Assembly: GCF_004752005.1 (NCBI RefSeq)
Contig: NZ_CP038493.1
Coordinates: 682,001 to 746,000, forward strand
Direction of reading: 5' to 3'
Source of the DNA: Thalassotalea sp. HSM 43
GTDB lineage: Bacteria; Pseudomonadota; Gammaproteobacteria; Enterobacterales; Alteromonadaceae
Length of the DNA stretch: 64,000 nt
The stretch's first letter is position 1. Every line of letters starts with the position of its first letter. Shown here piece after piece: positions 1 through 64,000 of this stretch. The position numbers were made by a program, and so were the translations under genes. The notes under the pieces were generated by a model. It had not been told where the DNA came from, did no database searches, and saw only the letters and a list, made by a program, of their open reading frames with translations.

Positions 1-1
1 T

Positions 2-1849
2 GAAAAAAATGAAGATGGCTCGCTTAAAAAAGATGAGTTTGACCAACCAATCCCGAAACGCGATGAAGATGGTAACCTCATTCTAGAGCCTAGTTGGCAA
101 GATGATATCGCCGCTATCTGTGAAGCAGACGAACGCGCAGCATGTGATGTGACACCATTTACGCATTTGGTTCGTCAATATATCGATGCACGAGCGCAAC
201 TTGGTGAAATGGTCACTATCAGTGAAGAAAACGCCATTATTGAAATAGAAAAAGGCTTAAACATTTCACTCGCACAAGACCCATACGTTGAGTCTGTCGA
301 TGAGGGCCAATCAAATATATCGCTACAGCAATTGCAGCAACATATCGAAGCGACCTCAATGCAAGCCGTAGTTAACTCAATTCTTGCCTATTTACTGCAA
401 GAAGATACCAGCAAACTGGAACTCATTGGCTCAATCTTTTTAGCCAGTGATACCACTCGTTTGACAGTAAATTTAGGTGCCGCGTTTGATACCACGGCAC
501 ACAGTAAAATCAGTTTAACGGCAAACCCTAAATACTTTGGGGCAAATGCCACAGCGTTTCTTACCGATAGCATGAGTTTTGACTGGGTACTACCAGACAA
601 TATTGCATTGGTAACCGAGGAACTCGGTAAAGAAACCTTAAACGTTAAATTGCCAAGTGTTGAGCAAGTCACCACCATTACTATAAAAGTGATTGCCAGT
701 ACCGAACGATTTAGTGAAGAATCAACGATAGATATCACCATATCCCCTGCCAGCACGCCAGAAAATACTCAACCAACGGTTGAAGATATGGCTGATCTAG
801 TGGTCTCTTCCGAGCAAACGGTTACCTTATTCAGTCAAGTCATTGATGGGCAAGATTTTGCCTCAGAGATGAGTTACCAATGGATGCAAATTGGTGGAGA
901 GGCAGTAAGTATTGTTGATCCAACTGCAGCTCATGCGACATTTACCACACCACAAGTTGGCAATGGGTTTACTAAATTACAGTTCGCACTGACCGCAACC
1001 GATTCAGGTGGCAAATCAAACTCAAATAGTATTGATGTCTATGTCACTGAAAACTTTACTTATATCCCAATGGCATTAAACGACAGTGGTGTAACCACAT
1101 GTGGTAACTTTGGTTTTGGTGATAATGTCAGTGAAGGCCATTTAAACGATCAAATTTGTGCAGACATTGAGTCTGATCGTTATACGCCACTCAATCAAGA
1201 TGCGACTCAAGGCCGCGATGCGACGAACAATGACAACAGTGACGGTATTGCCGGCTTTAGTTTTACTAAAATTGCCGCTGATGGCACAGAGCTAAGCGAT
1301 GATGCAACCGAGTACAGCTGTTTGTTGGACAACGTCACCGGTCTAATGTGGGAAGTAAAGACCGACCAATCGGGCATCCACAATAAATTTGAACGATTTA
1401 GTTACTATGACAGTGACCCTGCAACCAATGCTGGTTACCCTGGTAAAACACCAGAACAACGCCTAGAGCATTGTGATCCGACTTTCTTAGCCTGTTTAAC
1501 CACAGAAGAGTTTGTGCAACAAACAAATGATCAAGGATATTGCGGCTACAACGATTGGCGTATACCAAACGGTACCGAATTATTGTCTATTTTTGATTAT
1601 AGTGGCACCAACAAAAGCAAACCGGCCATCTCGACGTGGTTTAAGCATGCGGTAAATAAAGCCTACTTCTCGAATACCCGTACCGGTGAAGGTGGGTCAC
1701 TTTCAGGTAATGTTGGCAACCCAGATTATCAAACTCGTAAAGTCATTGTCGTTGATTTTGGCACCGGTGAAGCGCTTCACTTTAATGCCTCATATACCGG
1801 TGACGCCCGCCTTAACGCCCGCTTAGTGCGCACAGCAACTCAGGAGTAA
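2..1849 (+). CDS. DUF1566 (Lcl_C) domain protein, 5' partial
   Basis: The frame is open from base 2 to the TAA ending at 1849, so the start lies outside the window and a GTG at 149 is only internal. At least 615 residues remain. The first part is unassigned. A PKD/cadherin-like Ig segment lies around residues 300-350 (CDS numbering from base 2). The last 200 residues form a DUF1566/Lcl_C domain, seen in LLDNVTGLMWEVK, GYNDWRIPNGTELLSIFD and a closing ARLVR. The domain is typical of secreted bacterial proteins and related to formylglycine/lectin-type folds; its role here is unknown. The next gene, 6 bases on, carries the same domain, so the two are probably co-transcribed. Confidence 0.85.
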   Translation, partial: EKNEDGSLKKDEFDQPIPKRDEDGNLILEPSWQDDIAAICEADERAACDVTPFTHLVRQYIDARAQLGEMVTISEENAIIEIEKGLNISLAQDPYVESVDEGQSNISLQQLQQHIEATSMQAVVNSILAYLLQEDTSKLELIGSIFLASDTTRLTVNLGAAFDTTAHSKISLTANPKYFGANATAFLTDSMSFDWVLPDNIALVTEELGKETLNVKLPSVEQVTTITIKVIASTERFSEESTIDITISPASTPENTQPTVEDMADLVVSSEQTVTLFSQVIDGQDFASEMSYQWMQIGGEAVSIVDPTAAHATFTTPQVGNGFTKLQFALTATDSGGKSNSNSIDVYVTENFTYIPMALNDSGVTTCGNFGFGDNVSEGHLNDQICADIESDRYTPLNQDATQGRDATNNDNSDGIAGFSFTKIAADGTELSDDATEYSCLLDNVTGLMWEVKTDQSGIHNKFERFSYYDSDPATNAGYPGKTPEQRLEHCDPTFLACLTTEEFVQQTNDQGYCGYNDWRIPNGTELLSIFDYSGTNKSKPAISTWFKHAVNKAYFSNTRTGEGGSLSGNVGNPDYQTRKVIVVDFGTGEALHFNASYTGDARLNARLVRTATQE

Positions 1850-1855
1850 TCAAGC

Positions 1856-2422
1856 ATGAAATTTAATTCAACCCTTATCAGCGTTGCACTAGCAGGTTCA
1901 ACATTTGCTTTTTCAGCAATTGCGCAAGTTGAGACCATCCGCGGTGTTGGTAGCACTACCCAGCACTGTGTTTATAATGTTAAAGGCACCGCCGATAATC
2001 AACGTTTTAATATCAGCGATGACGGTCAAAGCGTACTTGACAACAAAACCGGCTTAACCTGGGCACGTTGTGATTTAGGTCAAGCTTGGAGTGATGAGCA
2101 AGGTCGTTGCTTAGGTGAGCAAGAAGAAGTCAACTGGTTAGATGCTCACAAAAGTGCGCAAAGCTACACTGCTGGTGGTCATAATGACTGGCGCGTACCG
2201 AATATCAAAGAGCTCTATTCATTAGTGGAAGAGCGCTGTGCAGGTCCGGCGATGAACACCCAAGTGTTCCCATCGACCTTCTATGCAGATATCTACTTTA
2301 GTTCGACCATTAATAACCTGAAAGCGACCGGTGATTCAGCCTATGCCTTTTTCAGTCGACTTGGTCAAATCCAATCGGTTAGTAAAGATGACTTATTAAA
2401 AGTAAAATACGTTAGAGACTAA
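1856..2422 (+). CDS. Secreted DUF1566 (Lcl_C) domain protein
   Basis: This 188-residue protein has a clear signal peptide (cleavage near AIAQ, residue 23) and then one DUF1566/Lcl_C domain: LDNKTGLTWARC, GGHNDWRVPNIKELYSLV and a closing VKYVRD match the family pattern. The ATG follows the previous stop by 6 bases, with an AGGAGTAATCA ribosome site (CAGGAG) overlapping the upstream gene's end, so translation is coupled. It looks like the short partner of the large DUF1566 protein before it. The biochemical function is unknown. A bidirectional terminator follows at 2453-2480. Confidence 0.85.
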   Translation: MKFNSTLISVALAGSTFAFSAIAQVETIRGVGSTTQHCVYNVKGTADNQRFNISDDGQSVLDNKTGLTWARCDLGQAWSDEQGRCLGEQEEVNWLDAHKSAQSYTAGGHNDWRVPNIKELYSLVEERCAGPAMNTQVFPSTFYADIYFSSTINNLKATGDSAYAFFSRLGQIQSVSKDDLLKVKYVRD

Positions 2423-2452
2423 CCGTGTTAATTTAAGCTAATTAACGCCAAT

Positions 2453-2480
2453 AAAAAACCCACCTAATGGTGGGTTTTTT
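2453..2480. terminator. Bidirectional rho-independent terminator
   Basis: A 12-bp stem (AAAAAACCCACC / GGTGGGTTTTTT) with a TAAT loop has A- and T-tracts on both sides. It sits between the convergent DUF1566 gene and the haloperoxidase gene and can serve both. Confidence 0.85.
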
Positions 2481-2506
2481 CATTACTTTATAATACCTTA
2501 CCACAT

Positions 2507-4468
2507 CTATTGGCTAAAATACTGGCTCGCATATTGAAACGCATCTTGGCCAATTTTATAACCAATTAAACGGCCGGGAATATCGTCGGCTGGTGGATGA
2601 ATTCCTCCCCAAATACGCGATAAGCTGCACTGATCAGACGCGTCTTGGTATGTCGCCCACTGCAGCGTCATATCAACACTTGGCCCTTGTTCAAAGACTA
2701 AAAAGTCATCGGCTGTTATGGCAAAGCTGCTCATCCCGCCGGGGAAGTATTCACTGCCAGTGAGCTTGGTCATCACCTCTGCGGCTGCACGTGAATATGT
2801 AGAGTGACCAGAAACATAACCTGCAAACGGCGGGGTAACGAATGATGGACGCTGATACGGCCACCAATTCTCAGCCAAAATCCAATCAACCCCGGCGACA
2901 TCGTTACTTGCATCAGAGATTGCCGTAGGGCCGCGCCAAGCAAACAGTTTAAGCTTGCCTACATGTTCACCTTCACTACCTGCTAGGACATCACCGTCTT
3001 TAACAAGCTCAACCAAACCAGGCTGTAATCGCAAGCCTTGGAGATGATAATTTGCTTTAGTATTATCACTGCGCTGACCTAAATCGGCCATGGCTCGTAT
3101 CGCAGAGATTGGTCTAATATAGTCATACCAGCCTTTAATACCCCAAGCACTGATTGCTGAGTCATGCATCGCCCCGCCCAAGGTAAAGTAAGCTTTAACA
3201 TCCCACTCTAGGTTATCAAGAACATCGCCTTGCCCTGCAAAGCGAGGCACAAAATCAGGATGATCAAATACCGTGTTTAAGATAACAAACCAATGCCCCG
3301 GTGGCGTTTCTGAATCCGGTCCATCAGCCCAAAACTCAGCGAGTACTCGGGCATAATCGCCTCTTGGTACCATTTGTTGTTGGTATGGCTGACCGGTAAC
3401 CGGGTTTTGAGCATAACCTTGGCCGATATCACCACCATCAAGTTGATAGAAATCACGATGCTCTGCAAATGTTTTAGGGTATTGCTCTAGCGTAATATTG
3501 CCTTGTGATGCTGGAGATATGTCAATCATCACGCCATCGCTTGGGTCTAGTTGAGCGGACCACTCACTGACTAAAGAAAAGCCCCATTCGTATTCATCTG
3601 CCAACTCATCGTCTACCAATGGCGGCATCCCCGGGTCATGATAGATATAATAATCAAAGCCATCGCGTTGTTTGATGGTTAGGTCGTCTTGGGATAAAGA
3701 AAACGGTTTCACTTGTCCCCATTCAGGACCTAAAAATTCAATTGCGCCAGCTACTTCATTGCCAGATTGGTCAATGTAGGTACCAAGATCGAGTGACTGC
3801 CAACGATTCAAATCACTGATATTAGGATTTCCGGGAAGCTCTGGGTCTAGTGCGTCATTACTCACTTGGTAAGCAATATTGCTATAGAGGATATCTTCTT
3901 TGGCACCATCGTCAAAGCCATAAGCGATATAGCACTCGGCGATATAATTTCCTAACGCTGCGGCATCATTTGGGCTTAATTCTGTGTCTACATAATCCTC
4001 ATCATAACCCAACTCTTGCATCAACTTATTGGCAAGCTCAAAGGTATGCTCGGCATCTGGAGATAACTCAAAGCGATGCTGAATAATGCGATATGCAGCA
4101 TAACTTATCGCTGTTTGCTGCGCGCTTTTGCTATCATCAGTCTGCAATTCAATATCAATACGACACTCATTATTATTTAATGATTTCCCCGCTAAATAGC
4201 TGTCATCGTCGCTATATAACGCCCATGCATCATACATGGCCGCAGACACGTGAAACAAATTGCGAGCGTGTACTGTTGGTCTGGCAAAATCATTGCGAAT
4301 ACCTTGCAGCAACACCTCATTCCATTGTCTAGCGACACTGTGGGTTTTGTCTGCTGATTGTTTTGGCAGCACAGGTCTATCGGCTTCATCATTACTATCA
4401 CCACACGCCGTTAGCGCGAGGCCTATTGCCAAACAAAGGCTGGTTTTGGTTATTTTATTTACGTTCAT
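2507..4468 (-). CDS. Vanadium-dependent haloperoxidase family lipoprotein
   Basis: This 653-residue protein has a lipoprotein signal (LTAC, Cys22) and so is predicted to be anchored to an outer or inner membrane leaflet. The C-terminal third carries the full vanadate-binding set of the vanadium haloperoxidase/PAP2 superfamily: Lys445 and Arg452 (KGWYDYIRP, spacing 7), Ser553-Gly554-His555 (GYVSGHS), Arg618 and His624 (RIWGGIH, spacing 6). Phe548, seven residues before the catalytic His, matches the chloroperoxidase Phe397 position. Known members oxidise halides with H2O2. Halide preference cannot be read from sequence, and an acid-phosphatase-like activity is the alternative. The gene starts 10 bases after the CRTAC1-like gene, so they form an operon. 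Confidence 0.85.
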   Translation of the reverse strand: MNVNKITKTSLCLAIGLALTACGDSNDEADRPVLPKQSADKTHSVARQWNEVLLQGIRNDFARPTVHARNLFHVSAAMYDAWALYSDDDSYLAGKSLNNNECRIDIELQTDDSKSAQQTAISYAAYRIIQHRFELSPDAEHTFELANKLMQELGYDEDYVDTELSPNDAAALGNYIAECYIAYGFDDGAKEDILYSNIAYQVSNDALDPELPGNPNISDLNRWQSLDLGTYIDQSGNEVAGAIEFLGPEWGQVKPFSLSQDDLTIKQRDGFDYYIYHDPGMPPLVDDELADEYEWGFSLVSEWSAQLDPSDGVMIDISPASQGNITLEQYPKTFAEHRDFYQLDGGDIGQGYAQNPVTGQPYQQQMVPRGDYARVLAEFWADGPDSETPPGHWFVILNTVFDHPDFVPRFAGQGDVLDNLEWDVKAYFTLGGAMHDSAISAWGIKGWYDYIRPISAIRAMADLGQRSDNTKANYHLQGLRLQPGLVELVKDGDVLAGSEGEHVGKLKLFAWRGPTAISDASNDVAGVDWILAENWWPYQRPSFVTPPFAGYVSGHSTYSRAAAEVMTKLTGSEYFPGGMSSFAITADDFLVFEQGPSVDMTLQWATYQDASDQCSLSRIWGGIHPPADDIPGRLIGYKIGQDAFQYASQYFSQ

Positions 4469-4478
4469 AATCGACTAC

Positions 4479-7400
4479 TTACAGAGTATTGTCTGTTTTC
4501 TTTATTAATATGGATTGATTCACAGCGATGTTTTCAACGGTTTGTATGTCGCCATCTGGCCACGTAACCTGAATGCGTTCAATTTGCTTATGTTGGCCTA
4601 CGCCAAACATCGCCAGAGCCGGCGCTTGAGAAGTAAAATTACTGTTGAGATTGATATGACGGTATTGCTTATTGTTACGGGTGTGCACTTCAACTATAGC
4701 ACCAATACCTTGGCTGTTATGCTCAGTGGCAGATAACCTAACCGTAAGATAGTTGCCTAATTGGTTACCGTTTTGGTTTTCATAATACAGCAAGGCATTT
4801 TTGCCCACGGTGTGGTCGGTTAAAAGGATATCGACGTCACCGTCATTGTCAAAATCGCTACATAAGACCGCCCTTCCTTGACCTTGGTGACTCAATCCGA
4901 CGTTAATGTTGGTGCGAGAGAAGTTGCCATCTTTGTTATTAAGAAATAACGCCACGGTATCGTTTAAATGGCTTTCGTAATGACTGGCGGCATCTGAGTT
5001 GATAAGCCAGCCATTGACGTTAAACAGATCAATCCAGCCATCATTGTTAAAATCCGCGGCACAACTTGCCCAGCCCCAACCACCGTTAAAGGTATTGCTG
5101 GCATAAGAGACATCGACAAAACTGCCATCACCATTATTTTTAAGAAGTTTATTACCACTAAACGATAAGCTACCGCTTGTACCATCAAACTGGGTGATAC
5201 TGGTGACAAACCAGTCTAAGTCACCGTCATTATCAATATCTGCGAGACTGCTGCCCATGCCTTGCAAATCATCAATACGGATATTTAACTCATCACTGCT
5301 ATCGGATAGCGTGCCATCTTCCTGACTGAGCATCGACATGCTGGTACTGTGATCTGAGGCGACGAGGATATCCTGCAAGCCATCCTGATTTATGTCGGCA
5401 AAGCTGGCGGTAAACATATAGTCTTCATTTTGCGTATCGCGCTGATGTGTGGTTGCAATGCTGGTTAGCTTACTGCTGTCATCAATGGCAACAAAGCGAT
5501 TGTCGCCTTTATTTTGCCATAGTAATTGCGGCTCTGAGGCAAGGCTTTCGCCATAATGGGTCAGTAACATATCCAATTTGCCATCTGCATCAAAGTCACC
5601 AAACGATGTTGAAATATTGAATGCGTTATTTGCGGCTATGGCGCTATTGCTGTCACTGAACTTACCATTACCGTCATTGATAAATAGCACATTTTCAAAG
5701 CCTGGCATGGCGGCGACAAATAGATCCAGATCGCCATCACCATCGGTGTCAGCAAACGCCGGCCCTGAATATAAACCATTCAGCTGCACCCCGGCTTGTG
5801 CTGCGATATCAATGTAACTGCCATCATTTTGTTGTTGATATAATTTACTCGCTTGGCTATTACCACCAACCACATATATATCAATGTCACCGTCTTGATC
5901 GTAATCACCACTGGCTAAGCCGCCAGCAACATTGTAGGCAACATTTTGCGTAGCATTTGCTGGCGAAACGTCATCAAGTTGCCAGCGATGGGTTAAGCCG
6001 AGCAAGTTGCTAGAGTCGGCAAAGATAAGACCACTGTTTAGTACATCGGCGTCAAAGTTGATATCGTCAATGTCATCTTCATCGTCCGGTATACCATCGT
6101 TATCGTCGTCATTGTCGGCATTGTCACCTACACCATCGTCGTCATTATCTTTACTTTCCGTCGCATCGAGTGGGAATGCATCGTCGATATCGATGACTAA
6201 ATCATTATCGTCATCAATGTCCTGATTATTGCCTATGCCATCGGCGTCACTGTCTAAGAATTCAGTTTTATCAAATGGAAAGGCATCATCAATATCCAAC
6301 ACGCCATCGTTGTCATCATCGTTATCAGGCAATAGGCCGCCACTATCGGCAAAGCCGTCAAAATCGAAATCATTAAACGCTATATCTGGCACCCGATTAT
6401 CTGTATCGTCAGGGTCTTGGCCAAGCGGCCAACCGTCTTCGTCGGCGTCATTATTCTGCCATTTAGTGTTGTCTAACGGGTAAGCATCATCTGCGTCATT
6501 TACGCCATCGTTATCATCATCCTCATCGGCGTTATTGCCAATACCATCTAGATCGCTGTCCATGTGTTCTGATGCATCAAGCGGAAAATGATCTTGTAGG
6601 TCGGCGATACCATCATTGTCATCATCTTGGTCTTTATTATCGCCAATACGATCCGCATCATTGTCTTGATATTCGCTAGCGTCGAACGGAAATGCATCGT
6701 CTTGATCTAGTATTTGATCATTATCATCGTCATTATCTTCATAGTCACCGAGACCATCAACGTCATTGTCGTGATGTTCATTTAAATTTGTTGGAAATTG
6801 GTCGATGACATTAACAAAACCATCATTATCGACATCGTCATCAATACGATTTACTTGGCCGTCGTCATCAGTGTCGATAATCGTACTTTGCAATAAAAGT
6901 TGTTCAGTAAAATAGTGACGACTGAGGCGCTCAACAGTGACTTTTTGTTGCGCTGATAAGTTTGCATAGTGTGCATTAAAATCATCGCCTAAAACCGTTA
7001 AAGGCAAGCCGTATTGATGGCTCCAGTGTTGGCTTATAGACGCCAGTTGTTGCTGAAAATCGTTAATATTCAGGGCTGACATATGCAGCTTTTGCCAATA
7101 AGAGCGACTGTGCTCAGCAAGTAATGCATGCACTGGCGTTATCGATAGATTGGTTAGGTCATTGTCGCTATTCTCAATAGCTACTGGCAGCGATGCGATC
7201 GTGCCTGCAAGGTGAGCAAATATCGGCGTATCGAGGTAGTTTTGCTCGTTGCCAGAAAATAACAATACCGGCTGAATATAGCTTAAATCCGCCAGTGATG
7301 GTGCCGATAGTTGAAATTCAAATTCGCCGTGTTGCAGCTCACTGGCAACCTCATTCTCATCAGCCAGACCATTACCATTGCGGTCTATAAATACCGACAA

Positions 7401-7874
7401 TGATGTTATGTCTAAATGTTCAAACCCCGCTAAACTGCCAGAAATGGTTAAACGGTCATAAACCGCGATATCAAAGTGCTGAGTAATCGTTTGCCCCTGA
7501 TATTGCACGGTTAACGTGATGTCGTTATACGTGCCGGCATCAGTTTGTGACGGTGTGCCCATCAGCTGACCTGTCTGTTCATCAAGACTTAACCAACTCG
7601 GTTGATTGGATAATGAAAAACTAAGCTGACTGGTATCGATGTTTAACTTGGGTGTATAGGTATATGCCTCAAGTTCATTTACTTGCTTAGCTGGCGTTGA
7701 GCTCTGATCGAATGCTAACACTGCCTCTTTATCTGCTTGGCTGTTGCTAGAACCTTTGTTTGAACCGCCACATGAGACGAGTGTTGTGGATAACGTTAAC
7801 GACAGAAGCGCTGTGCTAACAACCGATTTAACACGGTAAACAGCGGGCTTTGATGGGCAATTTTTTATTTTCAT
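4479..7874 (-). CDS. CRTAC1-like lipoprotein: TSP3 repeats, FG-GAP propeller, ASPIC/UnbV domain
   Basis: I place the start at the ATG at 7874 (1131 residues) because it gives a normal lipoprotein signal (LVSC, Cys35). The frame also opens at a GTG at 7919, which would add 15 residues before the signal. In order: a He_PIG-like Ig domain (about 60-140, SFSLSNQPSWLSL and GTPSQTDAGTY), a Ca2+-binding DxDxDG thrombospondin type-3 repeat array (about 335-625), FG-GAP/VCBS blades (about 655-1045, as in DQDGDIDIYVV and DFDNDGDVDILL), and a C-terminal ASPIC/UnbV domain (QVTWPDGDIQTVEN). The architecture suggests a secreted Ca2+-stabilised beta-propeller. It heads an operon with the haloperoxidase; a shared function is inferred from pairing only. 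Confidence 0.85.
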   Translation of the reverse strand: MKIKNCPSKPAVYRVKSVVSTALLSLTLSTTLVSCGGSNKGSSNSQADKEAVLAFDQSSTPAKQVNELEAYTYTPKLNIDTSQLSFSLSNQPSWLSLDEQTGQLMGTPSQTDAGTYNDITLTVQYQGQTITQHFDIAVYDRLTISGSLAGFEHLDITSLSVFIDRNGNGLADENEVASELQHGEFEFQLSAPSLADLSYIQPVLLFSGNEQNYLDTPIFAHLAGTIASLPVAIENSDNDLTNLSITPVHALLAEHSRSYWQKLHMSALNINDFQQQLASISQHWSHQYGLPLTVLGDDFNAHYANLSAQQKVTVERLSRHYFTEQLLLQSTIIDTDDDGQVNRIDDDVDNDGFVNVIDQFPTNLNEHHDNDVDGLGDYEDNDDDNDQILDQDDAFPFDASEYQDNDADRIGDNKDQDDDNDGIADLQDHFPLDASEHMDSDLDGIGNNADEDDDNDGVNDADDAYPLDNTKWQNNDADEDGWPLGQDPDDTDNRVPDIAFNDFDFDGFADSGGLLPDNDDDNDGVLDIDDAFPFDKTEFLDSDADGIGNNQDIDDDNDLVIDIDDAFPLDATESKDNDDDGVGDNADNDDDNDGIPDDEDDIDDINFDADVLNSGLIFADSSNLLGLTHRWQLDDVSPANATQNVAYNVAGGLASGDYDQDGDIDIYVVGGNSQASKLYQQQNDGSYIDIAAQAGVQLNGLYSGPAFADTDGDGDLDLFVAAMPGFENVLFINDGNGKFSDSNSAIAANNAFNISTSFGDFDADGKLDMLLTHYGESLASEPQLLWQNKGDNRFVAIDDSSKLTSIATTHQRDTQNEDYMFTASFADINQDGLQDILVASDHSTSMSMLSQEDGTLSDSSDELNIRIDDLQGMGSSLADIDNDGDLDWFVTSITQFDGTSGSLSFSGNKLLKNNGDGSFVDVSYASNTFNGGWGWASCAADFNNDGWIDLFNVNGWLINSDAASHYESHLNDTVALFLNNKDGNFSRTNINVGLSHQGQGRAVLCSDFDNDGDVDILLTDHTVGKNALLYYENQNGNQLGNYLTVRLSATEHNSQGIGAIVEVHTRNNKQYRHINLNSNFTSQAPALAMFGVGQHKQIERIQVTWPDGDIQTVENIAVNQSILIKKTDNTL

Positions 7875-7937
7875 TTTGATGGTATACAGCTTATCGATTA
7901 CACCCCCTATCCTTATCACAATAAACGACGCTGATAA

Positions 7938-7954
7938 TGTTAACTTTTGTTAAA
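7938..7954. promoter_or_regulatory. GTTAA-N5-GTTAA direct repeat upstream of the CRTAC1-like gene
   Basis: TGTTAA-N4-TGTTAAA, two half-sites one helical turn apart, lies 64 bases upstream of the 7874 start. The same arrangement occurs at 10928 and 14593. The spacing resembles tandem sites of OmpR/PhoB-family regulators (for example the CpxR pattern GTAAA-N5-GTAAA). The regulator is not identified. Confidence 0.45.
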
Positions 7955-8064
7955 GTGGTGCTAATAATGCGTTACCCACTGCGGCGTTGGCGACAGCATG
8001 GGATAACATGATTTGCCAATGCTAGCTGACAATGTGTTTATTCGTAGGCGTTGTTTTAAGCAAA

Positions 8065-8092
8065 AAAAACAGTAGCCGAAGCTACTGTTTTT
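8065..8092. terminator. Rho-independent terminator after the 893-residue lipoprotein gene
   Basis: A 12-bp perfect stem (AAAAACAGTAGC / GCTACTGTTTTT) with a CGAA tetraloop lies 20 bases beyond the stop codon of the minus-strand gene. The T-tract is suitable on either strand. Confidence 0.85.
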
Positions 8093-8111
8093 ACTTGGGG
8101 GTATTAAGTTA

Positions 8112-10793
8112 TTACTTAACAGGCATCATCACATTTTCAACACGGATGGTCTCACCAGATGCTGTGGTTAGGTTAAGGTTCACAGTGATGTGAGTAACCG
8201 TACCACGCGTATCAGATGGACGCAGTGATGTTAATGAATTAGTGATTTTATAGAAGTAGTTTTTACCTTCCATAACGTCGCTTGGGAAACCTGTGCGTAC
8301 TGGTAAGCCGTAAGCTGAACCTTCAACATCAGACTTATTGTTGCCGTTATAAATTAGGGTGTTATCCCAAGTGTGCATAACGTAGTACATTTCTTCTGCA
8401 GCGTTACCGTAAGACGCATCTTCTTCAAGGTTGATACCAACGATTTCGTTGACTTCACGCTCACCAGTACCAGCGCCACCTAAACCGTCGTTTGCCGTTG
8501 CATCCCAGAATACGTTATGAGATTTAACGATAGTAACGTTACCCGTTAATGGCTCTGGAGAAACTAGGTATGCCGCACGGAATGATGTTTCACCGTCTGC
8601 GTAAAGCATTTTGCTTACAACTTCGTAATCATCAACAACGTATGAGTACCAAGTGGCCATATCGACAACTTTCGTTTTCGCAGGGAAGTAATCAAAACCT
8701 TCGCCAGGGTAGATACATTGCCATGTACCATTGTCCCAATAAGGGTGAGAGAAAGTACATTGACCGTCTGGCGTTTGTTGCCATTGCCAGTACGCATCAC
8801 CAGCGGCTGCCATTTGACCATTAAGACCAGGTAAGTCAATCCAGTTAGCATCTGAGTCTAACCAGTTTTCTTGACCTTCATAGTTAGTCCACTGGTAACC
8901 TTCGTTAGTGTACGTGGTAGCCGCTACGTCAATACCAGCACCGGTTGCAACAACTAAGTTTTCAGCCGTTGCTTGTACTGCCATCGCTTCTGGAATCATT
9001 TCATCGATCATCACATCGATTGCTGTCGCACTGCCTTCTACTGGTGTTGTAACAAATGAAAGTTGCAGTTGCTCACCGTGTTGTAGGTCAGTTGCGTTGA
9101 AGTAACCGCGTGGTAATGCGTCAACATGACCGGTAGGCAGTACCGGAGTCTCGGCATCAGCGTCGTAGCTTTCGCTATTTAGAGTAATGGTAAGAACAGT
9201 TTTGTCTTCGTTCCAGCTAAACTCTGCGCCATCTTCACCGGCCGCGATTAAATCGTGGCGAGTGTTGCTGCCGGCATCACGATAGAAACCGTGAACCCAA
9301 CCATTGGTACCAGCTAAGATTTTACCATCAGTACCAACCATTGGTGCACCAACAGTCACTTGTGACCATGTGCTGGTTTCATCATAGTTATCAGCTTTGT
9401 ACTTAATAACACCTTCAACGATGTTATTACCTTCTTCATCAACACCTGTTACCGCTGTTGAATCAATAGCTTGTGTGTCACCTAGTACGGTTTCAGTAGG
9501 ACATAAGCCTTGTTCCCAAGGGTCTTCACATAGAGTGCCATCTTCGTTAAAGAAGTAGTAGCTGTGCTCACGACCTGATTGACGGAAAGAGTAGTTTTCA
9601 AGGTCGCCACGCATTCTTACAAATTCTGAGTAAGCTGTTACACGGTCACCTAAAATTTCAACTGGTTGGTTGAAAATTACAGTGAATTTAGCTTCGGTAC
9701 CAGCAACTACAGATGAAGAAACAACTTTATATTCAATTGGTAGTGCTTCACCGTTTTCAGTGTCAGTATTCATCGCTAGAGTGATGTTTGCTGAAGAAGC
9801 CGCTTGGTCAAATGACGGTAGACCTGCTGAAGCAACATCCATTGCGGCGAACATAACGCCATCAATTTCAACCATATCTAGAGCGATTGGGTTCATTACT
9901 TGCGCAAAAGATAGGTCAGTGATCCAATACATTTGTGATGCATCATCCCATGCCGCCATTAATTCGCCGTCATTTAGGTATAAGTGTTCAGGACCTTGTG
10001 TCACCATAGAACCATCAGCAAATTCTAGACCGAAACTAACGGTGAATAATGTCGCTTGGTGTGCGTCGTCAACATAAACCATTGGGCTTTGACCAGCAGC
10101 AACAGACATTGCACCGCCAACAACCACGTAGTCCATACTTTGGCTAGCAAATGCACCAGCAACTTCTACGTCAAATGACGTACCATTTGCCGGAAGCATA
10201 AAGGTGTAAACACCGTTGCTCTCGCTGGCAAATACGTTAGGAATGCTTGATAGGAATTCGCTATCACCTTCCATTTGCACGCTTGGCATGTTCTCAATAC
10301 CTGCCGCATCAGCACCGTTTACGTATAAAGATAAACCGGTTACTGGCGCGCCCATCATGTCAACAATGCTTACCGATGTTGGTACAGAATCATAGACAGC
10401 GATAGGATCAATATTTAGCGCACCAGAGTTTGTGGTGCCTTGAGCGTATGCAGTCGCTTTGCCTTCTACGTTTACAGCAACGATAAAGTCAGAGTTTGTT
10501 GGTAGGCCATCGATTGCGTAGCCAGTACCAGAGGCAACAGCAGGAACCACTTTACCATCAACGTGAAACTCAACGCTTGCACCTGATAGTGCCGCCATTG
10601 TGTTACCGTCAACCACTGACACGTATGCAGATGCCATAACTGGATCAGCTGGTGTTGGTGTCGGTGTAGGAATTTCTACGATTTCAGTTCTGGTATCTTG
10701 AACTTCAACATCGTCACCACCACAAGCAGCAAGCATGCTGGTAGCAACCATTGTCGCGATCAATGATTTATTAAATTTTATTGTATTGGACAT
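8112..10793 (-). CDS. Large lipoprotein of unknown function
   Basis: The 893-residue start is the ATG at 10793, which has a GGAAG ribosome site 5 bases upstream; an in-frame ATG at 10805 has none and spoils the signal. The lipoprotein signal ends LAAC (Cys24), followed by an acidic stretch and a TPTPTPADP linker. Residues of about 55-160 look like a carboxypeptidase-regulatory-type beta-sandwich (GASVEFHVDGK). The rest is acidic, rich in Gly, Ala and aromatics, and unassigned, with several Trp-rich stretches near 640-700. It resembles large surface lipoproteins of marine gammaproteobacteria. No enzymatic motif was recognised. It is monocistronic, between two terminators. Confidence 0.75.
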   Translation of the reverse strand: MSNTIKFNKSLIATMVATSMLAACGGDDVEVQDTRTEIVEIPTPTPTPADPVMASAYVSVVDGNTMAALSGASVEFHVDGKVVPAVASGTGYAIDGLPTNSDFIVAVNVEGKATAYAQGTTNSGALNIDPIAVYDSVPTSVSIVDMMGAPVTGLSLYVNGADAAGIENMPSVQMEGDSEFLSSIPNVFASESNGVYTFMLPANGTSFDVEVAGAFASQSMDYVVVGGAMSVAAGQSPMVYVDDAHQATLFTVSFGLEFADGSMVTQGPEHLYLNDGELMAAWDDASQMYWITDLSFAQVMNPIALDMVEIDGVMFAAMDVASAGLPSFDQAASSANITLAMNTDTENGEALPIEYKVVSSSVVAGTEAKFTVIFNQPVEILGDRVTAYSEFVRMRGDLENYSFRQSGREHSYYFFNEDGTLCEDPWEQGLCPTETVLGDTQAIDSTAVTGVDEEGNNIVEGVIKYKADNYDETSTWSQVTVGAPMVGTDGKILAGTNGWVHGFYRDAGSNTRHDLIAAGEDGAEFSWNEDKTVLTITLNSESYDADAETPVLPTGHVDALPRGYFNATDLQHGEQLQLSFVTTPVEGSATAIDVMIDEMIPEAMAVQATAENLVVATGAGIDVAATTYTNEGYQWTNYEGQENWLDSDANWIDLPGLNGQMAAAGDAYWQWQQTPDGQCTFSHPYWDNGTWQCIYPGEGFDYFPAKTKVVDMATWYSYVVDDYEVVSKMLYADGETSFRAAYLVSPEPLTGNVTIVKSHNVFWDATANDGLGGAGTGEREVNEIVGINLEEDASYGNAAEEMYYVMHTWDNTLIYNGNNKSDVEGSAYGLPVRTGFPSDVMEGKNYFYKITNSLTSLRPSDTRGTVTHITVNLNLTTASGETIRVENVMMPVK

Positions 10794-11149
10794 TTTTCTT
10801 CCCATTAGACTAGTTTTTATTCGTGCTTCTAAGCGTTTTATTCTTATTCGTTAACAAACTGTCAACCTGTACTTAACCTTAAAAACACTTGCGCAAACCC
10901 AATGTAAATCAGCAAACTTACGATGTTTGTTAAAAAGTGTTAAACCCATTCACAATCCATCAACGAATTTATAAAAAACCATACATAACAAAAACTTAAA
11001 CCAAATAAACTTATTAACTAACGCCGCAACAAATCAGCACTTATGTACAATAAAAATACGTATCGAATATTTTTCAGCCATAGCTTTAGTGAGGTCATTA
11101 ACAAATGAAAAAGCTAACTGCTGGGCGTTAATCTAGGCGCAAATAAACG
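10794..11149. other. Intergenic spacer, leader of the 893-residue lipoprotein gene
   Basis: This is AT-rich sequence upstream of the minus-strand gene. It contains the GTTAA-N5-GTTAA repeat listed separately. I see no convincing ORF, RNA gene or mobile element. Confidence 0.6.
10928..10944. promoter_or_regulatory. GTTAA-N5-GTTAA direct repeat upstream of the 893-residue lipoprotein gene
   Basis: TGTTAA-N4-TGTTAAA, the same half-sites and spacing as at 7938 and 14593, lies 135 bases upstream of the 10793 start. Confidence 0.45.
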
Positions 11150-11181
11150 AAAACCCCGACAAAGCAAATTATCGGGGTTTT
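11150..11181. terminator. Rho-independent terminator after the RCC1-like lipoprotein gene
   Basis: A 10-bp stem, AAAACCCCGA / TCGGGGTTTT, with a 12-base loop lies 54 bases beyond the stop at 11235. The minus strand reads out into a T-tract. Confidence 0.75.
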
Positions 11182-11234
11182 AACTTAGTCTTTAATGACT
11201 GTTTAAAATTGTGTTATACGCTCTAGAGCAAAGC

Positions 11235-14200
11235 TTAATTAAAAGTAAATGGTTCCAGTACGTACACTTCATCTTGGTACGTGCCACTACCACCAGGCTC
11301 TTTTAAGATACATTCGATAGCCGCGCCACTACCAACACAAATAGCGTTGGTACCACTTACAGCCCATTCGATATTTTGCATTAGTGGTGTTGTTGGTACA
11401 TAACTGTCACCCACCATATCTTCAAAGCAATGTAAGCTACCTGTGCTTAATAACGCACAGTATTCTCGACCAATACCTTTGATGATATCAGACACTGAAT
11501 CGTTAAATTCAGGGACAGTTACTCGATCAACCCAACCGGTTATGATGATTTGCTGTAACTCTTCGCTCCACTCTTCAATGGCATCTTGGCCCCAACAATC
11601 GACACTGCCATTGCCAAGTGAACAAATGGAACCATAACGCACCTCAAGTTTTTCCGTTGATGCTTGCAAGCTTGGTACTTCATGCAGCTTTTCTTCTTCT
11701 TTGCCCCAACAGGTTGTACCGTTTTCATCAACAGCACAGGCTAATACATTGTTGCCATACAATTGAGTCACGGTACCTAGGCTGTCCGGTACGCTAACAA
11801 CGTTGTATAAATCATCGCCCCAACATTTCACCGTGCCAGCATCTAATGCACAACTGAACTGATCACCGGATAGCAAAGCGGTTACGTCAGTAAAGCTTGG
11901 CACATTCGCCACTACGGCGGCCCCCTCTTCAGCAAAACATTTTACCGTTTGATCTGCTTGGGCAACACAGTAGTGAGTATTACCAACCGCTAGAATTTCA
12001 GGGTCTGTGACATCAGGGTTGGCTTCAAATTCACCACCATGACAATGCACGGTATTGTTGTACAAAGCACAATTACCATAGTTAATTTGAGCTATAACAC
12101 CACCGGCTTGAACCACCGCATCGATAGGTAATTCAACGTCTTCATCATTGACACGAAAAGTAAGAATTTCTAACTCGCCGGCAATATCATACTTACTACA
12201 GCCAATTTGATTGGTATCTTCAATACCGACACAAATATCATAATTGCCCGGCATTACATCCGGCAAAGGCACGTAGCTGTAATTAAGTTTTTCACGGTGG
12301 TAAGCGCTAATTGCTTGCTTAGAAAACTCAACACCTTGCTCTGTTTTACTGTACTTGATGGCGATGCCATCTTCGATGCTGCCGCTGACAACCACCAGAT
12401 TTGATTTGCCAAGGTAATCAGACAATTCGAGAACACCGCTGCCAATGCTCTTCCAATTAAATTGCACGTTACCGCTTTCACGGTAATATTTGCCTTTTAA
12501 ATTAGACATCAGCTCAATGTAATAATCGCTGTAAGCATAAAAACCTGCGGATTGTTCAACATCGACCGATTTTGAGTGAATGGCAATGTCGTTTTCAAGT
12601 AGGCTGATGTATTGCCCATCCGTCAGTTCAGTATTATAAACTTCAACGGCCAACAAAGACGGTAACGTCAAAAGCACATCGACATTGGTGACGTCAGTGT
12701 CGTTAATGATCAGCTTTTGCAATTTAGCCATACCGCTCAATAAACTGGTATCGACGAAATTGGAATTACTGGCTTCAATTTGTAATAAATCAGCCAATTG
12801 CGAGATAGCACTCCAGTCACTCACTTGCGAACCAGGTAAGTTTAGGTATTGCAAATTAGAAAAATTAGCTAGGTCTTGTAAACTAGCGATAGTGCTATCG
12901 GCACAGCTGAACGAGTTAATTTTATAGACGTAGTCATCTTGAGAGTTTGCTAAACAGCTTTGCAGTACTGCGTCGGTCAAGGTCAGTTCAGATACTTTCT
13001 TGTCATAAACGTTTTGATCCGGGTCAACGTCATTTAGCAGACCATCACCATCAATATCATCATCACTGTTATCACCGGTGCCATCACCGTCGGTATCTAA
13101 CCATTCAGAGGCATCCGTTGGAAAGGCATCTGAATTATCACCATAACCATCGCTGTCGCTATCTAACCACTCGTTTGAGTCTTGTGGGAACGCATCCGAA
13201 TTATCGCCATAACCGTCGTTATCACTGTCTAACCACTCGCTAGAATCTGCCGGAAATGCGTCTTGGTCGTTGTTGATACCATCACCATCGCGATCGATAT
13301 CGGCGTTATCACCGATAAAGTCCATGTCGATATCTGACCATTCATTAGCATCGGTAGGAAACGCGTCAAGGTCATTATTGACGCCATCACCATCGATATC
13401 GTTATCCAAATTATTAACGACACCGTCATTGTCCATATCATGGCTATCACTGTGTTGATATTGCCATTGGCTGACAAGTTGCTCTGCACGAGCAACAAGA
13501 CGTTGTTGTTGTTCATCACTGATTGGCGCTGAGTCACTTAAGAAATCACCAAACATGCCTGCAGAATTAACCCCATAAATCGTCGACAGGCTATTTTTTT
13601 GTAACGCGACAGCATCGCGAAAGCCTTGTTCTGAGATGGTTCCTGCGTGCAATTGCTGCAGTTCAGCTGACAGCTGTTGTGTTAATTGCTGAGTAAATGG
13701 AGAAATAACCTGAGTGATGGCTTTATCATAATTTAGCGCCGTGAACGGCACCGTAGATAGGGTCACTGGCATAGCCGCGAAATCATCGTTATCGCGACTG
13801 ATATCGTCCGCGCCCTCACCTAAATAGGCACGTAATGGGGCAATACTTAAAGCACTTTTATCATCACCTGCGACATGCAACTCGTATATGCCAGCAGCGT
13901 CCGAAAGCGCAAACGGTTCACTGTTATCCCATGCGCCGTTGGCATTTACGTCTAAATAGACTTTCGCACCTGAAACGTAGCCATCAACAACTGGGCCAGT
14001 TATCACATAGGTATCGTCAACGGTAATCGAGAATGCCTCGAGTTGAGCTGAATCGGTGCCATCTGAGACGCTAACGATAATATTGTCATAACTTCCAGCA
14101 TCAGACAGTGATGGTGTGCCTGATAACTCACCGGTTGTGCTATCTAATGATAGCCATGCTGGTAAGTTCAATGCTGAGAACGTCAATGTATCGCCAACAT

Positions 14201-14420
14201 CGGCATCACTGGCACTGATGGTTACCGCATATTGCTGTAACTCATTAACTGACAAATCAGGAGATGCAGAGATCACTGGCACATTATTTTGCGCCGGAGG
14301 TGGCTTTTGCTTGTTGTCATCAGCGCCACCGCCGCCTCCACCGCCGCCACATGCGGACAATGAAACAGCTAAGGCAACCGTCGATAATCGCGTGAGAAGT
14401 TTTCTCTGGACCGTACTCAT
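11235..14420 (-). CDS. Lipoprotein with He_PIG, TSP3 repeats and RCC1-like propeller
   Basis: This 1061-residue lipoprotein has lipobox LSAC (Cys24) followed by eight Gly. In order: a He_PIG-like Ig domain (about 45-130, LNLPAWLSLDSTTGELSGTP), a beta-sandwich with a DVNANGAWD loop (about 135-200), a helical stretch, Ca2+-binding TSP3/DxDxDG repeats (about 325-460), a leucine-rich-repeat-like segment (about 485-600), a spacer, and a C-terminal RCC1-like region (about 780-1050). That last part contains seven units of the type C-A-x(n)-V-x-C-W-G, each with a Cys pair. Seven blades is the RCC1 propeller number, and the Cys pairs suggest disulfides outside the cytoplasm. The ligand is unknown. It shares its N-terminal plan with the 4479-7874 protein. 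Confidence 0.8.
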   Translation of the reverse strand: MSTVQRKLLTRLSTVALAVSLSACGGGGGGGGADDNKQKPPPAQNNVPVISASPDLSVNELQQYAVTISASDADVGDTLTFSALNLPAWLSLDSTTGELSGTPSLSDAGSYDNIIVSVSDGTDSAQLEAFSITVDDTYVITGPVVDGYVSGAKVYLDVNANGAWDNSEPFALSDAAGIYELHVAGDDKSALSIAPLRAYLGEGADDISRDNDDFAAMPVTLSTVPFTALNYDKAITQVISPFTQQLTQQLSAELQQLHAGTISEQGFRDAVALQKNSLSTIYGVNSAGMFGDFLSDSAPISDEQQQRLVARAEQLVSQWQYQHSDSHDMDNDGVVNNLDNDIDGDGVNNDLDAFPTDANEWSDIDMDFIGDNADIDRDGDGINNDQDAFPADSSEWLDSDNDGYGDNSDAFPQDSNEWLDSDSDGYGDNSDAFPTDASEWLDTDGDGTGDNSDDDIDGDGLLNDVDPDQNVYDKKVSELTLTDAVLQSCLANSQDDYVYKINSFSCADSTIASLQDLANFSNLQYLNLPGSQVSDWSAISQLADLLQIEASNSNFVDTSLLSGMAKLQKLIINDTDVTNVDVLLTLPSLLAVEVYNTELTDGQYISLLENDIAIHSKSVDVEQSAGFYAYSDYYIELMSNLKGKYYRESGNVQFNWKSIGSGVLELSDYLGKSNLVVVSGSIEDGIAIKYSKTEQGVEFSKQAISAYHREKLNYSYVPLPDVMPGNYDICVGIEDTNQIGCSKYDIAGELEILTFRVNDEDVELPIDAVVQAGGVIAQINYGNCALYNNTVHCHGGEFEANPDVTDPEILAVGNTHYCVAQADQTVKCFAEEGAAVVANVPSFTDVTALLSGDQFSCALDAGTVKCWGDDLYNVVSVPDSLGTVTQLYGNNVLACAVDENGTTCWGKEEEKLHEVPSLQASTEKLEVRYGSICSLGNGSVDCWGQDAIEEWSEELQQIIITGWVDRVTVPEFNDSVSDIIKGIGREYCALLSTGSLHCFEDMVGDSYVPTTPLMQNIEWAVSGTNAICVGSGAAIECILKEPGGSGTYQDEVYVLEPFTFN

Positions 14421-14592
14421 AATTTCCCCTGAGTTTATTTAACTTGTGTTTATTTTTATTCGGGCGAAATACCAATTGAATAAAACCACAGTGCTCTGCT
14501 CGACACCTGACGGTAGGCAAGGCAAAGGGTTTAAGACAGGGACATTAACGCCAAACTATCAAGCTAATCTAAAGAAAGGGGTATCAGAATTA

Positions 14593-14609
14593 TGTTAATA
14601 AATGTTAAA
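14593..14609. promoter_or_regulatory. GTTAA-N5-GTTAA direct repeat upstream of the RCC1-like lipoprotein gene
   Basis: TGTTAA-N4-TGTTAAA lies 173 bases upstream of the start at 14420, with the same spacing as the two sites at 7938 and 10928. A further GGTTAAC word follows at about 14619. Confidence 0.45.
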
Positions 14610-14685
14610 CCTGAACAAGGTTAACTCTATTAAGGCATGCCATTAAGGAACAAAACCAACATGGCAGGTGAGCAAAACAGGGTAG

Positions 14686-15159
14686 TTAAAAGATAAGATG
14701 CATCAAGGCTAAAGACAGAACACCAGCTATAATATCATCTAGCATAATACCAAAGCCGCCATGGACTTTTTTATCGGCAATCGATATTGGCCAAGGTTTT
14801 AATATGTCGAAAATACGGAAGATGATAAATCCAACCAGCAGAGTTTGCCAATTGAGTGGAATCGCGATCATGGTAATTGTATAACCGGCAACTTCATCCC
14901 AGACAATGGCGCCATGGTCATGCACTTTTGCGTCTGCAGACGCTTTACCACAAATCCAAATACCAACCACAGACATAATAATGGTCGCGACGATATAAAC
15001 CGGTAAGGAGAACTGAGCAAGAATAAAAATGAAAGGTAGAGCCGCTAAGGTGCCAAAGGTACCAGGTGCTTTCGGCGCTAATCCAGTGCCAAAACCCAAT
15101 GCTAAGAAGTGCACGGGATTGCTTAAATTAAAAAGCTGACTGGCATTTTTATTGCTCAT
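14686..15159 (-). CDS. pgpA: Phosphatidylglycerophosphatase A
   Basis: The 157-residue protein matches PgpA: N-terminal FLALGFGTGLAPKAPGTFGTLAALP, the conserved DEVAGY segment, and IFRIFDILKPWPI near the C-terminus, with four hydrophobic segments. It dephosphorylates phosphatidylglycerophosphate to phosphatidylglycerol at the inner membrane. It is the last gene of ribH-nusB-thiL-pgpA, starting 15 bases after thiL, the usual gammaproteobacterial order. No clear terminator follows. Confidence 0.95.
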   Translation of the reverse strand: MSNKNASQLFNLSNPVHFLALGFGTGLAPKAPGTFGTLAALPFIFILAQFSLPVYIVATIIMSVVGIWICGKASADAKVHDHGAIVWDEVAGYTITMIAIPLNWQTLLVGFIIFRIFDILKPWPISIADKKVHGGFGIMLDDIIAGVLSLALMHLIF

Positions 15160-15174
15160 AACGTTACAACGCCA

Positions 15175-16134
15175 TTAACTAAAGTGTTGAAAACCATTGC
15201 TCGGTACCACAAAGTTTTCACCATCTAACAGCAGGTTTATCTGTTGTGATGGGTTTAGTTGGCCTAAGCAGCGATAATCAACATTCGCATGCGCCATCGC
15301 GGTTTCAACACCAACTTTATTGGTCGCAGGTACGGTGAATATCAATTGGTAATCATCACCACTGGTTAATGCCATGGTAATCGCCTGCTTTTTGCTCAGG
15401 TTACTCAGCATCACATCAGATATTGGCACATTGGCCAAATCGATATCGATACCTAAAGTAGACGCTTTACAAAGGTGTTCTAGATCCGCCAGCAAGCCAT
15501 CTGAAACATCAATCGCTGCGGTAGCGAATTCACGGATCATTTGTGCCACTAGCACTTGCGGACGAGGAAAGTCTAACTTCTCTTTGACTTTAACAAAGTC
15601 TTGTTCTGACAATTCAACCTGACCATTGATGGCAGCCAACGCTAAGCCTGCATCGCCGATGGTATTGGTGACAAACACATAATCGCCATTTTTCGCGCCA
15701 CTGCGACACAGCGCTGTATTTCTAGCAACGGTGCCTTGAGCGGTAATAGTAATGCTTAATGGTCCTTGAGTGGTATCACCACCAATAAGCTGGACATTAT
15801 AGTATTCTGTTAGCTCGAACATACCTTGGGTAAATTCGGCCAGCCATTTTTCATCTACTTCAGGTAAGGTAATCGCAACTGAAATCCAGCTTGGTACGGC
15901 GCCCATAGCGGCCAAATCACTAAGATTAACCGCAACGGCTTTGTGGCCAATCGCTCTAGCACTGGTATCCAAAGGGAAATGCACACCAGCAACTAAGGTA
16001 TCCGTGGTAACGGCAATTAAGCTATCACCACTGGCTTCTATAAGCGCACAGTCATCACCGATGCCCATTGCCACATCTTTACGATTGACAGGCTGCGCCG
16101 TGAAGAACTGTTTTATCAGTTCAAACTCTTTCAT
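15175..16134 (-). CDS. thiL: Thiamine-monophosphate kinase
   Basis: The 319-residue protein has family-typical length and motifs: MGIGDDCALI near residue 25 (metal/nucleotide site), TTDTLVAGVHF, VNLSDLAAMGA, GGDTTQGPLSITITAQG, and IDVSDGLLADL in the C-terminal half. It phosphorylates thiamine monophosphate to the cofactor thiamine diphosphate with ATP in the cytosol. It lies between nusB (15-base gap) and pgpA (15-base gap), clearly in an operon. No riboswitch was seen in front of it. Confidence 0.95.
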   Translation of the reverse strand: MKEFELIKQFFTAQPVNRKDVAMGIGDDCALIEASGDSLIAVTTDTLVAGVHFPLDTSARAIGHKAVAVNLSDLAAMGAVPSWISVAITLPEVDEKWLAEFTQGMFELTEYYNVQLIGGDTTQGPLSITITAQGTVARNTALCRSGAKNGDYVFVTNTIGDAGLALAAINGQVELSEQDFVKVKEKLDFPRPQVLVAQMIREFATAAIDVSDGLLADLEHLCKASTLGIDIDLANVPISDVMLSNLSKKQAITMALTSGDDYQLIFTVPATNKVGVETAMAHANVDYRCLGQLNPSQQINLLLDGENFVVPSNGFQHFS

Positions 16135-16149
16135 AGAGAAGTAGAAACC

Positions 16150-16578
16150 TTACTCGTTAGGACGGAATGCCGTGACGACTTTATCTAACACACCATTGAC
16201 AAATTTATGACTGTCATCAGCGGCAAACGATTTAGCCAGCTCGATAGCCTCATTGATCACCACACGATATGGTACGTCTTTGCAATCACGAAGTTCGTAA
16301 ATGCCAACACGTAAAATGGCTTTTTCTACCTGATCAACTTCATCCAACGGACGGTCAACATGCGGTCGAATTGCATTATCAAGTTCACTGACGTTTGCAG
16401 CAACGCCACGTACTAACTTGGAGAAAAAGTCGATTTCAAAGCGACGTTTTGTGTTATCGGCAATAAAGTTTGATTCAACTTCGCCGATATCGTTACCAGT
16501 TAATTGCCACGAATAGATCGCTTGTACGGCAATTTCACGTGCTTTTCTTCTAGGAGATGGTTTAGCCAACGGGGTCAC
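16150..16578 (-). CDS. nusB: Transcription antitermination factor NusB
   Basis: The 142-residue all-helical protein has the NusB signatures SPRRKAREIAVQAIYSWQLT at the N-terminus and YRVVINEAIELAKSFAADDSHKFVNGVLDKV at the C-terminus (described here in two parts). With NusE (S10) it binds boxA RNA in rRNA antitermination complexes. Its start abuts the ribH stop with no spacer, so translation is probably coupled. Confidence 0.95.
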   Translation of the reverse strand: MTPLAKPSPRRKAREIAVQAIYSWQLTGNDIGEVESNFIADNTKRRFEIDFFSKLVRGVAANVSELDNAIRPHVDRPLDEVDQVEKAILRVGIYELRDCKDVPYRVVINEAIELAKSFAADDSHKFVNGVLDKVVTAFRPNE

Positions 16579-17043
16579 CTATAATTGTTCTAAAACATTT
16601 ACCATTTCAAGTGCACTTAGGGCAGCTTCTGCGCCTTTGTTACCTGCTTTGGTACCTGAACGTTCAATTGCTTGCTCAATGCTATCAACGGTAATCACAC
16701 CGAATGCCACTGGAATATCAAATTCCATTGCCACTTGCGCCAAGCCTTTATTACATTCGCCTGCAACAAAATCAAAGTGTGGTGTACCACCGCGAATAAC
16801 CGCACCAATAGCGATAACGGCGTCATATTCACCTTTTTGTGCCAGCTTCTTAGCGGCAACTGGTAACTCATATGCACCAGGAACGCGAACCACTGTGATG
16901 TCACTGTCGGCAACGTTACCGTGACGCTTTAGTGCATCAACAGCACCTTCTAACAAACTTTCAACAACAAAGCTGTTAAAGCGAGAAACAACAATGGCAA
17001 ATTTCTTGCCTGTGGCTACAAAAGTTCCTTCAATTACGTTCAT
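16579..17043 (-). CDS. ribH: 6,7-dimethyl-8-ribityllumazine synthase
   Basis: The start is the ATG at 17043 (154 residues), where [20 protein letters not shown] begins as in the family; the frame extends to 17088 but that adds a non-homologous leader. Family motifs are [17 protein letters not shown] (substrate binding) and [17 protein letters not shown]. The enzyme condenses the ribitylamino-uracil with dihydroxybutanone phosphate in riboflavin synthesis and usually forms a large oligomer. It heads the operon. The ribD, ribC/E and ribBA genes often found upstream are absent, and no FMN riboswitch is visible. Confidence 0.95.
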
Positions 17044-17249
17044 TTTTATTAACCTGTTACGAAAATTGGCGCAATTGTAGCAAAACACAATAGATTTAGG
17101 TACTTAAAAATAGCCTAAAAATTGATTTATTACATTTGCTATACAGATGGCGCCGATTAGCCTGTATTGTATATTTTTGCTGGTATTTAGGTTTGCCTGT
17201 TACCTAGCCTTTGCTACAATACCGCCTACGTTAGTTTAGTCGAATCATT

Positions 17250-17570
17250 ATGAAATTCTATTTTTCCAGTAATCAATTTGAGCAATTACAAGACTTTAAT
17301 TTTGCCGAAAAACAGCAAATTATTGAGCTTGCTAATAACAAAATGCCAGCACCTGCTAAGGTCACTTTGAACATTTTAAAACTGTTGATTTTGATCCCAC
17401 CGTTTTTATTATTAGCGCGGGTCGATTCATGGATGTTTGTGCTACCTTTGCTATTGGTATTGGTGTGCTACTTTGTTATTTTACGACCGGTCTCGTTAAT
17501 GTTTCTGGGCAAATATATTGATGAGGCTGTGGCGCAATTTAAGCGCCGCCAGCAATTACAAGACGATTAA
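17250..17570 (+). CDS. Small two-helix membrane protein, unknown function
   Basis: This 106-residue protein has a soluble, charged N-terminus (about 1-38), two adjacent hydrophobic helices (about 42-60 and 62-82) joined by a short RVDSWM turn, and a basic C-terminal tail ending QFKRRQQLQDD. It is transcribed divergently from ribH, with 206 bases between the starts. No catalytic motif is visible. It may belong to a conserved Alteromonadales small membrane family (DUF6170-like), which I recall but cannot verify. Confidence 0.7.
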   Translation: MKFYFSSNQFEQLQDFNFAEKQQIIELANNKMPAPAKVTLNILKLLILIPPFLLLARVDSWMFVLPLLLVLVCYFVILRPVSLMFLGKYIDEAVAQFKRRQQLQDD

Positions 17571-17607
17571 TTCTTAAGCTGATTCTGTTCTAGTCTTCAC
17601 GTGCCAT

Positions 17608-17637
17608 TGGCTTGTTCGAAAATGGCTTGTTCGAAAA
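17608..17637 (+). repeat. Exact 15-bp tandem duplication with degenerate extra copies
   Basis: TGGCTTGTTCGAAAA occurs twice head to tail, followed by degenerate copies (TGGCTAATTAGAAA, TGACTAGTTAGAAAA) and an AAGTGAATAA/AAGTGAACAG-like stretch to about 17740. It fills the spacer between the 106-residue gene and the terminator. Confidence 0.8.
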
Positions 17638-17744
17638 TGGCTAATTAGAAATGACTAGTTAGAAAATCACCATAGCCAGTTTGAAAAACTCAAGTGAATA
17701 ATTAAAGTGAATAACTCAACTGAACAGCTAAAGTGAACAGCTAA

Positions 17745-17780
17745 AAAAAGAGCGCATGTTATCAACAGTGCGCTCTTTTT
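17745..17780. terminator. Bidirectional terminator between the 106-residue gene and mlaA
   Basis: A 12-bp stem AAAAAGAGCGCA / TGCGCTCTTTTT with a 12-base loop has A/T tracts on both flanks, between convergent genes. Confidence 0.85.
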
Positions 17781-17813
17781 TATTTCTATTTATGGGCTGA
17801 TTTATGGTTTGCG

Positions 17814-18557
17814 TTAGAGCTCTTCTAACAAGTCGTCCAACTCTTCTTCTTGTTCTTCATCCACTTCAATCGGTGGATTACCATCATATAATCGGTAACG
17901 TATATTCTGGAAGTAAGCGTTTTTCACAAATTCATAAGGGTCTAACGACTCTTCTAACAAGGTCTCTTGTTCGGCAAGCTTACTGCGCGCATCTAGGGCG
18001 ATGATCAAACGTCTTGCCACGTTGGGCCAAAAATCTATTATCGCCAACGGCCAATAATAGCCATCAACCAAATCACCTACTTCGTCACGTACAGAGCTTG
18101 GTCCAAGCACAGGCAACATTAGATAAGGGCCATCACCAACGCCATAATAACCAAGCACTTCACCAAATTCTTCTTCTTCGCGCATCAGGCCGGCGTGTTT
18201 GGCTAAGTCAAACCAACCGAACAAGCCAACCGTGGTGTTTAGCACAAAACGACCGGTAGCAACCCCTGCACGTTGAAATTTACCCTGCAACACATTGTTT
18301 ATCGCGGTAAATGGTTCATTTAAATTTAACGCCACATTAAGTACACCGGTTCTCACCGGAGACGGTACATATTCGGCGTAGGCTTCGGATACGGGTTTGA
18401 ATACGTATTTGTCTGCGTATTCCCAGTTAAAGGTCCATATCGGACGGTTAATGGATTCCAGCGGATCTCGCGGATCGCTGTCCTCAGAAGTGGTCGAACA
18501 CCCGGTCATAAAGATGCTAAGCACAACGAGCATGATGCTTAGTGATGTAAACTTCAT
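17814..18557 (-). CDS. mlaA: MlaA (VacJ) family phospholipid-transport lipoprotein
   Basis: The 247-residue protein has a lipoprotein signal (MTGC, Cys20) and the MlaA pattern: DPLESINRPIWTFNW, a central YVPSPVRTGVLNVALNLNEP, GRFVLNTTVGLFGWFD, and YGVGDGPYLMLPVLGPSSVRD. MlaA is the outer-membrane component of the Mla system, extracting mislocalised phospholipids from the outer leaflet. The C-terminus is strongly acidic (EEQEEELDDLLEEL). The other mla genes are not nearby, as is common. It lies 106 bases downstream of flrC on the same strand; a functional link is not evident. Confidence 0.93.
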   Translation of the reverse strand: MKFTSLSIMLVVLSIFMTGCSTTSEDSDPRDPLESINRPIWTFNWEYADKYVFKPVSEAYAEYVPSPVRTGVLNVALNLNEPFTAINNVLQGKFQRAGVATGRFVLNTTVGLFGWFDLAKHAGLMREEEEFGEVLGYYGVGDGPYLMLPVLGPSSVRDEVGDLVDGYYWPLAIIDFWPNVARRLIIALDARSKLAEQETLLEESLDPYEFVKNAYFQNIRYRLYDGNPPIEVDEEQEEELDDLLEEL

Positions 18558-18663
18558 TTGTTTTTATTCCTACCTGGATACGCCTTAGGCTTTATCTATT
18601 TTATCTTGTACGCGTGATGCCTGATTTGCGATGACATCTTACAATGTTAATACACTGTTAACT

Positions 18664-19998
18664 CTATGCTGGTAACTCTATACCACTTTCACGCATTTTG
18701 GCTAGTTTATATCGCAATGTGCGAGCACTAATACCCAATCGTTCGGCGACATCTTTGCGCGATCCATCGCATGCTTTTAGGGCATCAAGGATTATTTGAA
18801 ACTCTTGTTGTTTCAATTCGGCGCCAAGATTGTCTTCATTACTGGCCACATCATCCGTCGCATCTGAGCTTGCAATGATGTCGTCTTCGTCGATCAATAG
18901 GTCTTGCGCGCAAATTTCTGCCGATGATTTTAATATCAAGGCTCGTTGAATAACGTTATCCAGTTCACGAACGTTACCAGGCCAACTGTAGCTCAACAGT
19001 TTTTGTCGAGCACCAGCATCAACACTAACGGTCTCGCCAGCACAATACTTACGCACAATGGCTTCGGTCAACGGGATAATGTCGCCCTTTCGCTGGCTTA
19101 ACGGTAGCCAAGTCAAAGGAAAAACATTTAAGCGATAATATAAATCTTCTCGAAAACGGCCTTGCGCGACAACTTGTTTTAACTGGCGATTGGATGTTGC
19201 CAATACACGTACATCGAGATTAATGATTTTTCGCGAACCTAAGCGCTCGACTTCGCGCTCTTGAATAACGCGCAAAATTTTCGCTTGTAGGCCAAGGTCC
19301 ATTTCGGTGATTTCATCCAATAAGATGGTGCCACCTTGTGCTTGTTCAAATTTGCCAGGACACGCATTTAGTGCGCCGGTAAACGCACCTTTTTCATAAC
19401 CGAATAACGTTGCTTCCAACATATTTTCAGGAATAGCCGCACAGTTTATCGCTATAAACGGTTGCTCTTTTCGCGGTGAGTTGTCATGTATATAACGTGA
19501 AAGCACTTCTTTACCTGAGCCACTTGGACCGAGGATCATAACGGAAGCATCTGTTTGAGCGACTTTTTCAGCGAGCTGCAATAATTTTTGGCTGCTGATG
19601 TCTTCAGCGATCGGACGATTAACCTCTACCTTTTCCAACGGCATATATTGGTCAATCATATTTAAAAGGACTTGTGGTGCAAATGGTTTGGCGATGTAAT
19701 TACACGCGCCATCTTTCATCGCTTGCACGGCATCATCAATGGTTGCGTACGCGGTCATTATCAAAACCGGTAACTGCGGCCAATTTGCTTTGATGTTTTT
19801 TAACAGGGTCAGGCCACTCATCGCGCCCATTTGCACATCGGTAACCACCATATCCACTTTACGTTGATTGAGGATCACCAATGCTTGCTCAGCACTGTCA
19901 GCTTCTATGCATTGATATTCAGATAATGACATGGTGTCAACGACGGCTTCGCGCAAACCTGGATCGTCTTCCACAACCAGAACCAGCTTACTGGTCAT
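18664..19998 (-). CDS. flrC: Sigma-54-dependent flagellar response regulator FlrC
   Basis: The 444-residue protein has a receiver domain (1-120, phosphoacceptor Asp54, Lys104), an AAA+ domain with a Walker A of the FlrC type (GPSGSGKE, 157-164), an intact sigma-54 contact loop GAFTGA (204-209), a Walker B ILLDEITEMD, and a C-terminal Fis-type helix-turn-helix (GSRKDVAERLGISARTLRYK). FlrC activates class III flagellar genes (hook, basal body) through RpoN after phosphorylation by FlrB. flrB lies 84 bases upstream. The pair is usually inside a large flagellar cluster, but here no fli/flg genes surround it except a FlgD-like gene. Confidence 0.93.
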   Translation of the reverse strand: MTSKLVLVVEDDPGLREAVVDTMSLSEYQCIEADSAEQALVILNQRKVDMVVTDVQMGAMSGLTLLKNIKANWPQLPVLIMTAYATIDDAVQAMKDGACNYIAKPFAPQVLLNMIDQYMPLEKVEVNRPIAEDISSQKLLQLAEKVAQTDASVMILGPSGSGKEVLSRYIHDNSPRKEQPFIAINCAAIPENMLEATLFGYEKGAFTGALNACPGKFEQAQGGTILLDEITEMDLGLQAKILRVIQEREVERLGSRKIINLDVRVLATSNRQLKQVVAQGRFREDLYYRLNVFPLTWLPLSQRKGDIIPLTEAIVRKYCAGETVSVDAGARQKLLSYSWPGNVRELDNVIQRALILKSSAEICAQDLLIDEDDIIASSDATDDVASNEDNLGAELKQQEFQIILDALKACDGSRKDVAERLGISARTLRYKLAKMRESGIELPA

Positions 19999-20082
19999 AT
20001 GTGCCCCTTGTTATTGTTTTTATGTTGTCAATAATGTCGGTACATTCGGGGCGACGGTTAGCATTAATCAGCTAGGATTGGA

Positions 20083-21189
20083 TCAGTCTTTGTTTGTCAT
20101 AAACAAAGGAATTGAAATGCAAAATTCCGCGCCTTCGCCCAAGGTACTTGTTAATGTTACATCACCATGATGGGCTTTTGCTACCGATTTTACAACCGCA
20201 AGCCCTAAACCTGTGCCTTGTACTTTCGATGTATAAAACGGTTCAAAGATTTTTTCTGCATCTTCTTCACTGACGCCCTTGCCATTATCCTTGACGCTGA
20301 TCTGCACAAGATTATCATTACTTTTTACCACCACATCGATAACAGCATTAGAATCAATAACTTGCAATGCATTATGGATTAGGTTTTGAATCGCTCCAGC
20401 AAGGGCACTTTGATTACCTATGATTTGAATAGGTGTATTGACCTGATAATCAAAGTTAAGCTGTGCAGACGCTTCACTGACCTGTGCCTCGACACCCGCT
20501 AATGACTCATCAAGTAAATCAGCCACATCGAGAACCGCGACCACTTGTTTGCCACCACTTTTGGCGTACAACAACATGTCATTGACTTGTTGTTCGAGAT
20601 CTTGCAAACGTGAGGTCAATTTTTCTTGGAATCTTTGACGCTTTTCATTATCAAGGTTTTGGCTACCAAGATTAGAGCAATACAACATCGCCGCAGACAA
20701 TGGCGTGCGCACTTGATGAGCTAAGGTAGACACCATACGACCCAGCGCTGATAAGCGTTGCATTTGACTGAGTTTATCTTGTAAAAGGCGGGTCTCGGTC
20801 AAGTCGGTAATTAAGATAAGTTGTCCGGCTTGGGAACCAAACGAAGAGATGTCGAGTTTAACCCTGCGACCATCTTTTAAGGATACTTCGTGGCCATCAT
20901 CAGCGCGTGGCTTAAATGCTTGTTGAATGACATCAATCCAGGCGCGCTTTAATAAATGTTCACCAAGCAATTCAAATGCTACATCATTGGCTTTAACAAC
21001 AATACCATCGCCATCAATGATAACCACACCAGCAGGCATAACATCAAATAACTGATTAAGTTGATTTGACTGTAAGCGCAGCAAATCCAATTCACCAGGA
21101 TAGGCTTCGCTTAGTAGCTTCCCTTGTCCGGCTTGATCTGCTTTGTCCACTGTCGACGCAAAATCATTGTCGTCATCAGTAAAGCTCAT
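20083..21189 (-). CDS. flrB: Flagellar sensor histidine kinase FlrB
   Basis: The 368-residue protein is soluble, with no transmembrane segment. It has a PAS domain (about 45-135, PAGVVIIDGDG), a HisKA dimerisation domain with the FlrB-type H-box AHQVRTPLSAAMLY (His158), and a HATPase with IGNQSALAGAIQNLIHNALQ, VKDNGKGVSEED and GTGLGLAVVK. It phosphorylates FlrC. The ATG at 21189 has an AGAGGT-type ribosome site. A weak GG-N10-GC match upstream is not convincing. Confidence 0.92.
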   Translation of the reverse strand: MSFTDDDNDFASTVDKADQAGQGKLLSEAYPGELDLLRLQSNQLNQLFDVMPAGVVIIDGDGIVVKANDVAFELLGEHLLKRAWIDVIQQAFKPRADDGHEVSLKDGRRVKLDISSFGSQAGQLILITDLTETRLLQDKLSQMQRLSALGRMVSTLAHQVRTPLSAAMLYCSNLGSQNLDNEKRQRFQEKLTSRLQDLEQQVNDMLLYAKSGGKQVVAVLDVADLLDESLAGVEAQVSEASAQLNFDYQVNTPIQIIGNQSALAGAIQNLIHNALQVIDSNAVIDVVVKSNDNLVQISVKDNGKGVSEEDAEKIFEPFYTSKVQGTGLGLAVVKSVAKAHHGDVTLTSTLGEGAEFCISIPLFMTNKD

Positions 21190-21320
21190 AGTAATACCTC
21201 TGTTTTGCCATATTTAGTTGTTATTATTGATTTGAGCCTTAATATCACCATGGTGTTAACGCTCTGTTTTTTCTGGCATCAATGCCATCATAGGATAAAT
21301 CAGCTTTACCCTCAAATATT

Positions 21321-22034
21321 CTAAAAGTTACCATCTTGTTTAACAATTTGAGATACCTCGCTCAACATCAAGGTGTCATCATTTTCTAAGTACAAACGCA
21401 AGTCTTGGAGCGCCTTATCAACGCTGACGCGAATAACCTTATTATTGGTGAAGGGTATCAACTCTATAACCTTGCCATCGCATAAGCAGGAAACAATAAA
21501 ACGGTAATCACCTTCTGCCGCGACATCACCGGTTCGCGTGGAGCCATCCCACGAAAATGCCAACTGGCCTGGCCCACAATCTCCTAATGGTAATAGCTTA
21601 ACGATTTCACCCTGCTCATTTTCGACATAAACCAAGATATGCACACAATCTCGCTCAAGCTCAAGGAAGGCTTCTGCGTGTTGATTGTCTTCCAGGTAAA
21701 TACGGCCATTTTGCACGAGTACATTACGACCAATCAGACTACTGGCCTGCAACGCCAGGTTCGAGGTGTTTAATTCTGACTTACCGAGTAATTTGTCATG
21801 GTATTCATCAATACTTAAACTGATGGAACTGGCTAATAATTGGGAAAACTCTTCGTCAGCTTTGAGGTTGGTTTCGAGATCGGAATCGATTGGCTCAGGA
21901 ATAATGTGCGCAAAAAACTCATGCAACTGCACCGTCGCTTGTTTGGTGACCAAATTTTGTAGAGATGAGTCTGAAATCACTTGCGAGCTTCCTGCTTGCT
22001 GGTCAGTTTTTTTATCTTGCACCAATATTTCCAA
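21321..22034 (-). CDS. Divergent FlgD-like protein upstream of flrBC
   Basis: This 237-residue protein starts at a TTG at 22034 (an in-frame stop lies just upstream; later TTG at 22025 or GTG at 22022 are possible). The C-terminal half resembles FlgD: LQASSLIGRNVLV followed by a beta-domain with FSWDGSTRTGDVAAEGDYRF. The N-terminal FlgD export/hook motif (typically FLxLLxxQLxxQDP) is missing and replaced by an acidic helical region (about 30-95). FlgD caps the growing flagellar hook; this may be a paralogue with another role, such as an extra scaffold or regulator. It lies 131 bases before flrB on the same strand, so a link to flagellar control is likely but inferred. Confidence 0.65.
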   Translation of the reverse strand: MEILVQDKKTDQQAGSSQVISDSSLQNLVTKQATVQLHEFFAHIIPEPIDSDLETNLKADEEFSQLLASSISLSIDEYHDKLLGKSELNTSNLALQASSLIGRNVLVQNGRIYLEDNQHAEAFLELERDCVHILVYVENEQGEIVKLLPLGDCGPGQLAFSWDGSTRTGDVAAEGDYRFIVSCLCDGKVIELIPFTNNKVIRVSVDKALQDLRLYLENDDTLMLSEVSQIVKQDGNF

Positions 22035-22539
22035 AATCCTGCCTGATCAAAATGGCATTACCATTAAAGTCATTTTGTGCAGGTGCTAATACGCTATTAT
22101 TGTTTTGTGTGTATCAGAGTGAATTAAACGTTAACCTTCAAGTTATTCTAAAAGGTTTTGTTGTTCGCATTGTCTACTTTTCTATTTGACTACTTGCCTA
22201 TGAATCACTTAGTAAGCAAGACCTATGGCTGCAAATATCAATTCACTCTAACTATTTATTCAAAAATTGTGCCAAAAAGCAAATATTTACACTTGGCGCA
22301 TGTTGATCGATATTTGCCGATAAAACGATCAGATGACAACACTTTGAGCGTGTAGCAGCCTGTAAAGGATCATTTATCGAATAACAATGGATTTATTGCC
22401 TGACCTGGGCGGCAAAGCGAACGGCAAGCTGTTGCCACCTAGCTCAATATTGCCGTTTACATTTATGGAATAATCGGATAATTTGCTACACATAAGGCAA
22501 TAGACACTGGTGTGGACACTGGTGTGCAAAACGAGTTTA
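22035..22539. other. Intergenic spacer between the FlgD-like gene and tRNA-Arg
   Basis: There is no convincing gene. It should contain the FlgD-like gene promoter (minus) and the tRNA promoter (plus); TTTACA (22456) and TAATTT (22479), 17 bases apart, are a weak candidate for the latter. An exact 12-bp tandem duplication lies just before the tRNA. Confidence 0.5.
22503..22526 (+). repeat. Exact 12-bp tandem duplication before tRNA-Arg
   Basis: GACACTGGTGTG occurs twice in tandem, ending 13 bases before the mature tRNA 5' end, probably inside the tRNA leader. Confidence 0.85.
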
Positions 22540-22616
22540 GTCCCTGTAGCTCAGCTGGATAGAGCAAGCGCCTCCTAAGCGCTAGGTCGGACGTTCGAAT
22601 CGTCTCAGGGACGCCA
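22540..22616 (+). tRNA. tRNA-Arg (anticodon CCU)
   Basis: A 77-nt cloverleaf including an encoded CCA end: acceptor GTCCCTG pairs with CAGGGAC, the D arm includes AGCTCAGCTGGATAGAGC, the anticodon stem is AGCGC/GCGCT around loop CTCCTAA (anticodon CCT, reading AGG), and the T arm contains GTTCGAATC. The gene is single, not in a tRNA cluster. Confidence 0.95.
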
Positions 22617-22644
22617 CATATTAAATTTTTTCAAGACAAATAAA

Positions 22645-22666
22645 AAACCTCGCCAAAGCGAGGTTT
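22645..22666 (-). terminator. Terminator of the minus-strand micropeptide gene (weak for tRNA-Arg)
   Basis: A 9-bp stem AAACCTCGC / GCGAGGTTT with a CAAA loop. Read on the minus strand it ends in GGTTTTTTATTT, a strong U-tract; on the plus strand it ends TTTAAG, which is weaker. This supports a real minus-strand transcript ending here. Confidence 0.75.
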
Positions 22667-22693
22667 AAGAAAATTAACAATAATTATTTTTTA

Positions 22694-22831
22694 TTATTGT
22701 TCAGATATAATTTCGTTAACTTCCGTGTCATGAGATGCGTTCGAGCTGGAAAATCCCGCTGAAACACCCAAAATTAAAACCGCTATAAAAACAGTACTTA
22801 ATTTCACTTCCCTCATAGACGATCTGTTCAT
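22694..22831 (-). CDS. Putative small secreted peptide (45 residues)
   Basis: The ORF runs from ATG at 22831 (or ATG at 22816) to TAA at 22694. The predicted peptide has a basic start (MREVK from the second Met), a 17-residue hydrophobic core (LSTVFIAVLILGVSAGF) and a short acidic tail ending NEIISEQ, so it looks like a signal peptide or single-span anchor plus about 15 residues. A strong minus-strand terminator lies 28 bases after the stop. A TTGTCA/TATAAA promoter-like pair (22899-22904 and 22878-22883, 15-base spacing) lies upstream. AGGG lies 9 bases before the first ATG. The function is unknown; it could be a toxin-like or envelope micropeptide. Confidence 0.5.
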   Translation of the reverse strand: MNRSSMREVKLSTVFIAVLILGVSAGFSSSNASHDTEVNEIISEQ

Positions 22832-23347
22832 GACGCAGGCCCTGAAAGAGTTGTTATTATTTTAAAAACAAGACCACTTTATACACTTTAAAGAGGTATG
22901 ACAAGAGGCTTTTTTAACTATTTTTTTGTACAATTCTCCAAGCAAAAAACTGAAAGCCCACCCTAAAACTTTCATAACACCATAACCTTTTGTTTTGCGG
23001 TTATTTTTCACAAAATTACAGAACGATTACAGTATATTACAAAAAACAACCTCTTCAGCGGGTAAAAAATGGCTTTACAGGCCGTTATTTTGATTGTTCG
23101 ACGCTTAAAAAACACAACAAAATAAAAGTTTTCACACCGACTTTCACTTGGTGTTTTGATTATTTGTTATTCCTAAATGATTGATAGCTCTTCAATTACA
23201 AGCAAAAACAGAGAAAATATAGTGTGAACAAAGATTTGAATGAGTATAACTAATTGCAAAAAGCTTACATTTATCATTGATCGAGAATGCTTTGTAAGCG
23301 AAAATACGCGCTGTTTTTAATCAGAGCCTAATAACAACGGAGCAAAA
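22832..23347. other. Intergenic region between the micropeptide gene and tkt
   Basis: This AT-rich spacer contains no convincing larger gene. It holds the micropeptide promoter candidate (22878-22904), three ATTACA words at 23015, 23026 and 23036 (11- and 10-base steps), and an inverted repeat GCTTACA (23263-23269) / TGTAAGC (23293-23299) close to tkt. These are candidate regulator sites only. Confidence 0.5.
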
Positions 23348-25339
23348 ATGCCGTCACGTCAACAACAAGCCAACGCCATTCGCGCGTTAAGTATGGATGC
23401 AGTGCAAAAAGCTAAATCAGGTCACCCAGGCGCGCCTATGGGTATGGCTGATATCGCTCAAGTATTGTGGTGTGATCACCTCAAGCACAACCCAACAAAC
23501 CCAAACTGGGCCGATCGAGATCGATTTGTGTTGTCAAACGGTCACGGTTCCATGTTGATTTATTCCCTTCTGCATCTTACCGGCTATGATGTGAGCATTG
23601 AGGATTTACAAAGTTTCCGTCAATTACACTCAAAAACGCCAGGTCACCCTGAGTATGGTTACACGGCAGGTGTCGAAACGACGACAGGTCCACTGGGTCA
23701 AGGTATCACCAACGCAGTTGGTTTTGCTATTGCTGAAAAAACCTTAGCAGCACAATTTAACCGACCTGGTTTTGATGTTGTTGATCATCATACCTGGGTA
23801 TTTTTAGGTGACGGCTGTTTGATGGAAGGTATTTCTCATGAAGCCTGTTCATTAGCCGGCACATTAGGCCTCGGCAAATTAATTGCTTTTTGGGATGACA
23901 ATGGCATTTCAATAGATGGCCATGTTGAAGGTTGGTTTTCTGATGATACGCCTGCGCGTTTTGAAGCCTACGGCTGGCACGTGGTTCGTGATGTAGATGG
24001 CCACGATCCTGAACAAATTGAAGCGGCGATCCAAGCGGCTAAACAAGAAACAGGCAAACCGACCCTTATTTGCAGCAAAACCGTTATTGGTTATGGTTCA
24101 CCAAATAAAAGTGGCAGCCACGATTGTCACGGTGCCCCACTTGGCGAAGACGAAATTCAAGCGGCACGTGAATTTTTAGGCTGGCAACACGCCCCATTTA
24201 TGGTTCCTGACGATATCAAATCTGCATGGGACGCATCGTCACAAGGCGCGGATAACGAAGCGAATTGGAATCAGCTATTTGCTAGCTACCAACAAGCTCA
24301 TCCAGAACTGGCAAAAGAGTTTACGCGCCGCACAAAAGGTGAACTACCAGAAAATTGGCAGCGACATACCCAAGACTACATTGCAACCTTGCAGGCAAAT
24401 CCTGATAATGTTGCGACTCGTAAAGCAAGTCAAAATTGTCTTGAAGCATACGGTCCTGTATTACCAGAATTTATTGGTGGTTCGGCAGATTTAGCCGGTT
24501 CAAACCTGACATTGTGGTCAGGCTCTAAAGGCATTAGTGCTGAAGACCCATCTGGCAACTACCTATTTTACGGTGTACGTGAATTTGGTATGTCCGCCAT
24601 TATGAACGGTATTTCTTTGCACGGTGGATTTGTACCTTACGGTGCGACCTTCTTAATGTTCATGGAATATGCTCGCAATGCGGTACGTATGGCGGCACTG
24701 ATGAAACAACGTAATATCTTTGTTTATACCCATGACTCTATTGGTTTAGGTGAAGACGGCCCGACCCACCAACCGGTTGAGCAGCTTGCGTCATTGCGCG
24801 TGACACCGAATCTATACAACTGGCGTCCATGTGATGCGGTTGAATCGGCGGTTGCTTGGAAGCGCGCAATCGAACGCACTGAAGGTCCAACAACCTTGAC
24901 CTTCACTCGCCAAGGCCTGCAGCAGCAACAGCGTGATGCCGAGCAATTGGCAAATATCGAGCGCGGTGGCTATATTCTTAAAGATTGTGGCGAAAAGCCG
25001 GATCTCATCTTTATCGCAACCGGTTCTGAAGTTGAACTTGCGATGGCAGCCAGCGAACAATTAGCAGGTTACAACGTGCGCGTTGTGTCAATGCCTTGTA
25101 CAGACGCATTCGATGAACAAAGCGCCGAATACCGTGAGTCGGTATTGCCAAGTGATGTAACCGCACGAGTTGCTGTTGAAGCCGGAATCGCTGATTACTG
25201 GTACAAGTATGTTGGCTTTGATGGCCGCATCATAGGCATGACAACCTTTGGTGAGTCAGCGCCTGCTAACGAACTTTTTGAAATGTTCGGTTTTACCGTT
25301 GAAAACGTAGTAAATACCGCTCGCGAATTACTGGACTAA
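23348..25339 (+). CDS. tkt: Transketolase
   Basis: The 663-residue protein matches bacterial transketolases throughout: [18 protein letters not shown], the thiamine-diphosphate segment [18 protein letters not shown] followed by [10 protein letters not shown], the central [12 protein letters not shown], and [19 protein letters not shown]. It exchanges two-carbon units in the pentose phosphate pathway with ThDP and Mg2+ in the cytosol. GGAG lies 7 bases before the ATG. It is followed on the same strand by epd, pgk and fba, linking glycolysis and erythrose-4-phosphate metabolism; the tkt-epd gap (37 bases) holds a hairpin. Confidence 0.97.
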
Positions 25340-25348
25340 CGGATACCG

Positions 25349-25366
25349 GCCGGGCTCTCACCCGGC
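25349..25366 (+). other. Intercistronic hairpin between tkt and epd
   Basis: GCCGGG-CTCTCA-CCCGGC forms a GC-rich 6-bp stem with no following U-tract, so it is unlikely to be a full terminator. It may act in mRNA processing or stability. Confidence 0.6.
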
Positions 25367-25376
25367 TGATTAACCA

Positions 25377-26393
25377 ATGACAATAAAAATTGCAATAAAT
25401 GGCTTTGGTCGAATTGGCCGAAGCATTCTCAGATCACTCTATGAAACCGGTCGAAACGACCAGTTTACTGTGGTCGCTATCAATGAACTAGCCAAGCCAG
25501 AAGGCATTGCTCATCTATTAAAATACGATACCAATCATGGCCGTTTTGCGTTTGATGTTCGCTATGAAAACGAGCACCTTTATGTTGCTGGCGACGAAAT
25601 TGCCCTGCTTCATCAACAAGACAGCAAAAAGCTACCGTGGGATAAATACGATGTTGATATCGTTTTAGAATGTACCGGTATTTATAAAGATAGAGCCCAC
25701 GCCGCAATTCACCTGGAGCGTGGCGCGAAAAAAGTATTGTTCTCGCAACCGGCACAAAACGATGTTGATAAGACCATCATCTATGGCATTAATCAGCAAC
25801 AACTAACCGAGTCAGACGTTATTGTCTCCAATGGTTCTTGCACCACCAACTGTATTGTTCCGGTGATACAGGTGCTCGATCAAGCCTTTGGTGTGGAAAG
25901 TGGCACCATTACCACCATTCATTCATCTATGCACGATCAGCAAGTTATCGATGCCTATCATGATGATTTACGTCTGTCCCGTGCTGCTAGCCAATCGATT
26001 ATCCCTGTGGATACCAAATTAGCCGCAGGAATTGAGCGAATTTTACCGAAATTTTCCGGCCGCTTTGAGGCAATTGCGGTACGAGTACCTACAATTAATG
26101 TTACGGCAATGGATCTGAGTGTCACCTTAAATACCGACGTCGATATCGATAGCGTCAATGATGCGATCAGCAATGCGCTAGACGGGCCATTGCAGGGTAT
26201 TTTGGGTTTTACCAAAGAACCTTTGGTATCAAGTGATTTTAATCATGACCCACACTCATCGATTGTTGATGGAAATTCGACCCGCGTCAGTCATAAGCGC
26301 CTAGTCAAACTTTTGGTTTGGTGTGACAACGAGTGGGGGTTTGCAAATCGCATGCTTGATACCGCCTGGTGCATGCATTACTGCAAACAATAA
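25377..26393 (+). CDS. epd: Erythrose-4-phosphate dehydrogenase
   Basis: The 338-residue GapA-family protein has the NAD-binding [13 protein letters not shown], the catalytic [16 protein letters not shown] and [16 protein letters not shown]. Position between tkt and pgk and the [12 protein letters not shown] segment favour Epd over glycolytic GapA. It oxidises erythrose 4-phosphate to 4-phosphoerythronate for pyridoxal-phosphate synthesis. A GAPDH activity (gapB) cannot be excluded by reading alone. No strong ribosome site precedes the ATG; the upstream hairpin may influence its translation. Confidence 0.92.
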
Positions 26394-26438
26394 CAACAGT
26401 TAACTGAAACTAACTAAATACGCAAACGGAGTCTAACT

Positions 26439-27620
26439 ATGTCAGTGATCAAAATGACTGATTTGGATTTAACCAGTAAACGCGTTCTGATCCGTGAAGA
26501 TCTGAATGTGCCAATTAAAGATGGCGTCATTACCTCTGATGCTCGTTTGAAAGCCGCATTACCAACCATTAAAAACGCCTTAGCCCAAAACGCTAAAGTC
26601 ATGGTTATGTCACACCTAGGTCGCCCTGTTGAAGGTGAGTTTGATAGCCAATTTTCAATGCAAGTAGTCGCTGACTACTTAAGCAAAGCGCTTGCTATGC
26701 CGGTTCGACTTGCCGCTGATTACCTTGACGGTATCGACGTTGCAGACGGCGAATTAGTTATTTTCGAAAACGTTCGCTTTAATGTGGGCGAAAAGAAAAA
26801 CGATGAAGGCTTAGCCAAAAAAATGGCGGCACTTTGTGATGTGTATGTCATGGATGCTTTTGGTACCGCCCACAGAGCACAAGCCAGTACTCATGGCGTA
26901 GGTCAATTTGCGCCTGTCGCGTGTGCAGGTCCATTACTTGCAGGTGAGCTCGACGCGCTTGGTAAAGCGTTAGATAACCCTAAGCGCCCTCTTGTTGCGA
27001 TTGTTGGTGGCTCAAAGGTGTCAACCAAACTGACCGTATTAGAGTCTTTAGCAACCGTCGTTGATCAATTAGTGGTTGGTGGTGGTATTGCCAATACCTT
27101 TATTGCCGCTGCAGGTCATGGCGTCGGTAAATCACTGTACGAAGCGGATTTACTTGATGAGGCAAACCGCTTAACCGCCAATGCTAAAGCCAATAACGGC
27201 GACATTCCGGTACCGACCGATGTTGTTGTTGGTAAAGAGTTTTCCGAGAGCGCTGTAGCGACATTAAAAGCCGTTGCCGACGTTGAAGCGGACGATATGA
27301 TTTTTGATATTGGTCCTGATTCAGCCAGTGCACTGGCGGATATTCTTGAAAATGCCGGAACCATCGTTTGGAACGGCCCTGTTGGTGTGTTTGAATTTGA
27401 TCAATTTGGCGAAGGCACAAAAGCAATCGCTCAAGCCATTGCCAACTCAAGCGCCTTTTCTATCGCCGGTGGTGGTGACACCTTAGCAGCTGTTGATAAA
27501 TATCACATCGCTGACAAAGTGTCTTACATTTCTACCGGTGGCGGCGCCTTCCTTGAATTCCTCGAAGGCAAAAAACTTCCAGCGGTTGCTATGCTTGAAG
27601 AACGAGCAGCAAACGCTTAA
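26439..27620 (+). CDS. pgk: Phosphoglycerate kinase
   Basis: The 393-residue protein has family-typical length and motifs: [24 protein letters not shown], the hinge region [24 protein letters not shown], and the nucleotide-binding [12 protein letters not shown]. It makes ATP from 1,3-bisphosphoglycerate. A CGGAG site lies 9 bases upstream of the ATG. It sits 45 bases after epd and 122 before fba. Confidence 0.97.
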
Positions 27621-27626
27621 ATCTAA

Positions 27627-27647
27627 AGGGCCAGTACAGCTGGCCCT
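27627..27647 (+). other. Intercistronic hairpin between pgk and fba
   Basis: AGGGCCAG-TACAG-CTGGCCCT forms an 8-bp GC-rich stem followed by CATTATAAAA rather than a U-tract. It could cause partial termination or mark an mRNA processing point. Confidence 0.65.
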
Positions 27648-27742
27648 CATTATAAAAATCGATATTACAACTTGAACTATAATAATCGCATGGCAAGTAA
27701 AATTGTGACATGCATCTATCACACAAATAAGGAGTGTTGATA

Positions 27743-28807
27743 ATGGCTTTAATTTCAATGCGTCAAATGCTGGATCATGCAGCAGAGCATGGCTACGGTA
27801 TCCCAGCATTTAATGTCAATAATCTCGAGCAGGTTCGTGCCATCATGTTAGCGGCATCTGATACCGACAGCCCGGTCATATTGCAAGCATCAGCAGGTGC
27901 TCGTAAGTATGCTGGCGCCCCATTTTTGCGTCATTTGATTCAAGCAGCTGTTGAGGAATTTCCAAATATTCCGGTTGTTATGCACCAAGATCACGGTACA
28001 TCACCGGCCATTTGTCAGCGCTCTATACAGTTAGGTTTCTCATCAGTAATGATGGACGGCTCTTTAATGGAAGATGGTAAAACACCATCGAGTTATGAAT
28101 ACAATGTAGATGTTACCCGTCAAGCTGTGGCGATGGCCCACGCGTGTGGTGTATCGGTTGAAGGTGAACTAGGTTGCCTAGGTTCGCTTGAAACTGGTAT
28201 GGCTGGTGAGGAAGACGGCGTTGGTGCAGAAGGCGTATTAAGTCACGATCAACTGTTAACGGATCCAGAAGAAGCGGCTGACTTTGTTAAAAAAACCAAT
28301 GTCGATGCATTGGCTATTGCCTGTGGTACCTCACATGGTGCCTATAAATTTACTCGTCCACCAACTGGCGATATCTTAGCGATTGATCGTATTAAGGCGA
28401 TCCATGAGCGTATCCCGAACACCCATTTGGTTATGCACGGTTCGTCGTCCGTACCGCAAGAATGGTTAGCGGTGATCAATGAGTTTGGTGGTAATATTCC
28501 TGAAACCTACGGTGTTCCTGTCGAGCAAATTCAAGAAGGCATCAAAAACGGTGTACGCAAGGTCAATATTGATACAGACTTACGTCTTGCATCAACCGGT
28601 GCTATCCGTCGTTTTATGGCGCAAAATCAATCGGAATTTGACCCTCGTAAATATTTAAAAGCCAGTACCGATGCAATGTACGAGATTTGTAAGGCTCGTT
28701 ATGAAGCATTTAATACCGCAGGTAACGCAAGCAAAATTAAGCCAATTTCGCTTGAAACTATGTTTGCTCGTTACGAAAACGGTGAACTTAAAGCTGTTGT
28801 AAAATAA
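27743..28807 (+). CDS. fbaA: Class II fructose-bisphosphate aldolase
   Basis: The start is the ATG at 27743 (354 residues), 8 bases after an AAGGAG site; an in-frame GTG at 27734 overlaps that site. Class II (Zn-dependent) motifs are VVMHQDHG (metal His), [32 protein letters not shown] and [14 protein letters not shown]. It cleaves fructose 1,6-bisphosphate to triose phosphates and is the last gene of the tkt-epd-pgk-fba series. A terminator follows at 28831. Confidence 0.96.
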
Positions 28808-28830
28808 GCAAATACACATCTATTAATTTA

Positions 28831-28855
28831 AAAGGGAGCTGAGCTCCCTTTTTTG
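28831..28855 (+). terminator. Rho-independent terminator after fba
   Basis: AAAGGGAGC-TGA-GCTCCCTTT followed by further Ts, 23 bases after the fba stop. Confidence 0.85.
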
Positions 28856-29007
28856 TTGCAAAAAATACTGCTTTGTCGTGTTCTATTCGACGCTGTAATT
28901 CTATATAATCGCTGCAGGATTAATAAAAACAAAGCCAGATACCAAGCGATGTATAATCCTACATGCAGTAAATCGCATAACCATATTTTCATAGAAAAAT
29001 AACAATC

Positions 29008-29019
29008 TTAAGCGCTTAA
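29008..29019. promoter_or_regulatory. 12-bp perfect palindrome directly before the DUF481 gene
   Basis: TTAAGCGCTTAA ends one base before the ATG at 29021, occupying the place of a ribosome site, and no Shine-Dalgarno sequence is seen. It is a candidate operator; the cognate protein is unknown. Confidence 0.4.
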
Positions 29020-29020
29020 C

Positions 29021-29917
29021 ATGAACAAAAAAGTCCCCATTTCTTTGCTTGCATTGTTCTCGCCATTGCTGCTAGCTGCAGAGCAATCGAGTAATGCAGA
29101 AGCCATTGACGCGATAGTTGATGCGCTAAATCAAAAACAACAGCCTGAGTGTTATCACTTTACAGACGAAGTGCCACCGGAAGAGTTTATTGGATTTCCC
29201 GAGTGTGACTTAACGCCGTCTAAACTAACCGGCTCTGTCGAAGTTGGTGCGTTTTTTAACACCAGTGACAATGACTACTTTATTGCCAAAGCGCGCTCTG
29301 ATTTAAATCATGAAGTGGGGAAGCTGAGAACCAATTGGATTTTAGATGTATTCGGCCGTAAGTCAGAAGTCGAAGATGATGTAACCGGTAAAAAGCGATA
29401 CGAAACAACCGACCAAAAATGGCTAACCTCCCTGCAAAGTAACTACACCTTAGAAGAAGGTGGCCGTAACTATCTGTTTGGCTATGGCTCTTATGAGGCT
29501 GACCGATTTAATGGTTTTGATTACCAAGCCGCGGTCGCTGCCGGTTGGGGTCGTCGCTGGTATGAAACCGATATTGCCTATTTTGATGCGGAAATTGGTC
29601 CGGGTTTCAAAGTCGATGAGATTGCTGAAACCGATGACCATAACAACCGTACTGAGACGTCGACCATTGTTCGTACCGCAGCAACCTATGAACGCCGTAT
29701 TTATCAGACCATGGAATTTAAACAAACCTTGAGTGCCGAGATTGCCACGAAAACAGGTGAAAACAGTAAATTAAAATCGGTCAGCTCGGTAACCACCAAA
29801 CTGATCGAATCATTGGCTTTAAAATTTGCCTTTACTGTTGACCACAACACCAACGTCGATGGCGACATCGAAAAGACTCGTACTGAAACCTCACTGACTC
29901 TGGTATACAGTATCTAG
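29021..29917 (+). CDS. DUF481 family outer-membrane protein
   Basis: The 298-residue protein has a signal peptide (LLLAAEQS, cleavage near 20) and then repeated amphipathic beta-strands typical of DUF481 (YdiY-like, salt-induced outer-membrane proteins): KLTGSVEVGAFFNTSD, WLTSLQSNYTLEEGG, GYGSYEADRFNGFDYQAAVAAGWGRR and a terminal TSLTLVYSI. It probably forms a monomeric beta-barrel. Two Cys (about residues 43 and 59) in the N-terminal stretch could form a disulfide. It is followed by a LysR-type regulator 80 bases downstream. Confidence 0.85.
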   Translation: MNKKVPISLLALFSPLLLAAEQSSNAEAIDAIVDALNQKQQPECYHFTDEVPPEEFIGFPECDLTPSKLTGSVEVGAFFNTSDNDYFIAKARSDLNHEVGKLRTNWILDVFGRKSEVEDDVTGKKRYETTDQKWLTSLQSNYTLEEGGRNYLFGYGSYEADRFNGFDYQAAVAAGWGRRWYETDIAYFDAEIGPGFKVDEIAETDDHNNRTETSTIVRTAATYERRIYQTMEFKQTLSAEIATKTGENSKLKSVSSVTTKLIESLALKFAFTVDHNTNVDGDIEKTRTETSLTLVYSI

Positions 29918-29967
29918 TCCCCTCTGCGGTTGCCGGCAATATAATTTCTGTTGTCGGCCTCTTTATT

Positions 29968-30003
29968 ATTCATAGCATTTATAGTTAAATAAGTGCTATG
30001 AAT
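29968..30003. promoter_or_regulatory. Inverted repeat overlapping the LysR gene start codon
   Basis: ATTCATAGCA (29968-29977) and TGCTATGAAT (29994-30003) are perfect 10-bp arms 16 bases apart, and the second arm contains the ATG. This is a candidate site for autorepression, or an mRNA hairpin hiding the start. Confidence 0.5.
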
Positions 30004-30936
30004 ATAAATGATATAGATCTTAACTTACTGATCGCATTTGATGTTTTGCTCCGAGAGAAAAACGTCACTAAAGCAGCAGGCCATCTTGGCATAACCCAAC
30101 CGGCAATGAGTAATAGTTTAAAGCGGCTACGATCATTGTTAAATGATCCGGTCTTGGTGCGCACATCAGAAGGTATGGTAGCCACCGAGCGGGCCAACTT
30201 TCTCGCGCCAAAAATTCGCAAAATCCTGTTGGATACCAAAGAAGCCTTACAGCAAGTTGACGCAGACTTTATTCCAGAACAGTCTCAGCGTGTATACCGG
30301 TTGATGGCAAGTGACTATGCCGCATCAACTCTATTGCCAAAACTGTTAGAACACTTAAATGCAGTCGCGCCAAATATAACCATCGACATTATGACCCCAA
30401 GTGATGTGACCTTCCACGACGTTGAAGATGGTAAAATCGATATGGCAATTAACTTGTTTAATGAGTTGCCTTTGTCCTTTCATCAAAAGGTTCTTTGGAA
30501 AGACAGTTTCTCCTGCCTCACCCGTGCTAGTAACCCTATTTTAGAAAATTTTAATTTGCAGTCTTATATGCAAAGTAAACATGTGTGGGTTTCAAAAACA
30601 GGTTTTGGTGTAGGCTTGGGCATGAATCCCAAAGACATTCAAAAGCTCGGTTGGGTAGATGAAGCGCTAGCGCAAATAGGAAAGCAACGCGATATCAAGG
30701 TGTTTACTCGCAATTACCATGTTGCGATGCAACTGGCCCACGATGATCAGTTAATTGCCACATTACCAAGTAAAGCCGCTCATATTCATCGTTTGGATAC
30801 GGGCTATGCGATACTGCCACCGCCTTTTGCAATACCGGATATCGAGTTAAAAATGATTTGGTCACCGCTGTTGCATCATGAACCAAGTCATATTTGGTTT
30901 CGCCAACAAGTGGTCAAAGCAGCAGAGCACTGTTAA
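29998..30936 (+). CDS. LysR-family transcriptional regulator
   Basis: The 312-residue protein has the LysR N-terminal winged helix-turn-helix (about 1-62: NLLIAFDVLLREKNVTKAA, then ITQPAMSNSLKRLR) and a LysR substrate-binding domain (about 95-300). The NodD/LeuO-like DLNLLIAFDVLL start and the VRTSEGMVATERA segment place it in the NodD/YbeF-like branch. The effector is unknown. No gene lies divergently from it; the DUF481 gene upstream or distant genes may be targets. Confidence 0.9.
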   Translation: MNINDIDLNLLIAFDVLLREKNVTKAAGHLGITQPAMSNSLKRLRSLLNDPVLVRTSEGMVATERANFLAPKIRKILLDTKEALQQVDADFIPEQSQRVYRLMASDYAASTLLPKLLEHLNAVAPNITIDIMTPSDVTFHDVEDGKIDMAINLFNELPLSFHQKVLWKDSFSCLTRASNPILENFNLQSYMQSKHVWVSKTGFGVGLGMNPKDIQKLGWVDEALAQIGKQRDIKVFTRNYHVAMQLAHDDQLIATLPSKAAHIHRLDTGYAILPPPFAIPDIELKMIWSPLLHHEPSHIWFRQQVVKAAEHC

Positions 30937-31016
30937 ACCGCAACAACAAGGGCTGAAAATGTTATTGCAATAAAGATTAAATTACCGGCAAAGCACATCG
31001 TTTTAAGCAAGTCATA

Positions 31017-31044
31017 AAAAAGCACCGCCAAGCGGTGCTTTTTT
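31017..31044. terminator. Bidirectional terminator between the LysR gene and a PEP-CTERM gene
   Basis: AAAGCACCGC-CAA-GCGGTGCTTT with A and T tracts on both sides, between convergent genes ending at 30936 and 31086. Confidence 0.85.
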
Positions 31045-31085
31045 CACTATTGGTAAATTCTAATCATGCATTAATGACTGGGCGT

Positions 31086-31787
31086 TTATTGGCGGCGTCT
31101 GCGAGTAGCTGCTAATCCTACTAAACCAAGTGCTAATAACACTAAGTTAGAAGGTTCAGGCACTTCAGCAGGAACATCTAAACTAGATGCGGCGAAACCT
31201 GAAACATAGAACGTTTGATTAACATAAGAAATTGTAAAGCTATCACCTTCACCAAATAAGAACATACTTGGGTCGTCGTTAACCCATGCCCAATTACCTG
31301 GATCCAGTTCCATACCATCAGTTACAGGTTCAAAGTCAACAGACGGACCACCTATATCTGAAAAGTCTACATTAATTAAGTCACCTACACCTAAATTACC
31401 ATCGTGATAGTTATTAAACCAAAGTTGTTGCAAACCAACTTTAGTACCTTCATCGAGACCACTAAAAGTAAATACTAAGTACTCAGCTTCAGTGACATTA
31501 TCATTGCTCGACGGTACACATTGCATAGCGTCGTCCACGTCAGCACAAACACCTAAACCACCAGGTCCAGTATTGTTTGGTGCATCAAGGTACGCATAAA
31601 CGTCATCGTCATCATCAAGATCATCAAAACCTGTAATGGTCAGAGTGTATCCATCCATTTCATAAACCAATTCCAAAGCACCACCCTCAGTCTCACCTAA
31701 TTCCATAAAATTAAGGAAGCCCGCTGAAGCGGTCGAAGAAATCGTCAAGCCTAAGCATGCTAGAAACGCGTAAATTAACTTTTTCAT
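31086..31787 (-). CDS. PEP-CTERM sorting-domain protein (paralogue pair A, 1)
   Basis: The start at 31787 (233 residues) has AGAGG 6 bases upstream; the frame extends to 31808. A signal peptide (SSTASA, about residue 22) is followed by an acidic beta-rich domain with FWFNN-type motif LQQLWFNNYHD and GPGGLGVCAD, then the sorting signal VPEPSNLVLLALGLVGLAATRRRR. Such proteins are processed by an exosortase at the inner membrane and exported to the surface or biofilm matrix; no exosortase is in the window. It is a clear paralogue of the next gene upstream. A sigma-54 promoter lies at 31831-31848. Confidence 0.9.
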   Translation of the reverse strand: MKKLIYAFLACLGLTISSTASAGFLNFMELGETEGGALELVYEMDGYTLTITGFDDLDDDDDVYAYLDAPNNTGPGGLGVCADVDDAMQCVPSSNDNVTEAEYLVFTFSGLDEGTKVGLQQLWFNNYHDGNLGVGDLINVDFSDIGGPSVDFEPVTDGMELDPGNWAWVNDDPSMFLFGEGDSFTISYVNQTFYVSGFAASSLDVPAEVPEPSNLVLLALGLVGLAATRRRRQ

Positions 31788-31830
31788 ATTTAACCTCTGT
31801 AAAGACATAAAAGAATCACCGCTTTAACTT

Positions 31831-31848
31831 ATGCAATTTGCTTTCCAA
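31831..31848 (-). promoter_or_regulatory. Sigma-54 (-24/-12) promoter of a PEP-CTERM gene
   Basis: Minus strand TTGGAAAGCAAATTGCAT: GG and GC are separated by exactly 10 bases, with a TTGCA -12 box. The GC is 46 bases before the start codon at 31787. Confidence 0.75.
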
Positions 31849-32003
31849 TATGTATAAACCAATACAAATCATAAGGTTGATATTTCTCTATCGCTGTTTT
31901 TTTCTTAATCACAACGAAATCGTAAAAAAATCCGACGCTGTTTTTTTCACCAACATTGTTGGCAAAGGCTTGTAGGCTATGTTATTCAACGAACTGATGT
32001 AAA

Positions 32004-32027
32004 AAAGCGCCGCTAATGCGACGCTTT
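32004..32027 (-). terminator. Terminator after the second PEP-CTERM gene
   Basis: The imperfect stem AAAGCGCCGC / GCGACGCTTT (one C-A mismatch) around TAAT is followed, on the minus strand, by six Ts. It lies 28 bases beyond the stop at 32056. Confidence 0.7.
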
Positions 32028-32055
32028 CTGTTACTACAATAAATATATAATTATT

Positions 32056-32748
32056 CTAAATACGGCGTCGACGCGTCGCAATCAGACCGATTAGACCAAG
32101 TGACATTAGCACTAAGTTTGCAGGCTCAGGAACTTCAGCGGGCGGACGTGTCACATCAATTTCCATCGCTGACAGGTAAAACTCCTGATTAAAGTAGGCA
32201 AGTGATACATAGTCGCCGCTGCCAAATACATATTCGCCGGCATCAGCTACCCACGCGTAAGTGCCTTTAACACCGTCAATAACTTCGCCGTCTGCAACTG
32301 GGCTAAATTCACCAACCATACCGCCGATACTGGAAAAGTCGACACTGATCATGTCATCGGCATCTAAACCTTCATCATGGTTATTATTGAACCACAACTG
32401 AGTCAGACTAACGCTTACACCTTCGTCTACTTCGAAGGTCAACATCAATGATTCGTCAATGGTAATGTTGTCATCAGAACCACATTCATCCAAATCTTCT
32501 GGGCACACGCCTAATCCGCCTGGGCCTCTTCGGTTTGATTCATCAAGGTATGGAAATGCCATTTGATCGCCTAACATCGCTGTGATTGTTAGCGTAAAAC
32601 CGTCACCTTCATACACCCAAGATTCACCGACAGAGCCTTCGCCAGGCTCGTTATCGGCAAGATCCATAAAATTGATTACGTCGGCAGATGCGGTTGAAGA
32701 AATCATCAATCCTAGACTAGCCAAAGTAGCATACAGAAACTTTTTCAT
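32056..32748 (-). CDS. PEP-CTERM sorting-domain protein (paralogue pair A, 2)
   Basis: The start at 32748 (230 residues) has GAGGTG 7 bases upstream; the frame extends to 32841 without a ribosome site. It has a signal peptide (MISSTASA), a domain matching its neighbour (LTQLWFNNNHDEGLD, RGPGGLGVCPEDLDEC, SVDFSSIGG) and the PEP-CTERM tail VPEPANLVLMSLGLIGLIATRRRR. It is a tandem duplicate of the gene at 31086, each with its own terminator and sigma-54 promoter. The Cys pair in CPEDLDEC is a difference. The ligand or matrix partner is unknown. Confidence 0.9.
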   Translation of the reverse strand: MKKFLYATLASLGLMISSTASADVINFMDLADNEPGEGSVGESWVYEGDGFTLTITAMLGDQMAFPYLDESNRRGPGGLGVCPEDLDECGSDDNITIDESLMLTFEVDEGVSVSLTQLWFNNNHDEGLDADDMISVDFSSIGGMVGEFSPVADGEVIDGVKGTYAWVADAGEYVFGSGDYVSLAYFNQEFYLSAMEIDVTRPPAEVPEPANLVLMSLGLIGLIATRRRRI

Positions 32749-32796
32749 ATTATTCACCTCAATATTGCAATCGTTATTATAGTAACGAACAGATAA

Positions 32797-32814
32797 CTGC
32801 AAACACCTTGCCAA
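32797..32814 (-). promoter_or_regulatory. Sigma-54 (-24/-12) promoter of a PEP-CTERM gene
   Basis: Minus strand TTGGCAAGGTGTTTGCAG closely matches TGGCAC-N5-TTGCA, with GG-N10-GC spacing. The GC is 51 bases before the start codon at 32748. Confidence 0.8.
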
Positions 32815-33224
32815 TATTGATTTACCCAAATTATTCAGCAACTTAACAAGCGGTCAGTATAGAAAACTACATTTTATAAGCCGTTACGTAAAAAAAGCTG
32901 ACGCAATTCCTATCTTTGCCACTATAAAAGTAGGGTTATTGTTGATTAGTTATTCATTTACCTATGATTTTTGTCTTTCTGAAAATCACTTTAAAAGGCC
33001 AAAACCAATATTTACAATGCCTACAGAGTAGTCACAATATAAACATGGTTAAATAGGCTGGTTTATTATTTTTTGACAGGCAACTGAAAGCGAATTGAGT
33101 ATTTTATGGTCACTTATCTTGTAAAACCGGTTGTTTACCGCCTTGCACTGGCATTTAACAATCAGTTAACATAGGTTAATAAAGACGCAAATTTGATATG
33201 GTACGTAAAGAGGGAGGAAGAACA
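32815..33224. other. Intergenic spacer upstream of the 132-residue secreted protein
   Basis: AT-rich, with no convincing ORF or RNA gene. It includes a GTTAA-N5-GTTAA site at 33165-33179, similar to the three sites near the large lipoprotein genes. Confidence 0.5.
33165..33179. promoter_or_regulatory. GTTAA-N5-GTTAA direct repeat upstream of a small secreted protein gene
   Basis: GTTAACATAGGTTAA has two half-sites 10 bases apart, 45 bases before the GTG start at 33225. It has the core and spacing of the sites at 7938, 10928 and 14593, but the flanking T before each half-site is missing. Confidence 0.35.
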
Positions 33225-33623
33225 GTGAAATCAGTAAAGCTAACTCTACTGTGGTCGTTAATCACTTTTTTCAGCTTACTAAGCTTGAAGTCATATGCTG
33301 TGTCCGGGGATAAATTTCTGTTTAACAAGGAAATGCGTGCCACGATCACGCCTATTTCGATTTCACGCGATGATCTCGGTGCCTATGCATCCTTGATAAA
33401 CAAACCATTGGTTCAATTAGTACAAGCACGAAGCAATGAACCAGTACTATTACATAAATCCAAAGCAAAATCGGCAAATAACGTGTTTGCTCTAGCGATG
33501 CAAATGCAAGACAAAATGCAGTATTACTTTGCGATGATTGAAAACGTTTTTGATAATGACGAACCAGGTTATAGCGATGAAGAATGCCGAGCATCACGCA
33601 TGGCACGTTTCATTCTCTGGTAG
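33225..33623 (+). CDS. Small secreted protein, unknown function
   Basis: I choose the GTG at 33225 (132 residues) because GGGAGGAAGAACA precedes it and it opens directly into a signal peptide (MKSVKLTLLWSLITFF, cleavage near KSYA). An ATG at 33198 in frame has no ribosome site. The mature part is mixed-charge, with a Met/Gln-rich helix (ALAMQMQDKMQYYFAMI) and a C-terminal DEPGYSDEECRASRMARF containing the only Cys. No family was recognised. It is monocistronic, convergent with rnfH, and only 29 bases separate the stops, with no terminator visible. Confidence 0.65.
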   Translation: MKSVKLTLLWSLITFFSLLSLKSYAVSGDKFLFNKEMRATITPISISRDDLGAYASLINKPLVQLVQARSNEPVLLHKSKAKSANNVFALAMQMQDKMQYYFAMIENVFDNDEPGYSDEECRASRMARFILW

Positions 33624-33652
33624 TCTAACTTTGGTAATCTAACTCGGGTAAT

Positions 33653-34006
33653 CTATTCTTTACTCGCAGCGCCACGTAACGGGTTGACTCGTCCACCCGT
33701 TACTTTGTCGGCGCGACCTTCTTGTTTGGCCTTTTCCGCTCGTCGTTTACGCACTTCTTTTGGATCGGCGATAAGCGGTCTATATATCTCAATACGATCA
33801 CCATCATGCACGGTTTGCTGCAGCTTAACCGCTTTGTTCCAAATGCCAACTTTATTGACGGTCAAATCAATCTCTGGAAATTGCTGACATATACCCGATT
33901 CCATAATCGCCTGCTCTACGGTTGAGTTTTCATCAATCAATAGTGAAATCAATGTTTGTTCGGTCGGCAGAGCATAAACCAGCTCTATTGAAATTTGTTC
34001 GATCAT
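33653..34006 (-). CDS. rnfH: RnfH family ubiquitin-like protein
   Basis: The 117-residue protein matches RnfH/UPF0125: ISIELVYALPTEQTLISLLI at the start, a beta-grasp core, VNKVGIWNKAVKLQQTVHDGDRIEIYRPL, then IADPKEVRKRRAEKAKQEGRADK. The exact cellular role is not established. It overlaps ratA by one base (TGATG), the normal ratA-rnfH arrangement next to smpB. Confidence 0.93.
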   Translation of the reverse strand: MIEQISIELVYALPTEQTLISLLIDENSTVEQAIMESGICQQFPEIDLTVNKVGIWNKAVKLQQTVHDGDRIEIYRPLIADPKEVRKRRAEKAKQEGRADKVTGGRVNPLRGAASKE

Positions 34007-34434
34007 CAGTAAACCTGTTTCGCTCTTTGAGTAAACGCACTCACCATAGAATTGGTTAAGCTATCGAATATTCGGCCAAATGCCATCTCGATGAGCTTAC
34101 TGGAAAATTCATAGTCAAGTTTCAATTCGATTTTACAAGCATCGTCACTTAATGGTGTTAGCAACCAATGCCCTGTTAAATATTTAAAGGGGCCATCTTT
34201 TAAATGCATGCTGACTTTTTGATTTTCTTGCAAGGTGTTTTCGGTGGTAAACCACTTTTGTACCCCACCTTTGGAGACCTTCAATGAGGCGGTCATTGAG
34301 TCTTCATTATGGCTGACAATTTTGGCATCAGTACAACCAGGTAAAAACTCTGGATACTTGCAAACATCATTTATTAACTTATACATATCAGCGGCACTAC
34401 GCATAACCAGTGCACTACGATTAATCGCTGGCAT
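34006..34434 (-). CDS. ratA: RatA/COQ10-like START-domain protein
   Basis: The 142-residue single-domain protein matches the RatA/Coq10 family: SALVMRSAADMYKLINDVCKYPEFLPGC at the N-terminus, a START-like beta-sheet with GPFKYLTGHWLLTPL, and a C-terminal helix SLTNSMVSAFTQRA. E. coli RatA was described as inhibiting 70S ribosome association, while other relatives bind ubiquinone; which applies here is unknown. It is divergent from smpB with 123 bases between, and coupled to rnfH. Confidence 0.92.
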   Translation of the reverse strand: MPAINRSALVMRSAADMYKLINDVCKYPEFLPGCTDAKIVSHNEDSMTASLKVSKGGVQKWFTTENTLQENQKVSMHLKDGPFKYLTGHWLLTPLSDDACKIELKLDYEFSSKLIEMAFGRIFDSLTNSMVSAFTQRAKQVY

Positions 34435-34557
34435 TTCTTCTCCTATGTTACATTCGACATGATATCAAAGGATTAGCGAAATCACATCTGGAAAATTTCG
34501 CAAAAAATGTTTTAATCAGTACCATTAATCGCCTTTATCCGTATAATAGTCGCCGTT

Positions 34558-35040
34558 ATGGCAAAGAAAAAATCAAACAAACAAGCAAGTAATACCATCG
34601 CTTTAAATAAAAAGGCGAGGCATGAATACAATCTATCCGATAAATTTGAAGCCGGCATGGAACTTCAAGGCTGGGAAATCAAATCTATTCGGGATGGAAA
34701 AGTAAATATATCAGACTGTTACGTTTTCATTAAAAATCGCGAAGCGTATTTACTTGGCGCTGAAATCCAACCTTTATTGTCGGCATCTAGCCACGTGGTT
34801 TGTGATCCAAGACGAGATCGAAAGCTATTGTTAAATCGTCGAGAACTTGATCGCTTAATAGGCGCAGTAGACCGTCAAGGATTCTCTCTCATTGCGACCG
34901 CGATGTACTGGAAGCGCAATTGGGTTAAGCTGGAATTTTGCTTAGGTAAAGGTAAAAAATCACATGACAAGCGAGCTGACATCAAAGACCGAGAATGGAA
35001 GGTTGATCAAGGCCGAATCATGAAGCACAAAAATCAATAA
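34558..35040 (+). CDS. smpB: SsrA-binding protein SmpB
   Basis: The 160-residue protein has the SmpB fold signatures: [40 protein letters not shown], and the C-terminal basic tail [20 protein letters not shown] that enters the decoding centre. It partners tmRNA in ribosome rescue. The tmRNA gene lies about 740 bases downstream on the same strand. Confidence 0.96.
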
Positions 35041-35045
35041 CACAT

Positions 35046-35073
35046 AAAAAAGCCTGCGCATGCAGGCTTTTTT
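35046..35073. terminator. Terminator between smpB and the DUF4442 gene
   Basis: GCCTGC-GCAT-GCAGGC with six As before and six Ts after; it can serve both convergent genes. Confidence 0.85.
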
Positions 35074-35104
35074 ATTAATCGAACATCAGACTTGTTTTGG
35101 CTCG

Positions 35105-35578
35105 TTAGGATATTTTAGGCTTTTTCTCACTAACCCATACGGTTATTACCGCTTTCGCCACCAACACATCGTTGTCATCAAATGCTTCAACCGGGATACC
35201 AAAATCCCCCACTTGCCACTCTTTGTTTTCGATATTGGCAATACAACGAATGTCGGTACCGGCCTTGGCGGTATAATCGACCGTCATTGATTTCGGGATC
35301 CAACGTAGGTTATCAGGAATACTCGCTTCACTGACCGCTCCCATAGCCATTTCCATGCCGTTACAAATTGCAATCGCATGCACAGTACCAATGTGGTTTT
35401 CCACTGCTTTACGCTTAGGTATAAGCACTTCACAGTAACCTTTTCTTAACTCTTTAACCAAAGGTTTTATGGTCTTAAAGTAAGGTGCCCAACGCGCAAA
35501 AAACCACGAAAAAAGTCGGTTACCAAATGCAAATTTGGTCCACTTTTCATATACATCCAATATTTTAGGAAGAGCCAT
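35105..35578 (-). CDS. DUF4442 hotdog-fold protein (putative thioesterase)
   Basis: The 157-residue protein begins with basic/aromatic helices (MALPKILDVYEKWTKF, then FSWFFARWAPYFKTIKPLV), then a hotdog domain with the family segment VENHIGTVHAIAICNGMEMAMG, analogous to the catalytic helix region of PaaI/YiiD-like thioesterases. The substrate is unknown and the active-site assignment is inferred. It is a single-gene unit convergent with smpB and divergent from tmRNA. Confidence 0.85.
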   Translation of the reverse strand: MALPKILDVYEKWTKFAFGNRLFSWFFARWAPYFKTIKPLVKELRKGYCEVLIPKRKAVENHIGTVHAIAICNGMEMAMGAVSEASIPDNLRWIPKSMTVDYTAKAGTDIRCIANIENKEWQVGDFGIPVEAFDDNDVLVAKAVITVWVSEKKPKIS

Positions 35579-35776
35579 TATCGCCTCTATTTGTTATTAT
35601 CACTCATCACTGGTACAACCAGTATAACGAATTAATGTAATATTTAAAGTGCTTTACCGCTTTATGATAATCAAGCCTAGTTTATCAACAATTACTGTTC
35701 GCTATTTAACCGCGTTGTTTTCAACCATAATTAACAGTACAATATACAATGTAAAGCGCGTTTAGCGTTTCACTTT

Positions 35777-36127
35777 GGGGCGGATCTAGGATTCGACGGG
35801 ATTCACGAAACCCAAGGTGCATGCCCAGGGGCGGTTGGCCTGGTAAAAAGCCGCAAAACTATAGTTGCAAACGACGAAACGTTCGCACTAGCAGCATAAT
35901 GCTAGCCATCCTCTCGAAGCTTCGCCTATTGGCTTGAGATGCGATGGTCATGAAAAATTGGCTAGCGAGGGAACTGCGTCTGACGGTGAACCGCGAAACA
36001 GTATCAGACTCACCAGAACGAAGCTTGTCGCTTGGCGTCTGACTGGTTAAATAAATGAGCGACTAAGCATGTAGTACCGAGGATGTAGGTTTTTCGGACG
36101 GGAGTTCAAATCTCCCCCGCTCCACCA
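35777..36127 (+). ncRNA. ssrA: tmRNA (transfer-messenger RNA)
   Basis: A 351-nt gene. The 5' GGGGCGG pairs with CCGCTCC just before the 3' ACCA, forming the tRNA-like acceptor, and GGAGTTCAAATCTCC is the T arm. The tag reading frame begins GCA AAC GAC at 35867 and ends TAA at 35899, giving ANDETFALAA. With SmpB it rescues stalled ribosomes and tags the nascent chain for ClpXP. The 3' CCA is encoded. A terminator follows at 36137. Confidence 0.97.
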
Positions 36128-36136
36128 ACTCCACAT

Positions 36137-36165
36137 AAAAAAGACGCCTAAGGGCGTCTTTTTTT
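36137..36165. terminator. Terminator after tmRNA
   Basis: AAAAAAGACGCC / GGCGTCTTTTTTT, a 6-bp GC-rich core extended by A-T pairs, directly downstream of ssrA. It can also serve the convergent lipoprotein gene. Confidence 0.88.
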
Positions 36166-36206
36166 GTATCGATACGCTCAATGACAATAGAGCGAGATAA
36201 CAACCG

Positions 36207-36542
36207 TTATTGCTTTTCAGCCGTAGGGCTTAAACCTTCAGAGCGATTATCAATGGCGTCATCGAGTTCAAAACCGCCATCCATCCAAGCACGTGCTTCT
36301 GATGCACTAAACTTAGCTTCAGACCACTCAATAATCATTTCTGGGTCGGTAATTTTTACCGCTTTCCATTCAGCATATTGTTCAGGTGTTACACGGTTTT
36401 CAGTTAAATAGTTTGCCGTTTCTACATCGACACCATTTGCTTTCCATTCGCCAATAGTCTCTTCAGACATGTTGTCCCAGGTTGCGGCACAACCGCTTAT
36501 CAATAAAGCGATTAGCAGCGTTGCAATTGTATTTTTCATCAT
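36207..36542 (-). CDS. Small lipoprotein with five 13-14-residue helical repeats
   Basis: This protein of 111 residues (110 if the second ATG, better spaced from AAGGA, is used) has lipobox ISGC (Cys18). The mature part is built of about five consecutive units beginning EWKANGVD, YLTENRVT, EWKAVKIT, EWSEAKFS and AWMDGGFE, each with a Trp or aromatic-like start, a turn, then a short helix. No Pfam family is recalled with confidence. A periplasmic or outer-membrane protein-interaction role is a guess. It is monocistronic. Confidence 0.75.
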   Translation of the reverse strand: MMKNTIATLLIALLISGCAATWDNMSEETIGEWKANGVDVETANYLTENRVTPEQYAEWKAVKITDPEMIIEWSEAKFSASEARAWMDGGFELDDAIDNRSEGLSPTAEKQ

Positions 36543-37030
36543 TGTTCCTTAGCGTTAATTTGACGTCAATTACTACACAGAGTTTGTGATACCTAGGGTT
36601 TATCTTGGTATCGGTAATCATTAAAAGTCGATTATGGCTTGGTCACGACCTTTGTTGATAAGTTGTTGTGTTAATAATAAAAATCCTAGTTGGTTTTATT
36701 AAAAACTCCACTTTTTTTGATTTAAAACGAGGCAATTAGCGTTTCGATTTGTGATCTTCTAATAGAAATTTCACCTTAGTGCCCGAATTATGGGCTTACA
36801 GAAACCTGTACTGCAAGATTGCACATTTGCATATAAATTAAGCAGCAGCATTTATCTAACATGTACATAGCGGTATTTATCGATTTGCAGCTAAACAAAG
36901 GCGTCTAAGCGCGGGTTATTTGCTTGCTTTTCAAGGTGATTTTTGTCATCTTAACAAGATAGCAACACCTATATAACAACAATAAATACTGTGGCATAAA
37001 ATGGATCGTCACAGTAATAGGGAAAAATCT
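36543..37030. other. Intergenic spacer, divergent promoters
   Basis: AT-rich region between the repeat-lipoprotein gene (minus) and the GGDEF/EAL gene (plus). I found no ORF with a plausible start and ribosome site, and no RNA gene. Confidence 0.55.
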
Positions 37031-39388
37031 ATGGCTCCTTTGTTTTCCAGTTTGCGCAGTCGCATCTTTGGTCTTTTCATTCTTTTACTGATCGCAGTAC
37101 AAACCGTTTCCTTTGTCACGTCTTATTATTCTAATAAACAACGTGCCGAACATCAGTTAGCAAGCGTATTATCTAACGCAGAACATTTATTAAAAGAAAA
37201 ACTACAAAGTCGCAGCTATTACTTATCTGCCTTTACTGAAATATCAGCAACCGACAGAGCCTTGGTTGAGCAATTTACGAGCGCACATCGAAATCTGTCT
37301 TTGCCTTTAAATAACCACAGAAAGCGCATTGATGCCGATATTGCCCTAGCTATCGATGTCGACGCGGTGATCATTGGACATTTGCAAGTAAAAGACAGCA
37401 ACAAAGAAATAAAGCGTGTTGAAAATGGTAATAAAATAAACGAGATATTTAGCCAAACTGATTGGCTCAAAGATCACCCTGTTGAAGTGTATTACGCTAA
37501 CAACAAACAAATTTACCAAATGGTGATTGCCCCCGTATTAGAAAAGTTTGAAATCGTCGGTCACATTGCATTGGGGTATGAAATCAATAAAGCACTGGCA
37601 AATGAGCTGGCAGGTTTAAGCAGTTTTTACGTTGGCTTTGCGTTGCAAGAACAAGAAAACTGGCAGTGGATTGCGCGAAATGATGCGATGCGTCAGGACA
37701 AGTTTATTATTGAAGGTGATTCACCACTGCAGGCGATGCAAGAAGGTTCTTTGATTGGTAAACATTTGCACTTGGGTGATATTAATAACGTCGCCGTTAA
37801 TGCGACCTTCTTTCAATCTCGTTCAAATCTTGTTGCGGCAATAAAACAAGACGGCTTTAATATCTTCCTACTAATCGCGTTAACGTTAGCAGCCTCTTTA
37901 TTTGGCGCGTATTTTATCGCTAATGGCGTCTCACGCCCAGTGCGCTCGTTTGTCGATTTAGCCAAACAAATTGCCCAAGGTAACTATAATTCGACGGCGC
38001 GTATTGGCAGTACCGATGAGTTAAATCAATTGGCTGCGCAATTTAGCGTGATGCAACAAGCAATTGAAGAACGTGAAAACGAAATTACTCGCCAAGCATT
38101 TAGTGACTTACTGTCAGGACTGCCAAACCGCAGTCAATTTTATCGTGAAATGCATGATATAAAGGAGCCTTACCTGCTATGCCAAATAAACGTACGCCGC
38201 ATATCAGAAATCAACGATACCTTAGGTCACGATGTCGGCGATGAAGTCATTCTTGAAATTGCCCATCGCCTTGGCAAACTGGAAAAACCTTTGTTCCACG
38301 TATCTGGTAATGGCTTTTTAATTCGTTTTGACCATCAAACCGAAAAAGACATCAAATCCACGGTAAGTCATATCAACCGTGTTATCGAGCCAAGCTTTAT
38401 TTATCAAAATATCTCTATTCATTTGCAGGTTAATATCGGTATTACCATCAGTGATGGTTGGTCACAGGCAAATCAGGTATTAAAAGAAGCCGACTCAGCG
38501 ATGCAAATCGCCAAACGTAAGAACTTAAAATATCAAATCTATGACCGTCAAATAGACTTAAATACACTTGATAGATTACAGCTAGTCAATCGCTTACGCG
38601 GTGCCATAGAGAATGATGAATTTTTATTATTCTTTCAGCCGAAATTAAATCTGGCGACCAATAATATCGAAGAAGTCGAAGCTTTATTACGCTGGAACCA
38701 CCCAGTTAACGGTCTTATTACACCAGACAGTTTCATTCATATTGCCGATCAGACCGGGCAAATGACGGCGTTAAGTAAGTGGGTCCTTAACGAAGCCATT
38801 GAGCAACACATATACTGGCGCAGCAAAGGCCTAGCATTAAATATTGCCATAAACATTTCCCCAGAGAACTTGCTCGACGATGAGTTCTGTCAATACTTAA
38901 TCGATACCTTAGCGAATGACGGCTCGTTGACAGATGCGTTGAGTTTTGAAATCACCGAAGATGCCTTTGTTGATCACAGTTCAAAAGCGGTTGATAACAT
39001 CATTATGTTGCGCACCCATGGCATTAATTTATCAATCGATGATTACGGCACCGGTTACTCGTCTTTAGCACAGTTGAAAAACTTACCAGTACAAGAGTTG
39101 AAGATAGACCGCGCCTTTATTGAGCATCTAATTCACCAACCACAAGATCAACTGATTGTTGAGTCGACGATTCAATTATCACATCAGCTTGGTTTAAAAG
39201 TTGTTGCTGAAGGCGTTGAAGATAAACTAACGCTAGACTGGTTACGAGACAAAAAATGTGAAACGGTGCAGGGGTATTACATCAGCCGACCGCTTTCGAG
39301 CGAAGATTTAGAGCAATGGCTTGAGAAAGGTGAATACAAGGTCAAACTGTTGGATCAACCAGCTAATTTATCCCTTGAAAACAAATAA
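37031..39388 (+). CDS. Membrane c-di-GMP phosphodiesterase with degenerate GGDEF and intact EAL domain
   Basis: The start at 37031 (785 residues) follows an AGGG site; an ATG at 37001 adds 10 residues. Layout: transmembrane helix about 10-35, extracytoplasmic sensor about 36-275, second helix about 277-300, HAMP (SRPVRSFVDLAKQIAQGNY), GGDEF domain about 355-510, EAL domain about 525-770. The GGDEF signature is SGNGF, so cyclase activity is probably lost. EAL residues look complete: EVEALLRW, NISPENLL, FEITEDAF, DDYGTGYSSL, LKIDRAF, EGVED. It is therefore likely a c-di-GMP phosphodiesterase controlled by an external signal. It lies among surface-structure genes but is monocistronic. Confidence 0.9.
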   Translation: MAPLFSSLRSRIFGLFILLLIAVQTVSFVTSYYSNKQRAEHQLASVLSNAEHLLKEKLQSRSYYLSAFTEISATDRALVEQFTSAHRNLSLPLNNHRKRIDADIALAIDVDAVIIGHLQVKDSNKEIKRVENGNKINEIFSQTDWLKDHPVEVYYANNKQIYQMVIAPVLEKFEIVGHIALGYEINKALANELAGLSSFYVGFALQEQENWQWIARNDAMRQDKFIIEGDSPLQAMQEGSLIGKHLHLGDINNVAVNATFFQSRSNLVAAIKQDGFNIFLLIALTLAASLFGAYFIANGVSRPVRSFVDLAKQIAQGNYNSTARIGSTDELNQLAAQFSVMQQAIEERENEITRQAFSDLLSGLPNRSQFYREMHDIKEPYLLCQINVRRISEINDTLGHDVGDEVILEIAHRLGKLEKPLFHVSGNGFLIRFDHQTEKDIKSTVSHINRVIEPSFIYQNISIHLQVNIGITISDGWSQANQVLKEADSAMQIAKRKNLKYQIYDRQIDLNTLDRLQLVNRLRGAIENDEFLLFFQPKLNLATNNIEEVEALLRWNHPVNGLITPDSFIHIADQTGQMTALSKWVLNEAIEQHIYWRSKGLALNIAINISPENLLDDEFCQYLIDTLANDGSLTDALSFEITEDAFVDHSSKAVDNIIMLRTHGINLSIDDYGTGYSSLAQLKNLPVQELKIDRAFIEHLIHQPQDQLIVESTIQLSHQLGLKVVAEGVEDKLTLDWLRDKKCETVQGYYISRPLSSEDLEQWLEKGEYKVKLLDQPANLSLENK

Positions 39389-39635
39389 CTAGTAAGCGCT
39401 ATACTGTAACCCATATGTAACTTTGTGTCGCATTTGTTATCCACCTTTGCTAGCATGCGGGCAGTTTACAGCGCGTAAAAACGATGATTGTTAACACTTT
39501 TTTACAGCGATGTTAATAGCAAACTATTAAAGTGAAATAGTTCGATATCAATAGGCCATGGTGAGCAGGTTTTTGCTTACCTAGTATATGCATATTGATG
39601 ATTTCCATTTGGGATGAAGACAGTTAAACAATCAT

Positions 39636-40466
39636 ATGACAGCCCGTATCATAAAAGCGGCACTAATTAGTGCTTTTTGCTCTGTTATGGCATTACCAGC
39701 ATTTGCAGAGCAACAAAAACAACAACCAATCGAAGAGTCATCACAAGACGTGGATGATACATTTTTCGCGATCAAATTTTCCGCTGGTAAGTATCACTTT
39801 GAATCGCCGTTAAATTTCAAAGAAGATGTTGAGTTTTATTTTCTTCCCACTTGGACTTTTTACTATAAAGATCTGTTTTTTATAGAAAATACCAAGATGG
39901 GTTTAAACCTTTACATCGACGCCGATGAGACTTCCACCACCATCGTTGATCTGGTGACAAGACATAACTTTGATGGCTTGTATTATCACATGGATGACGA
40001 TTTTGTCAGCTTTGTTGACCCAATGCTACCGCCATTTAACCACCCTTCGACTGATGCCCACTTAAGCTATTTAGGTGGTGTTGAAGTTAAGCATTATTAC
40101 GATAAAAACATCATCACCTTTGGTGTGTTTTCCGATATTTCCAATGTACACCATGGCGAAGAAGCGGAAGTGTCTTGGCAGCGAGTGCTGTTTAATAAAG
40201 GCACGGATTTTAAATTATCCGCAGAAGTTGGCGCACTCTACAAATCGGATCAAGTATTAGAGTATTACTACGGTTCGCCATTAGATGGTGACAATATCAA
40301 TTATTATTCTCGAATTGATGCCGCCTATGAGCTATCGGATGGTTTATATTTGGTGGCGAACTTCAAGTATGAACGTTTGTCGAGCAAAATCATTAGCTCA
40401 CAAGCGACCGATAAAAAGGAATTACAGAGCGGTTTCATTGGAATAAGTTGGTTAACGAATTGGTAA
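39636..40466 (+). CDS. MipA/OmpV family outer-membrane protein
   Basis: The 276-residue protein has a signal peptide (MALPAFAEQ, cleavage near 24) followed by alternating amphipathic beta-strands with many aromatics and a C-terminal ISWLTNW, like MipA/OmpV barrels. It heads a four-gene unit with the DUF3019 gene (13 bases), a response regulator and a kinase. Linkage to a two-component system suggests it is a target or part of the sensing pathway. Confidence 0.85.
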   Translation: MTARIIKAALISAFCSVMALPAFAEQQKQQPIEESSQDVDDTFFAIKFSAGKYHFESPLNFKEDVEFYFLPTWTFYYKDLFFIENTKMGLNLYIDADETSTTIVDLVTRHNFDGLYYHMDDDFVSFVDPMLPPFNHPSTDAHLSYLGGVEVKHYYDKNIITFGVFSDISNVHHGEEAEVSWQRVLFNKGTDFKLSAEVGALYKSDQVLEYYYGSPLDGDNINYYSRIDAAYELSDGLYLVANFKYERLSSKIISSQATDKKELQSGFIGISWLTNW

Positions 40467-40479
40467 ACCCTGTAATACT

Positions 40480-40866
40480 ATGAAATACAGCGTCAAGGTA
40501 CTTGCCTTATTAGCTTTGTTAATGTCTATGCCGAGCCTTGCTCAGGCAGATGAGACTGTGTTTAGCGTTATGCCAAACAAATGCATTGTTAAAAATAAAG
40601 GAGAGAGTTGTAACACCGAACTCACTCTGCAATGGCAATTACCCGACGCACAAAACATCTGCATTCTTAAAAATAATAACATCGTCCACTGTCAACAAAA
40701 TAGTAAACAAGGTTCATTTGTTTACCCGGTAGAGACGGCAGAAACATTGAATTTTAAATTGGTAGAAATGACCACCTTAACCGAGCTTTCGACCTTTAAA
40801 TTCAGTCTATTATACTTAGGTAAAACATCGGCGAAACGCCGCAAACTTCCTTGGCGATTGTTATAA
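40480..40866 (+). CDS. DUF3019 family secreted protein
   Basis: The 128-residue protein has a signal peptide (SLAQADE, about residue 23). The mature part is a small beta-rich domain with four Cys (CIVKNKGESC and NICILKNNNIVHC), probably two disulfides, matching DUF3019 as seen next to MipA and OmpR-type regulators in Alteromonadales. It could be a periplasmic accessory or sensor for the kinase; the function is unknown. The stop overlaps the regulator's ATG by one base (TAATG). Confidence 0.8.
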   Translation: MKYSVKVLALLALLMSMPSLAQADETVFSVMPNKCIVKNKGESCNTELTLQWQLPDAQNICILKNNNIVHCQQNSKQGSFVYPVETAETLNFKLVEMTTLTELSTFKFSLLYLGKTSAKRRKLPWRLL

Positions 40867-41600
40867 TGCAAGAATATGAACTACAAAAAATACTTCTCAT
40901 AGAAGATGATCACAAACTTGGTCTAAAGATAAAGCGATTTTTAGAGCAACATGATTACGAAGTTGAATGGCTTAATGGCGGCTCTTTGTTGGGTGTTGAC
41001 GCAAAAGTTAATGCCTTCGATGTGATATTGTGTGATATCGATTTACCTGACATGTCTGGCTTTGATATATGCAACCAATGGCGCGACAAGTTCGATGGTG
41101 CGTTTATCTTTATCACAGCCTTTACTGACTCAGATTGTCAAATTGAAGGCTTAGAAATGGGCGCAGATGATTTTATCGTCAAACCTTTTGTGCCGGATGT
41201 ATTGTTAGCTCGTGTTCGAACCGCAATTCGCAAATTAAAACTGTTCAAAGCAAAAGATGAATCACCTTCATCAACGCAAAGTGACGATGAGACACCGATT
41301 ACCCTACCTGAGCTGCACTTAACTCCAGCAACACAGCAAGTTAAAGTGGCTGATACCCTACTTAACCTCACGCAACAAGAGTTTAAAATCCTCTACTTAT
41401 TTGCCCGCAATTTTAATTATAAAGTGACCAGGGATGTGATCAGCAAGATCGTCATGAATCGTGAATATGATGGTTTTGATCGAAGTGTTGATGTCTATGT
41501 CAGCAAACTGCGTAAAAAGTTTAACACCATAAACGGTAACCCTTACCAAATTAATACCTTATGGGGTAAAGGTTACGTGCTTACTAATCAGGAAGATTAA
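40866..41600 (+). CDS. OmpR/RstA-family response regulator
   Basis: The start is the ATG at 40866, coupled to the DUF3019 stop (244 residues). The receiver domain covers about 7-120 with acidic pair IEDD, phosphoacceptor Asp57 (CDIDLPDMSG) and VKPF lysine. A linker of about 25 residues precedes a winged helix-turn-helix (LTQQEFKILYLFARN, VDVYVSKLRKKF). It likely controls the upstream mipA-DUF3019 genes and others. It is paired with the kinase 7 bases downstream. Confidence 0.92.
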   Translation: MQEYELQKILLIEDDHKLGLKIKRFLEQHDYEVEWLNGGSLLGVDAKVNAFDVILCDIDLPDMSGFDICNQWRDKFDGAFIFITAFTDSDCQIEGLEMGADDFIVKPFVPDVLLARVRTAIRKLKLFKAKDESPSSTQSDDETPITLPELHLTPATQQVKVADTLLNLTQQEFKILYLFARNFNYKVTRDVISKIVMNREYDGFDRSVDVYVSKLRKKFNTINGNPYQINTLWGKGYVLTNQED

Positions 41601-41607
41601 CAAATAA

Positions 41608-42795
41608 ATGAACAAGCAGTTTCTGCGTCTCACGCTATTTTTGGTGGCGTCGCTAATTATTTTAGCGCTAAGTCTCCAATTAGTATGGGAGTCCATTGAA
41701 CCAAGTGAGACGGTGATATCCGTCGATGATTTTTATCACTCGTCTATTGAACGTAAAGGCGATATCTTTACCATGGTGCCGTTAAACACCATTTCATTGC
41801 CAGCGGATATGCTTGAGCCGTTAAAAGGCGGTGAAATCATTCGTGTTGATGACGAACAAGATAACGCCTATTACTATAAGCTCCACAATAACGCGGTATT
41901 AATTTTAGGGCCGATTGTTGACGACGATCTGGGCCAAGACAGTCACCAGTTAGTGACTACATTATTTTATGCTGGCTGTGGTTTAATTATCTTATTCTGG
42001 TTTCGACCTGCTTTTGTCGATTTACGTAAATTATCGACCTCAGTTATGGAGTTCTCCAAAAACGCCAAATGGCAACACTTGCATTTAAAGCCTACCTCAA
42101 TTGCCTACCCTGCTGCCAATACCATCAATCAAATGGCTGAACGCATTGAGCAATTAATCGATTTGCAAAAAAATCTATCACGTATGGTCGGTCATGAAAT
42201 ACGTACCCCTCTGGCTCGTACTGGGTTTTCGATAGCCAGCTTAAAGCACGAGCCTAGCCTTGATGAATTGCTGTCTATTGAAGAAGACTTGCAAGAAATT
42301 GAAGATCTCACTGAAGAATTTTTGCAAATTACCAAGCTGGAATTCGACTCGAAAGACATTGTTTTAGTTAAGCAAAATGTTTATGCTCCAATCGAAGATT
42401 TAGTCAATAAATTACAAAAAGCATCACGCATTAATATCGTTATCGACATGGACAATAATGTCACTGCACCGGTCGAAACCAAAACCTTTAAACGTTTAAT
42501 GCAAAACTTGATCACCAATGCCTTAAAACACGCCAATGAACAAGTTGAGATACGCTTTAGCCAGGTCAACGATCAATTTACCATCAGTGTCAGCGACGAT
42601 GGCGGCGGCTTTGAACAAACCCAACAGCTTGATAAACCGTTTTATCAAGGCAACCCAAAAGTCGATGGTTATGGCCTAGGTCTTTCGATTGTTAAGATGA
42701 TTGCCGCTTGGTATCAAGGCGATATCCAATTCACCCAATCAAACACCTTAAATGGCGCTAAAGTCAGCTTTACTTGGCCTATAGACGAAGATTAA
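41608..42795 (+). CDS. RstB-like sensor histidine kinase
   Basis: The 395-residue protein has an N-terminal helix (7-27), a periplasmic domain of about 85 residues, a second helix (115-135), a HAMP-like stretch, HisKA with GHEIRTPLARTGFSI (His196), and HATPase with NLITNALKHA, VSDDGGGF and GYGLGLSIV. The H-box HEIRTPLART resembles RstB. The periplasmic domain is small. The signal is unknown; MipA and DUF3019 in the same unit suggest an envelope or cationic stress input. Confidence 0.92.
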   Translation: MNKQFLRLTLFLVASLIILALSLQLVWESIEPSETVISVDDFYHSSIERKGDIFTMVPLNTISLPADMLEPLKGGEIIRVDDEQDNAYYYKLHNNAVLILGPIVDDDLGQDSHQLVTTLFYAGCGLIILFWFRPAFVDLRKLSTSVMEFSKNAKWQHLHLKPTSIAYPAANTINQMAERIEQLIDLQKNLSRMVGHEIRTPLARTGFSIASLKHEPSLDELLSIEEDLQEIEDLTEEFLQITKLEFDSKDIVLVKQNVYAPIEDLVNKLQKASRINIVIDMDNNVTAPVETKTFKRLMQNLITNALKHANEQVEIRFSQVNDQFTISVSDDGGGFEQTQQLDKPFYQGNPKVDGYGLGLSIVKMIAAWYQGDIQFTQSNTLNGAKVSFTWPIDED

Positions 42796-43100
42796 TCACC
42801 TACATTGAATCTAATACCATAAGACTCTTTGATAGCAGCTTAGTAAGCTTTTAATGCGAATGACTATGATAGTTTAGTCATTATCGAATAATGGCAGCTA
42901 CGTGTCTCTTAAACGTATTCATCTGTCCAGCTGGTTACTAATCCATAAAGCGCATCCATAAAGCTCATCAGCATAGCTCAGAACGTGGTTTAAGCATATT
43001 TAAGCATAAATAACCCACTGTTTTCATCGGTAACAAAAAAGGCCAGAAATGAATTCTGGCCTTTTACTTTTACAAAAATCTAACTATCGATTGCTGTGCG
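42796..43100. other. Spacer between the kinase gene and pilE
   Basis: No gene is seen. It contains the bidirectional terminator at 43037-43065 between convergent units. Confidence 0.6.
43037..43065. terminator. Bidirectional terminator after the pilin operon and the kinase gene
   Basis: GGCCAGAA-ATGAA-TTCTGGCC with an A-tract before and T-tract after, 35 bases from the pilE stop. Confidence 0.82.
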
Positions 43101-43517
43101 TTACCAACAAGCGCTTGGCGCTTTTAACCCTTTTGGATTAGAGGCACTAAATGTTAACGTCATTGAGGTACAGCCGGTATCTTTGGCTTGCACTCCTTGA
43201 GCCGTTGCAGTAATAACATATGCGTTGCCACTTACACTGCCCAATGACAATTGATAATAACCATTGTCGGTTGTCGCACTGCCTCTCACCGTTTTAGCCG
43301 CACAGTTATTCGCAGAGCCAAAACTCGAACCATAAGTTGCGCAATTACCACGAAGTTTCTTTTGTTGAATTGCAATTTCATACATAGCGGTCTTCGCATC
43401 AGCACGCCGTGACTTCATCATCGAATCAGCAAAAGACGGGTAAGCAATGCCGGCAATAATGCCGACAATGGCAACAACAATCATTAATTCAATTAATGTA
43501 AAACCTTTAGCTCTCAT
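43101..43517 (-). CDS. pilE: Type IV minor pilin PilE
   Basis: The 138-residue protein has a type III signal peptide with cleavage MRAKG/FTLIEL, Glu5 present, and a 22-residue hydrophobic helix followed by a small beta-domain with four Cys (CATYGSSFGSANNC, then GC and CW at the C-terminus), a typical minor pilin. PilE-type minor pilins help prime type IVa pilus assembly with FimT/U, PilV, PilW and PilX. It is the last gene of cluster A, 9 bases after the large PilV-like gene. Confidence 0.9.
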   Translation of the reverse strand: MRAKGFTLIELMIVVAIVGIIAGIAYPSFADSMMKSRRADAKTAMYEIAIQQKKLRGNCATYGSSFGSANNCAAKTVRGSATTDNGYYQLSLGSVSGNAYVITATAQGVQAKDTGCTSMTLTFSASNPKGLKAPSACW

Positions 43518-43526
43518 TATTAACTC

Positions 43527-45641
43527 CTAAGGACAGCTGTCGCCATTTTTAATGTTTTGCAATGTCGCGCTTACGCTAAACGTACCCGGCGACACCGCGG
43601 TAAATTCTATATGACTTAACGGCACACCATCGACTTTCGTATATTTACCGACCAGTTCAACATCATTCACTGACAAACAGACATCCAAATTACTGTCACT
43701 TTGAAAATAAATGCTACCTGTCCAGGTATCACCGTCATCGATAGTATCAGACGAACATTCAAAGCCGGTTTGCTCGGCATTAATTAAGCAAACACCGTTA
43801 GCGTCGCTAATCGTAACATCTGCTAAAGACTTACCACCAGAGCCTTGTGTAATGTCACCAACAACGTTAAATACTTGGCCCATTTTACAAACAAATTGCT
43901 CTGTCGCGGTGTGATCGGCTTTGATCACATCATGATATTGTCTTAAATCGGAACAGGTCATCTGCGATAAATCAGGGTTTACCTGAATATAACCCGACCA
44001 ACCATTTTCTAAATCGCTTGCTTCCGCCCAATCGTAAACATCACAACGATAATCTATGGTATAGATGTTAAATATACTTTCAATAAAGCCAGCAAATACC
44101 GGTGCATCGGCAGTACAATTTAGTGGCCCATCAGAGGTATTAACCGTAAATGGCGGGACATCATCACCAACTACACCAATTTTAATACTACCAGTAATCT
44201 GATGTTTCTGTGATGGAGGATCACTTGGATCAAACGGGCAGTTATTATTTACTGAATAACCAAATGCTTCGAGTTTGGTGTCATCAATATAAGCCGAGCC
44301 CATATTATTTAAACAGTAAAAATCGTCTGGGTTACCAATAAATAAGCCGCCAGTAATACCATCGACGTTAGCATCTGTACGCACCATGATACCGTCATTG
44401 ACACACAACTCACCATCACTATCACCTGGTTGCATCTTATTAACAACAAAGTCATGCGGTGCTTCAGCAGGCTCTGCATCTGGATTTGGCAGAACCAAGG
44501 CATCTTTTACGCCCACCGAATAATAAATGGTATCACCATTATCATCGACAATAGGTGAATATACGTCATCACCGTTTACATCTTGAGTGGTCTTAGTGTC
44601 GTCAATCTCAAACGCCATACCACGATATACACGACGGGTTGCGATTTGCGGTCGTTCGAATGCATCTGCTGATGTCGGATCACCAACACAAACCTTGTCA
44701 GATTGGCTTATACCGCTTCCAAGAATGATACCAATATTGCCGTGCCAACCACCTCCTAGATAACAGGTATACTGATAGTAACTGTAATCACCATTATCCG
44801 TGGTTAAAGCTGTTGTGCTGTCCGCCGTTACCTGCACAGTTTTACCGGTATCATCAACGTAATAACGTTGACAAAACGCGGCATCAGAGGCTTTGACGTA
44901 AACTTCACCGATAGATAATTGATTTTGTGTTGCCGTATCAATATAAACATGCCCAGAAATTTCAACAAAGCCAGTACACTCGCCAACATCGTAGTCGATG
45001 ACTTCATCATCAATCTGACAGGCATCTTTTAGCGTTAATACAATGTCATCACCGGATGTTAAACGTAAATCACCGTCTTCGCGGTTAACCAAGCCGGTTA
45101 AATCATCGTTCATAACCATACGACGTCGATCATCATCGGTAACCTGACCTTCACCTAGCTCAGCTCGACCGGTTGCAGAACGCACATAAAACTCATCATC
45201 GTCACTATTATCTATTTCACCACTAATAACCGGTGACTCATAACCGAGGCTTGTGACTAATTCGACCGATTCCGACACACCGTCACTGGTTTCCCAACTG
45301 ACCATAATCGAAATTTCTTTGGCTTTAGCGTTATCGGTGATGTTTTCTTGACGTAAAAAAGAGGTGTTAGAACCTGCTACTTTTGTGTCATTACTGTAAC
45401 CATTAGTTGCCGTATATAAGGTTTCAAATTCAGCCGCAGTAAATGCATCATTACTGATATTACGCATTTGTTCGAGGCGTTGTTGGGCAATCGCCATGGC
45501 TTCCGCTTTAGCTTTATTTTCAGCACTACCACCAATAAGTGAGGTTTGAAATGACGCTACCGCCAAAAGGCCAACAGCCATAATTGCTAACGCAACAAGA
45601 ACTTCGATAAGACCAAATCCGTAATTACGATATTTATTCAT
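43527..45641 (-). CDS. Giant PilV-like minor pilin with three Cys-containing C-terminal modules
   Basis: The first 130 residues are a PilV-type pilin: prepilin site NYGFG/LIEV-like (Gly before FGLIEVLVAL), Glu5, then AMAIAQQRLEQMRN. The total is 704 residues where PilV usually has about 170-200. The extension (about 150-704) contains three units sharing the pattern [IV]-x-G-x-I, then Y/F-x-C, then GW- or TW-type turns before G-[NYS]-I (GGWHGNIGI, GWSGYIQVN, TWTGSIYFQ) and a final Cys. This resembles secreted Ig-like/carboxypeptidase-regulatory modules. It sits between pilX and pilE, where pilY1 is expected. A tip-adhesin role is inferred. Confidence 0.75.
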   Translation of the reverse strand: MNKYRNYGFGLIEVLVALAIMAVGLLAVASFQTSLIGGSAENKAKAEAMAIAQQRLEQMRNISNDAFTAAEFETLYTATNGYSNDTKVAGSNTSFLRQENITDNAKAKEISIMVSWETSDGVSESVELVTSLGYESPVISGEIDNSDDDEFYVRSATGRAELGEGQVTDDDRRRMVMNDDLTGLVNREDGDLRLTSGDDIVLTLKDACQIDDEVIDYDVGECTGFVEISGHVYIDTATQNQLSIGEVYVKASDAAFCQRYYVDDTGKTVQVTADSTTALTTDNGDYSYYQYTCYLGGGWHGNIGIILGSGISQSDKVCVGDPTSADAFERPQIATRRVYRGMAFEIDDTKTTQDVNGDDVYSPIVDDNGDTIYYSVGVKDALVLPNPDAEPAEAPHDFVVNKMQPGDSDGELCVNDGIMVRTDANVDGITGGLFIGNPDDFYCLNNMGSAYIDDTKLEAFGYSVNNNCPFDPSDPPSQKHQITGSIKIGVVGDDVPPFTVNTSDGPLNCTADAPVFAGFIESIFNIYTIDYRCDVYDWAEASDLENGWSGYIQVNPDLSQMTCSDLRQYHDVIKADHTATEQFVCKMGQVFNVVGDITQGSGGKSLADVTISDANGVCLINAEQTGFECSSDTIDDGDTWTGSIYFQSDSNLDVCLSVNDVELVGKYTKVDGVPLSHIEFTAVSPGTFSVSATLQNIKNGDSCP

Positions 45642-45650
45642 AATAACTCC

Positions 45651-46865
45651 CTAAAAATCTCTCCAACTTCCTGCTGCAACAGTCGGAATTGTATTCAACC
45701 TAGTGTTTTTTAATAGGTCAGTATTGTAATGAATATCTAAACTGCCACTGGTGGTATTAAAGCCACCGCCGGTGACAACGGCACCATGAAACGTCGCATT
45801 TGCCGACACTTCGGTGGTATCCATGATAAAAACCACACCGTAAAAGTGCGGTGTACCGGACATAGAGACATTACCATTAACGATAAGAATGCTTGGCGCT
45901 TCATCATCACTTGGGCACACATTGTTACCTGTTACTACAGATTTACAACCTACGGTACCGCCATTGATATTGAGATCGCCTTCATACCAAACCACTTCAT
46001 TTCGAGCACCTTCAGCGCAATCGGCATAAGTATTGGCATCACAGCCCTTAGAATCACCCGGCGATGCCGGATCAATGACCACGGTCGCGACACGTTCTTT
46101 GTATTGAAGAGGTGACATGCCGAAAAAGTTTTCAAACATTTCTTCAGGCGTCAAGTTGGCCAAATCTGAGTCATGCTCAAGAATATCCAAACCAACAGTT
46201 TCTTTATTTGATGTTTGAATTTCGCTACAGGCGCGAGGCACATCCATACAAGCGGGATAATTCACATCACTTGGGTCGGCAATAAACGTTGCGGTGGCGT
46301 TATTCGAACCAATATCAATATCGCCACCACTCCAAATCGAACTATGTCCTTCTGGATTATGTACTGATGCAGAACCGTTTATATCTAAATTACCACGAGT
46401 ACTGAGTGGGTTATCTGGCATATTTGGAATAGGGTCTAACGCTTGCAAGGTAACAGTGATGGTTCTGGTGGCAGACTCATCTTCACTCCAACCTTGTGAG
46501 ATCACTTCGATTGATATCACATCTGAGGCGCTAATTTCATTGACACTGATTTGTACAGGCGATGTACCAATGGTACCAGTGGCTGAGTCACCGATGCCAT
46601 CTCCGTCAGAATCGAATACCGGATCAATATTGCCATCGTCATCTTGATCTAAGCCATCAGCATAATATTCGAGCGCAAGAGCCAGGCCACCTTCTGCGGC
46701 TTCAAATGCTCGTTTCGAGCGCATATCATTATTGACCAGCTGTTGTTCAAAAATAACACTGCGGGCTAAATACAAGCTGATTAAGGTGATTAAAATCAAT
46801 AAAATGATGGAAATAGCGAGTACTGCTACACCTTGCTGTTTACGGCGAAGCGTTAATTGTTTCAT
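45651..46865 (-). CDS. pilX: PilX-type minor pilin with C-terminal extension
   Basis: The N-terminus matches PilX: basic leader MKQLTLRRKQQG, then VAVLAISIILLILITLISLY without Glu5, as is common in PilX, then AFEAAEGGLALAL. At 404 residues it is about twice the usual length. Residues 70-90 contain DQDDDGNIDP and DSDGDGIGD, likely Ca2+ loops. The extension has strand-turn units (LDINGS, IDIGSN, LNINGG, VSMSG, VSANATFHGAVVTGGG) that look like a beta-helix. It overlaps the pilW stop by one base and precedes the giant PilV by 9 bases. Confidence 0.82.
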   Translation of the reverse strand: MKQLTLRRKQQGVAVLAISIILLILITLISLYLARSVIFEQQLVNNDMRSKRAFEAAEGGLALALEYYADGLDQDDDGNIDPVFDSDGDGIGDSATGTIGTSPVQISVNEISASDVISIEVISQGWSEDESATRTITVTLQALDPIPNMPDNPLSTRGNLDINGSASVHNPEGHSSIWSGGDIDIGSNNATATFIADPSDVNYPACMDVPRACSEIQTSNKETVGLDILEHDSDLANLTPEEMFENFFGMSPLQYKERVATVVIDPASPGDSKGCDANTYADCAEGARNEVVWYEGDLNINGGTVGCKSVVTGNNVCPSDDEAPSILIVNGNVSMSGTPHFYGVVFIMDTTEVSANATFHGAVVTGGGFNTTSGSLDIHYNTDLLKNTRLNTIPTVAAGSWRDF

Positions 46866-47650
46866 TATCGAACCCTCACCATGTCATTGCGAACTTTAAT
46901 GGATTGTTGAATCGTATACGTCACTTCACTGTCTGAATTTAGTGTTGCCGCTAAGGTGATGATAATTTCTCTCGTCTCAACCGTAGTATCGCCGCTACCC
47001 ACTGTTGGTGTTTGCGCATAACAGTCTATTTCGCCATTATCATCGACACCATTGGCGCCATCGTTGTCTATCTCATCAGGCTCTCGTGTATTGACACACT
47101 CTGAATTTTGCGGGTTAAAACTAAGACGAGTAATGCTGTATAACTCCGAATCACTGATTTCTTCCCAATCGCCATCATTTTCATTGCAGCTATCAGCATT
47201 TGCGACTGTACCTGTAGTGCGCATTTCGATAACGCTGCCGTTTTTACGATAGCCAAAAAACTCGCTGTCTGAATCAAGCTCTCCGTCGTTATCGGCATCA
47301 TAAGCAAAGATGATACACTCACCATCAACATTGCTATTTTCAGCAACCACGGTATTGGCTGAAATTGAATTAAACACCGCTAAAGCGCTGTCATTAGGGA
47401 CACTAAATGGGTTCGATGAAGGTGTTTCTGTAAATGTGCCCCAATAGCCAGCACGACGAATATCATTGGTCATCACACTCATGATGGTCATCAACTGTGT
47501 GCTGAGCTTCGACTCTTTCAAAGTACTGCCGCTACTGGAAACAACCGAGACATATATGGTTGTAACGCCAGCAAGAACTATTAAGCCAAACACCATGGAA
47601 AGCAATAACTCAACTAAGGTGAAACCTTTTTGATTGATTAAAGGCCGCAT
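46865..47650 (-). CDS. pilW: PilW-type minor pilin
   Basis: The 261-residue protein has prepilin cleavage KG/FTLVELLLSM with Glu5, then the PilW features TLKESKLSTQLMTIMSVMTNDIRRAGYWG. Two acidic loops, YDADNDGELDSD and DEIDNDGANGVDDNG, look like Ca2+-binding DxDxDG motifs. It overlaps fimT by 13 bases and pilX by 1, so these genes are translationally coupled. Confidence 0.85.
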   Translation of the reverse strand: MRPLINQKGFTLVELLLSMVFGLIVLAGVTTIYVSVVSSSGSTLKESKLSTQLMTIMSVMTNDIRRAGYWGTFTETPSSNPFSVPNDSALAVFNSISANTVVAENSNVDGECIIFAYDADNDGELDSDSEFFGYRKNGSVIEMRTTGTVANADSCNENDGDWEEISDSELYSITRLSFNPQNSECVNTREPDEIDNDGANGVDDNGEIDCYAQTPTVGSGDTTVETREIIITLAATLNSDSEVTYTIQQSIKVRNDMVRVR

Positions 47651-48222
47651 GCATTGTACTCCGCATAATCATCAGAACAAATATTGACAACACCCAACCT
47701 GTTAACACGCACCACGATTGCGTTATTTGAAGCATCAGAAAACATAAAATTTCGACCTACATCAACAGTGCCTCTAGTGGGATCAAAGACCAGACTCGTG
47801 GTGATGGTACCACTTTGATAGTACATTCTAATGCTAAGCTCATCGTGCTCACTGCCGTCAACTCGAAACAGCACATCATCATTAGCCGCGCTGTAAGAGC
47901 CGTCACCGTCATCTATGGTTAATACACAGGCAAGTGGATCGGTATTCGACGTTTTACTGGGATCACAAGACTCCCCTACTTTCATGCCATAAGACCATGA
48001 TGATGAGGTCATATTGCTAACGGTAAAGTGAACTTCTTCGGAGCGAGCGATAGACTCAGAACGAGCTTGTTGCAGGAAAGAATACATCTGTTCAGCGGCG
48101 CTAACTAACTTACCTTTCTTGAAGGAATCCATAAAGCTAGGGCCAGCAGCACTCACCAATATACTCAGGACGAGTACAGTGATTAAGATTTCTATTAGTG
48201 TTATGCCTTTTATTCTTTTCAT
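47638..48222 (-). CDS. fimT: FimT/GspH-type minor pseudopilin
   Basis: The start is the ATG at 48222 (194 residues); a TTG at 48237 in frame is less likely. The prepilin site KG/ITLIEILITV is followed by GPSFMDSFKKGKLVSAAEQMYSFLQQARSESIARSEEVHF, the typical FimT/GspH sequence (here described in outline), and a beta-domain with Cys pairs. It is the first gene of minor-pilin cluster A and helps prime pilus assembly. Confidence 0.85.
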   Translation of the reverse strand: MKRIKGITLIEILITVLVLSILVSAAGPSFMDSFKKGKLVSAAEQMYSFLQQARSESIARSEEVHFTVSNMTSSSWSYGMKVGESCDPSKTSNTDPLACVLTIDDGDGSYSAANDDVLFRVDGSEHDELSIRMYYQSGTITTSLVFDPTRGTVDVGRNFMFSDASNNAIVVRVNRLGVVNICSDDYAEYNACGL

Positions 48223-48546
48223 TATCCAATACCCCAACTGCAGCTAACATCCTGCAGAAGCGCTTCCCTTGTATCGCTTGAATATCCTATAAAACAGCTT
48301 TTTTGTTAAAATTAATGTGTTGCTTTGTGATCCATCCTGATCGACAAAGCCTTTTACTTCCTATTCACTAATCTAACATTAAATTTAAATTACTACTAGA
48401 TAATAACTACATTTTAGTCTTGCTAAGTGGTTAATATTTGTCCAAAAAACACTTTACTCTAGCTGCTATGGCACGTTAATCCTAGCGATAGGCTGTAAAA
48501 ATAACGCTATGCTTATAACGTATGTTATCAACATGGATGTTAATAA
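48223..48546. other. Divergent promoter region between the two minor-pilin clusters
   Basis: 324 AT-rich bases between fimT (minus) and the pilV-like gene (plus). I see no ORF. TGGCACG at 48469-48475 resembles a -24 box but has no GC at the -12 position. Confidence 0.55.
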
Positions 48547-49116
48547 ATGCAACGAACAAACCAGACTGCGTTTTTTAAGAGACGAAATCTCACCAAATAC
48601 GAAAACAGAAACAAAAATAGAAATAATAACAGAAACCAAGGCAGTACCTTGCTTGAGGTGTTAGTGGCCATGCTACTGCTGACATTAGTTATGCTCTATT
48701 TAGCTAATGTTGTCTTGCATGCGACCAGCAAAAGCCACAATAATATCCGGCAAATACAGGCACAATATCTTTTAAACGACCTTATTAACCTTCTCAGCAG
48801 CAATGACGGTGCGATAAATAACTACGCTCATCAGTTAACATCTGCAGCTTCTCTCAGCTCTTCGGCGGCAGCTGCCGGCTCGTTAGTAGATTGCAACATT
48901 AGCCAGTGTGAGCCTGACATAGTCGCTAAGTATCAACTCGCCAACTGGCAACAACAACTGCATCACTTGCCAAATGGCGCAAGCAAGCTTAACGTGACCT
49001 CGAATAAAGCCACCGCTAGCCTATTCTGGTCTGAACTCGGCCAAGTGGAAAACTACACAGAGTGCCCCAGTAAAACCGACAATTACTATTGCCTGAGCCT
49101 AGATTATGAATATTAA
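48547..49116 (+). CDS. PilV-like minor pilin with long Asn/Arg-rich leader
   Basis: The 189-residue protein has prepilin motif NQG/STLLEVLVAM (Glu5), a hydrophobic helix, and ATSKSHNNIRQIQAQYLLNDLINLL as in PilV. The leader before the cleavage Gly is about 32 residues and rich in Asn, Arg and Lys, longer than usual, and no alternative start codon lies inside it. The C-terminal domain has Cys pairs (CNISQC). It overlaps the next gene by 11 bases. It is the first gene of cluster B. Confidence 0.75.
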   Translation: MQRTNQTAFFKRRNLTKYENRNKNRNNNRNQGSTLLEVLVAMLLLTLVMLYLANVVLHATSKSHNNIRQIQAQYLLNDLINLLSSNDGAINNYAHQLTSAASLSSSAAAAGSLVDCNISQCEPDIVAKYQLANWQQQLHHLPNGASKLNVTSNKATASLFWSELGQVENYTECPSKTDNYYCLSLDYEY

Positions 49117-50008
49117 GGGCTTTAGCTTAGTCGAGTTAATGATATCTATGGCGCTTGGTATATTTATACTGTCGATAACCATGGCAACATTGGCGTCGGT
49201 CAACAAACAATTTAACTATCAGTCGACGCTAAGCGCCATAAATGACACCGCACGTTTTAGCTTTACCTTACTTGAGCAAGATTTAAAAGAAGTCAGCTAT
49301 TGGCAATCTCTAGTTGAGATGAGTCAACTGTCTGGTAGCGCCTTTATCTCGACAGTTACCAATAGCTGCCGCGCTGACTCACAAGATTGGGCGAGAGCTA
49401 TCCAACAAAGTGTGTTTGCGATTAATGATGCACCCAGTGACTATTTGTGTGTCGCTGAAGATGCTTATCTCAGAGGTGACATATTGACGTTACGTGGTAT
49501 TAAGCATGAGCTAGCCACGGCATTTGACCCGAATCAACTTTACCTTAAAACCAATGCTGCTCAGTCAAGGTTTTACTTTGGTCGAGATAGTTCCGATACA
49601 ACCAATCAGCTAAGTAATGCCAGTCAACATCAAACCTTTAGTCACAGTTTTTATATCGGCAACAGTCAAATTCAATGTAACGGGCAACCTGTACCCGCCC
49701 TATATTGGCAAACATCTCATCGCGGCTTTCCGAGAAAGGAAGAATTACTTAGCGGTGTTGAGCACATGCAAATCACTCTTGGGCTAGATAACAATGACGA
49801 TAATATTGTCGACCAAGTCGTGTCGCCAAATAACGTCGCGAGCTGGCGCAATGTGATGCATGTAACCGTCGATTTATTGGTACGAAGCAAATGCCCGGAT
49901 AGCCAACATGTTGACAATAAGATCTATCGCCTTGGTGATATCACTTATCAAGTAAGCGATAACTATCACCGCCGACAGTTTCGGCAAAGCTTTATCATTA
50001 ACCAATAA
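49106..50008 (+). CDS. PilW-like minor pilin (cluster B)
   Basis: The 300-residue protein has leader MNIKG/FSLVELMISM with Glu5, then LSAINDTARFSFTLLEQDLKEVSYW, the PilW signature. A LGLDNNDDNIVDQ segment is an acidic loop similar to the Ca2+ motifs of cluster A. It is homologous to, but clearly divergent from, the cluster A PilW. It overlaps the PilV-like gene, so translation is coupled. Confidence 0.8.
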   Translation: MNIKGFSLVELMISMALGIFILSITMATLASVNKQFNYQSTLSAINDTARFSFTLLEQDLKEVSYWQSLVEMSQLSGSAFISTVTNSCRADSQDWARAIQQSVFAINDAPSDYLCVAEDAYLRGDILTLRGIKHELATAFDPNQLYLKTNAAQSRFYFGRDSSDTTNQLSNASQHQTFSHSFYIGNSQIQCNGQPVPALYWQTSHRGFPRKEELLSGVEHMQITLGLDNNDDNIVDQVVSPNNVASWRNVMHVTVDLLVRSKCPDSQHVDNKIYRLGDITYQVSDNYHRRQFRQSFIINQ

Positions 50009-50116
50009 TGGAATCATTAAGGCAATAATCAATAAGCCAAGAAATAATACACTAAGAATTAATAAGCTAAGAAAGAATAACAATGCAGACTGGTATAGAT
50101 AAGGCAAAGGCAAGCA

Positions 50117-50611
50117 ATGAGCTTAAAACATAAGCAAAGCGGAGCACTGCTGTTTAGCGTGCTGATAATATTGATCATCATCATGCTCATCGCCAATGCG
50201 ATTTTTAAGCAAGTATTAAATCAGTCATCACAGATAACTATTTTTCAGATGCATCAGTTAAGCAAAAACCGTCGCCATCAGGCGATATCACAAGCGAAAA
50301 AAGAACTGCGCGACAAAATCTCTCGAGGTGATGATTTAACTCTCAGCCATGACTACTACCATGGATACGACACCCGTTTGCAACTTAGCGACATTAACTG
50401 GCAAGACGCAAAGCAATTAGGCAACCACAGTCGATATAAAATTGCTTACTTAGGTCAATTGCCCGCTAATGCCTCGTTAACGTTGCCGGTTAAATACCAT
50501 GTCTTTCACTTGTTTACTCGATCCAACTCACAAGATTCTGCGCCTTATTTGCAACAGCACCTTATTCGTATTGAAGTTAACCGTTCAAAGAGCGCTAACG
50601 AGCAGCAATAA
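50117..50611 (+). CDS. PilX-like minor pilin (cluster B)
   Basis: The 164-residue protein has a short basic leader (MSLKHKQSG), then ALLFSVLIILIIIMLIANAIF without Glu5, as in PilX. The normal length contrasts with the 404-residue cluster A homologue. The mature part is basic and soluble, with few Cys. A 108-base spacer with imperfect AATAAGCYAAGAA-type repeats separates it from the PilW-like gene. Confidence 0.72.
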   Translation: MSLKHKQSGALLFSVLIILIIIMLIANAIFKQVLNQSSQITIFQMHQLSKNRRHQAISQAKKELRDKISRGDDLTLSHDYYHGYDTRLQLSDINWQDAKQLGNHSRYKIAYLGQLPANASLTLPVKYHVFHLFTRSNSQDSAPYLQQHLIRIEVNRSKSANEQQ

Positions 50612-50666
50612 AAACTATGAATAAAGGCCTATAAGAAAACATGAAAAATTCATATGAAAAACACTT

Positions 50667-51110
50667 ATGAAAAAAGTAAGCAGTCTTAGAGGGGTTACTT
50701 TGATTGAACTGATGATAACTTTAGTGATTATCGTCATTCTATCAAGTGTTGCGCTAACTAATTATCAGCAATGGTTAATGAAGGTTAACCGCGAAGATGC
50801 AAAAGCCAGCTTATTAGCTCTGGCCATTGCCCAACAACAGCACTTCAGCAAGTATTTAACATACAGTGACAACCTTGTGCTGTTGGCTCATCAACAGTGG
50901 CCAGATACAACTTTGTCACAACAACAAAAATATCGTTTAACGATTGCGACCACAACACACCATACCGGCGTAATAGACAGCTTTATGATCACCGCAACCG
51001 CGCATGATACGCAGCAAAAAGATAGCGAGTGTTTTACGTTCCGCATCGACCATCAGCAATTTCTGCAAGCATTTACTCAATCAGGCGAGCATAACAATGC
51101 TTGCCTCTGA
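50667..51110 (+). CDS. PilE-like minor pilin (cluster B)
   Basis: The 147-residue protein has leader MKKVSSLRG/VTLIELMITL with Glu5, then YQQWLMKVNREDAKASLLALAIAQQQHFSKYLTY, the PilE-type continuation, and a C-terminal Cys pair (DSECFTF, NNACL). It is the last gene of cluster B, a second PilE beside that at 43101. Confidence 0.8.
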   Translation: MKKVSSLRGVTLIELMITLVIIVILSSVALTNYQQWLMKVNREDAKASLLALAIAQQQHFSKYLTYSDNLVLLAHQQWPDTTLSQQQKYRLTIATTTHHTGVIDSFMITATAHDTQQKDSECFTFRIDHQQFLQAFTQSGEHNNACL

Positions 51111-51157
51111 CGTGTTAAGCAATTCTAGTGAGCTTTGATAATCCAACTCAACGTTCT

Positions 51158-51203
51158 TGAGAGTGAATGAGACTGAATGAGAATTAGTGAGAGTGAGGGA
51201 GAA
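51158..51203 (+). repeat. Degenerate purine-rich tandem repeats
   Basis: GAGAGTGAATGAGA-like words recur imperfectly between the PilE-like and fimT-like stops. This is low-complexity spacer with no gene. Confidence 0.5.
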
Positions 51204-51800
51204 TTAATGGCACTGTATCGACTCGCCAGATGCATCATCATGTACGCCATCACCATCGTTATCTTGCGATACGCGTACTCGCCCTGCTCTGGTGACAATC
51301 AGCGCTCGATTATAGCGTTGGTTTTCACCATCGATACATAACCTGAGTGTACCATTTTGATACCAGGTAAAACCGTTATGTTGAAATTGTATGTAGTTGC
51401 GATTTTGAAACGCTCGCCAAGTGGCTACGATGCCGTTTTTGCTCGCTCCCATTCGGTAAAGCACGCTCTCATCTGTTGATTTGCGCTTATCACCATCAAG
51501 ATCAGCAAATACCATAGTCCCTTGCTGCCAGTTGCCAGCGCAGCGCATACCATCGCTTGACGGACATAACGTAACAACGTTTGCTGAACTAATCGCCGCT
51601 TGGCGCGCAAAGGCAAACCCTTGCTGCCATTTATTAACTTCAATCATCATACGCTTTTGTAAAATAAGCTGCTTAAAGCTTGGCAAGGCGACTGTCGATA
51701 ATATGGCAATGATACTGATTGCCACAATCAACTCGATTAAGGTAACGCCGTTTATCGCATAAGATGGCAAGCGTGTTGATATCCTGTTGTTAGGTATCAT
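51204..51800 (-). CDS. FimT/GspH-type minor pseudopilin (second copy)
   Basis: The 198-residue protein has prepilin motif NG/VTLIELIVAI with Glu5, then ALPSFKQLILQKRMMIEVNKWQQGFAFARQAAI. The GspH-domain VFADLDGDKRKSTDESVLYR is typical of FimT/GspH. The C-terminus ends QDNDGDGVHDDASGESIQC, an added Ca2+-loop-like tail. It is the second fimT in the window, convergent with cluster B, and next to ispH as in Pseudomonas pilus loci. Confidence 0.82.
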   Translation of the reverse strand: MIPNNRISTRLPSYAINGVTLIELIVAISIIAILSTVALPSFKQLILQKRMMIEVNKWQQGFAFARQAAISSANVVTLCPSSDGMRCAGNWQQGTMVFADLDGDKRKSTDESVLYRMGASKNGIVATWRAFQNRNYIQFQHNGFTWYQNGTLRLCIDGENQRYNRALIVTRAGRVRVSQDNDGDGVHDDASGESIQCH

Positions 51801-52110
51801 ATGAAAATCCTTTTCATTTAGTGTGGATAGGCTTCCTGCCTAATTTAAAAGAAGATACTCTCTTAAATTTTATCGTAGAGCGTAAAGTAACGCGCACCAC
51901 AAAGCGCTTATGCTGGGCTGTTGTGGCACTATTTTAAAACATTAAGATTATCAGTAACACACATTATAGATAAAAAATGGCGTTCTTAGCACAGCAGAAA
52001 AAGTGCCACTTTAAACTCAGACCAAATTCTTAACTTAACTGATATTGGCACTCACTCAGATACAAAAAAGCCCGCTATTGCGGGCTTTATAATCTGATTT
52101 TCAGAGCTCA
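51801..52110. other. Spacer between the fimT copy and ispH
   Basis: AT-rich spacer holding the fimT promoter (minus) and the ispH terminator at 52067-52088. No gene is seen. Confidence 0.55.
52067..52088 (-). terminator. Terminator after ispH
   Basis: AAAGCCCGC-TATT-GCGGGCTTT; on the minus strand it is followed by six Ts, 22 bases after the ispH stop. Confidence 0.85.
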
Positions 52111-53040
52111 TTATCTTAGCTCGGCTGGTACCGCAAATACTGTGGTTTCTTCACGACCAGGGTTTTCCGTAACCACTTTACCGCCCATTGCTTTTAGTTG
52201 TTGCACAACTTGCGCAACCAAAATTTCAGGCGCTGAGGCACCAGCGGTAACACCAATTGAATCAGCTTGAGTTAGCCATTCTTCGTTGATATCCGATGCA
52301 CCATCAATCAAGTAAGCGGTAGTGCCCATTTTCTCTGCTAGTTCTCGCAATCGGTTTGAATTAGAGCTGTTTTTCGCGCCAACAACCAATAGTAATTCTA
52401 CTTTGGCGGCAATCGAGCGAACCGCATCTTGACGGTTTTGTGTTGCATAACAAATATCGTCTTTTCTTGGGCCTTCGATGTTAGGGAATTTTGCTCTTAG
52501 CGCATCAACAACTTCAGCGGTGTCATCGACAGATAGTGTGGTTTGCGAGCAGTAAAACAATACATCGGCATTTTTCACTTGCAGGCTTTCAACGTCGGCA
52601 ACCGATTCGACCAGGTAGATACCACCGGATTGCGATTCATATTGCCCCATAGTGCCTTCCACTTCAGGATGACCGGCATGACCTATAAGCACACATTCGT
52701 GATTTTTACGTGACGCGCGAGTAACTTCCATATGCACTTTGGTTACCAATGGACAAGTTGCATCAAATACTTTCAAGCCACGGTCTTTGGCTTCTTGGCG
52801 TACTTTTTTAGACACGCCATGAGCAGAAAAGATAACGGTATTATCATCTGGAACTTCGTGCAATTCATCGACGAAAATGGCACCACGATCTTTAAGGCCA
52901 TTAACCACAAATTTATTGTGAACCACTTCATGTCTTACATAAATTGGCGCACCAAATATATCCAGCGCACGATCAACAATACTGATTGCTCTATCAACAC
53001 CGGCGCAAAAGCCACGAGGATTTGCCAGAATGATTTCCAT
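52111..53040 (-). CDS. ispH: 4-hydroxy-3-methylbut-2-enyl diphosphate reductase
   Basis: The 309-residue protein has the three cluster-binding Cys in [17 protein letters not shown] and CYATQNRQ, plus SNSNRLRE and [10 protein letters not shown]. The [4Fe-4S] enzyme makes IPP and DMAPP in the MEP isoprenoid pathway. It is the last gene of the ileS-lspA-fkpB-ispH operon, 14 bases after fkpB. Confidence 0.96.
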
Positions 53041-53054
53041 AACTTGTCCTTTTC

Positions 53055-53489
53055 TTATAATACTTCGACTACATCGACAGCAAAGGTTATCTCTTGCCCA
53101 GCCAACGGATGGTTAAAGTCGACGGTTACCGCTAAATCATTGACTTCGCGAATCACGCCTGGAATTTCACCACCAGGAGCGGTAAAGGTCATAATAGCAC
53201 CAACTTCAGGCAGTGTCTCAGCGGTAAACTTTTGTCTATCAACGTAATGAATATTCTCAGGGTTCACTTCGCCAAAGGCATCGATTGCCGCCAAGGTGAA
53301 CTCTTTAGAATCACCAGCTTGAAGCCCTAACAATTGTTGTTCGAACGCTGGAGAGATACTGCTGTCTCCCAAATTTACTCGGGCAGGTTTATTATTAACC
53401 TTGGTGCTATCGGCTGCAGAACCATCCGATAACTTCATGGTAATGTGCATCAATAAACTTGAATTTTCAGCAACGATTTTATCACTCAT
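53055..53489 (-). CDS. fkpB: FKBP-type peptidyl-prolyl isomerase (SlpA)
   Basis: The 144-residue protein has FKBP/SlyD-type features: [34 protein letters not shown], the insert-in-flap VDRQKF region and [21 protein letters not shown]. It is a cytosolic prolyl isomerase and chaperone-like protein between lspA (5-base gap) and ispH. Confidence 0.93.
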
Positions 53490-53494
53490 TATTA

Positions 53495-54013
53495 CTACTC
53501 TTGAGATTGAGTCTTGGACTCGGATTTTGACTTATCGTCATTTTTAAAAGCATCAATGATCATCAATGCAGCACCGACAAAAATCGCCGAATCGGCAATA
53601 TTAAATGCCGGCCAATGACTATTACCAATATAGAAATCGAGAAAGTCGATAACGTAACCGTACATAACCCGATCGATAAGGTTACCCACCGCACCACTTA
53701 AGATCAACGCAAACGCAATGGCGATCATCTTATGGTGTTTGGGTGTTTTACTCATCCAGAAAATCAGCAATATGCTCATCACGGCGGCTATCGCCGTAAA
53801 AAACCAACGCTGCCAGCCGCCTTGATCAGCCAAAAAGCTAAATGCAGCGCCTGGGTTGTGTACATAGGTTAAGTTGAACAATGGCATTACCGCGATACTT
53901 TGACGGTAATCCATGGTTGCGACAACCAATTGCTTCGATGCTTGATCGACAATCAGCATTATCAGCGCCAACCAGAGCCAGCGCAATCCTGTTTCTTTAA
54001 ATACGTTTGACAT
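53495..54013 (-). CDS. lspA: Lipoprotein signal peptidase (signal peptidase II)
   Basis: The 172-residue protein has four transmembrane helices and the catalytic aspartates in NLIDRVMYGYVIDFLDF and AFNIADSAIFVG. It cleaves prolipoprotein signal peptides after Lgt acts; several large lipoproteins here are likely substrates. It lies 25 bases after ileS. Confidence 0.96.
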   Translation of the reverse strand: MSNVFKETGLRWLWLALIMLIVDQASKQLVVATMDYRQSIAVMPLFNLTYVHNPGAAFSFLADQGGWQRWFFTAIAAVMSILLIFWMSKTPKHHKMIAIAFALILSGAVGNLIDRVMYGYVIDFLDFYIGNSHWPAFNIADSAIFVGAALMIIDAFKNDDKSKSESKTQSQE

Positions 54014-54038
54014 AAGCCTACTTCTCTATTGCCATGTC

Positions 54039-56858
54039 TTAGGCAAATTGACGTGTTTCGCCTTCACCTTCAATGTTGGTGATACAACGACCACACAAAT
54101 CAGCGTGTTGTTCATTGCTACCAACATCGTCGGTATAGTGCCAACAACGCTCACATTTGCTGCCACTTGATGCTTTAACAACAACTGACAAGCCAGCAAC
54201 TTCACTCACAAAGGCACCTTCTGGCGCTTCACCAGTAACCACGTTTGCGGCAGAGGTAATCAATACAAAACGCAACTCTTGCTCAAGCTTTTGCAATTTA
54301 GCCGCCAGCTCTTCCGATGCGTATAAGGTTACGTCCGCTTGCAAGGTCGCGCCAACAACTTCGTCACGACGCGCTTGCTCTAATGCTTTGTTGACCTCGG
54401 TACGAACAGCCAATACTTGTGTCCAGAATGCATCGTTTAGTTCAGCGTCTTGTGCTTGCTCTTGTAAACCATCGAACCAAACACCGGTAAATACAAACTC
54501 ATCACGCTCACCTGGTAATGCCGACCAAATTTCTTGTGCAGTGAACGAGGTGATTGGTGCCATCCAACGAACCATTGCTTCTGCAATTAAGAATAATGCC
54601 GATTGACAAGAACGACGCGCATGCGAGTCTTCTTTCGCGGTATATTGTCTGTCTTTGATAATATCCAGATAAAAACCACCCAGCTCTGTGGTACAGAAGT
54701 TCATTAACTTTTGCACAACCGCATGGAACTCGTAGTTGTCATAAGCGTCAACAATCTCTTGTTGCAAGCTTGCGGCTTTAGCGACAACCCAACGATCCAA
54801 GGCAACCATATCTTCAACGGCAACCATATGCTGATTTGGCTCAAAGCCATTCATATTGGCTAATAAGAAACGCGACGTGTTACGAATACGACGGTACGCG
54901 TCAGCTTGACGCTTAAAGATTTCATTCGACACGGTGATTTCTTGGGTATAGTTCACTGACGCGACCCAAAGACGTAAAATATCGGCACCCATTTTATTGG
55001 TAATTTCACTTGGCGTGACAACATTACCAAGCGATTTAGACATCTTATGACCGTTAACATCGACGGTAAAACCGTGAGTTAGCACTTCACTGTATGGTGC
55101 CTGACCAGTCATTGCCACCGATGACATCATTGATGACATAAACCAACCACGGTGTTGATCGCTACCTTCGAGGTACAGATCAGCACGCTTGTCGAACTCT
55201 TCGCGAGCCGAAACAACTGAGTAGTGCGAAACACCAGAATCGAACCAAACGTCTAAGGTATCAGGTACTTTTACATACTCATCTGAACCTTCGCCGAGTA
55301 ATTCCGCTGGTTCCATGTCAAACCACGCTTGAATGCCGCCTTGTTCAACTTTCTTCGCGACTTCTTCAATCAAGGCGATTGAATCAGGGTGCAAAGCACC
55401 GGTGTCTTTATGAACGAACAAAGCAATTGGCACACCCCAAGTACGTTGGCGTGAAATACACCAATCAGGTCGACCTTCAACCATTTTTTCGATGCGGCTT
55501 TCGCCCCAGTCTGGGATCCATTTGGTTTTGCTGATTTCTTTTAATGAATCACTACGCAAATTATTTTGATCCATACTGATAAACCATTGCGGTGTCGCAC
55601 GGAAAATAATCGGCGTTTTATGGCGCCAGCAATGTGGGTAAGAATGCTCATAAGCATGATGATGCAGCAAAGCGCCCTTTTCTATTAGGGTTTCAACGAC
55701 ATTATTATTGGCTTTAAATACGTGTTGACCACCAAATAACTCGGTATCCGGTAAATACACACCATTAGCGCCAACAGGGTTAGCCACTTCTAGGTCATAT
55801 TTACGGCCAACGTTAAAATCATCTACACCATGACCCGGTGCAGTATGTACACAACCTGTACCTGAATCAGTGGTCACGTGGTCGCCTAAAATCACTGGCA
55901 CAGTGAAATCATAAAATGGGTGTTGAACTCGAACGTTTTCAAGCGCACCACCTTTACAAAAACCTAAAGCGTGATATTTTTCTACGCCAAAACGGTCCAT
56001 GCAGTCTTTAACAAGATCTGTGGCCAAAATAAGACGCAATGGGCCTTGCTCGGTTTCTGCTTGTACCAAGGTGTATTGTAAGTCAGGGTGCACAGACACC
56101 GCGCGATTCGCTGGTAGCGTCCACGGCGTCGTTGTCCAAATGACAATACCAATTTGGCCTTCACCACGATGATCTTCTGGGTGATCGAATAAGTCCGCCA
56201 CACTGTCATCGGCATTAAATTTAACGTCAATGGCCGGTGATACTTTGTCTTTGTATTCAACTTCCGCTTCGGCTAGTGCTGAACCACAATCGGTACACCA
56301 GTGCACAGGTTTAAAACCTTGATGCAAATGACCGTTTTCAGTGATTTTACCCAATGCGCGAATGATATTGGCTTCGGTTTTAAAGTCCATGGTCAGGTAT
56401 GGATTATCCCAATCACCAAATATACCTAGACGTTTAAAGTCTTCGCGTTGACCATTTACTTGAGTCATCGCATAGTCGCGACATTTTTGACGAAACTCCG
56501 CCGAATTAAGCTTTTTACCTGGCTTGCCCCACTTTTTCTCAACAACCAATTCAATTGGTAGACCATGACAATCCCAGCCAGGAACGTATGGTGAGTCAAA
56601 ATCAGACAAGGTTTTCGCTTTAACAATAACGTCTTTAAGAATTTTGTTTACGGCATGCCCTAAGTGAATATTACCGTTAGCATACGGAGGGCCGTCATGA
56701 AGAATAAATGACTTTTTACCTTTTTTGGCGGCTCGAATTTGACCGTATAGATCTTGTTCCGCCCATGCTTGCAGCATTTTCGGTTCACGTTGCGGTAAAT
56801 TACCGCGCATCGGAAACTCGGTATCGGGTAAATTTAAGGTATGTTTGTAATCACTCAT
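54039..56858 (-). CDS. ileS: Isoleucyl-tRNA synthetase
   Basis: The 939-residue protein has a class I HIGH motif [13 protein letters not shown], a KMSKS motif [10 protein letters not shown], a CP1 editing domain, and a C-terminal zinc finger [10 protein letters not shown]...CGRCI. The length is normal for bacterial type. It lies between ribF and lspA, the conserved gammaproteobacterial order. Confidence 0.97.
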
Positions 56859-56909
56859 TGAAATAATTATCCGTAGCTATTAACTATTCACTTGCATGTA
56901 ATGCCAAGA

Positions 56910-57839
56910 TTAACCTTGCTGTAGGCAAAATTGGCGTGCTTGTTCTGCATCTATGGCAATTTGTGCGGTCAAATCCGTTAGAGAGGCAAATCGTTGCTCT
57001 TCTCGTAACTTTTTCAGTAACACAACTTCTATCTGTTTACCGTACAAATTACCTTTAAAATCAAAAATATGGACTTCCAACTGTTGTCGGATGCCTCTTA
57101 CTGTTGGTCTCGAACCTATATTGGCGACACCATTATACGACTGACCGGCTATATTGGTCTGCACCACATAAACACCACTGACCGGTGATACGCAGCGTTT
57201 TAACAAGACATTTGCGGTTGGAAAACCTAAATTTCGGCCTTGTTTATCACCGTGAACCACACGGCCACGGATACTGTATTTTCGCCCAAGCATCACTTGT
57301 GCTTCTGCTAAGTCGTTTTGTTGTAACGCTTTGCGTATTTCGGTGCTGGAAATACGACATTGATGTACTTTAAAACTGGCGGTATCGGTTACGTCAAAAC
57401 CGTATTTAGAGCCTTCTCGTTGCAACATGGCAAAATCACCTAAGCGATTCTTACCAAACCGAAAATCATCACCGATGATCAGGTGTTTTACACCAAGTTT
57501 GCGTACCAATAAATCTTCGACGAACTGTTCTGCTGATTGTGCTGCAAATTTGTGATTGAAATTAACACAAATTAAGCGCTTCACGCCGAGTTCTGCCAAC
57601 AACGAATATTTATCGCGCAAACGGCTTAACCTTGCCGGTGCCATTTGCGGGTTAAATAATTCTTGAGGTTGTGGTTCAAACACCATTACGGCGGGGATCA
57701 AATTCGACTGTTGGGCTTTTTCAACCAGCGCTTCAACAACTCGCTGATGTCCTAAATGCACACCATCAAAGTTACCAATAGTTAGCACGCAGCCATTGTG
57801 CGCGTCTCGAATATTGTGGATGCCTCTAACCAGTTGCAT
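56910..57839 (-). CDS. ribF: Bifunctional riboflavin kinase / FAD synthetase
   Basis: The 309-residue protein has an FAD synthetase domain GNFDGVHLGHQ, IGDDFRFGKNRLGDF, and a riboflavin kinase domain GRNLGFPTANV, GVYVVQTNIAGQ. It makes FMN and FAD. It precedes ileS by 51 bases. Confidence 0.96.
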   Translation of the reverse strand: MQLVRGIHNIRDAHNGCVLTIGNFDGVHLGHQRVVEALVEKAQQSNLIPAVMVFEPQPQELFNPQMAPARLSRLRDKYSLLAELGVKRLICVNFNHKFAAQSAEQFVEDLLVRKLGVKHLIIGDDFRFGKNRLGDFAMLQREGSKYGFDVTDTASFKVHQCRISSTEIRKALQQNDLAEAQVMLGRKYSIRGRVVHGDKQGRNLGFPTANVLLKRCVSPVSGVYVVQTNIAGQSYNGVANIGSRPTVRGIRQQLEVHIFDFKGNLYGKQIEVVLLKKLREEQRFASLTDLTAQIAIDAEQARQFCLQQG

Positions 57840-58097
57840 TAACGTAAAAACCTGTACCTCAGTGATAGCGAAGATACTGCCTTTTAAAAGACAATATAAA
57901 TACGCCAGTAATAACCGGCGAATTATATATCAGTGTGGCGCAATAATCAGCACCTAAACGCAAGTTTGCAAAATTTTTAGAGTTTTTTTTTCGTTTGACG
58001 AAAAAGCGGCATCAGTAAAGTGGCTATTTGAGCTAATTTGACGACAAATTATTGCCTATATGCTTGTTACTTCGCAGTAATTCGAGCCGTTGCCATA

Positions 58098-59663
58098 TTA
58101 TTTACCAATAAAATGGCGTGGCCTAAGACCCAGCACAGCCGCTGCTGCAAAATAGATAACTGCGCCGGACAGGATAAGGCCAATTAAGTTGCTGACCTTT
58201 TGCCACAACGACATATCAACCCACAGGGCAAATTCCGGTGATAACCACATTAGTGCCAAGGCCATAATGGCTGCACTGATGACTAATTTGACGATGATGG
58301 TTATCGTTGCTCGGTCGATATGATAAATATCTTTCGCCGCTAAGCCTCTATATAACAAGGTTGCATTCAATGTTGCGGATAAAGCCGTCGCAATGGCTAG
58401 CCCGACATAGCCAAATACCGGTGCCAACATTAGATTGAACGCCATATTAGCTGCCATCGCTTTAACACCTATTATCACAGGGGTCTTGGTATCTTGGCGC
58501 GCGTAATAGCCTGGAGCGAGGATTTTTATGAACATAAAGCTTATTAAACCGCTCATGTAGGCGAATAACGCATAAGATACATGTAACACGTCTTGCTGCG
58601 AGAACTCACCGCGCATAAATAGCACCATAATCACGGGTTGCGCTAATACAATCAAACCCGCCATCGCTGGCCAGCCTAATAAACTCACCACTTTTAATGC
58701 CCAGCCAATGGTATCGGCAAATTGGCCAGAATCTTTGCTGGCATGTAATCTCGATAAACTCGGTAAAATGATGGTAGCAATGGCAATACCGAACAGACCA
58801 AGCGGAAACTCTAATAAACGGTCTGCATAGTAAAGCCAACTGATCGAACCGGTTATAAGGAAACTGGCAATCAAGGTATCAAGCAATAAATTAATTTGTG
58901 TCACTGATACGCCAAACAAAGCCGGGACAATAAGCTTGCGAATTTTGCTAACACCAGGATGGCGCCAACCCCATGACGGTTTCACTAATACACCTGCGCG
59001 ATACAAAAACGGCAGCTGAAACAAAAATTGACTTAAACCACCAAGAAATACTCCCCAGGCTAAGGCATAAGCTGGCTCTTCAAATTGACTGGATAGAAAT
59101 ATCGCCGCCAATATAATGCACACATTGAGCAGTACGGGTGTAAACGCTGCTGCGGCGAATTTACCTAGGGTATTAAGCACGGAACCTGCCAGCGCGGTTA
59201 AGGCAATAAACCATAAATAAGGAAAGGTAATGGTTAACAAACTTGATGCTAAGTCAAATTTAGCGGCGTTAGGGCCATCATTAAGCCAATCGACAAACCA
59301 GCCAAAGCCAAATAACGCAACCACCACAGGCGAGGCTATCATGCCAAACAAGGTGACAACCGAGACAATGACGCCTAATGTACCGCTGACTTTAGCTATC
59401 AGCTCTCTGCTTTCGTTTGTGCCATTGGCTTGATCTTGGTGCTGATATTCAGACAATACCGGCACAAAAGCTTGTGCAAATGCGCCTTCAGCAAATAATC
59501 GACGCAAGAAATTTGGGATTTTGTTTGCAAAAAAGAATACGTCGGCACCCGCACTGGTACCAATCTTGTCAGCAATAACGATATCTCTGACCAAACCCAG
59601 TACTCTTGATATGAGGGTCATAAAACTGACTATTAGGCCAGATTTAAGCAAACGCTTAGCCAA
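58098..59663 (-). CDS. murJ: Lipid II flippase MurJ
   Basis: The 521-residue MATE-like membrane protein has 14 predicted helices and the N-terminal RLLKSGLIVSFMTLISRVLGLVRD, then FFANKIPNFLRRLFAEGAFAQAFVP, as in MurJ. It flips lipid II across the inner membrane. It is divergent from rpsT and upstream of ribF by 258 bases, as in many gammaproteobacteria. Confidence 0.96.
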   Translation of the reverse strand: MAKRLLKSGLIVSFMTLISRVLGLVRDIVIADKIGTSAGADVFFFANKIPNFLRRLFAEGAFAQAFVPVLSEYQHQDQANGTNESRELIAKVSGTLGVIVSVVTLFGMIASPVVVALFGFGWFVDWLNDGPNAAKFDLASSLLTITFPYLWFIALTALAGSVLNTLGKFAAAAFTPVLLNVCIILAAIFLSSQFEEPAYALAWGVFLGGLSQFLFQLPFLYRAGVLVKPSWGWRHPGVSKIRKLIVPALFGVSVTQINLLLDTLIASFLITGSISWLYYADRLLEFPLGLFGIAIATIILPSLSRLHASKDSGQFADTIGWALKVVSLLGWPAMAGLIVLAQPVIMVLFMRGEFSQQDVLHVSYALFAYMSGLISFMFIKILAPGYYARQDTKTPVIIGVKAMAANMAFNLMLAPVFGYVGLAIATALSATLNATLLYRGLAAKDIYHIDRATITIIVKLVISAAIMALALMWLSPEFALWVDMSLWQKVSNLIGLILSGAVIYFAAAAVLGLRPRHFIGK

Positions 59664-59903
59664 AATTGCTGCTCCTTTGTTATTTTTATTAATAATTTGG
59701 TTACCAAGGCCGGTAAAGTTTCGGTTCAGGGGCCAATTATGTTAGTATCATATCCTTTGACGGGCTGGGTTAAAACCGCTATTTCATCCTAATCATCAGT
59801 TAATCGATTTTATTTAGTTAAAACGTTTGACATTGGCGGAAAAAACAGGCATATTTCGCAGCCTTAAATTATGGCTATATTATTTAAATTTTAGGAGTTC
59901 ACC

Positions 59904-60164
59904 TTGGCTAACTCTAAGTCTGCTAAGAAGCGCGCTGTCCAATCTGAGAAGCGTCGCCAACACAATGCTTCACGTCGCTCTATGATGCGTACTTACGTGA
60001 AGAAAGTTATCGCTGCAATTGAAGCTGGTAACAAAGAAGTTGCTACACAAGAAATGGTAGCTGCTACACCAATTTTAGACCGTTACGCAAGTAAAGGTTT
60101 AATCCACAAAAACAAAGCGTCTCGTGTTAAGAGTCGTTTAAATGCAAAAATCAAAGCTCTTTAA
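59904..60164 (+). CDS. rpsT: 30S ribosomal protein S20
   Basis: The 86-residue protein starts with a TTG (UUG) codon, as known for E. coli rpsT, after an AGGAGT site 5-6 bases upstream. It has the S20 sequence [20 protein letters not shown] and a helical basic body. The rare start is part of autoregulation in E. coli; the same may apply here. A terminator lies at 60192. Confidence 0.96.
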
Positions 60165-60191
60165 TTGAGTTTTTGCTAAAGTTTTTTTAGA

Positions 60192-60218
60192 AATACCGCC
60201 TTTTGGCGGTATTTTTTT
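60192..60218 (+). terminator. Terminator after rpsT
   Basis: AATACCGCC-TTTT-GGCGGTATT followed by Ts, 28 bases after the stop. Confidence 0.88.
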
Positions 60219-60399
60219 GCCTAAAAAAAGCCACCTTAAAAACCTTAAAAAAGCCCCTTAAAAGCTGTAAAAAAGTCCGTCATCCCTTTTTCCACAAGGC
60301 CTGAACTGGTGTCAGAATTTTTTACAAATCACTACTTTGCCTTTTGTTTTCATACCTATTTCGACGTCAAGTCACTAATAAGATAAGTAAAAATTATTT

Positions 60400-60415
60400 C
60401 GGAATGGATATTGCA
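60400..60415 (+). promoter_or_regulatory. Sigma-54 (-24/-12) promoter of a PEP-CTERM gene
   Basis: CGGAATGGATATTGCA: GG (60401) and GC (60413) are 10 bases apart with a TTGCA -12 box. The GC is 58 bases before the ATG at 60472. The GGAATG-ATATTGC core is shared with the next paralogue's promoter. Confidence 0.7.
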
Positions 60416-60471
60416 ACCTTTAGCCCGAGTTCCAAATTAACGGCTAAAGACAAAATTCAAGAGGAAATCTT

Positions 60472-61080
60472 ATGTTTAAAGGAAAGAATCTGATTGGTGC
60501 TATGTTGCTGCTCGTACTCTCCTCATTCGCCGCCAAGGCCAGTTACATGGCGCCTTGTGATGAAATGTATATCGGTGTTGAGCAAAGTTATGCCTGTGAC
60601 ATGGGTACCGTCAACAATGACAAACTCAATCCGCTTCAAGTCAATGTAGACATGATGTTCGGTTATGATGATTGGGAATTCCTCTCTAAAGATGAAAGCA
60701 ACTCAGGTCAGGGTCAATCAGGTACGTTCACCTTTGATCCGATGGACGGCTATGACATCATGGTTGTACTAAAAGGTGGTGCAGCAGCAAACCCAGATGT
60801 CTATGTTGGCTACTGGTTAGATTTTGAATCAGCGTATGATGCAGAATCTGACAGCTACATTTTCACTTGGGAGTCACCATTTGTTGGCCCTAATGGACCA
60901 ATTCAAGATGTTTCACACGTCAGTTTTTACGCTCGCTTGTGTGACGAAGCATCGACCACCGATGGTCTGCCAAGCAACTGTGACGGTACCAACCCACCGT
61001 CAGAAGTGCCAGAGCCTACTTCGTTACTGATTTTAGCAAGTGGATTACTGGGATTACGTTTCGCAAGAAAAAGAGTTTAA
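60472..61080 (+). CDS. PEP-CTERM sorting-domain protein (paralogue pair B, 1)
   Basis: The 202-residue protein has a signal peptide (SSFAAKASYMAPC, cleavage near residue 23), a beta-rich domain with conserved Cys (APCDEMYIGVEQSYACDMG, LCDEA, NCDGTN) and PDVYVGYWLDF, then the tail VPEPTSLLILASGLLGLRFARKR. It resembles the gene at 61507 and differs from the pair at 31-33 kb. It is an exosortase substrate by family rule. GAGGAAA lies before the ATG. Confidence 0.9.
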   Translation: MFKGKNLIGAMLLLVLSSFAAKASYMAPCDEMYIGVEQSYACDMGTVNNDKLNPLQVNVDMMFGYDDWEFLSKDESNSGQGQSGTFTFDPMDGYDIMVVLKGGAAANPDVYVGYWLDFESAYDAESDSYIFTWESPFVGPNGPIQDVSHVSFYARLCDEASTTDGLPSNCDGTNPPSEVPEPTSLLILASGLLGLRFARKRV

Positions 61081-61135
61081 TAGACTCGTCTTTATCTCCA
61101 ACGCATCTTAGGCCTTCGCCTGAAGAACCAATGAC

Positions 61136-61165
61136 AAAGAGAACAGTGATCCTGTTCTCTTTTTG
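61136..61165 (+). terminator. Terminator after the first pair-B PEP-CTERM gene
   Basis: AAAGAGAACAG-TGATC-CTGTTCTCTTT followed by Ts. The stem core (GAGAACAG) recurs in the terminator of the second paralogue. Confidence 0.82.
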
Positions 61166-61440
61166 TTTACCCTTTCAAAACAAATATCATTTTTATCTCC
61201 TTGATCCCCTACCCCTCAACGCCTTTATAAACATAGCCTGTAGCATCAACAACACCGTCAGAATAAAGATAAATCCAGCCTTAAAACAATGGCTTTAATG
61301 TAAAGTTGTTACCTTTCAATAAGATGGCTGTTAGCTGCAATTCTGATACTGACAGGCTTTTTTACACTCGAATCAAGCACCCACCGAGTCAGCAACCGAG
61401 AAACACAAATAAGACATTGAAATATAACATAAAAAAAATA

Positions 61441-61457
61441 TTGGAATGTATATTGCT
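61441..61457 (+). promoter_or_regulatory. Sigma-54 (-24/-12) promoter of a PEP-CTERM gene
   Basis: TTGGAATGTATATTGCT: GG (61443) and GC (61455) are 10 bases apart, with TTGCT at -12. The GC is 51 bases before the ATG at 61507. Confidence 0.75.
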
Positions 61458-61506
61458 TTGTTCAACTCAATTATTCAGTTAACAATAAAACCCAAGAGGC
61501 AAGGTT

Positions 61507-62124
61507 ATGTGGAAAGGAAAAAGTATAATAGGTGCCGTGTTAATACTCGCGTTTTCAGCATTCGGGGCAAACGCAAGCTACATGGCTCCATGTGAAGATA
61601 GATACATTGGTATCGAACAAAGCTTTGCATGTGATATGGGCTCAGAAACTAATGATTTCATTAAAGACCCGTTACAAGTTAACGTAGACATGATGTTTGG
61701 TTACAGTGATTGGATGTTCCTTGAGAAAGACGAAGGGGAAAATGTTCCTGCTGAGTCTGGGATGTTCACCTTTGATCCTATCGATGGTTATGACATCATG
61801 GTTGTACTAAAAGGCGGTTCTGCTGCGGATCCTGATGTTTACGTTGGCTACTGGCTTGATTTTGGCGCCGCATTCGATGAAGAGTCTGGCGACTACATAT
61901 TCACTTGGGATTCTCCTTTCATCGGTCCTAATGGTCAGATGCAAGAAGTGTCACATATCAGCTTTTACGCTCGTATGTGTAACGAAGATGAAGTAAGCAC
62001 AACAAGTGATTTACCGAGCAGCTGTGATGGTACGAACCCACCGTCAGAAGTTCCTGAGCCAACTTCACTGCTTATACTTGCAAGTGGTCTACTAGGATTA
62101 CGATTTGCGAGACGCAGAGCTTAG
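61507..62124 (+). CDS. PEP-CTERM sorting-domain protein (paralogue pair B, 2)
   Basis: The 205-residue close paralogue of the 60472 gene has the same signal peptide type, the SYMAPCEDRYIGIEQSFACD and PDVYVGYWLDF cores, FTFDPIDGYDIMVVLKGG, and a tail VPEPTSLLILASGLLGLRFARRR. The gene begins with an AAGAGGCAAGGTT ribosome site. A 12-bp tandem duplication overlaps its stop codon. The tandem pair plus similar promoters and terminators point to duplication of a whole unit. Confidence 0.9.
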   Translation: MWKGKSIIGAVLILAFSAFGANASYMAPCEDRYIGIEQSFACDMGSETNDFIKDPLQVNVDMMFGYSDWMFLEKDEGENVPAESGMFTFDPIDGYDIMVVLKGGSAADPDVYVGYWLDFGAAFDEESGDYIFTWDSPFIGPNGQMQEVSHISFYARMCNEDEVSTTSDLPSSCDGTNPPSEVPEPTSLLILASGLLGLRFARRRA

Positions 62125-62139
62125 TTAAGAGCTTAGTTA
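62116..62139 (+). repeat. Exact 12-bp tandem duplication over a stop codon
   Basis: AGAGCTTAGTTA occurs twice in tandem, spanning the TAG stop at 62122-62124 of the PEP-CTERM gene. The second copy lies fully downstream. Confidence 0.85.
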
Positions 62140-62222
62140 ACTTGTCTGAGTTCGCCGGAGCATAGCAGCGAACTCGACACAGCTTCAACTAGCCCTGACC
62201 AACTAGTTAATAGATATAGATA

Positions 62223-62255
62223 AAAAAGGAGAACAGTATCACTGTTCTCCTTTTT
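62223..62255. terminator. Bidirectional terminator between a PEP-CTERM gene and thyA
   Basis: AAAAAGGAGAACAGT-ATC-ACTGTTCTCCTTTTT, a 15-bp stem with tracts on both sides, between convergent genes. Confidence 0.88.
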
Positions 62256-62354
62256 CTTTAAGTTTTGTTTAAGCTGCTTGTTAAACGTTTTGTTAAGCAA
62301 TTTGCTAAGCGTTTGGTCAAACGATTTAAGCGAACAGAAAGCTATACGTAAAAG

Positions 62355-63206
62355 CTATACCGAAAATGGGTATTGAATCGGATCATGATGCTCATAACCA
62401 ACCACTTTAAAGTCATCCGCGGTAACCCATTTTTCGACATCTTCCAAGGTTTTAATATCTGGATTAATCTCTAACTTAGGTGCAGCTAACGGTTCACGTT
62501 TAAGTTGAACATTTTGCATTAAATCTAACTGATCTTCATAGATATGCGCATTGACAATTTTATGAAAAGCGGTGCCCGCTTTATGACCGGTAATTTGCGC
62601 CATCAAGGCTAAAAACGTAAACACTTGAATTTGGTTAAAGTTAAGCCCTAATGGTACGTCACATGAACGCTGGAAGCTCGTCAAATGCAATGTATCACCT
62701 AGTAACGAGAAATTATGGGTGTGCATGCATGGGCGTAGACAGCCCATATGAAATTCGCCAGGGTTATAGAAAGAGATAATTTCGCCACGGTCATCGTTAC
62801 CGTTTTTCAAATTATCGACCACTTTCTTTAACTGATCTACGGTGCCGCCGTCTGGCTTTTGCCAAGAACGACCTTGTACACCATAGACGCGGCCCATATC
62901 ATCTTCACCTTTACGGTATGGGTTGTTCAACCATACGCTGTTTTCATTAGCGTTGGCGTCCCAAGTACGAGCGCCAAGCGCACGAAAATCAGCGGCATTA
63001 TCATAACCTTTGATATAACCAAGCAATTCCGCAATGGCTGCTTTATAAAAGCTTTTACGTGTGGTGATCAATGGAAATTGATTATTGGCCACATCGTATT
63101 GTAAGTCAGCATTGATAACCGTAAGACAGCGCTTGCCGGTACGTTTGTTATCTACCCAAACACCTTCGTCGATAATGCGTTGACAAAGATCTAAATACTG
63201 TCTCAT
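62355..63206 (-). CDS. thyA: Thymidylate synthase
   Basis: The 283-residue ThyA has [13 protein letters not shown]-type N-terminus, catalytic Cys160 in RPC followed by Met161 (most ThyA have PCH), [13 protein letters not shown], and HIYEDQL with the C-terminal PFSV. It converts dUMP to dTMP using methylene-tetrahydrofolate. The longer, PCM/L-type variant seems typical of vibrio/Alteromonas relatives from memory. It overlaps the lgt stop by one base (TAATG), a standard lgt-thyA operon. Confidence 0.94.
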
Positions 63207-64000
63207 TAGTGCGCTCCCTTGGTTTGCTTGTTGCTTGTGTCGTTTGTGTGTTGATTTAAGCCCCAGATAATCAATGCCAAACCACCAATTACCATAGGTA
63301 AGGACAATATTTGCCCCATAGAAATAAAGCTAAAAATAAAGCCTAAATGGGCATCTGGTTCTCTAAAGAATTCAACGATAAATCGAAATGCGCCATAACC
63401 GGCTAAAAATGTACCGCCCGCGACACCAGTCGCTTTTGTATGTTTACTGACAAAGTAAACCATAAAGAACAATACCACGCCTTCGAGGAAAAACTCATAC
63501 AATTGCGATGGGTGGCGAGCAAGCCCCAATGGATCGCTTGGGAAAACCATTGCCCAACTGACGTCAGTTTCTCGGCCCCAAAGCTCGGCGTTAATAAAGT
63601 TACCGATGCGCCCTGCCCCTAAGCCAAATGGCACCAGTGGCGCGACAAAATCACCAACTTGTAAGAAGGACTTTTTTTCTTTACGGGCGAACAACAATAT
63701 AGCCGTTAATACGCCTAGTAAGCCGCCATGGAATGACATGCCACCGGTCCATATTTTGAATAAATACAGCGGGTCACTTAAGAAATAGTCAAAATTATAA
63801 AACAATACATAGCCGACTCGACCGCCAACAATGACGCCAAGAAAGCCATAAAATAATAGGTCACTAACCTGGTCTCGGCTCCACACGCCATTGGATTTAT
63901 CGGCCGCTTTATTGGCGTAAACCATGGCAAAGATAAAACCAATTAGGTACATCAATCCATACCAGCGCAAAGCAACAGGGCCGACGGAAAAAATAATGGG
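63206..64000 (-). CDS. lgt: Prolipoprotein diacylglyceryl transferase, 5' partial
   Basis: The frame is open to the window edge, so the N-terminus is missing: the residues read before RWYG ([12 protein letters not shown]) match internal Lgt sequence, and the TTG at 63970 is not a start. At least 264 residues remain, including the Lgt signature [29 protein letters not shown] and several membrane helices. It adds diacylglycerol to the lipobox Cys of prolipoproteins, upstream of LspA in the pathway. It is coupled to thyA. Confidence 0.95.

Follow-up and report, generated by a model that had tools for sequence, protein, structure and literature searches.

A tandem direct repeat with a 10-bp period is conserved upstream of a two-component regulator operon and of its presumed targets, and very probably marks a regulon of extracellular proteolysis and uptake that a single RstBA/OmpR-like two-component system activates along with its own operon. 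Computed support comes from the site itself, its conservation, its fixed distance from the -10 element and its co-occurrence with the regulator; on the strength of these comparisons the regulon as such is well supported, and we infer direct binding, the activating sign, the signal and the physiological role. The circuit is a new prediction of an already familiar type, and literature searches found nothing on a circuit of this regulator with MipA and DUF3019. For large secreted and surface proteins for which we found no described regulator, the prediction supplies a regulator, an operator and a list of targets.

The first-pass annotation of the window (the whole 64-kb stretch of DNA analyzed) had reported the element TGTTAA-N4-TGTTAAA at positions 7938-7954, 10928-10944 and 14593-14609, each upstream of a large lipoprotein open reading frame on the minus strand. 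All three matches are exact, and such a reading frame follows each of them. The looser pattern given there, GTTAA-N5-GTTAA, occurs 17 times in the window with at most one mismatch, compared with 7.6 +/- 2.9 times in shuffled sequences (0 of 100 shuffles reached 17). It thus exceeds shuffled sequence in the window, but over the whole genome this 15-mer taken alone shows no more than a mild enrichment (35 matches versus 23 for the reversed control), which indicates that it is looser than the actual motif. A genus-wide search for the exact repeat, which clusters in genomes G003, G005 and G007 as well as in the genome under study, sharpened the motif to a 16-mer that reads TTAACA-N-TTTTTAACA in the gene sense; across the set of upstream sites, the conserved motif is TTAACANTTTTTAACA, a tandem direct repeat with a 10-bp period. 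With at most one mismatch, the 16-mer has 12 matches in the 4.01-Mb genome, and 7 of these lie within 645-722 kb (binomial P ~6e-10, for a region picked post hoc). All 12 are intergenic, with the start of a gene in the same sense 33-184 bp downstream, and sites are kept before relatives with 31-47% identity in other species; the motif is thus neither as common inside genes nor unconserved before orthologues, the two outcomes that the annotation had named as fatal to its proposal. The exact motif is nearly absent from the other 77 of the 79 sampled genomes of the family (8 matches in total).

Spacing separates this motif from a second population of repeats. Among the matches to TGTTAA-Nk-TGTTAA listed (100 of 133), 9 pairs have a 10-bp period and 12 have an 11-bp period, with 0-5 pairs at each of the other spacings. 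The genome accordingly contains two repeat classes, the 10-bp class of interest here and another whose 11-bp period matches that of ArcA boxes. A fourth example proposed earlier, at position 33165, is present in the sequence, but we rejected it as a member of the regulon: it departs from the refined motif at four positions (by visual count), lies only 18 bp from the ATG and overlaps an 11-bp-period repeat (TTAACAATCAGTTAACA), and so is a different element.

Four predicted operators lie in the window. Operator 2 (10928..10943, minus strand; TTAACACTTTTTAACA in the gene sense) is a perfect match, and relatives in G002, G003, G005 and G007 have a conserved site 100-137 bp before them. The gene downstream of it (8112..10805, minus strand) encodes an 897-aa lipoprotein of unassigned family that has no match in Pfam or NCBIfam and for which a scan of named genomes found nothing; it has orthologues with 47% (G003) and 44% (G007) identity and a more distant relative with 31% (G005), and the element precedes all three by 120-137 bp, in the same orientation. 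Operator 3 (14593..14608, minus strand; TTAACATTTATTAACA, one mismatch) precedes the gene for a 1061-aa poly-Gly lipoprotein with a He_PIG domain (11235..14420, minus strand), whose orthologues, 49% identical in G003 and 47% in G007, have the variant TTAACAGTTTTTAACG. Operator 4 (39491..39506, plus strand; TTAACACTTTTTTACA, one mismatch), not recorded in the annotation, is located 129 bp before the regulator operon, and the same site is found ahead of this operon in G002, G003, G005 and G007 as well. Two further sites that had also gone unrecorded lie just left of the window, at genome positions 680773 and 680843.

Operator 1 (7938..7953, minus strand; TTAACAAAAGTTAACA) is the weakest of the set, with three mismatches, all in the spacer. 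It precedes the gene for an FG-GAP/UnbV-ASPIC repeat lipoprotein with a He_PIG domain (4479..7919, minus strand; the true start is likely an ATG near 7874). We accept operator 1 as a probable member because the orthologous genes in G002 and G005 have sites with three mismatches 90 and 123 bp upstream, and both of these sites are followed at offset 37 by the TAnnnT sequence described below (as read from the printed flanks), which operator 1 itself does not have. A gene for a vanadium-haloperoxidase-like (VCPO/DUF6851) lipoprotein (2507..4468, minus strand) begins 10 bp downstream of the FG-GAP/UnbV gene; orthologues of the two are also neighbors in G002 and G005, and both are probably on one transcript.

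An alignment on the motif of 53 upstream sites from five related species revealed a common promoter layout. The sole other strong columns fit a TAnnnT hexamer whose first base lies 37 bp beyond that of the motif; by direct count, TAnnnT is present at this offset in 33 of the 53 sites and in 10 of 17 target groups, compared with 0-5 sites at each of the other offsets from 22 to 59, save 14 sites at offset 32. In the window, the corresponding -10 elements are TACATT for operator 2 (10901..10906, minus strand), TAGATT for operator 3 (14566..14571, minus strand) and TAAAGT for operator 4 (39528..39533, plus strand), each 37 bp after the first base of its operator. No TTGACA-like -35 hexamer is visible in the 53-site alignment 17 bp upstream of the offset-37 -10 element. 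A -10 element at a fixed distance without a -35-like hexamer suggests an activator-dependent promoter, in which the 16-bp core would lie at about -49 to -34 from the predicted start point, as for a class II activator.

The predicted regulon reaches beyond lipoproteins and includes proteases, TonB-dependent receptors and the regulator operon. Exported or outer-membrane proteins are encoded downstream of 11 of the 12 sites in the genome. Two of these sites precede the gene for an S8 subtilase with a GlyGly-CTERM-like tail, and the others precede the MipA operon or genes for an M16 peptidase lipoprotein, for TonB-dependent receptors, for Ig-like (He_PIG) and poly-Gly lipoproteins and for a small exported protein; the exception, at 3263316, precedes a gene for a HAD-type protein that is probably cytoplasmic. 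Further genes, for S8 and M36 peptidases and one more TonB receptor, lie 34-70 bp behind target genes in the same orientation and so may share their transcripts. Taken together, the targets suggest extracellular proteolysis plus uptake.

A genus search for the OmpR-family DNA-binding domain, with one match inside the window, led to the regulator operon, which is located on the plus strand (39636-42795) and encodes, in this order, a MipA/OmpV-family outer membrane protein (39636..40466; PF06629, 2e-14), a DUF3019 protein that has a signal peptide-like start and is predicted to be periplasmic (40480..40866; PF11456, 2e-20), a response regulator (40866..41600) and a histidine kinase (41608..42795) whose best curated match is RstB. 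The response regulator, the candidate operator binder, consists of a receiver domain (PF00072, 2e-21) and a winged-helix Trans_reg_C domain (PF00486, 5e-19), both above the cut-off, and hence belongs to the OmpR/PhoB subfamily. The earlier suggestion that one OmpR/PhoB-family regulator controls these surface proteins is thus strongly supported, with a candidate encoded in the window itself.

The distribution of the regulator matches that of the sites. Orthologues with 84-86% identity are present in 5 of 15 genomes of the genus, precisely the five with site clusters, a coincidence of 1/3003 by chance if the genomes were independent, which these five regulator-bearing genomes are not. In each case, the regulator gene adjoins or sits within the site cluster, and its operon bears a site; because regulator and regulon are in one cluster, their co-occurrence may partly reflect joint inheritance. 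The M16 peptidase gene, present in all 15 genomes, allows a comparison based on sites with at most two mismatches: in the regulator-bearing genomes, a site precedes 5 of 5 copies that are in the cluster or are the only copy and none of 4 second copies, and in the genomes lacking the regulator, it is found in 1 of 10 (6/3003 under independence). The exception is G006, which lacks the regulator and has an M16 site with one mismatch; this site is unexplained and could be an ancestral remnant or the target of a second binder.

Across 395 genomes of the family, there are seven carriers of the regulator, two beyond the five in the genus. A scan of named genomes with the regulator alignment recovered a single true orthologue, on what appears to be the G017 contig (L140), and otherwise unrelated regulators. 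G017 belongs to another genus, and its regulator is 64% identical; the three exact matches to TTAACANNTTTTAACA that its genome contains all fall on the 60-kb contig that carries the operon, ahead of an S8 protease, a lipoprotein and other exported genes. Together, the exact and one-mismatch sites on this contig precede genes for S8 proteases, a TonB receptor, a lipoprotein and a DsbC-like protein. The orthologue of a second genus, in G115, is 49% identical, and this genome has no site enrichment, so operator specificity seems to have changed at this level of divergence.

Several other readings of these data have to be considered. The sites could be bound by the housekeeping OmpR or by another ubiquitous OmpR-family paralogue, with the nearby two-component system merely a target. 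The motif does resemble the OmpR consensus GTTACAnnnnGTTACA, 22 Trans_reg_C proteins are encoded in the genome, and the G006 site occurs without a near regulator; however, genomes that have no near regulator and many other OmpR-family proteins are devoid of motif clusters, and most of them have no site before the M16 gene, so we consider this explanation improbable. That the sites are ArcA boxes is very unlikely: ArcA recognizes direct repeats that resemble TGTTAA, which are numerous in this genome at 11-bp spacing, the centre-to-centre distance in ArcA boxes (PMC3798270), whereas the conserved set is spaced by 10 bp and its restriction to genomes with the local regulator misfits a widespread one. 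Almost no weight can be given to chance AT-rich repeats or to copies spread through gene duplication, even though the genome is AT-rich, the bare 15-mer is no more than mildly enriched genome-wide and several of the lipoproteins are distant paralogues, because the site is common to unrelated gene families at an equal distance from the -10 element, is clustered (P ~6e-10) and shows conservation across species that extends to a second genus. As for the sign of regulation, a protein bound near -40 can also obstruct RNA polymerase, so that the regulator would repress these promoters instead of activating them. The target promoters, however, have a good -10 element and no -35-like hexamer 17 bp upstream of it, the usual make-up of promoters that depend on an activator, which makes repression unlikely.

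Activation by the system encoded in the window, the reading we favor, would involve an operator of two direct TTAACA half-sites 10 bp apart, with a T-rich spacer, that is bound by the 40866-41600 response regulator, the partner of the 41608-42795 histidine kinase. In response to an envelope or periplasmic signal, with MipA and DUF3019 from the same operon as candidate accessory parts, the kinase would phosphorylate the regulator, and a regulator dimer spanning roughly -49 to -34 relative to the transcription start would recruit RNA polymerase in class II-like activation to promoters that have a -10 element and no recognizable -35. The predicted targets are S8 subtilases, the M16 peptidase lipoprotein, TonB-dependent receptors, Ig-like/poly-Gly surface lipoproteins and the mipA-DUF3019-regulator-kinase operon, which are probably switched on together given that the element is the predicted docking site of one nearby-encoded sensor-regulator pair. 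Such a circuit would make biological sense in coordinating the digestion of extracellular protein with uptake.

Comparison with known systems begins with other operons of the Alteromonadaceae: 17 other genomes have genes for MipA and DUF3019 directly upstream of a regulator, which is 36-40% identical to that in the window. The TTAACA tandem site upstream of mipA is absent from nearly all of these paralogous operons, which therefore probably use other operators, and a search of their upstream regions found no site common to them. Because the arrangement recurs while the TTAACA tandem site is mostly missing, the mipA-DUF3019-regulator operons appear to form a family of modules with separate specificities. 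In the library of papers searched, none mentions DUF3019. More tentatively, MipA, DUF3019, regulator and kinase might represent a widespread, undescribed class of outer-membrane-to-cytoplasm signaling modules in Alteromonadaceae, in which the kinase would be informed by MipA and DUF3019 of the state of the cell surface (e.g., secretion load or the products of proteases), with a separate operator and secreted-protein regulon for each orthologous group; we regard this generalization as possible and somewhat doubtful. The circuit predicted in the window assigns to MipA-DUF3019 two-component operons, which are present in many genera of the family, a role that can be tested.

Among characterized systems, the enterobacterial RstBA resembles the predicted one in the kinase, which is closest to RstB, and in an operator whose two ACA half-sites are spaced at 10 bp. 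The kinase scores 175 of 478 bits against the RstB equivalog, far below the cut-off, yet this is its best match; the regulator likewise falls far below the curated equivalog cut-offs for RstA (150 of 330 bits) and OmpR (152 of 331), which it matches about equally well, and below that for CpxR (128 of 341). RstA and OmpR bind repeats with a 10-bp period, TACATNTNGTTACA and GTTACAnnnnGTTACA, respectively (PMC4117788, PMC7315122), which fits the operator of an RstA/OmpR-like regulator here. The RstA box TACATNTNGTTACA is not matched as such: the period and the ACA ends are alike, and the leading bases differ. The DNA-binding domain aligns with that of Klebsiella pneumoniae RstA through the recognition helix (YDGxDRSVDV), with Arg199 and Val203 kept, whereas RstA Arg207, which contacts G in the RstA box (PMC4117788), is replaced by Lys and the leading G of the half-site by T, a suggestive pairing of substitutions in protein and operator. 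Unlike RstBA, the operon here includes MipA and DUF3019, and the predicted targets are secreted proteases, receptors and lipoproteins. EnvZ/OmpR shares the response-regulator subfamily, 10-bp tandem sites and outer-membrane protein targets, but the regulator described here is found in only 7 of 395 family genomes and scores far under the OmpR cut-off. CpxAR, to whose GTAAA-N5-GTAAA site the element had originally been compared, also combines a 10-bp period, envelope genes and an alignable DNA-binding domain; however, the half-sites on that strand are GTTAA rather than GTAAA, the motif is closer to the RstA and OmpR boxes, and the targets differ from the usual envelope-stress genes. In its workings the predicted system resembles a two-component regulon of the RstA/OmpR type, but curated criteria place it in neither family, and its RstA-like recognition helix with Lys in place of Arg207 offers a case for the study of specificity shifts in the OmpR family.

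The promoter of the S8 protease gene carries two copies of the predicted operator, the 16-bp tandem TTAACA repeat with a 10-bp period, located at 680773 and 680843 in the Thalassotalea sp. HSM 43 genome. Paired copies are also found at this promoter in four other genus genomes that encode the OmpR/PhoB-family regulator, namely, G003 (1622144 and 1622216), G007 (1469955 and 1470026), G005, and G002, with the two copies separated by 70-72 bp in three species and by 127-150 bp in two. The genomic region at 641-681 kb (L093, L094, and L009) encodes five very large exported proteins with GlyGly-CTERM-like tails, including S8 and M36 peptidases and Calx-beta proteins, along with TonB receptors, all within a single 40-kb stretch. 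Within the window, two adjoining proteins (31086-31808 and 32056-32841) have PEP-CTERM-like tails (VPEPSNLVLLALGLVGLAATRRRR). The 897-aa lipoprotein (8112-10805) had no Pfam or NCBIfam matches; its N-terminal part is conserved across several species of the genus.

The MipA-DUF3019-regulator arrangement was identified in 17 further genomes of the family (L105-L133), with regulators 36-40% identical, and a matching operator is mostly absent from these loci. Apparently, they represent an undescribed family of signalling modules. In G071 (1620-1637 kb; L138), an 8.2-kb segment that includes an acyl-CoA dehydrogenase gene as well as a receptor-like one is apparently duplicated in tandem with identical sequence, which could be either real or an assembly effect.

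A genus genome lacking the regulator (G006, L233) contains a one-mismatch site, TTAATATTTTTTAACA, 115 bp upstream of the M16 peptidase gene, which may be a remnant or the target of a second binder. In three species (3263316 in the HSM 43 genome, 1682390 in G003, and 1413946 in G007), a near-palindromic variant (TTAACATTTATTAACA / TTAACATTTGTTAACA) has a HAD-type gene on one side and a large ATPase-like gene on the other; this variant probably belongs to a different regulator.

The site at 33165, considered operator-like in the first-pass annotation, falls within a separate repeat, TTAACAATCAGTTAACATAGGTTAATA (33155-33180), with spacings of 11 bp and then 10 bp, directly upstream of the small secreted protein gene at 33198. 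Another repeat with 11-bp spacing, the ArcA-like TGTTAATACACTGTTAA (18645-18661), is intergenic, between genes for an MlaA-like lipoprotein and a sigma-54-type response regulator. The repeat at 33155-33180 resembles an ArcA-type array.

Follow-up and report, generated by a model that had tools for sequence, protein, structure and literature searches.

The window analysed here (64,000 nucleotides of Thalassotalea sp. HSM 43, contig NZ_CP038493.1, positions 682,001 to 746,000) carries a gene for a PilV-like minor pilin of 704 amino acids, in which, as in modular pilins, an extra C-terminal part follows the pilin domain, here of about 560 residues and conserved in relatives. The locus raises the question of what a minor pilin does with this extra C-terminal part, and whether the three internal repeats that the initial annotation described in it are real. 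The gene and its parts were as follows:

43527..45641, minus strand: giant PilV-like minor pilin, 704 amino acids (N_methyl PF07963, E 4.4e-7; TIGR02523, PilV)
45531..45641, minus strand: class III leader (MNKYRNYG / FGLIE) and start of the N-terminal helix, from the sequence, with Glu5
44688..44972, minus strand: putative module U1, residues 224-318, the most divergent and least certain (motif, homologue tests)
44217..44687, minus strand: conserved region between U1 and U2, residues 319-475 (RRVYRGM, CPFDPSDPP), with invariant blocks in 6/6 aligned sequences
43887..44204, minus strand: module U2, residues 480-585, four Cys (unit profile E 8.3e-21, U2 itself being in the profile; U2 family tests)
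43533..43874, minus strand: module U3, residues 590-703, four Cys, the most variable (unit profile E 4.3e-21, U3 itself being in the profile; U2-only HMM)

The protein had the features of a class III prepilin (Gly-1, a hydrophobic helix and Glu at mature position +5) and matched N_methyl with 29.7 bits (cut-off 21.2). TIGR02523 (PilV) scored 52.1 bits (E 9.2e-14) against a curated cut-off of 52.2, and the operon position of the gene fits PilV. In the Pfam scan of the protein nothing beyond the N-terminal motif was matched, and the PilY1/PilC domain (PF05567) was absent.

The unit motif, [IV]xGx[IV]...C...[YF]xC...WxGxI...C, was present in three copies. WxGxI occurred exactly three times in the protein (residues 299, 548 and 640), preceded by YTC 291, YRC 531 and FEC 627, and followed by closing cysteines at 318, 563 and 655. 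The units opened with ISGHV 228, ITGSI 482 and VVGDI 593; the opener as originally claimed, [IV]-x-G-x-I, was right for units 2 and 3 but not for unit 1, where it ends in V. Another such sequence, ISGEI at residue 139, lay outside every unit. The repeats themselves proved to be real, unit 1 being the less certain, both by this motif count and by an HMM of U2 alone scored against controls (see below).

Relatives were gathered by genome search and then read from fetched stretches, giving two families of giant PilV, type A (that of the window) and type B. Eighteen type A proteins including the window's were aligned, leaving out the split gene L053: 17 of them had exactly 16 Cys, and the other, L052, had more units and 28 Cys. 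Fifteen Cys columns were invariant, and the C618 column held Cys in 16 of the 18. On visual reading, the C-terminal domains of type B kept the first two unit Cys and had neither of the last two, a pattern which suggests the disulfide pairing C1-C2 and C3-C4 in U2 and U3. In 15 copies from 14 genus genomes, pairwise identity averaged 0.65 over the leader and N-terminal helix, 0.41 over the remaining pilin, 0.60 over residues 138-221, 0.57 over U1, 0.53 over the middle, 0.36 over U2 and 0.25 over U3, with the greatest variability at the end farthest from the pilin.

The gene belongs to a minor pilin cassette (cassette A), which faces a second cluster:

43101..43517, minus strand: pilE/ComP-like pilin of cassette A (PF16732, E 9.3e-19)
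45651..46865, minus strand: pilX, 404 amino acids, without Glu5 (cap-type pilin; PF14341, E 1.6e-8, and sequence)
46865..47650, minus strand: pilW-like minor pilin of cassette A (N_methyl, E 1.3e-4; PRK10557.1, E 2.1e-17, below its cut-off)
47638..48237, minus strand: fimT/fimU-like minor pilin of cassette A, with no G-[RK]-x-[RK] (GspH PF12019, E 1.8e-10; motif scan)
48547..51110, plus strand: divergent cluster B, pilV, pilW, pilX-like and pilE/ComP-like (ORFs and profile matches)
51204..51800, minus strand: FimT with a GRVR motif, adjoining ispH (GspH PF12019, E 1.1e-15; motif scan)

Cassette A was ordered fimT/U, pilW, pilX, giant pilV, pilE (47638-48237 down to 43101-43517), with gene junctions that were either overlaps of up to 13 bases or a 9-base gap, and it stood back to back with cluster B, in which pilX was followed by pilE with no intervening PilY1 gene; the separate fimT lay at 51204-51800. 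The order fimT-pilW-pilX-giant pilV was constant in the fully read cassettes of the relatives (in G052 fimT was hidden by an overlapping ORF, and the G794 cassette was cut by the contig end), while the position of pilE varied (between fimT and pilW in G789 and G790). As read from the N-terminal sequences, Glu5 was kept in 19/19 giant PilV copies having an N-terminus and missing from the cassette pilX in 19/19 copies. The cassette PilX (45651-46865, minus strand) also contained a stretch rich in Asp, DGLDQDDDGNIDPVFDSDGDGIGD, resembling calcium-binding loops, and a similar short stretch, DNDGDGVHDD, was present in the FimT at 51204-51800. Two ORFs reading as a response regulator and a histidine kinase (40851-42795, plus strand) adjoin cassette A and might regulate it.

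Modelling in V. cholerae gave the order PilX>PilV>PilW>FimT, with the pilin lacking Glu5 as cap and PilV next to it (available text of PMC12040237). The giant PilV is probably a tip-complex minor pilin with a disulfide-stapled stalk of modules and a variable distal end, and would take over the adhesive role of PilY1. Together with FimT/U, PilW and PilX it would build the tip complex of a type IVa pilus, as the PilV (I-type) subunit, its pilin module packing into the tip directly under the PilX cap. U1, the conserved connector, U2 and U3 would form a string of small modules projecting from the tip, with U2 and U3 each held by two disulfides; the conserved proximal part may pack with the tip complex, and the variable distal U3 would be the likely surface for ligand contact. 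The giant-PilV set would in this way do the adhesive or priming job of PilY1. Cluster B could alternatively supply the tip.

The strong conservation of U1 and of the connecting region would also fit an assembly role, and the number of module copies varies, so that the modules might be a passive spacer or stabiliser, lengthening or stiffening the tip or helping to prime assembly with no specific binding. We consider this unlikely: a distal module with 0.25 mean identity and fixed Cys resembles a diversifying binding surface, although relaxed constraint would look alike.

PilY1 is commonly regarded as the adhesin at the tip of type IVa pili in diderms. In the genome of the window no PilY1 was detected by PF05567 (the control genomes of this search had no match over the cut-off either and are no positive control, but the model matches 122 of 147 family genomes), nor by a genus PilY1 profile, built from five genus proteins, at E<=1. 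With both profiles PilY1 was found in 5/15 genus genomes and was undetected in 10/15, including that of the window. The type A giant-PilV profile matched 14/15 of the same genomes, all except G785. Giant PilV was thus present with PilY1 undetected in ten genomes (several of them drafts, and G794 78% complete), the two were together in four (G087, G139, G789 and G790), and G785 had two PilY1 and no giant PilV. In one of the genomes with both, G789, two tandem PilY1 genes belonged to another minor-pilin cluster, close to prlC (L080 3619-10225).

In the family sample of 147 genomes, PilY1 was undetected in 11/29 giant-PilV carriers (6 type A by protein search and 23 type B) vs. 14/118 of the others, with a Fisher p=0.002 that ignores relatedness and pools the two giant-PilV families. 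Matches below the cut-off were taken as present in this count, and five of the 25 negatives were found by elimination; PF05567 can miss cut genes, as in G031, whose PilY1-like ORF lies at a contig end, and counting that genome as PilY1-positive gave p=0.009. PilY1 was also present in 18/29 carriers, and replacement was therefore not strict, as the genus genomes with both genes also indicate. Some Myxococcota genomes have been described without a pilY1 cluster (available part of PMC13190605).

The order nadE, cassette A, cluster B was found in nine genomes (G052, G115, G786, G787, G788, G789, G790, G791 and G793). G087 and G785 had a different occupant between nadE and cluster B, namely a fimT with a cassette made up of pilV, pilW, pilX, PilY1 and pilE; pilE lay behind PilY1 in G087 and ahead of pilV in G785, and the cassette A of G087 was located elsewhere. 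Two giant-PilV sets in tandem adjoined nadE in G792, only the nadE side of the locus was visible in G794, and in the window's genome and G139 cassette A adjoined cluster B, with nadE outside the stretch read. This either-or occupation, by which a single locus in the relatives carries either the giant-PilV set or the PilY1 cassette, is the strongest argument for related functions of the two cassettes. The place and job proposed for giant PilV, at the pilus tip among minor pilins of like type, are those of PilC/PilY1 (PF05567), whose cassette stands at the locus of the giant-PilV set in two relatives; unlike giant PilV, PilY1 is not a pilin, and PF05567 has no counterpart in the 704 residues. 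It is conceivable, though we hold it with less confidence than the tip assignment, that the cassette of giant PilV makes a type IVa tip without PilY1 and replaces a PilY1 tip cassette by exchange at one locus, with adhesin and minor pilin in one polypeptide and stapled modules gained or lost. If so, PilY1 would be a swappable option. This exchange at one locus is the part most worth testing, and a gene set at the PilY1 locus with its own repeat array on PilV makes the idea of a tip adhesin that is a pilin directly testable in a diderm.

As in cassette A, PilX is without Glu5 among the competence minor pilins of V. cholerae (VC0858-VC0861; PMC12040237). These core minor pilins are encoded there in an operon with the gene order of cassette A, fimT-pilW-pilX-pilV (available text of PMC13249403), and by this order cassette A might be a competence tip complex in which giant PilV helps to catch DNA. 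Against this, the G-[RK]-x-[RK] motif of V. cholerae FimT, reported to contribute to DNA binding (in the part available of PMC12040237), was missing from 15/17 cassette-A FimT proteins and present in 10/10 of those beside cluster B (the FimT of G052 and G794 were left out of the scoring); three FimT-like genes beside PilY1 cassettes were without it, and a FimT beside a further cluster in G453 had it. This distribution speaks against DNA capture as the main task of cassette A, and the competence reading is in our judgement improbable, more so than that of a passive spacer. Our preferred reading stays that of a tip pilin taking over from PilY1.

Whether the units form one family was decided mainly through the relatives. 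The U2-only HMM was made of 17 orthologous U2 units including the window's, with no U1, no U3 and nothing from the many-unit protein L052, and both it and the U3-only HMM were run against 1134 shuffled, reversed or non-repeat sequences. With the U2-only HMM, L052 yielded two additional units, scoring 18.0 and 16.0 bits (best control 5.7), and its U1 at 11.6 bits, and the window's U3 reached 8.0 bits; 4/17 U3 segments and 8/18 U1 segments were above 5.7 bits, so that most single U3 segments fail this test. The U3-only HMM found the U2 of L051, L062 and L063 in register (14.5, 14.4 and 13.7 bits) vs. one control at 13.1 bits and the next at 7.9; its score for the window's own U2 was only 3.8 bits, and its best U1 matches (the window's and L058) were out of register.

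A 13-unit profile, made of U2, U3 and extra units from eight proteins, was scored against 1320 shuffled sequences (best 10.4 bits). In its alignment the Gly, the Trp-x-Gly and three Cys of the unit were invariant. Outside the proteins used to build it, it found units of G453 (E 1.2e-9 and 3.5e-6) and of a second pilin-like ORF of G455 (E 2.3e-7), as well as a domain at the C-terminus of another kind of giant PilV, in G679 (E 9.4e-5), and the U1 region of G453 reached 13.8 bits. Both U2 and U3 were above the best control in 18/18 type A proteins, a count that includes the 13 profile units; L052 had U1 plus four more matches, the last at 11.0 bits, and the second frame of L053 also had four. Column-profile comparison, for which 6 type A and 8 type B proteins were used, lent weak support to U1-U2 (E 0.0074) and U2-U3 (0.028) and none to U1-U3 (0.41), with the lowest unrelated pairs at 0.035 and 0.045. 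MAFFT applied to the window's units alone (all three, or two) misaligned the cysteines. Given the HMM tests and the matches to units outside the profile, U2 and U3 are, as far as sequence comparison goes, one repeat family; U1 is a less certain, weak member, argued for by its conserved motif and by matches in homologues. That the three units are chance motif matches within one large unrelated fold is very improbable, for although unit 1 is weak and partly matched out of register, the U3 profile misses the window's U2 with one control at 13.1 bits, and the AlphaFold2 models have low confidence (pLDDT 43.6 and 45.3), the U2 profile finds the extra L052 units far above all 1134 controls and the unit profile finds the proteins of G453, G679 and G455.

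The likeness to CpdR/Ig-like secreted modules proposed for the units fared less well, standing at the level of the motif and not at that of profiles. Units such as ...DYTCIVPSGWSGRIEFSPS... (L098) and ...SFTNVTSDQTANF... (L105) look like such repeats (PF13620 and kin), with which they have in common [YF]xC, GWxGxI and a closing strand. In contrast, no significant profile match to these families was obtained, and U2 and U3 have four Cys: CarboxypepD_reg (PF13620) reached E 0.82 in 1/13 units and was absent from the window protein. The best Pfam score of the units was that of CR4_N, the interferon-gamma receptor N-terminal domain (E 0.0013, in 1/13 units only; 14.8 bits on the whole of L058 against a cut-off of 27). 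Among the results inspected (window protein, relatives and units) no Pfam family matched the module at cut-off, and a PDB sequence search with it returned nothing at E<=10. Single-sequence AlphaFold2 models had low confidence (pLDDT 43.6 for U2 plus U3 and 45.3 for U3 alone), and U3 was built of strands only at these values. A CpdR/Ig-like fold is unproven, and what the gene set defines is a cysteine-rich module with neither a Pfam family at cut-off nor a PDB sequence match.

Among 369 class genomes this module was almost confined to PilV-type pilin genes: of 12 matches to the unit profile, 8 fell within giant pilins that are intact and 2 within the split giant of G453 (its second frame); the G455 pilin-like ORF and G501 had 1 each, that of G501 being marginal (E 0.009). 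The G455 ORF (L105 1465-2631) reads as a PilV-type pilin: an N-terminus that looked pilin-like on visual reading (N_methyl at 11.9 bits, under the cut-off of 21.2) is followed by a long linker rich in Ser/Thr and by one C-terminal module, so that the ORF resembles a natural minimal form of the arrangement.

A pilin fused to such an array had been called unusual, which does not agree with the literature: modular pilins are widespread, with more than 1,200 proteins and 264 architectures, PF13620 among their modules, and several extra domains on record (available text of PMC8179133). In Streptococcus sanguinis, PilA, PilB and PilC replace the four usual minor pilins (part available of PMC10191384), and PilB and PilC, like giant PilV, have a bulky extra C-terminal part, probably at the tip (PMC8179133, same limits). 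Unlike theirs, the module of giant PilV matches no Pfam family at cut-off, is repeated (three units; more in L052 and L053), has conserved Cys, and is carried by PilV within a full FimT/U-PilW-PilX-PilV set. By Pfam, it is not one of the known functional domains, not specific to pili, that characterise modular pilins. Among the matches listed from the open literature there was no description of giant PilV or of such repeats on PilV. The fusion adds a variant to the known modular pilins; its gene context, on which the initial annotation was silent, is new.

In wider searches, the type A profile matched only the window's genome among 295 order genomes and 4/369 class genomes, the window's included; the single order match reflects the sampling of the genus, since genomes contributing profile proteins would have matched. 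A tblastn search of plasmids gave no match, and two contig scans showed no relative of giant PilV and one FimT relative. Type B was found in 23/147 family genomes (a 40-amino-acid fragment in G019 was dropped) and in 4/369 class genomes. Type A and type B giants have the N-terminus in common, and type B ends in a domain with a similar motif. Column-profile comparison of U2 and U3 with this domain gave E 0.0015 each, and U1 gave nothing (0.31); of 12 type B proteins scored with the unit profile, only L084 (G679, 19.1 bits) was above the best shuffled control (10.4). From these comparisons the type B domain is a likely, though unproven, relative of the module.

Other features of the relatives were seen on reading. 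Type B proteins (L033-L037, L043-L046) had 10 Cys in the 8 uncut copies and the motifs PGxAPxVI and CCRDHHD, and in other genera they follow fimT-pilW-pilX, with ispH read in 7/9 stretches. In G453 the giant pilV was split into two frames (L053 6852-9568), broken or misassembled, and was directly followed by a fimT-pilV-pilW-pilX cluster with an ORF that reads as PilY1-like. The tandem locus of G792 (L081 6480-16703) consisted of two fimT-pilW-pilX-giant pilV sets with one pilE between them.
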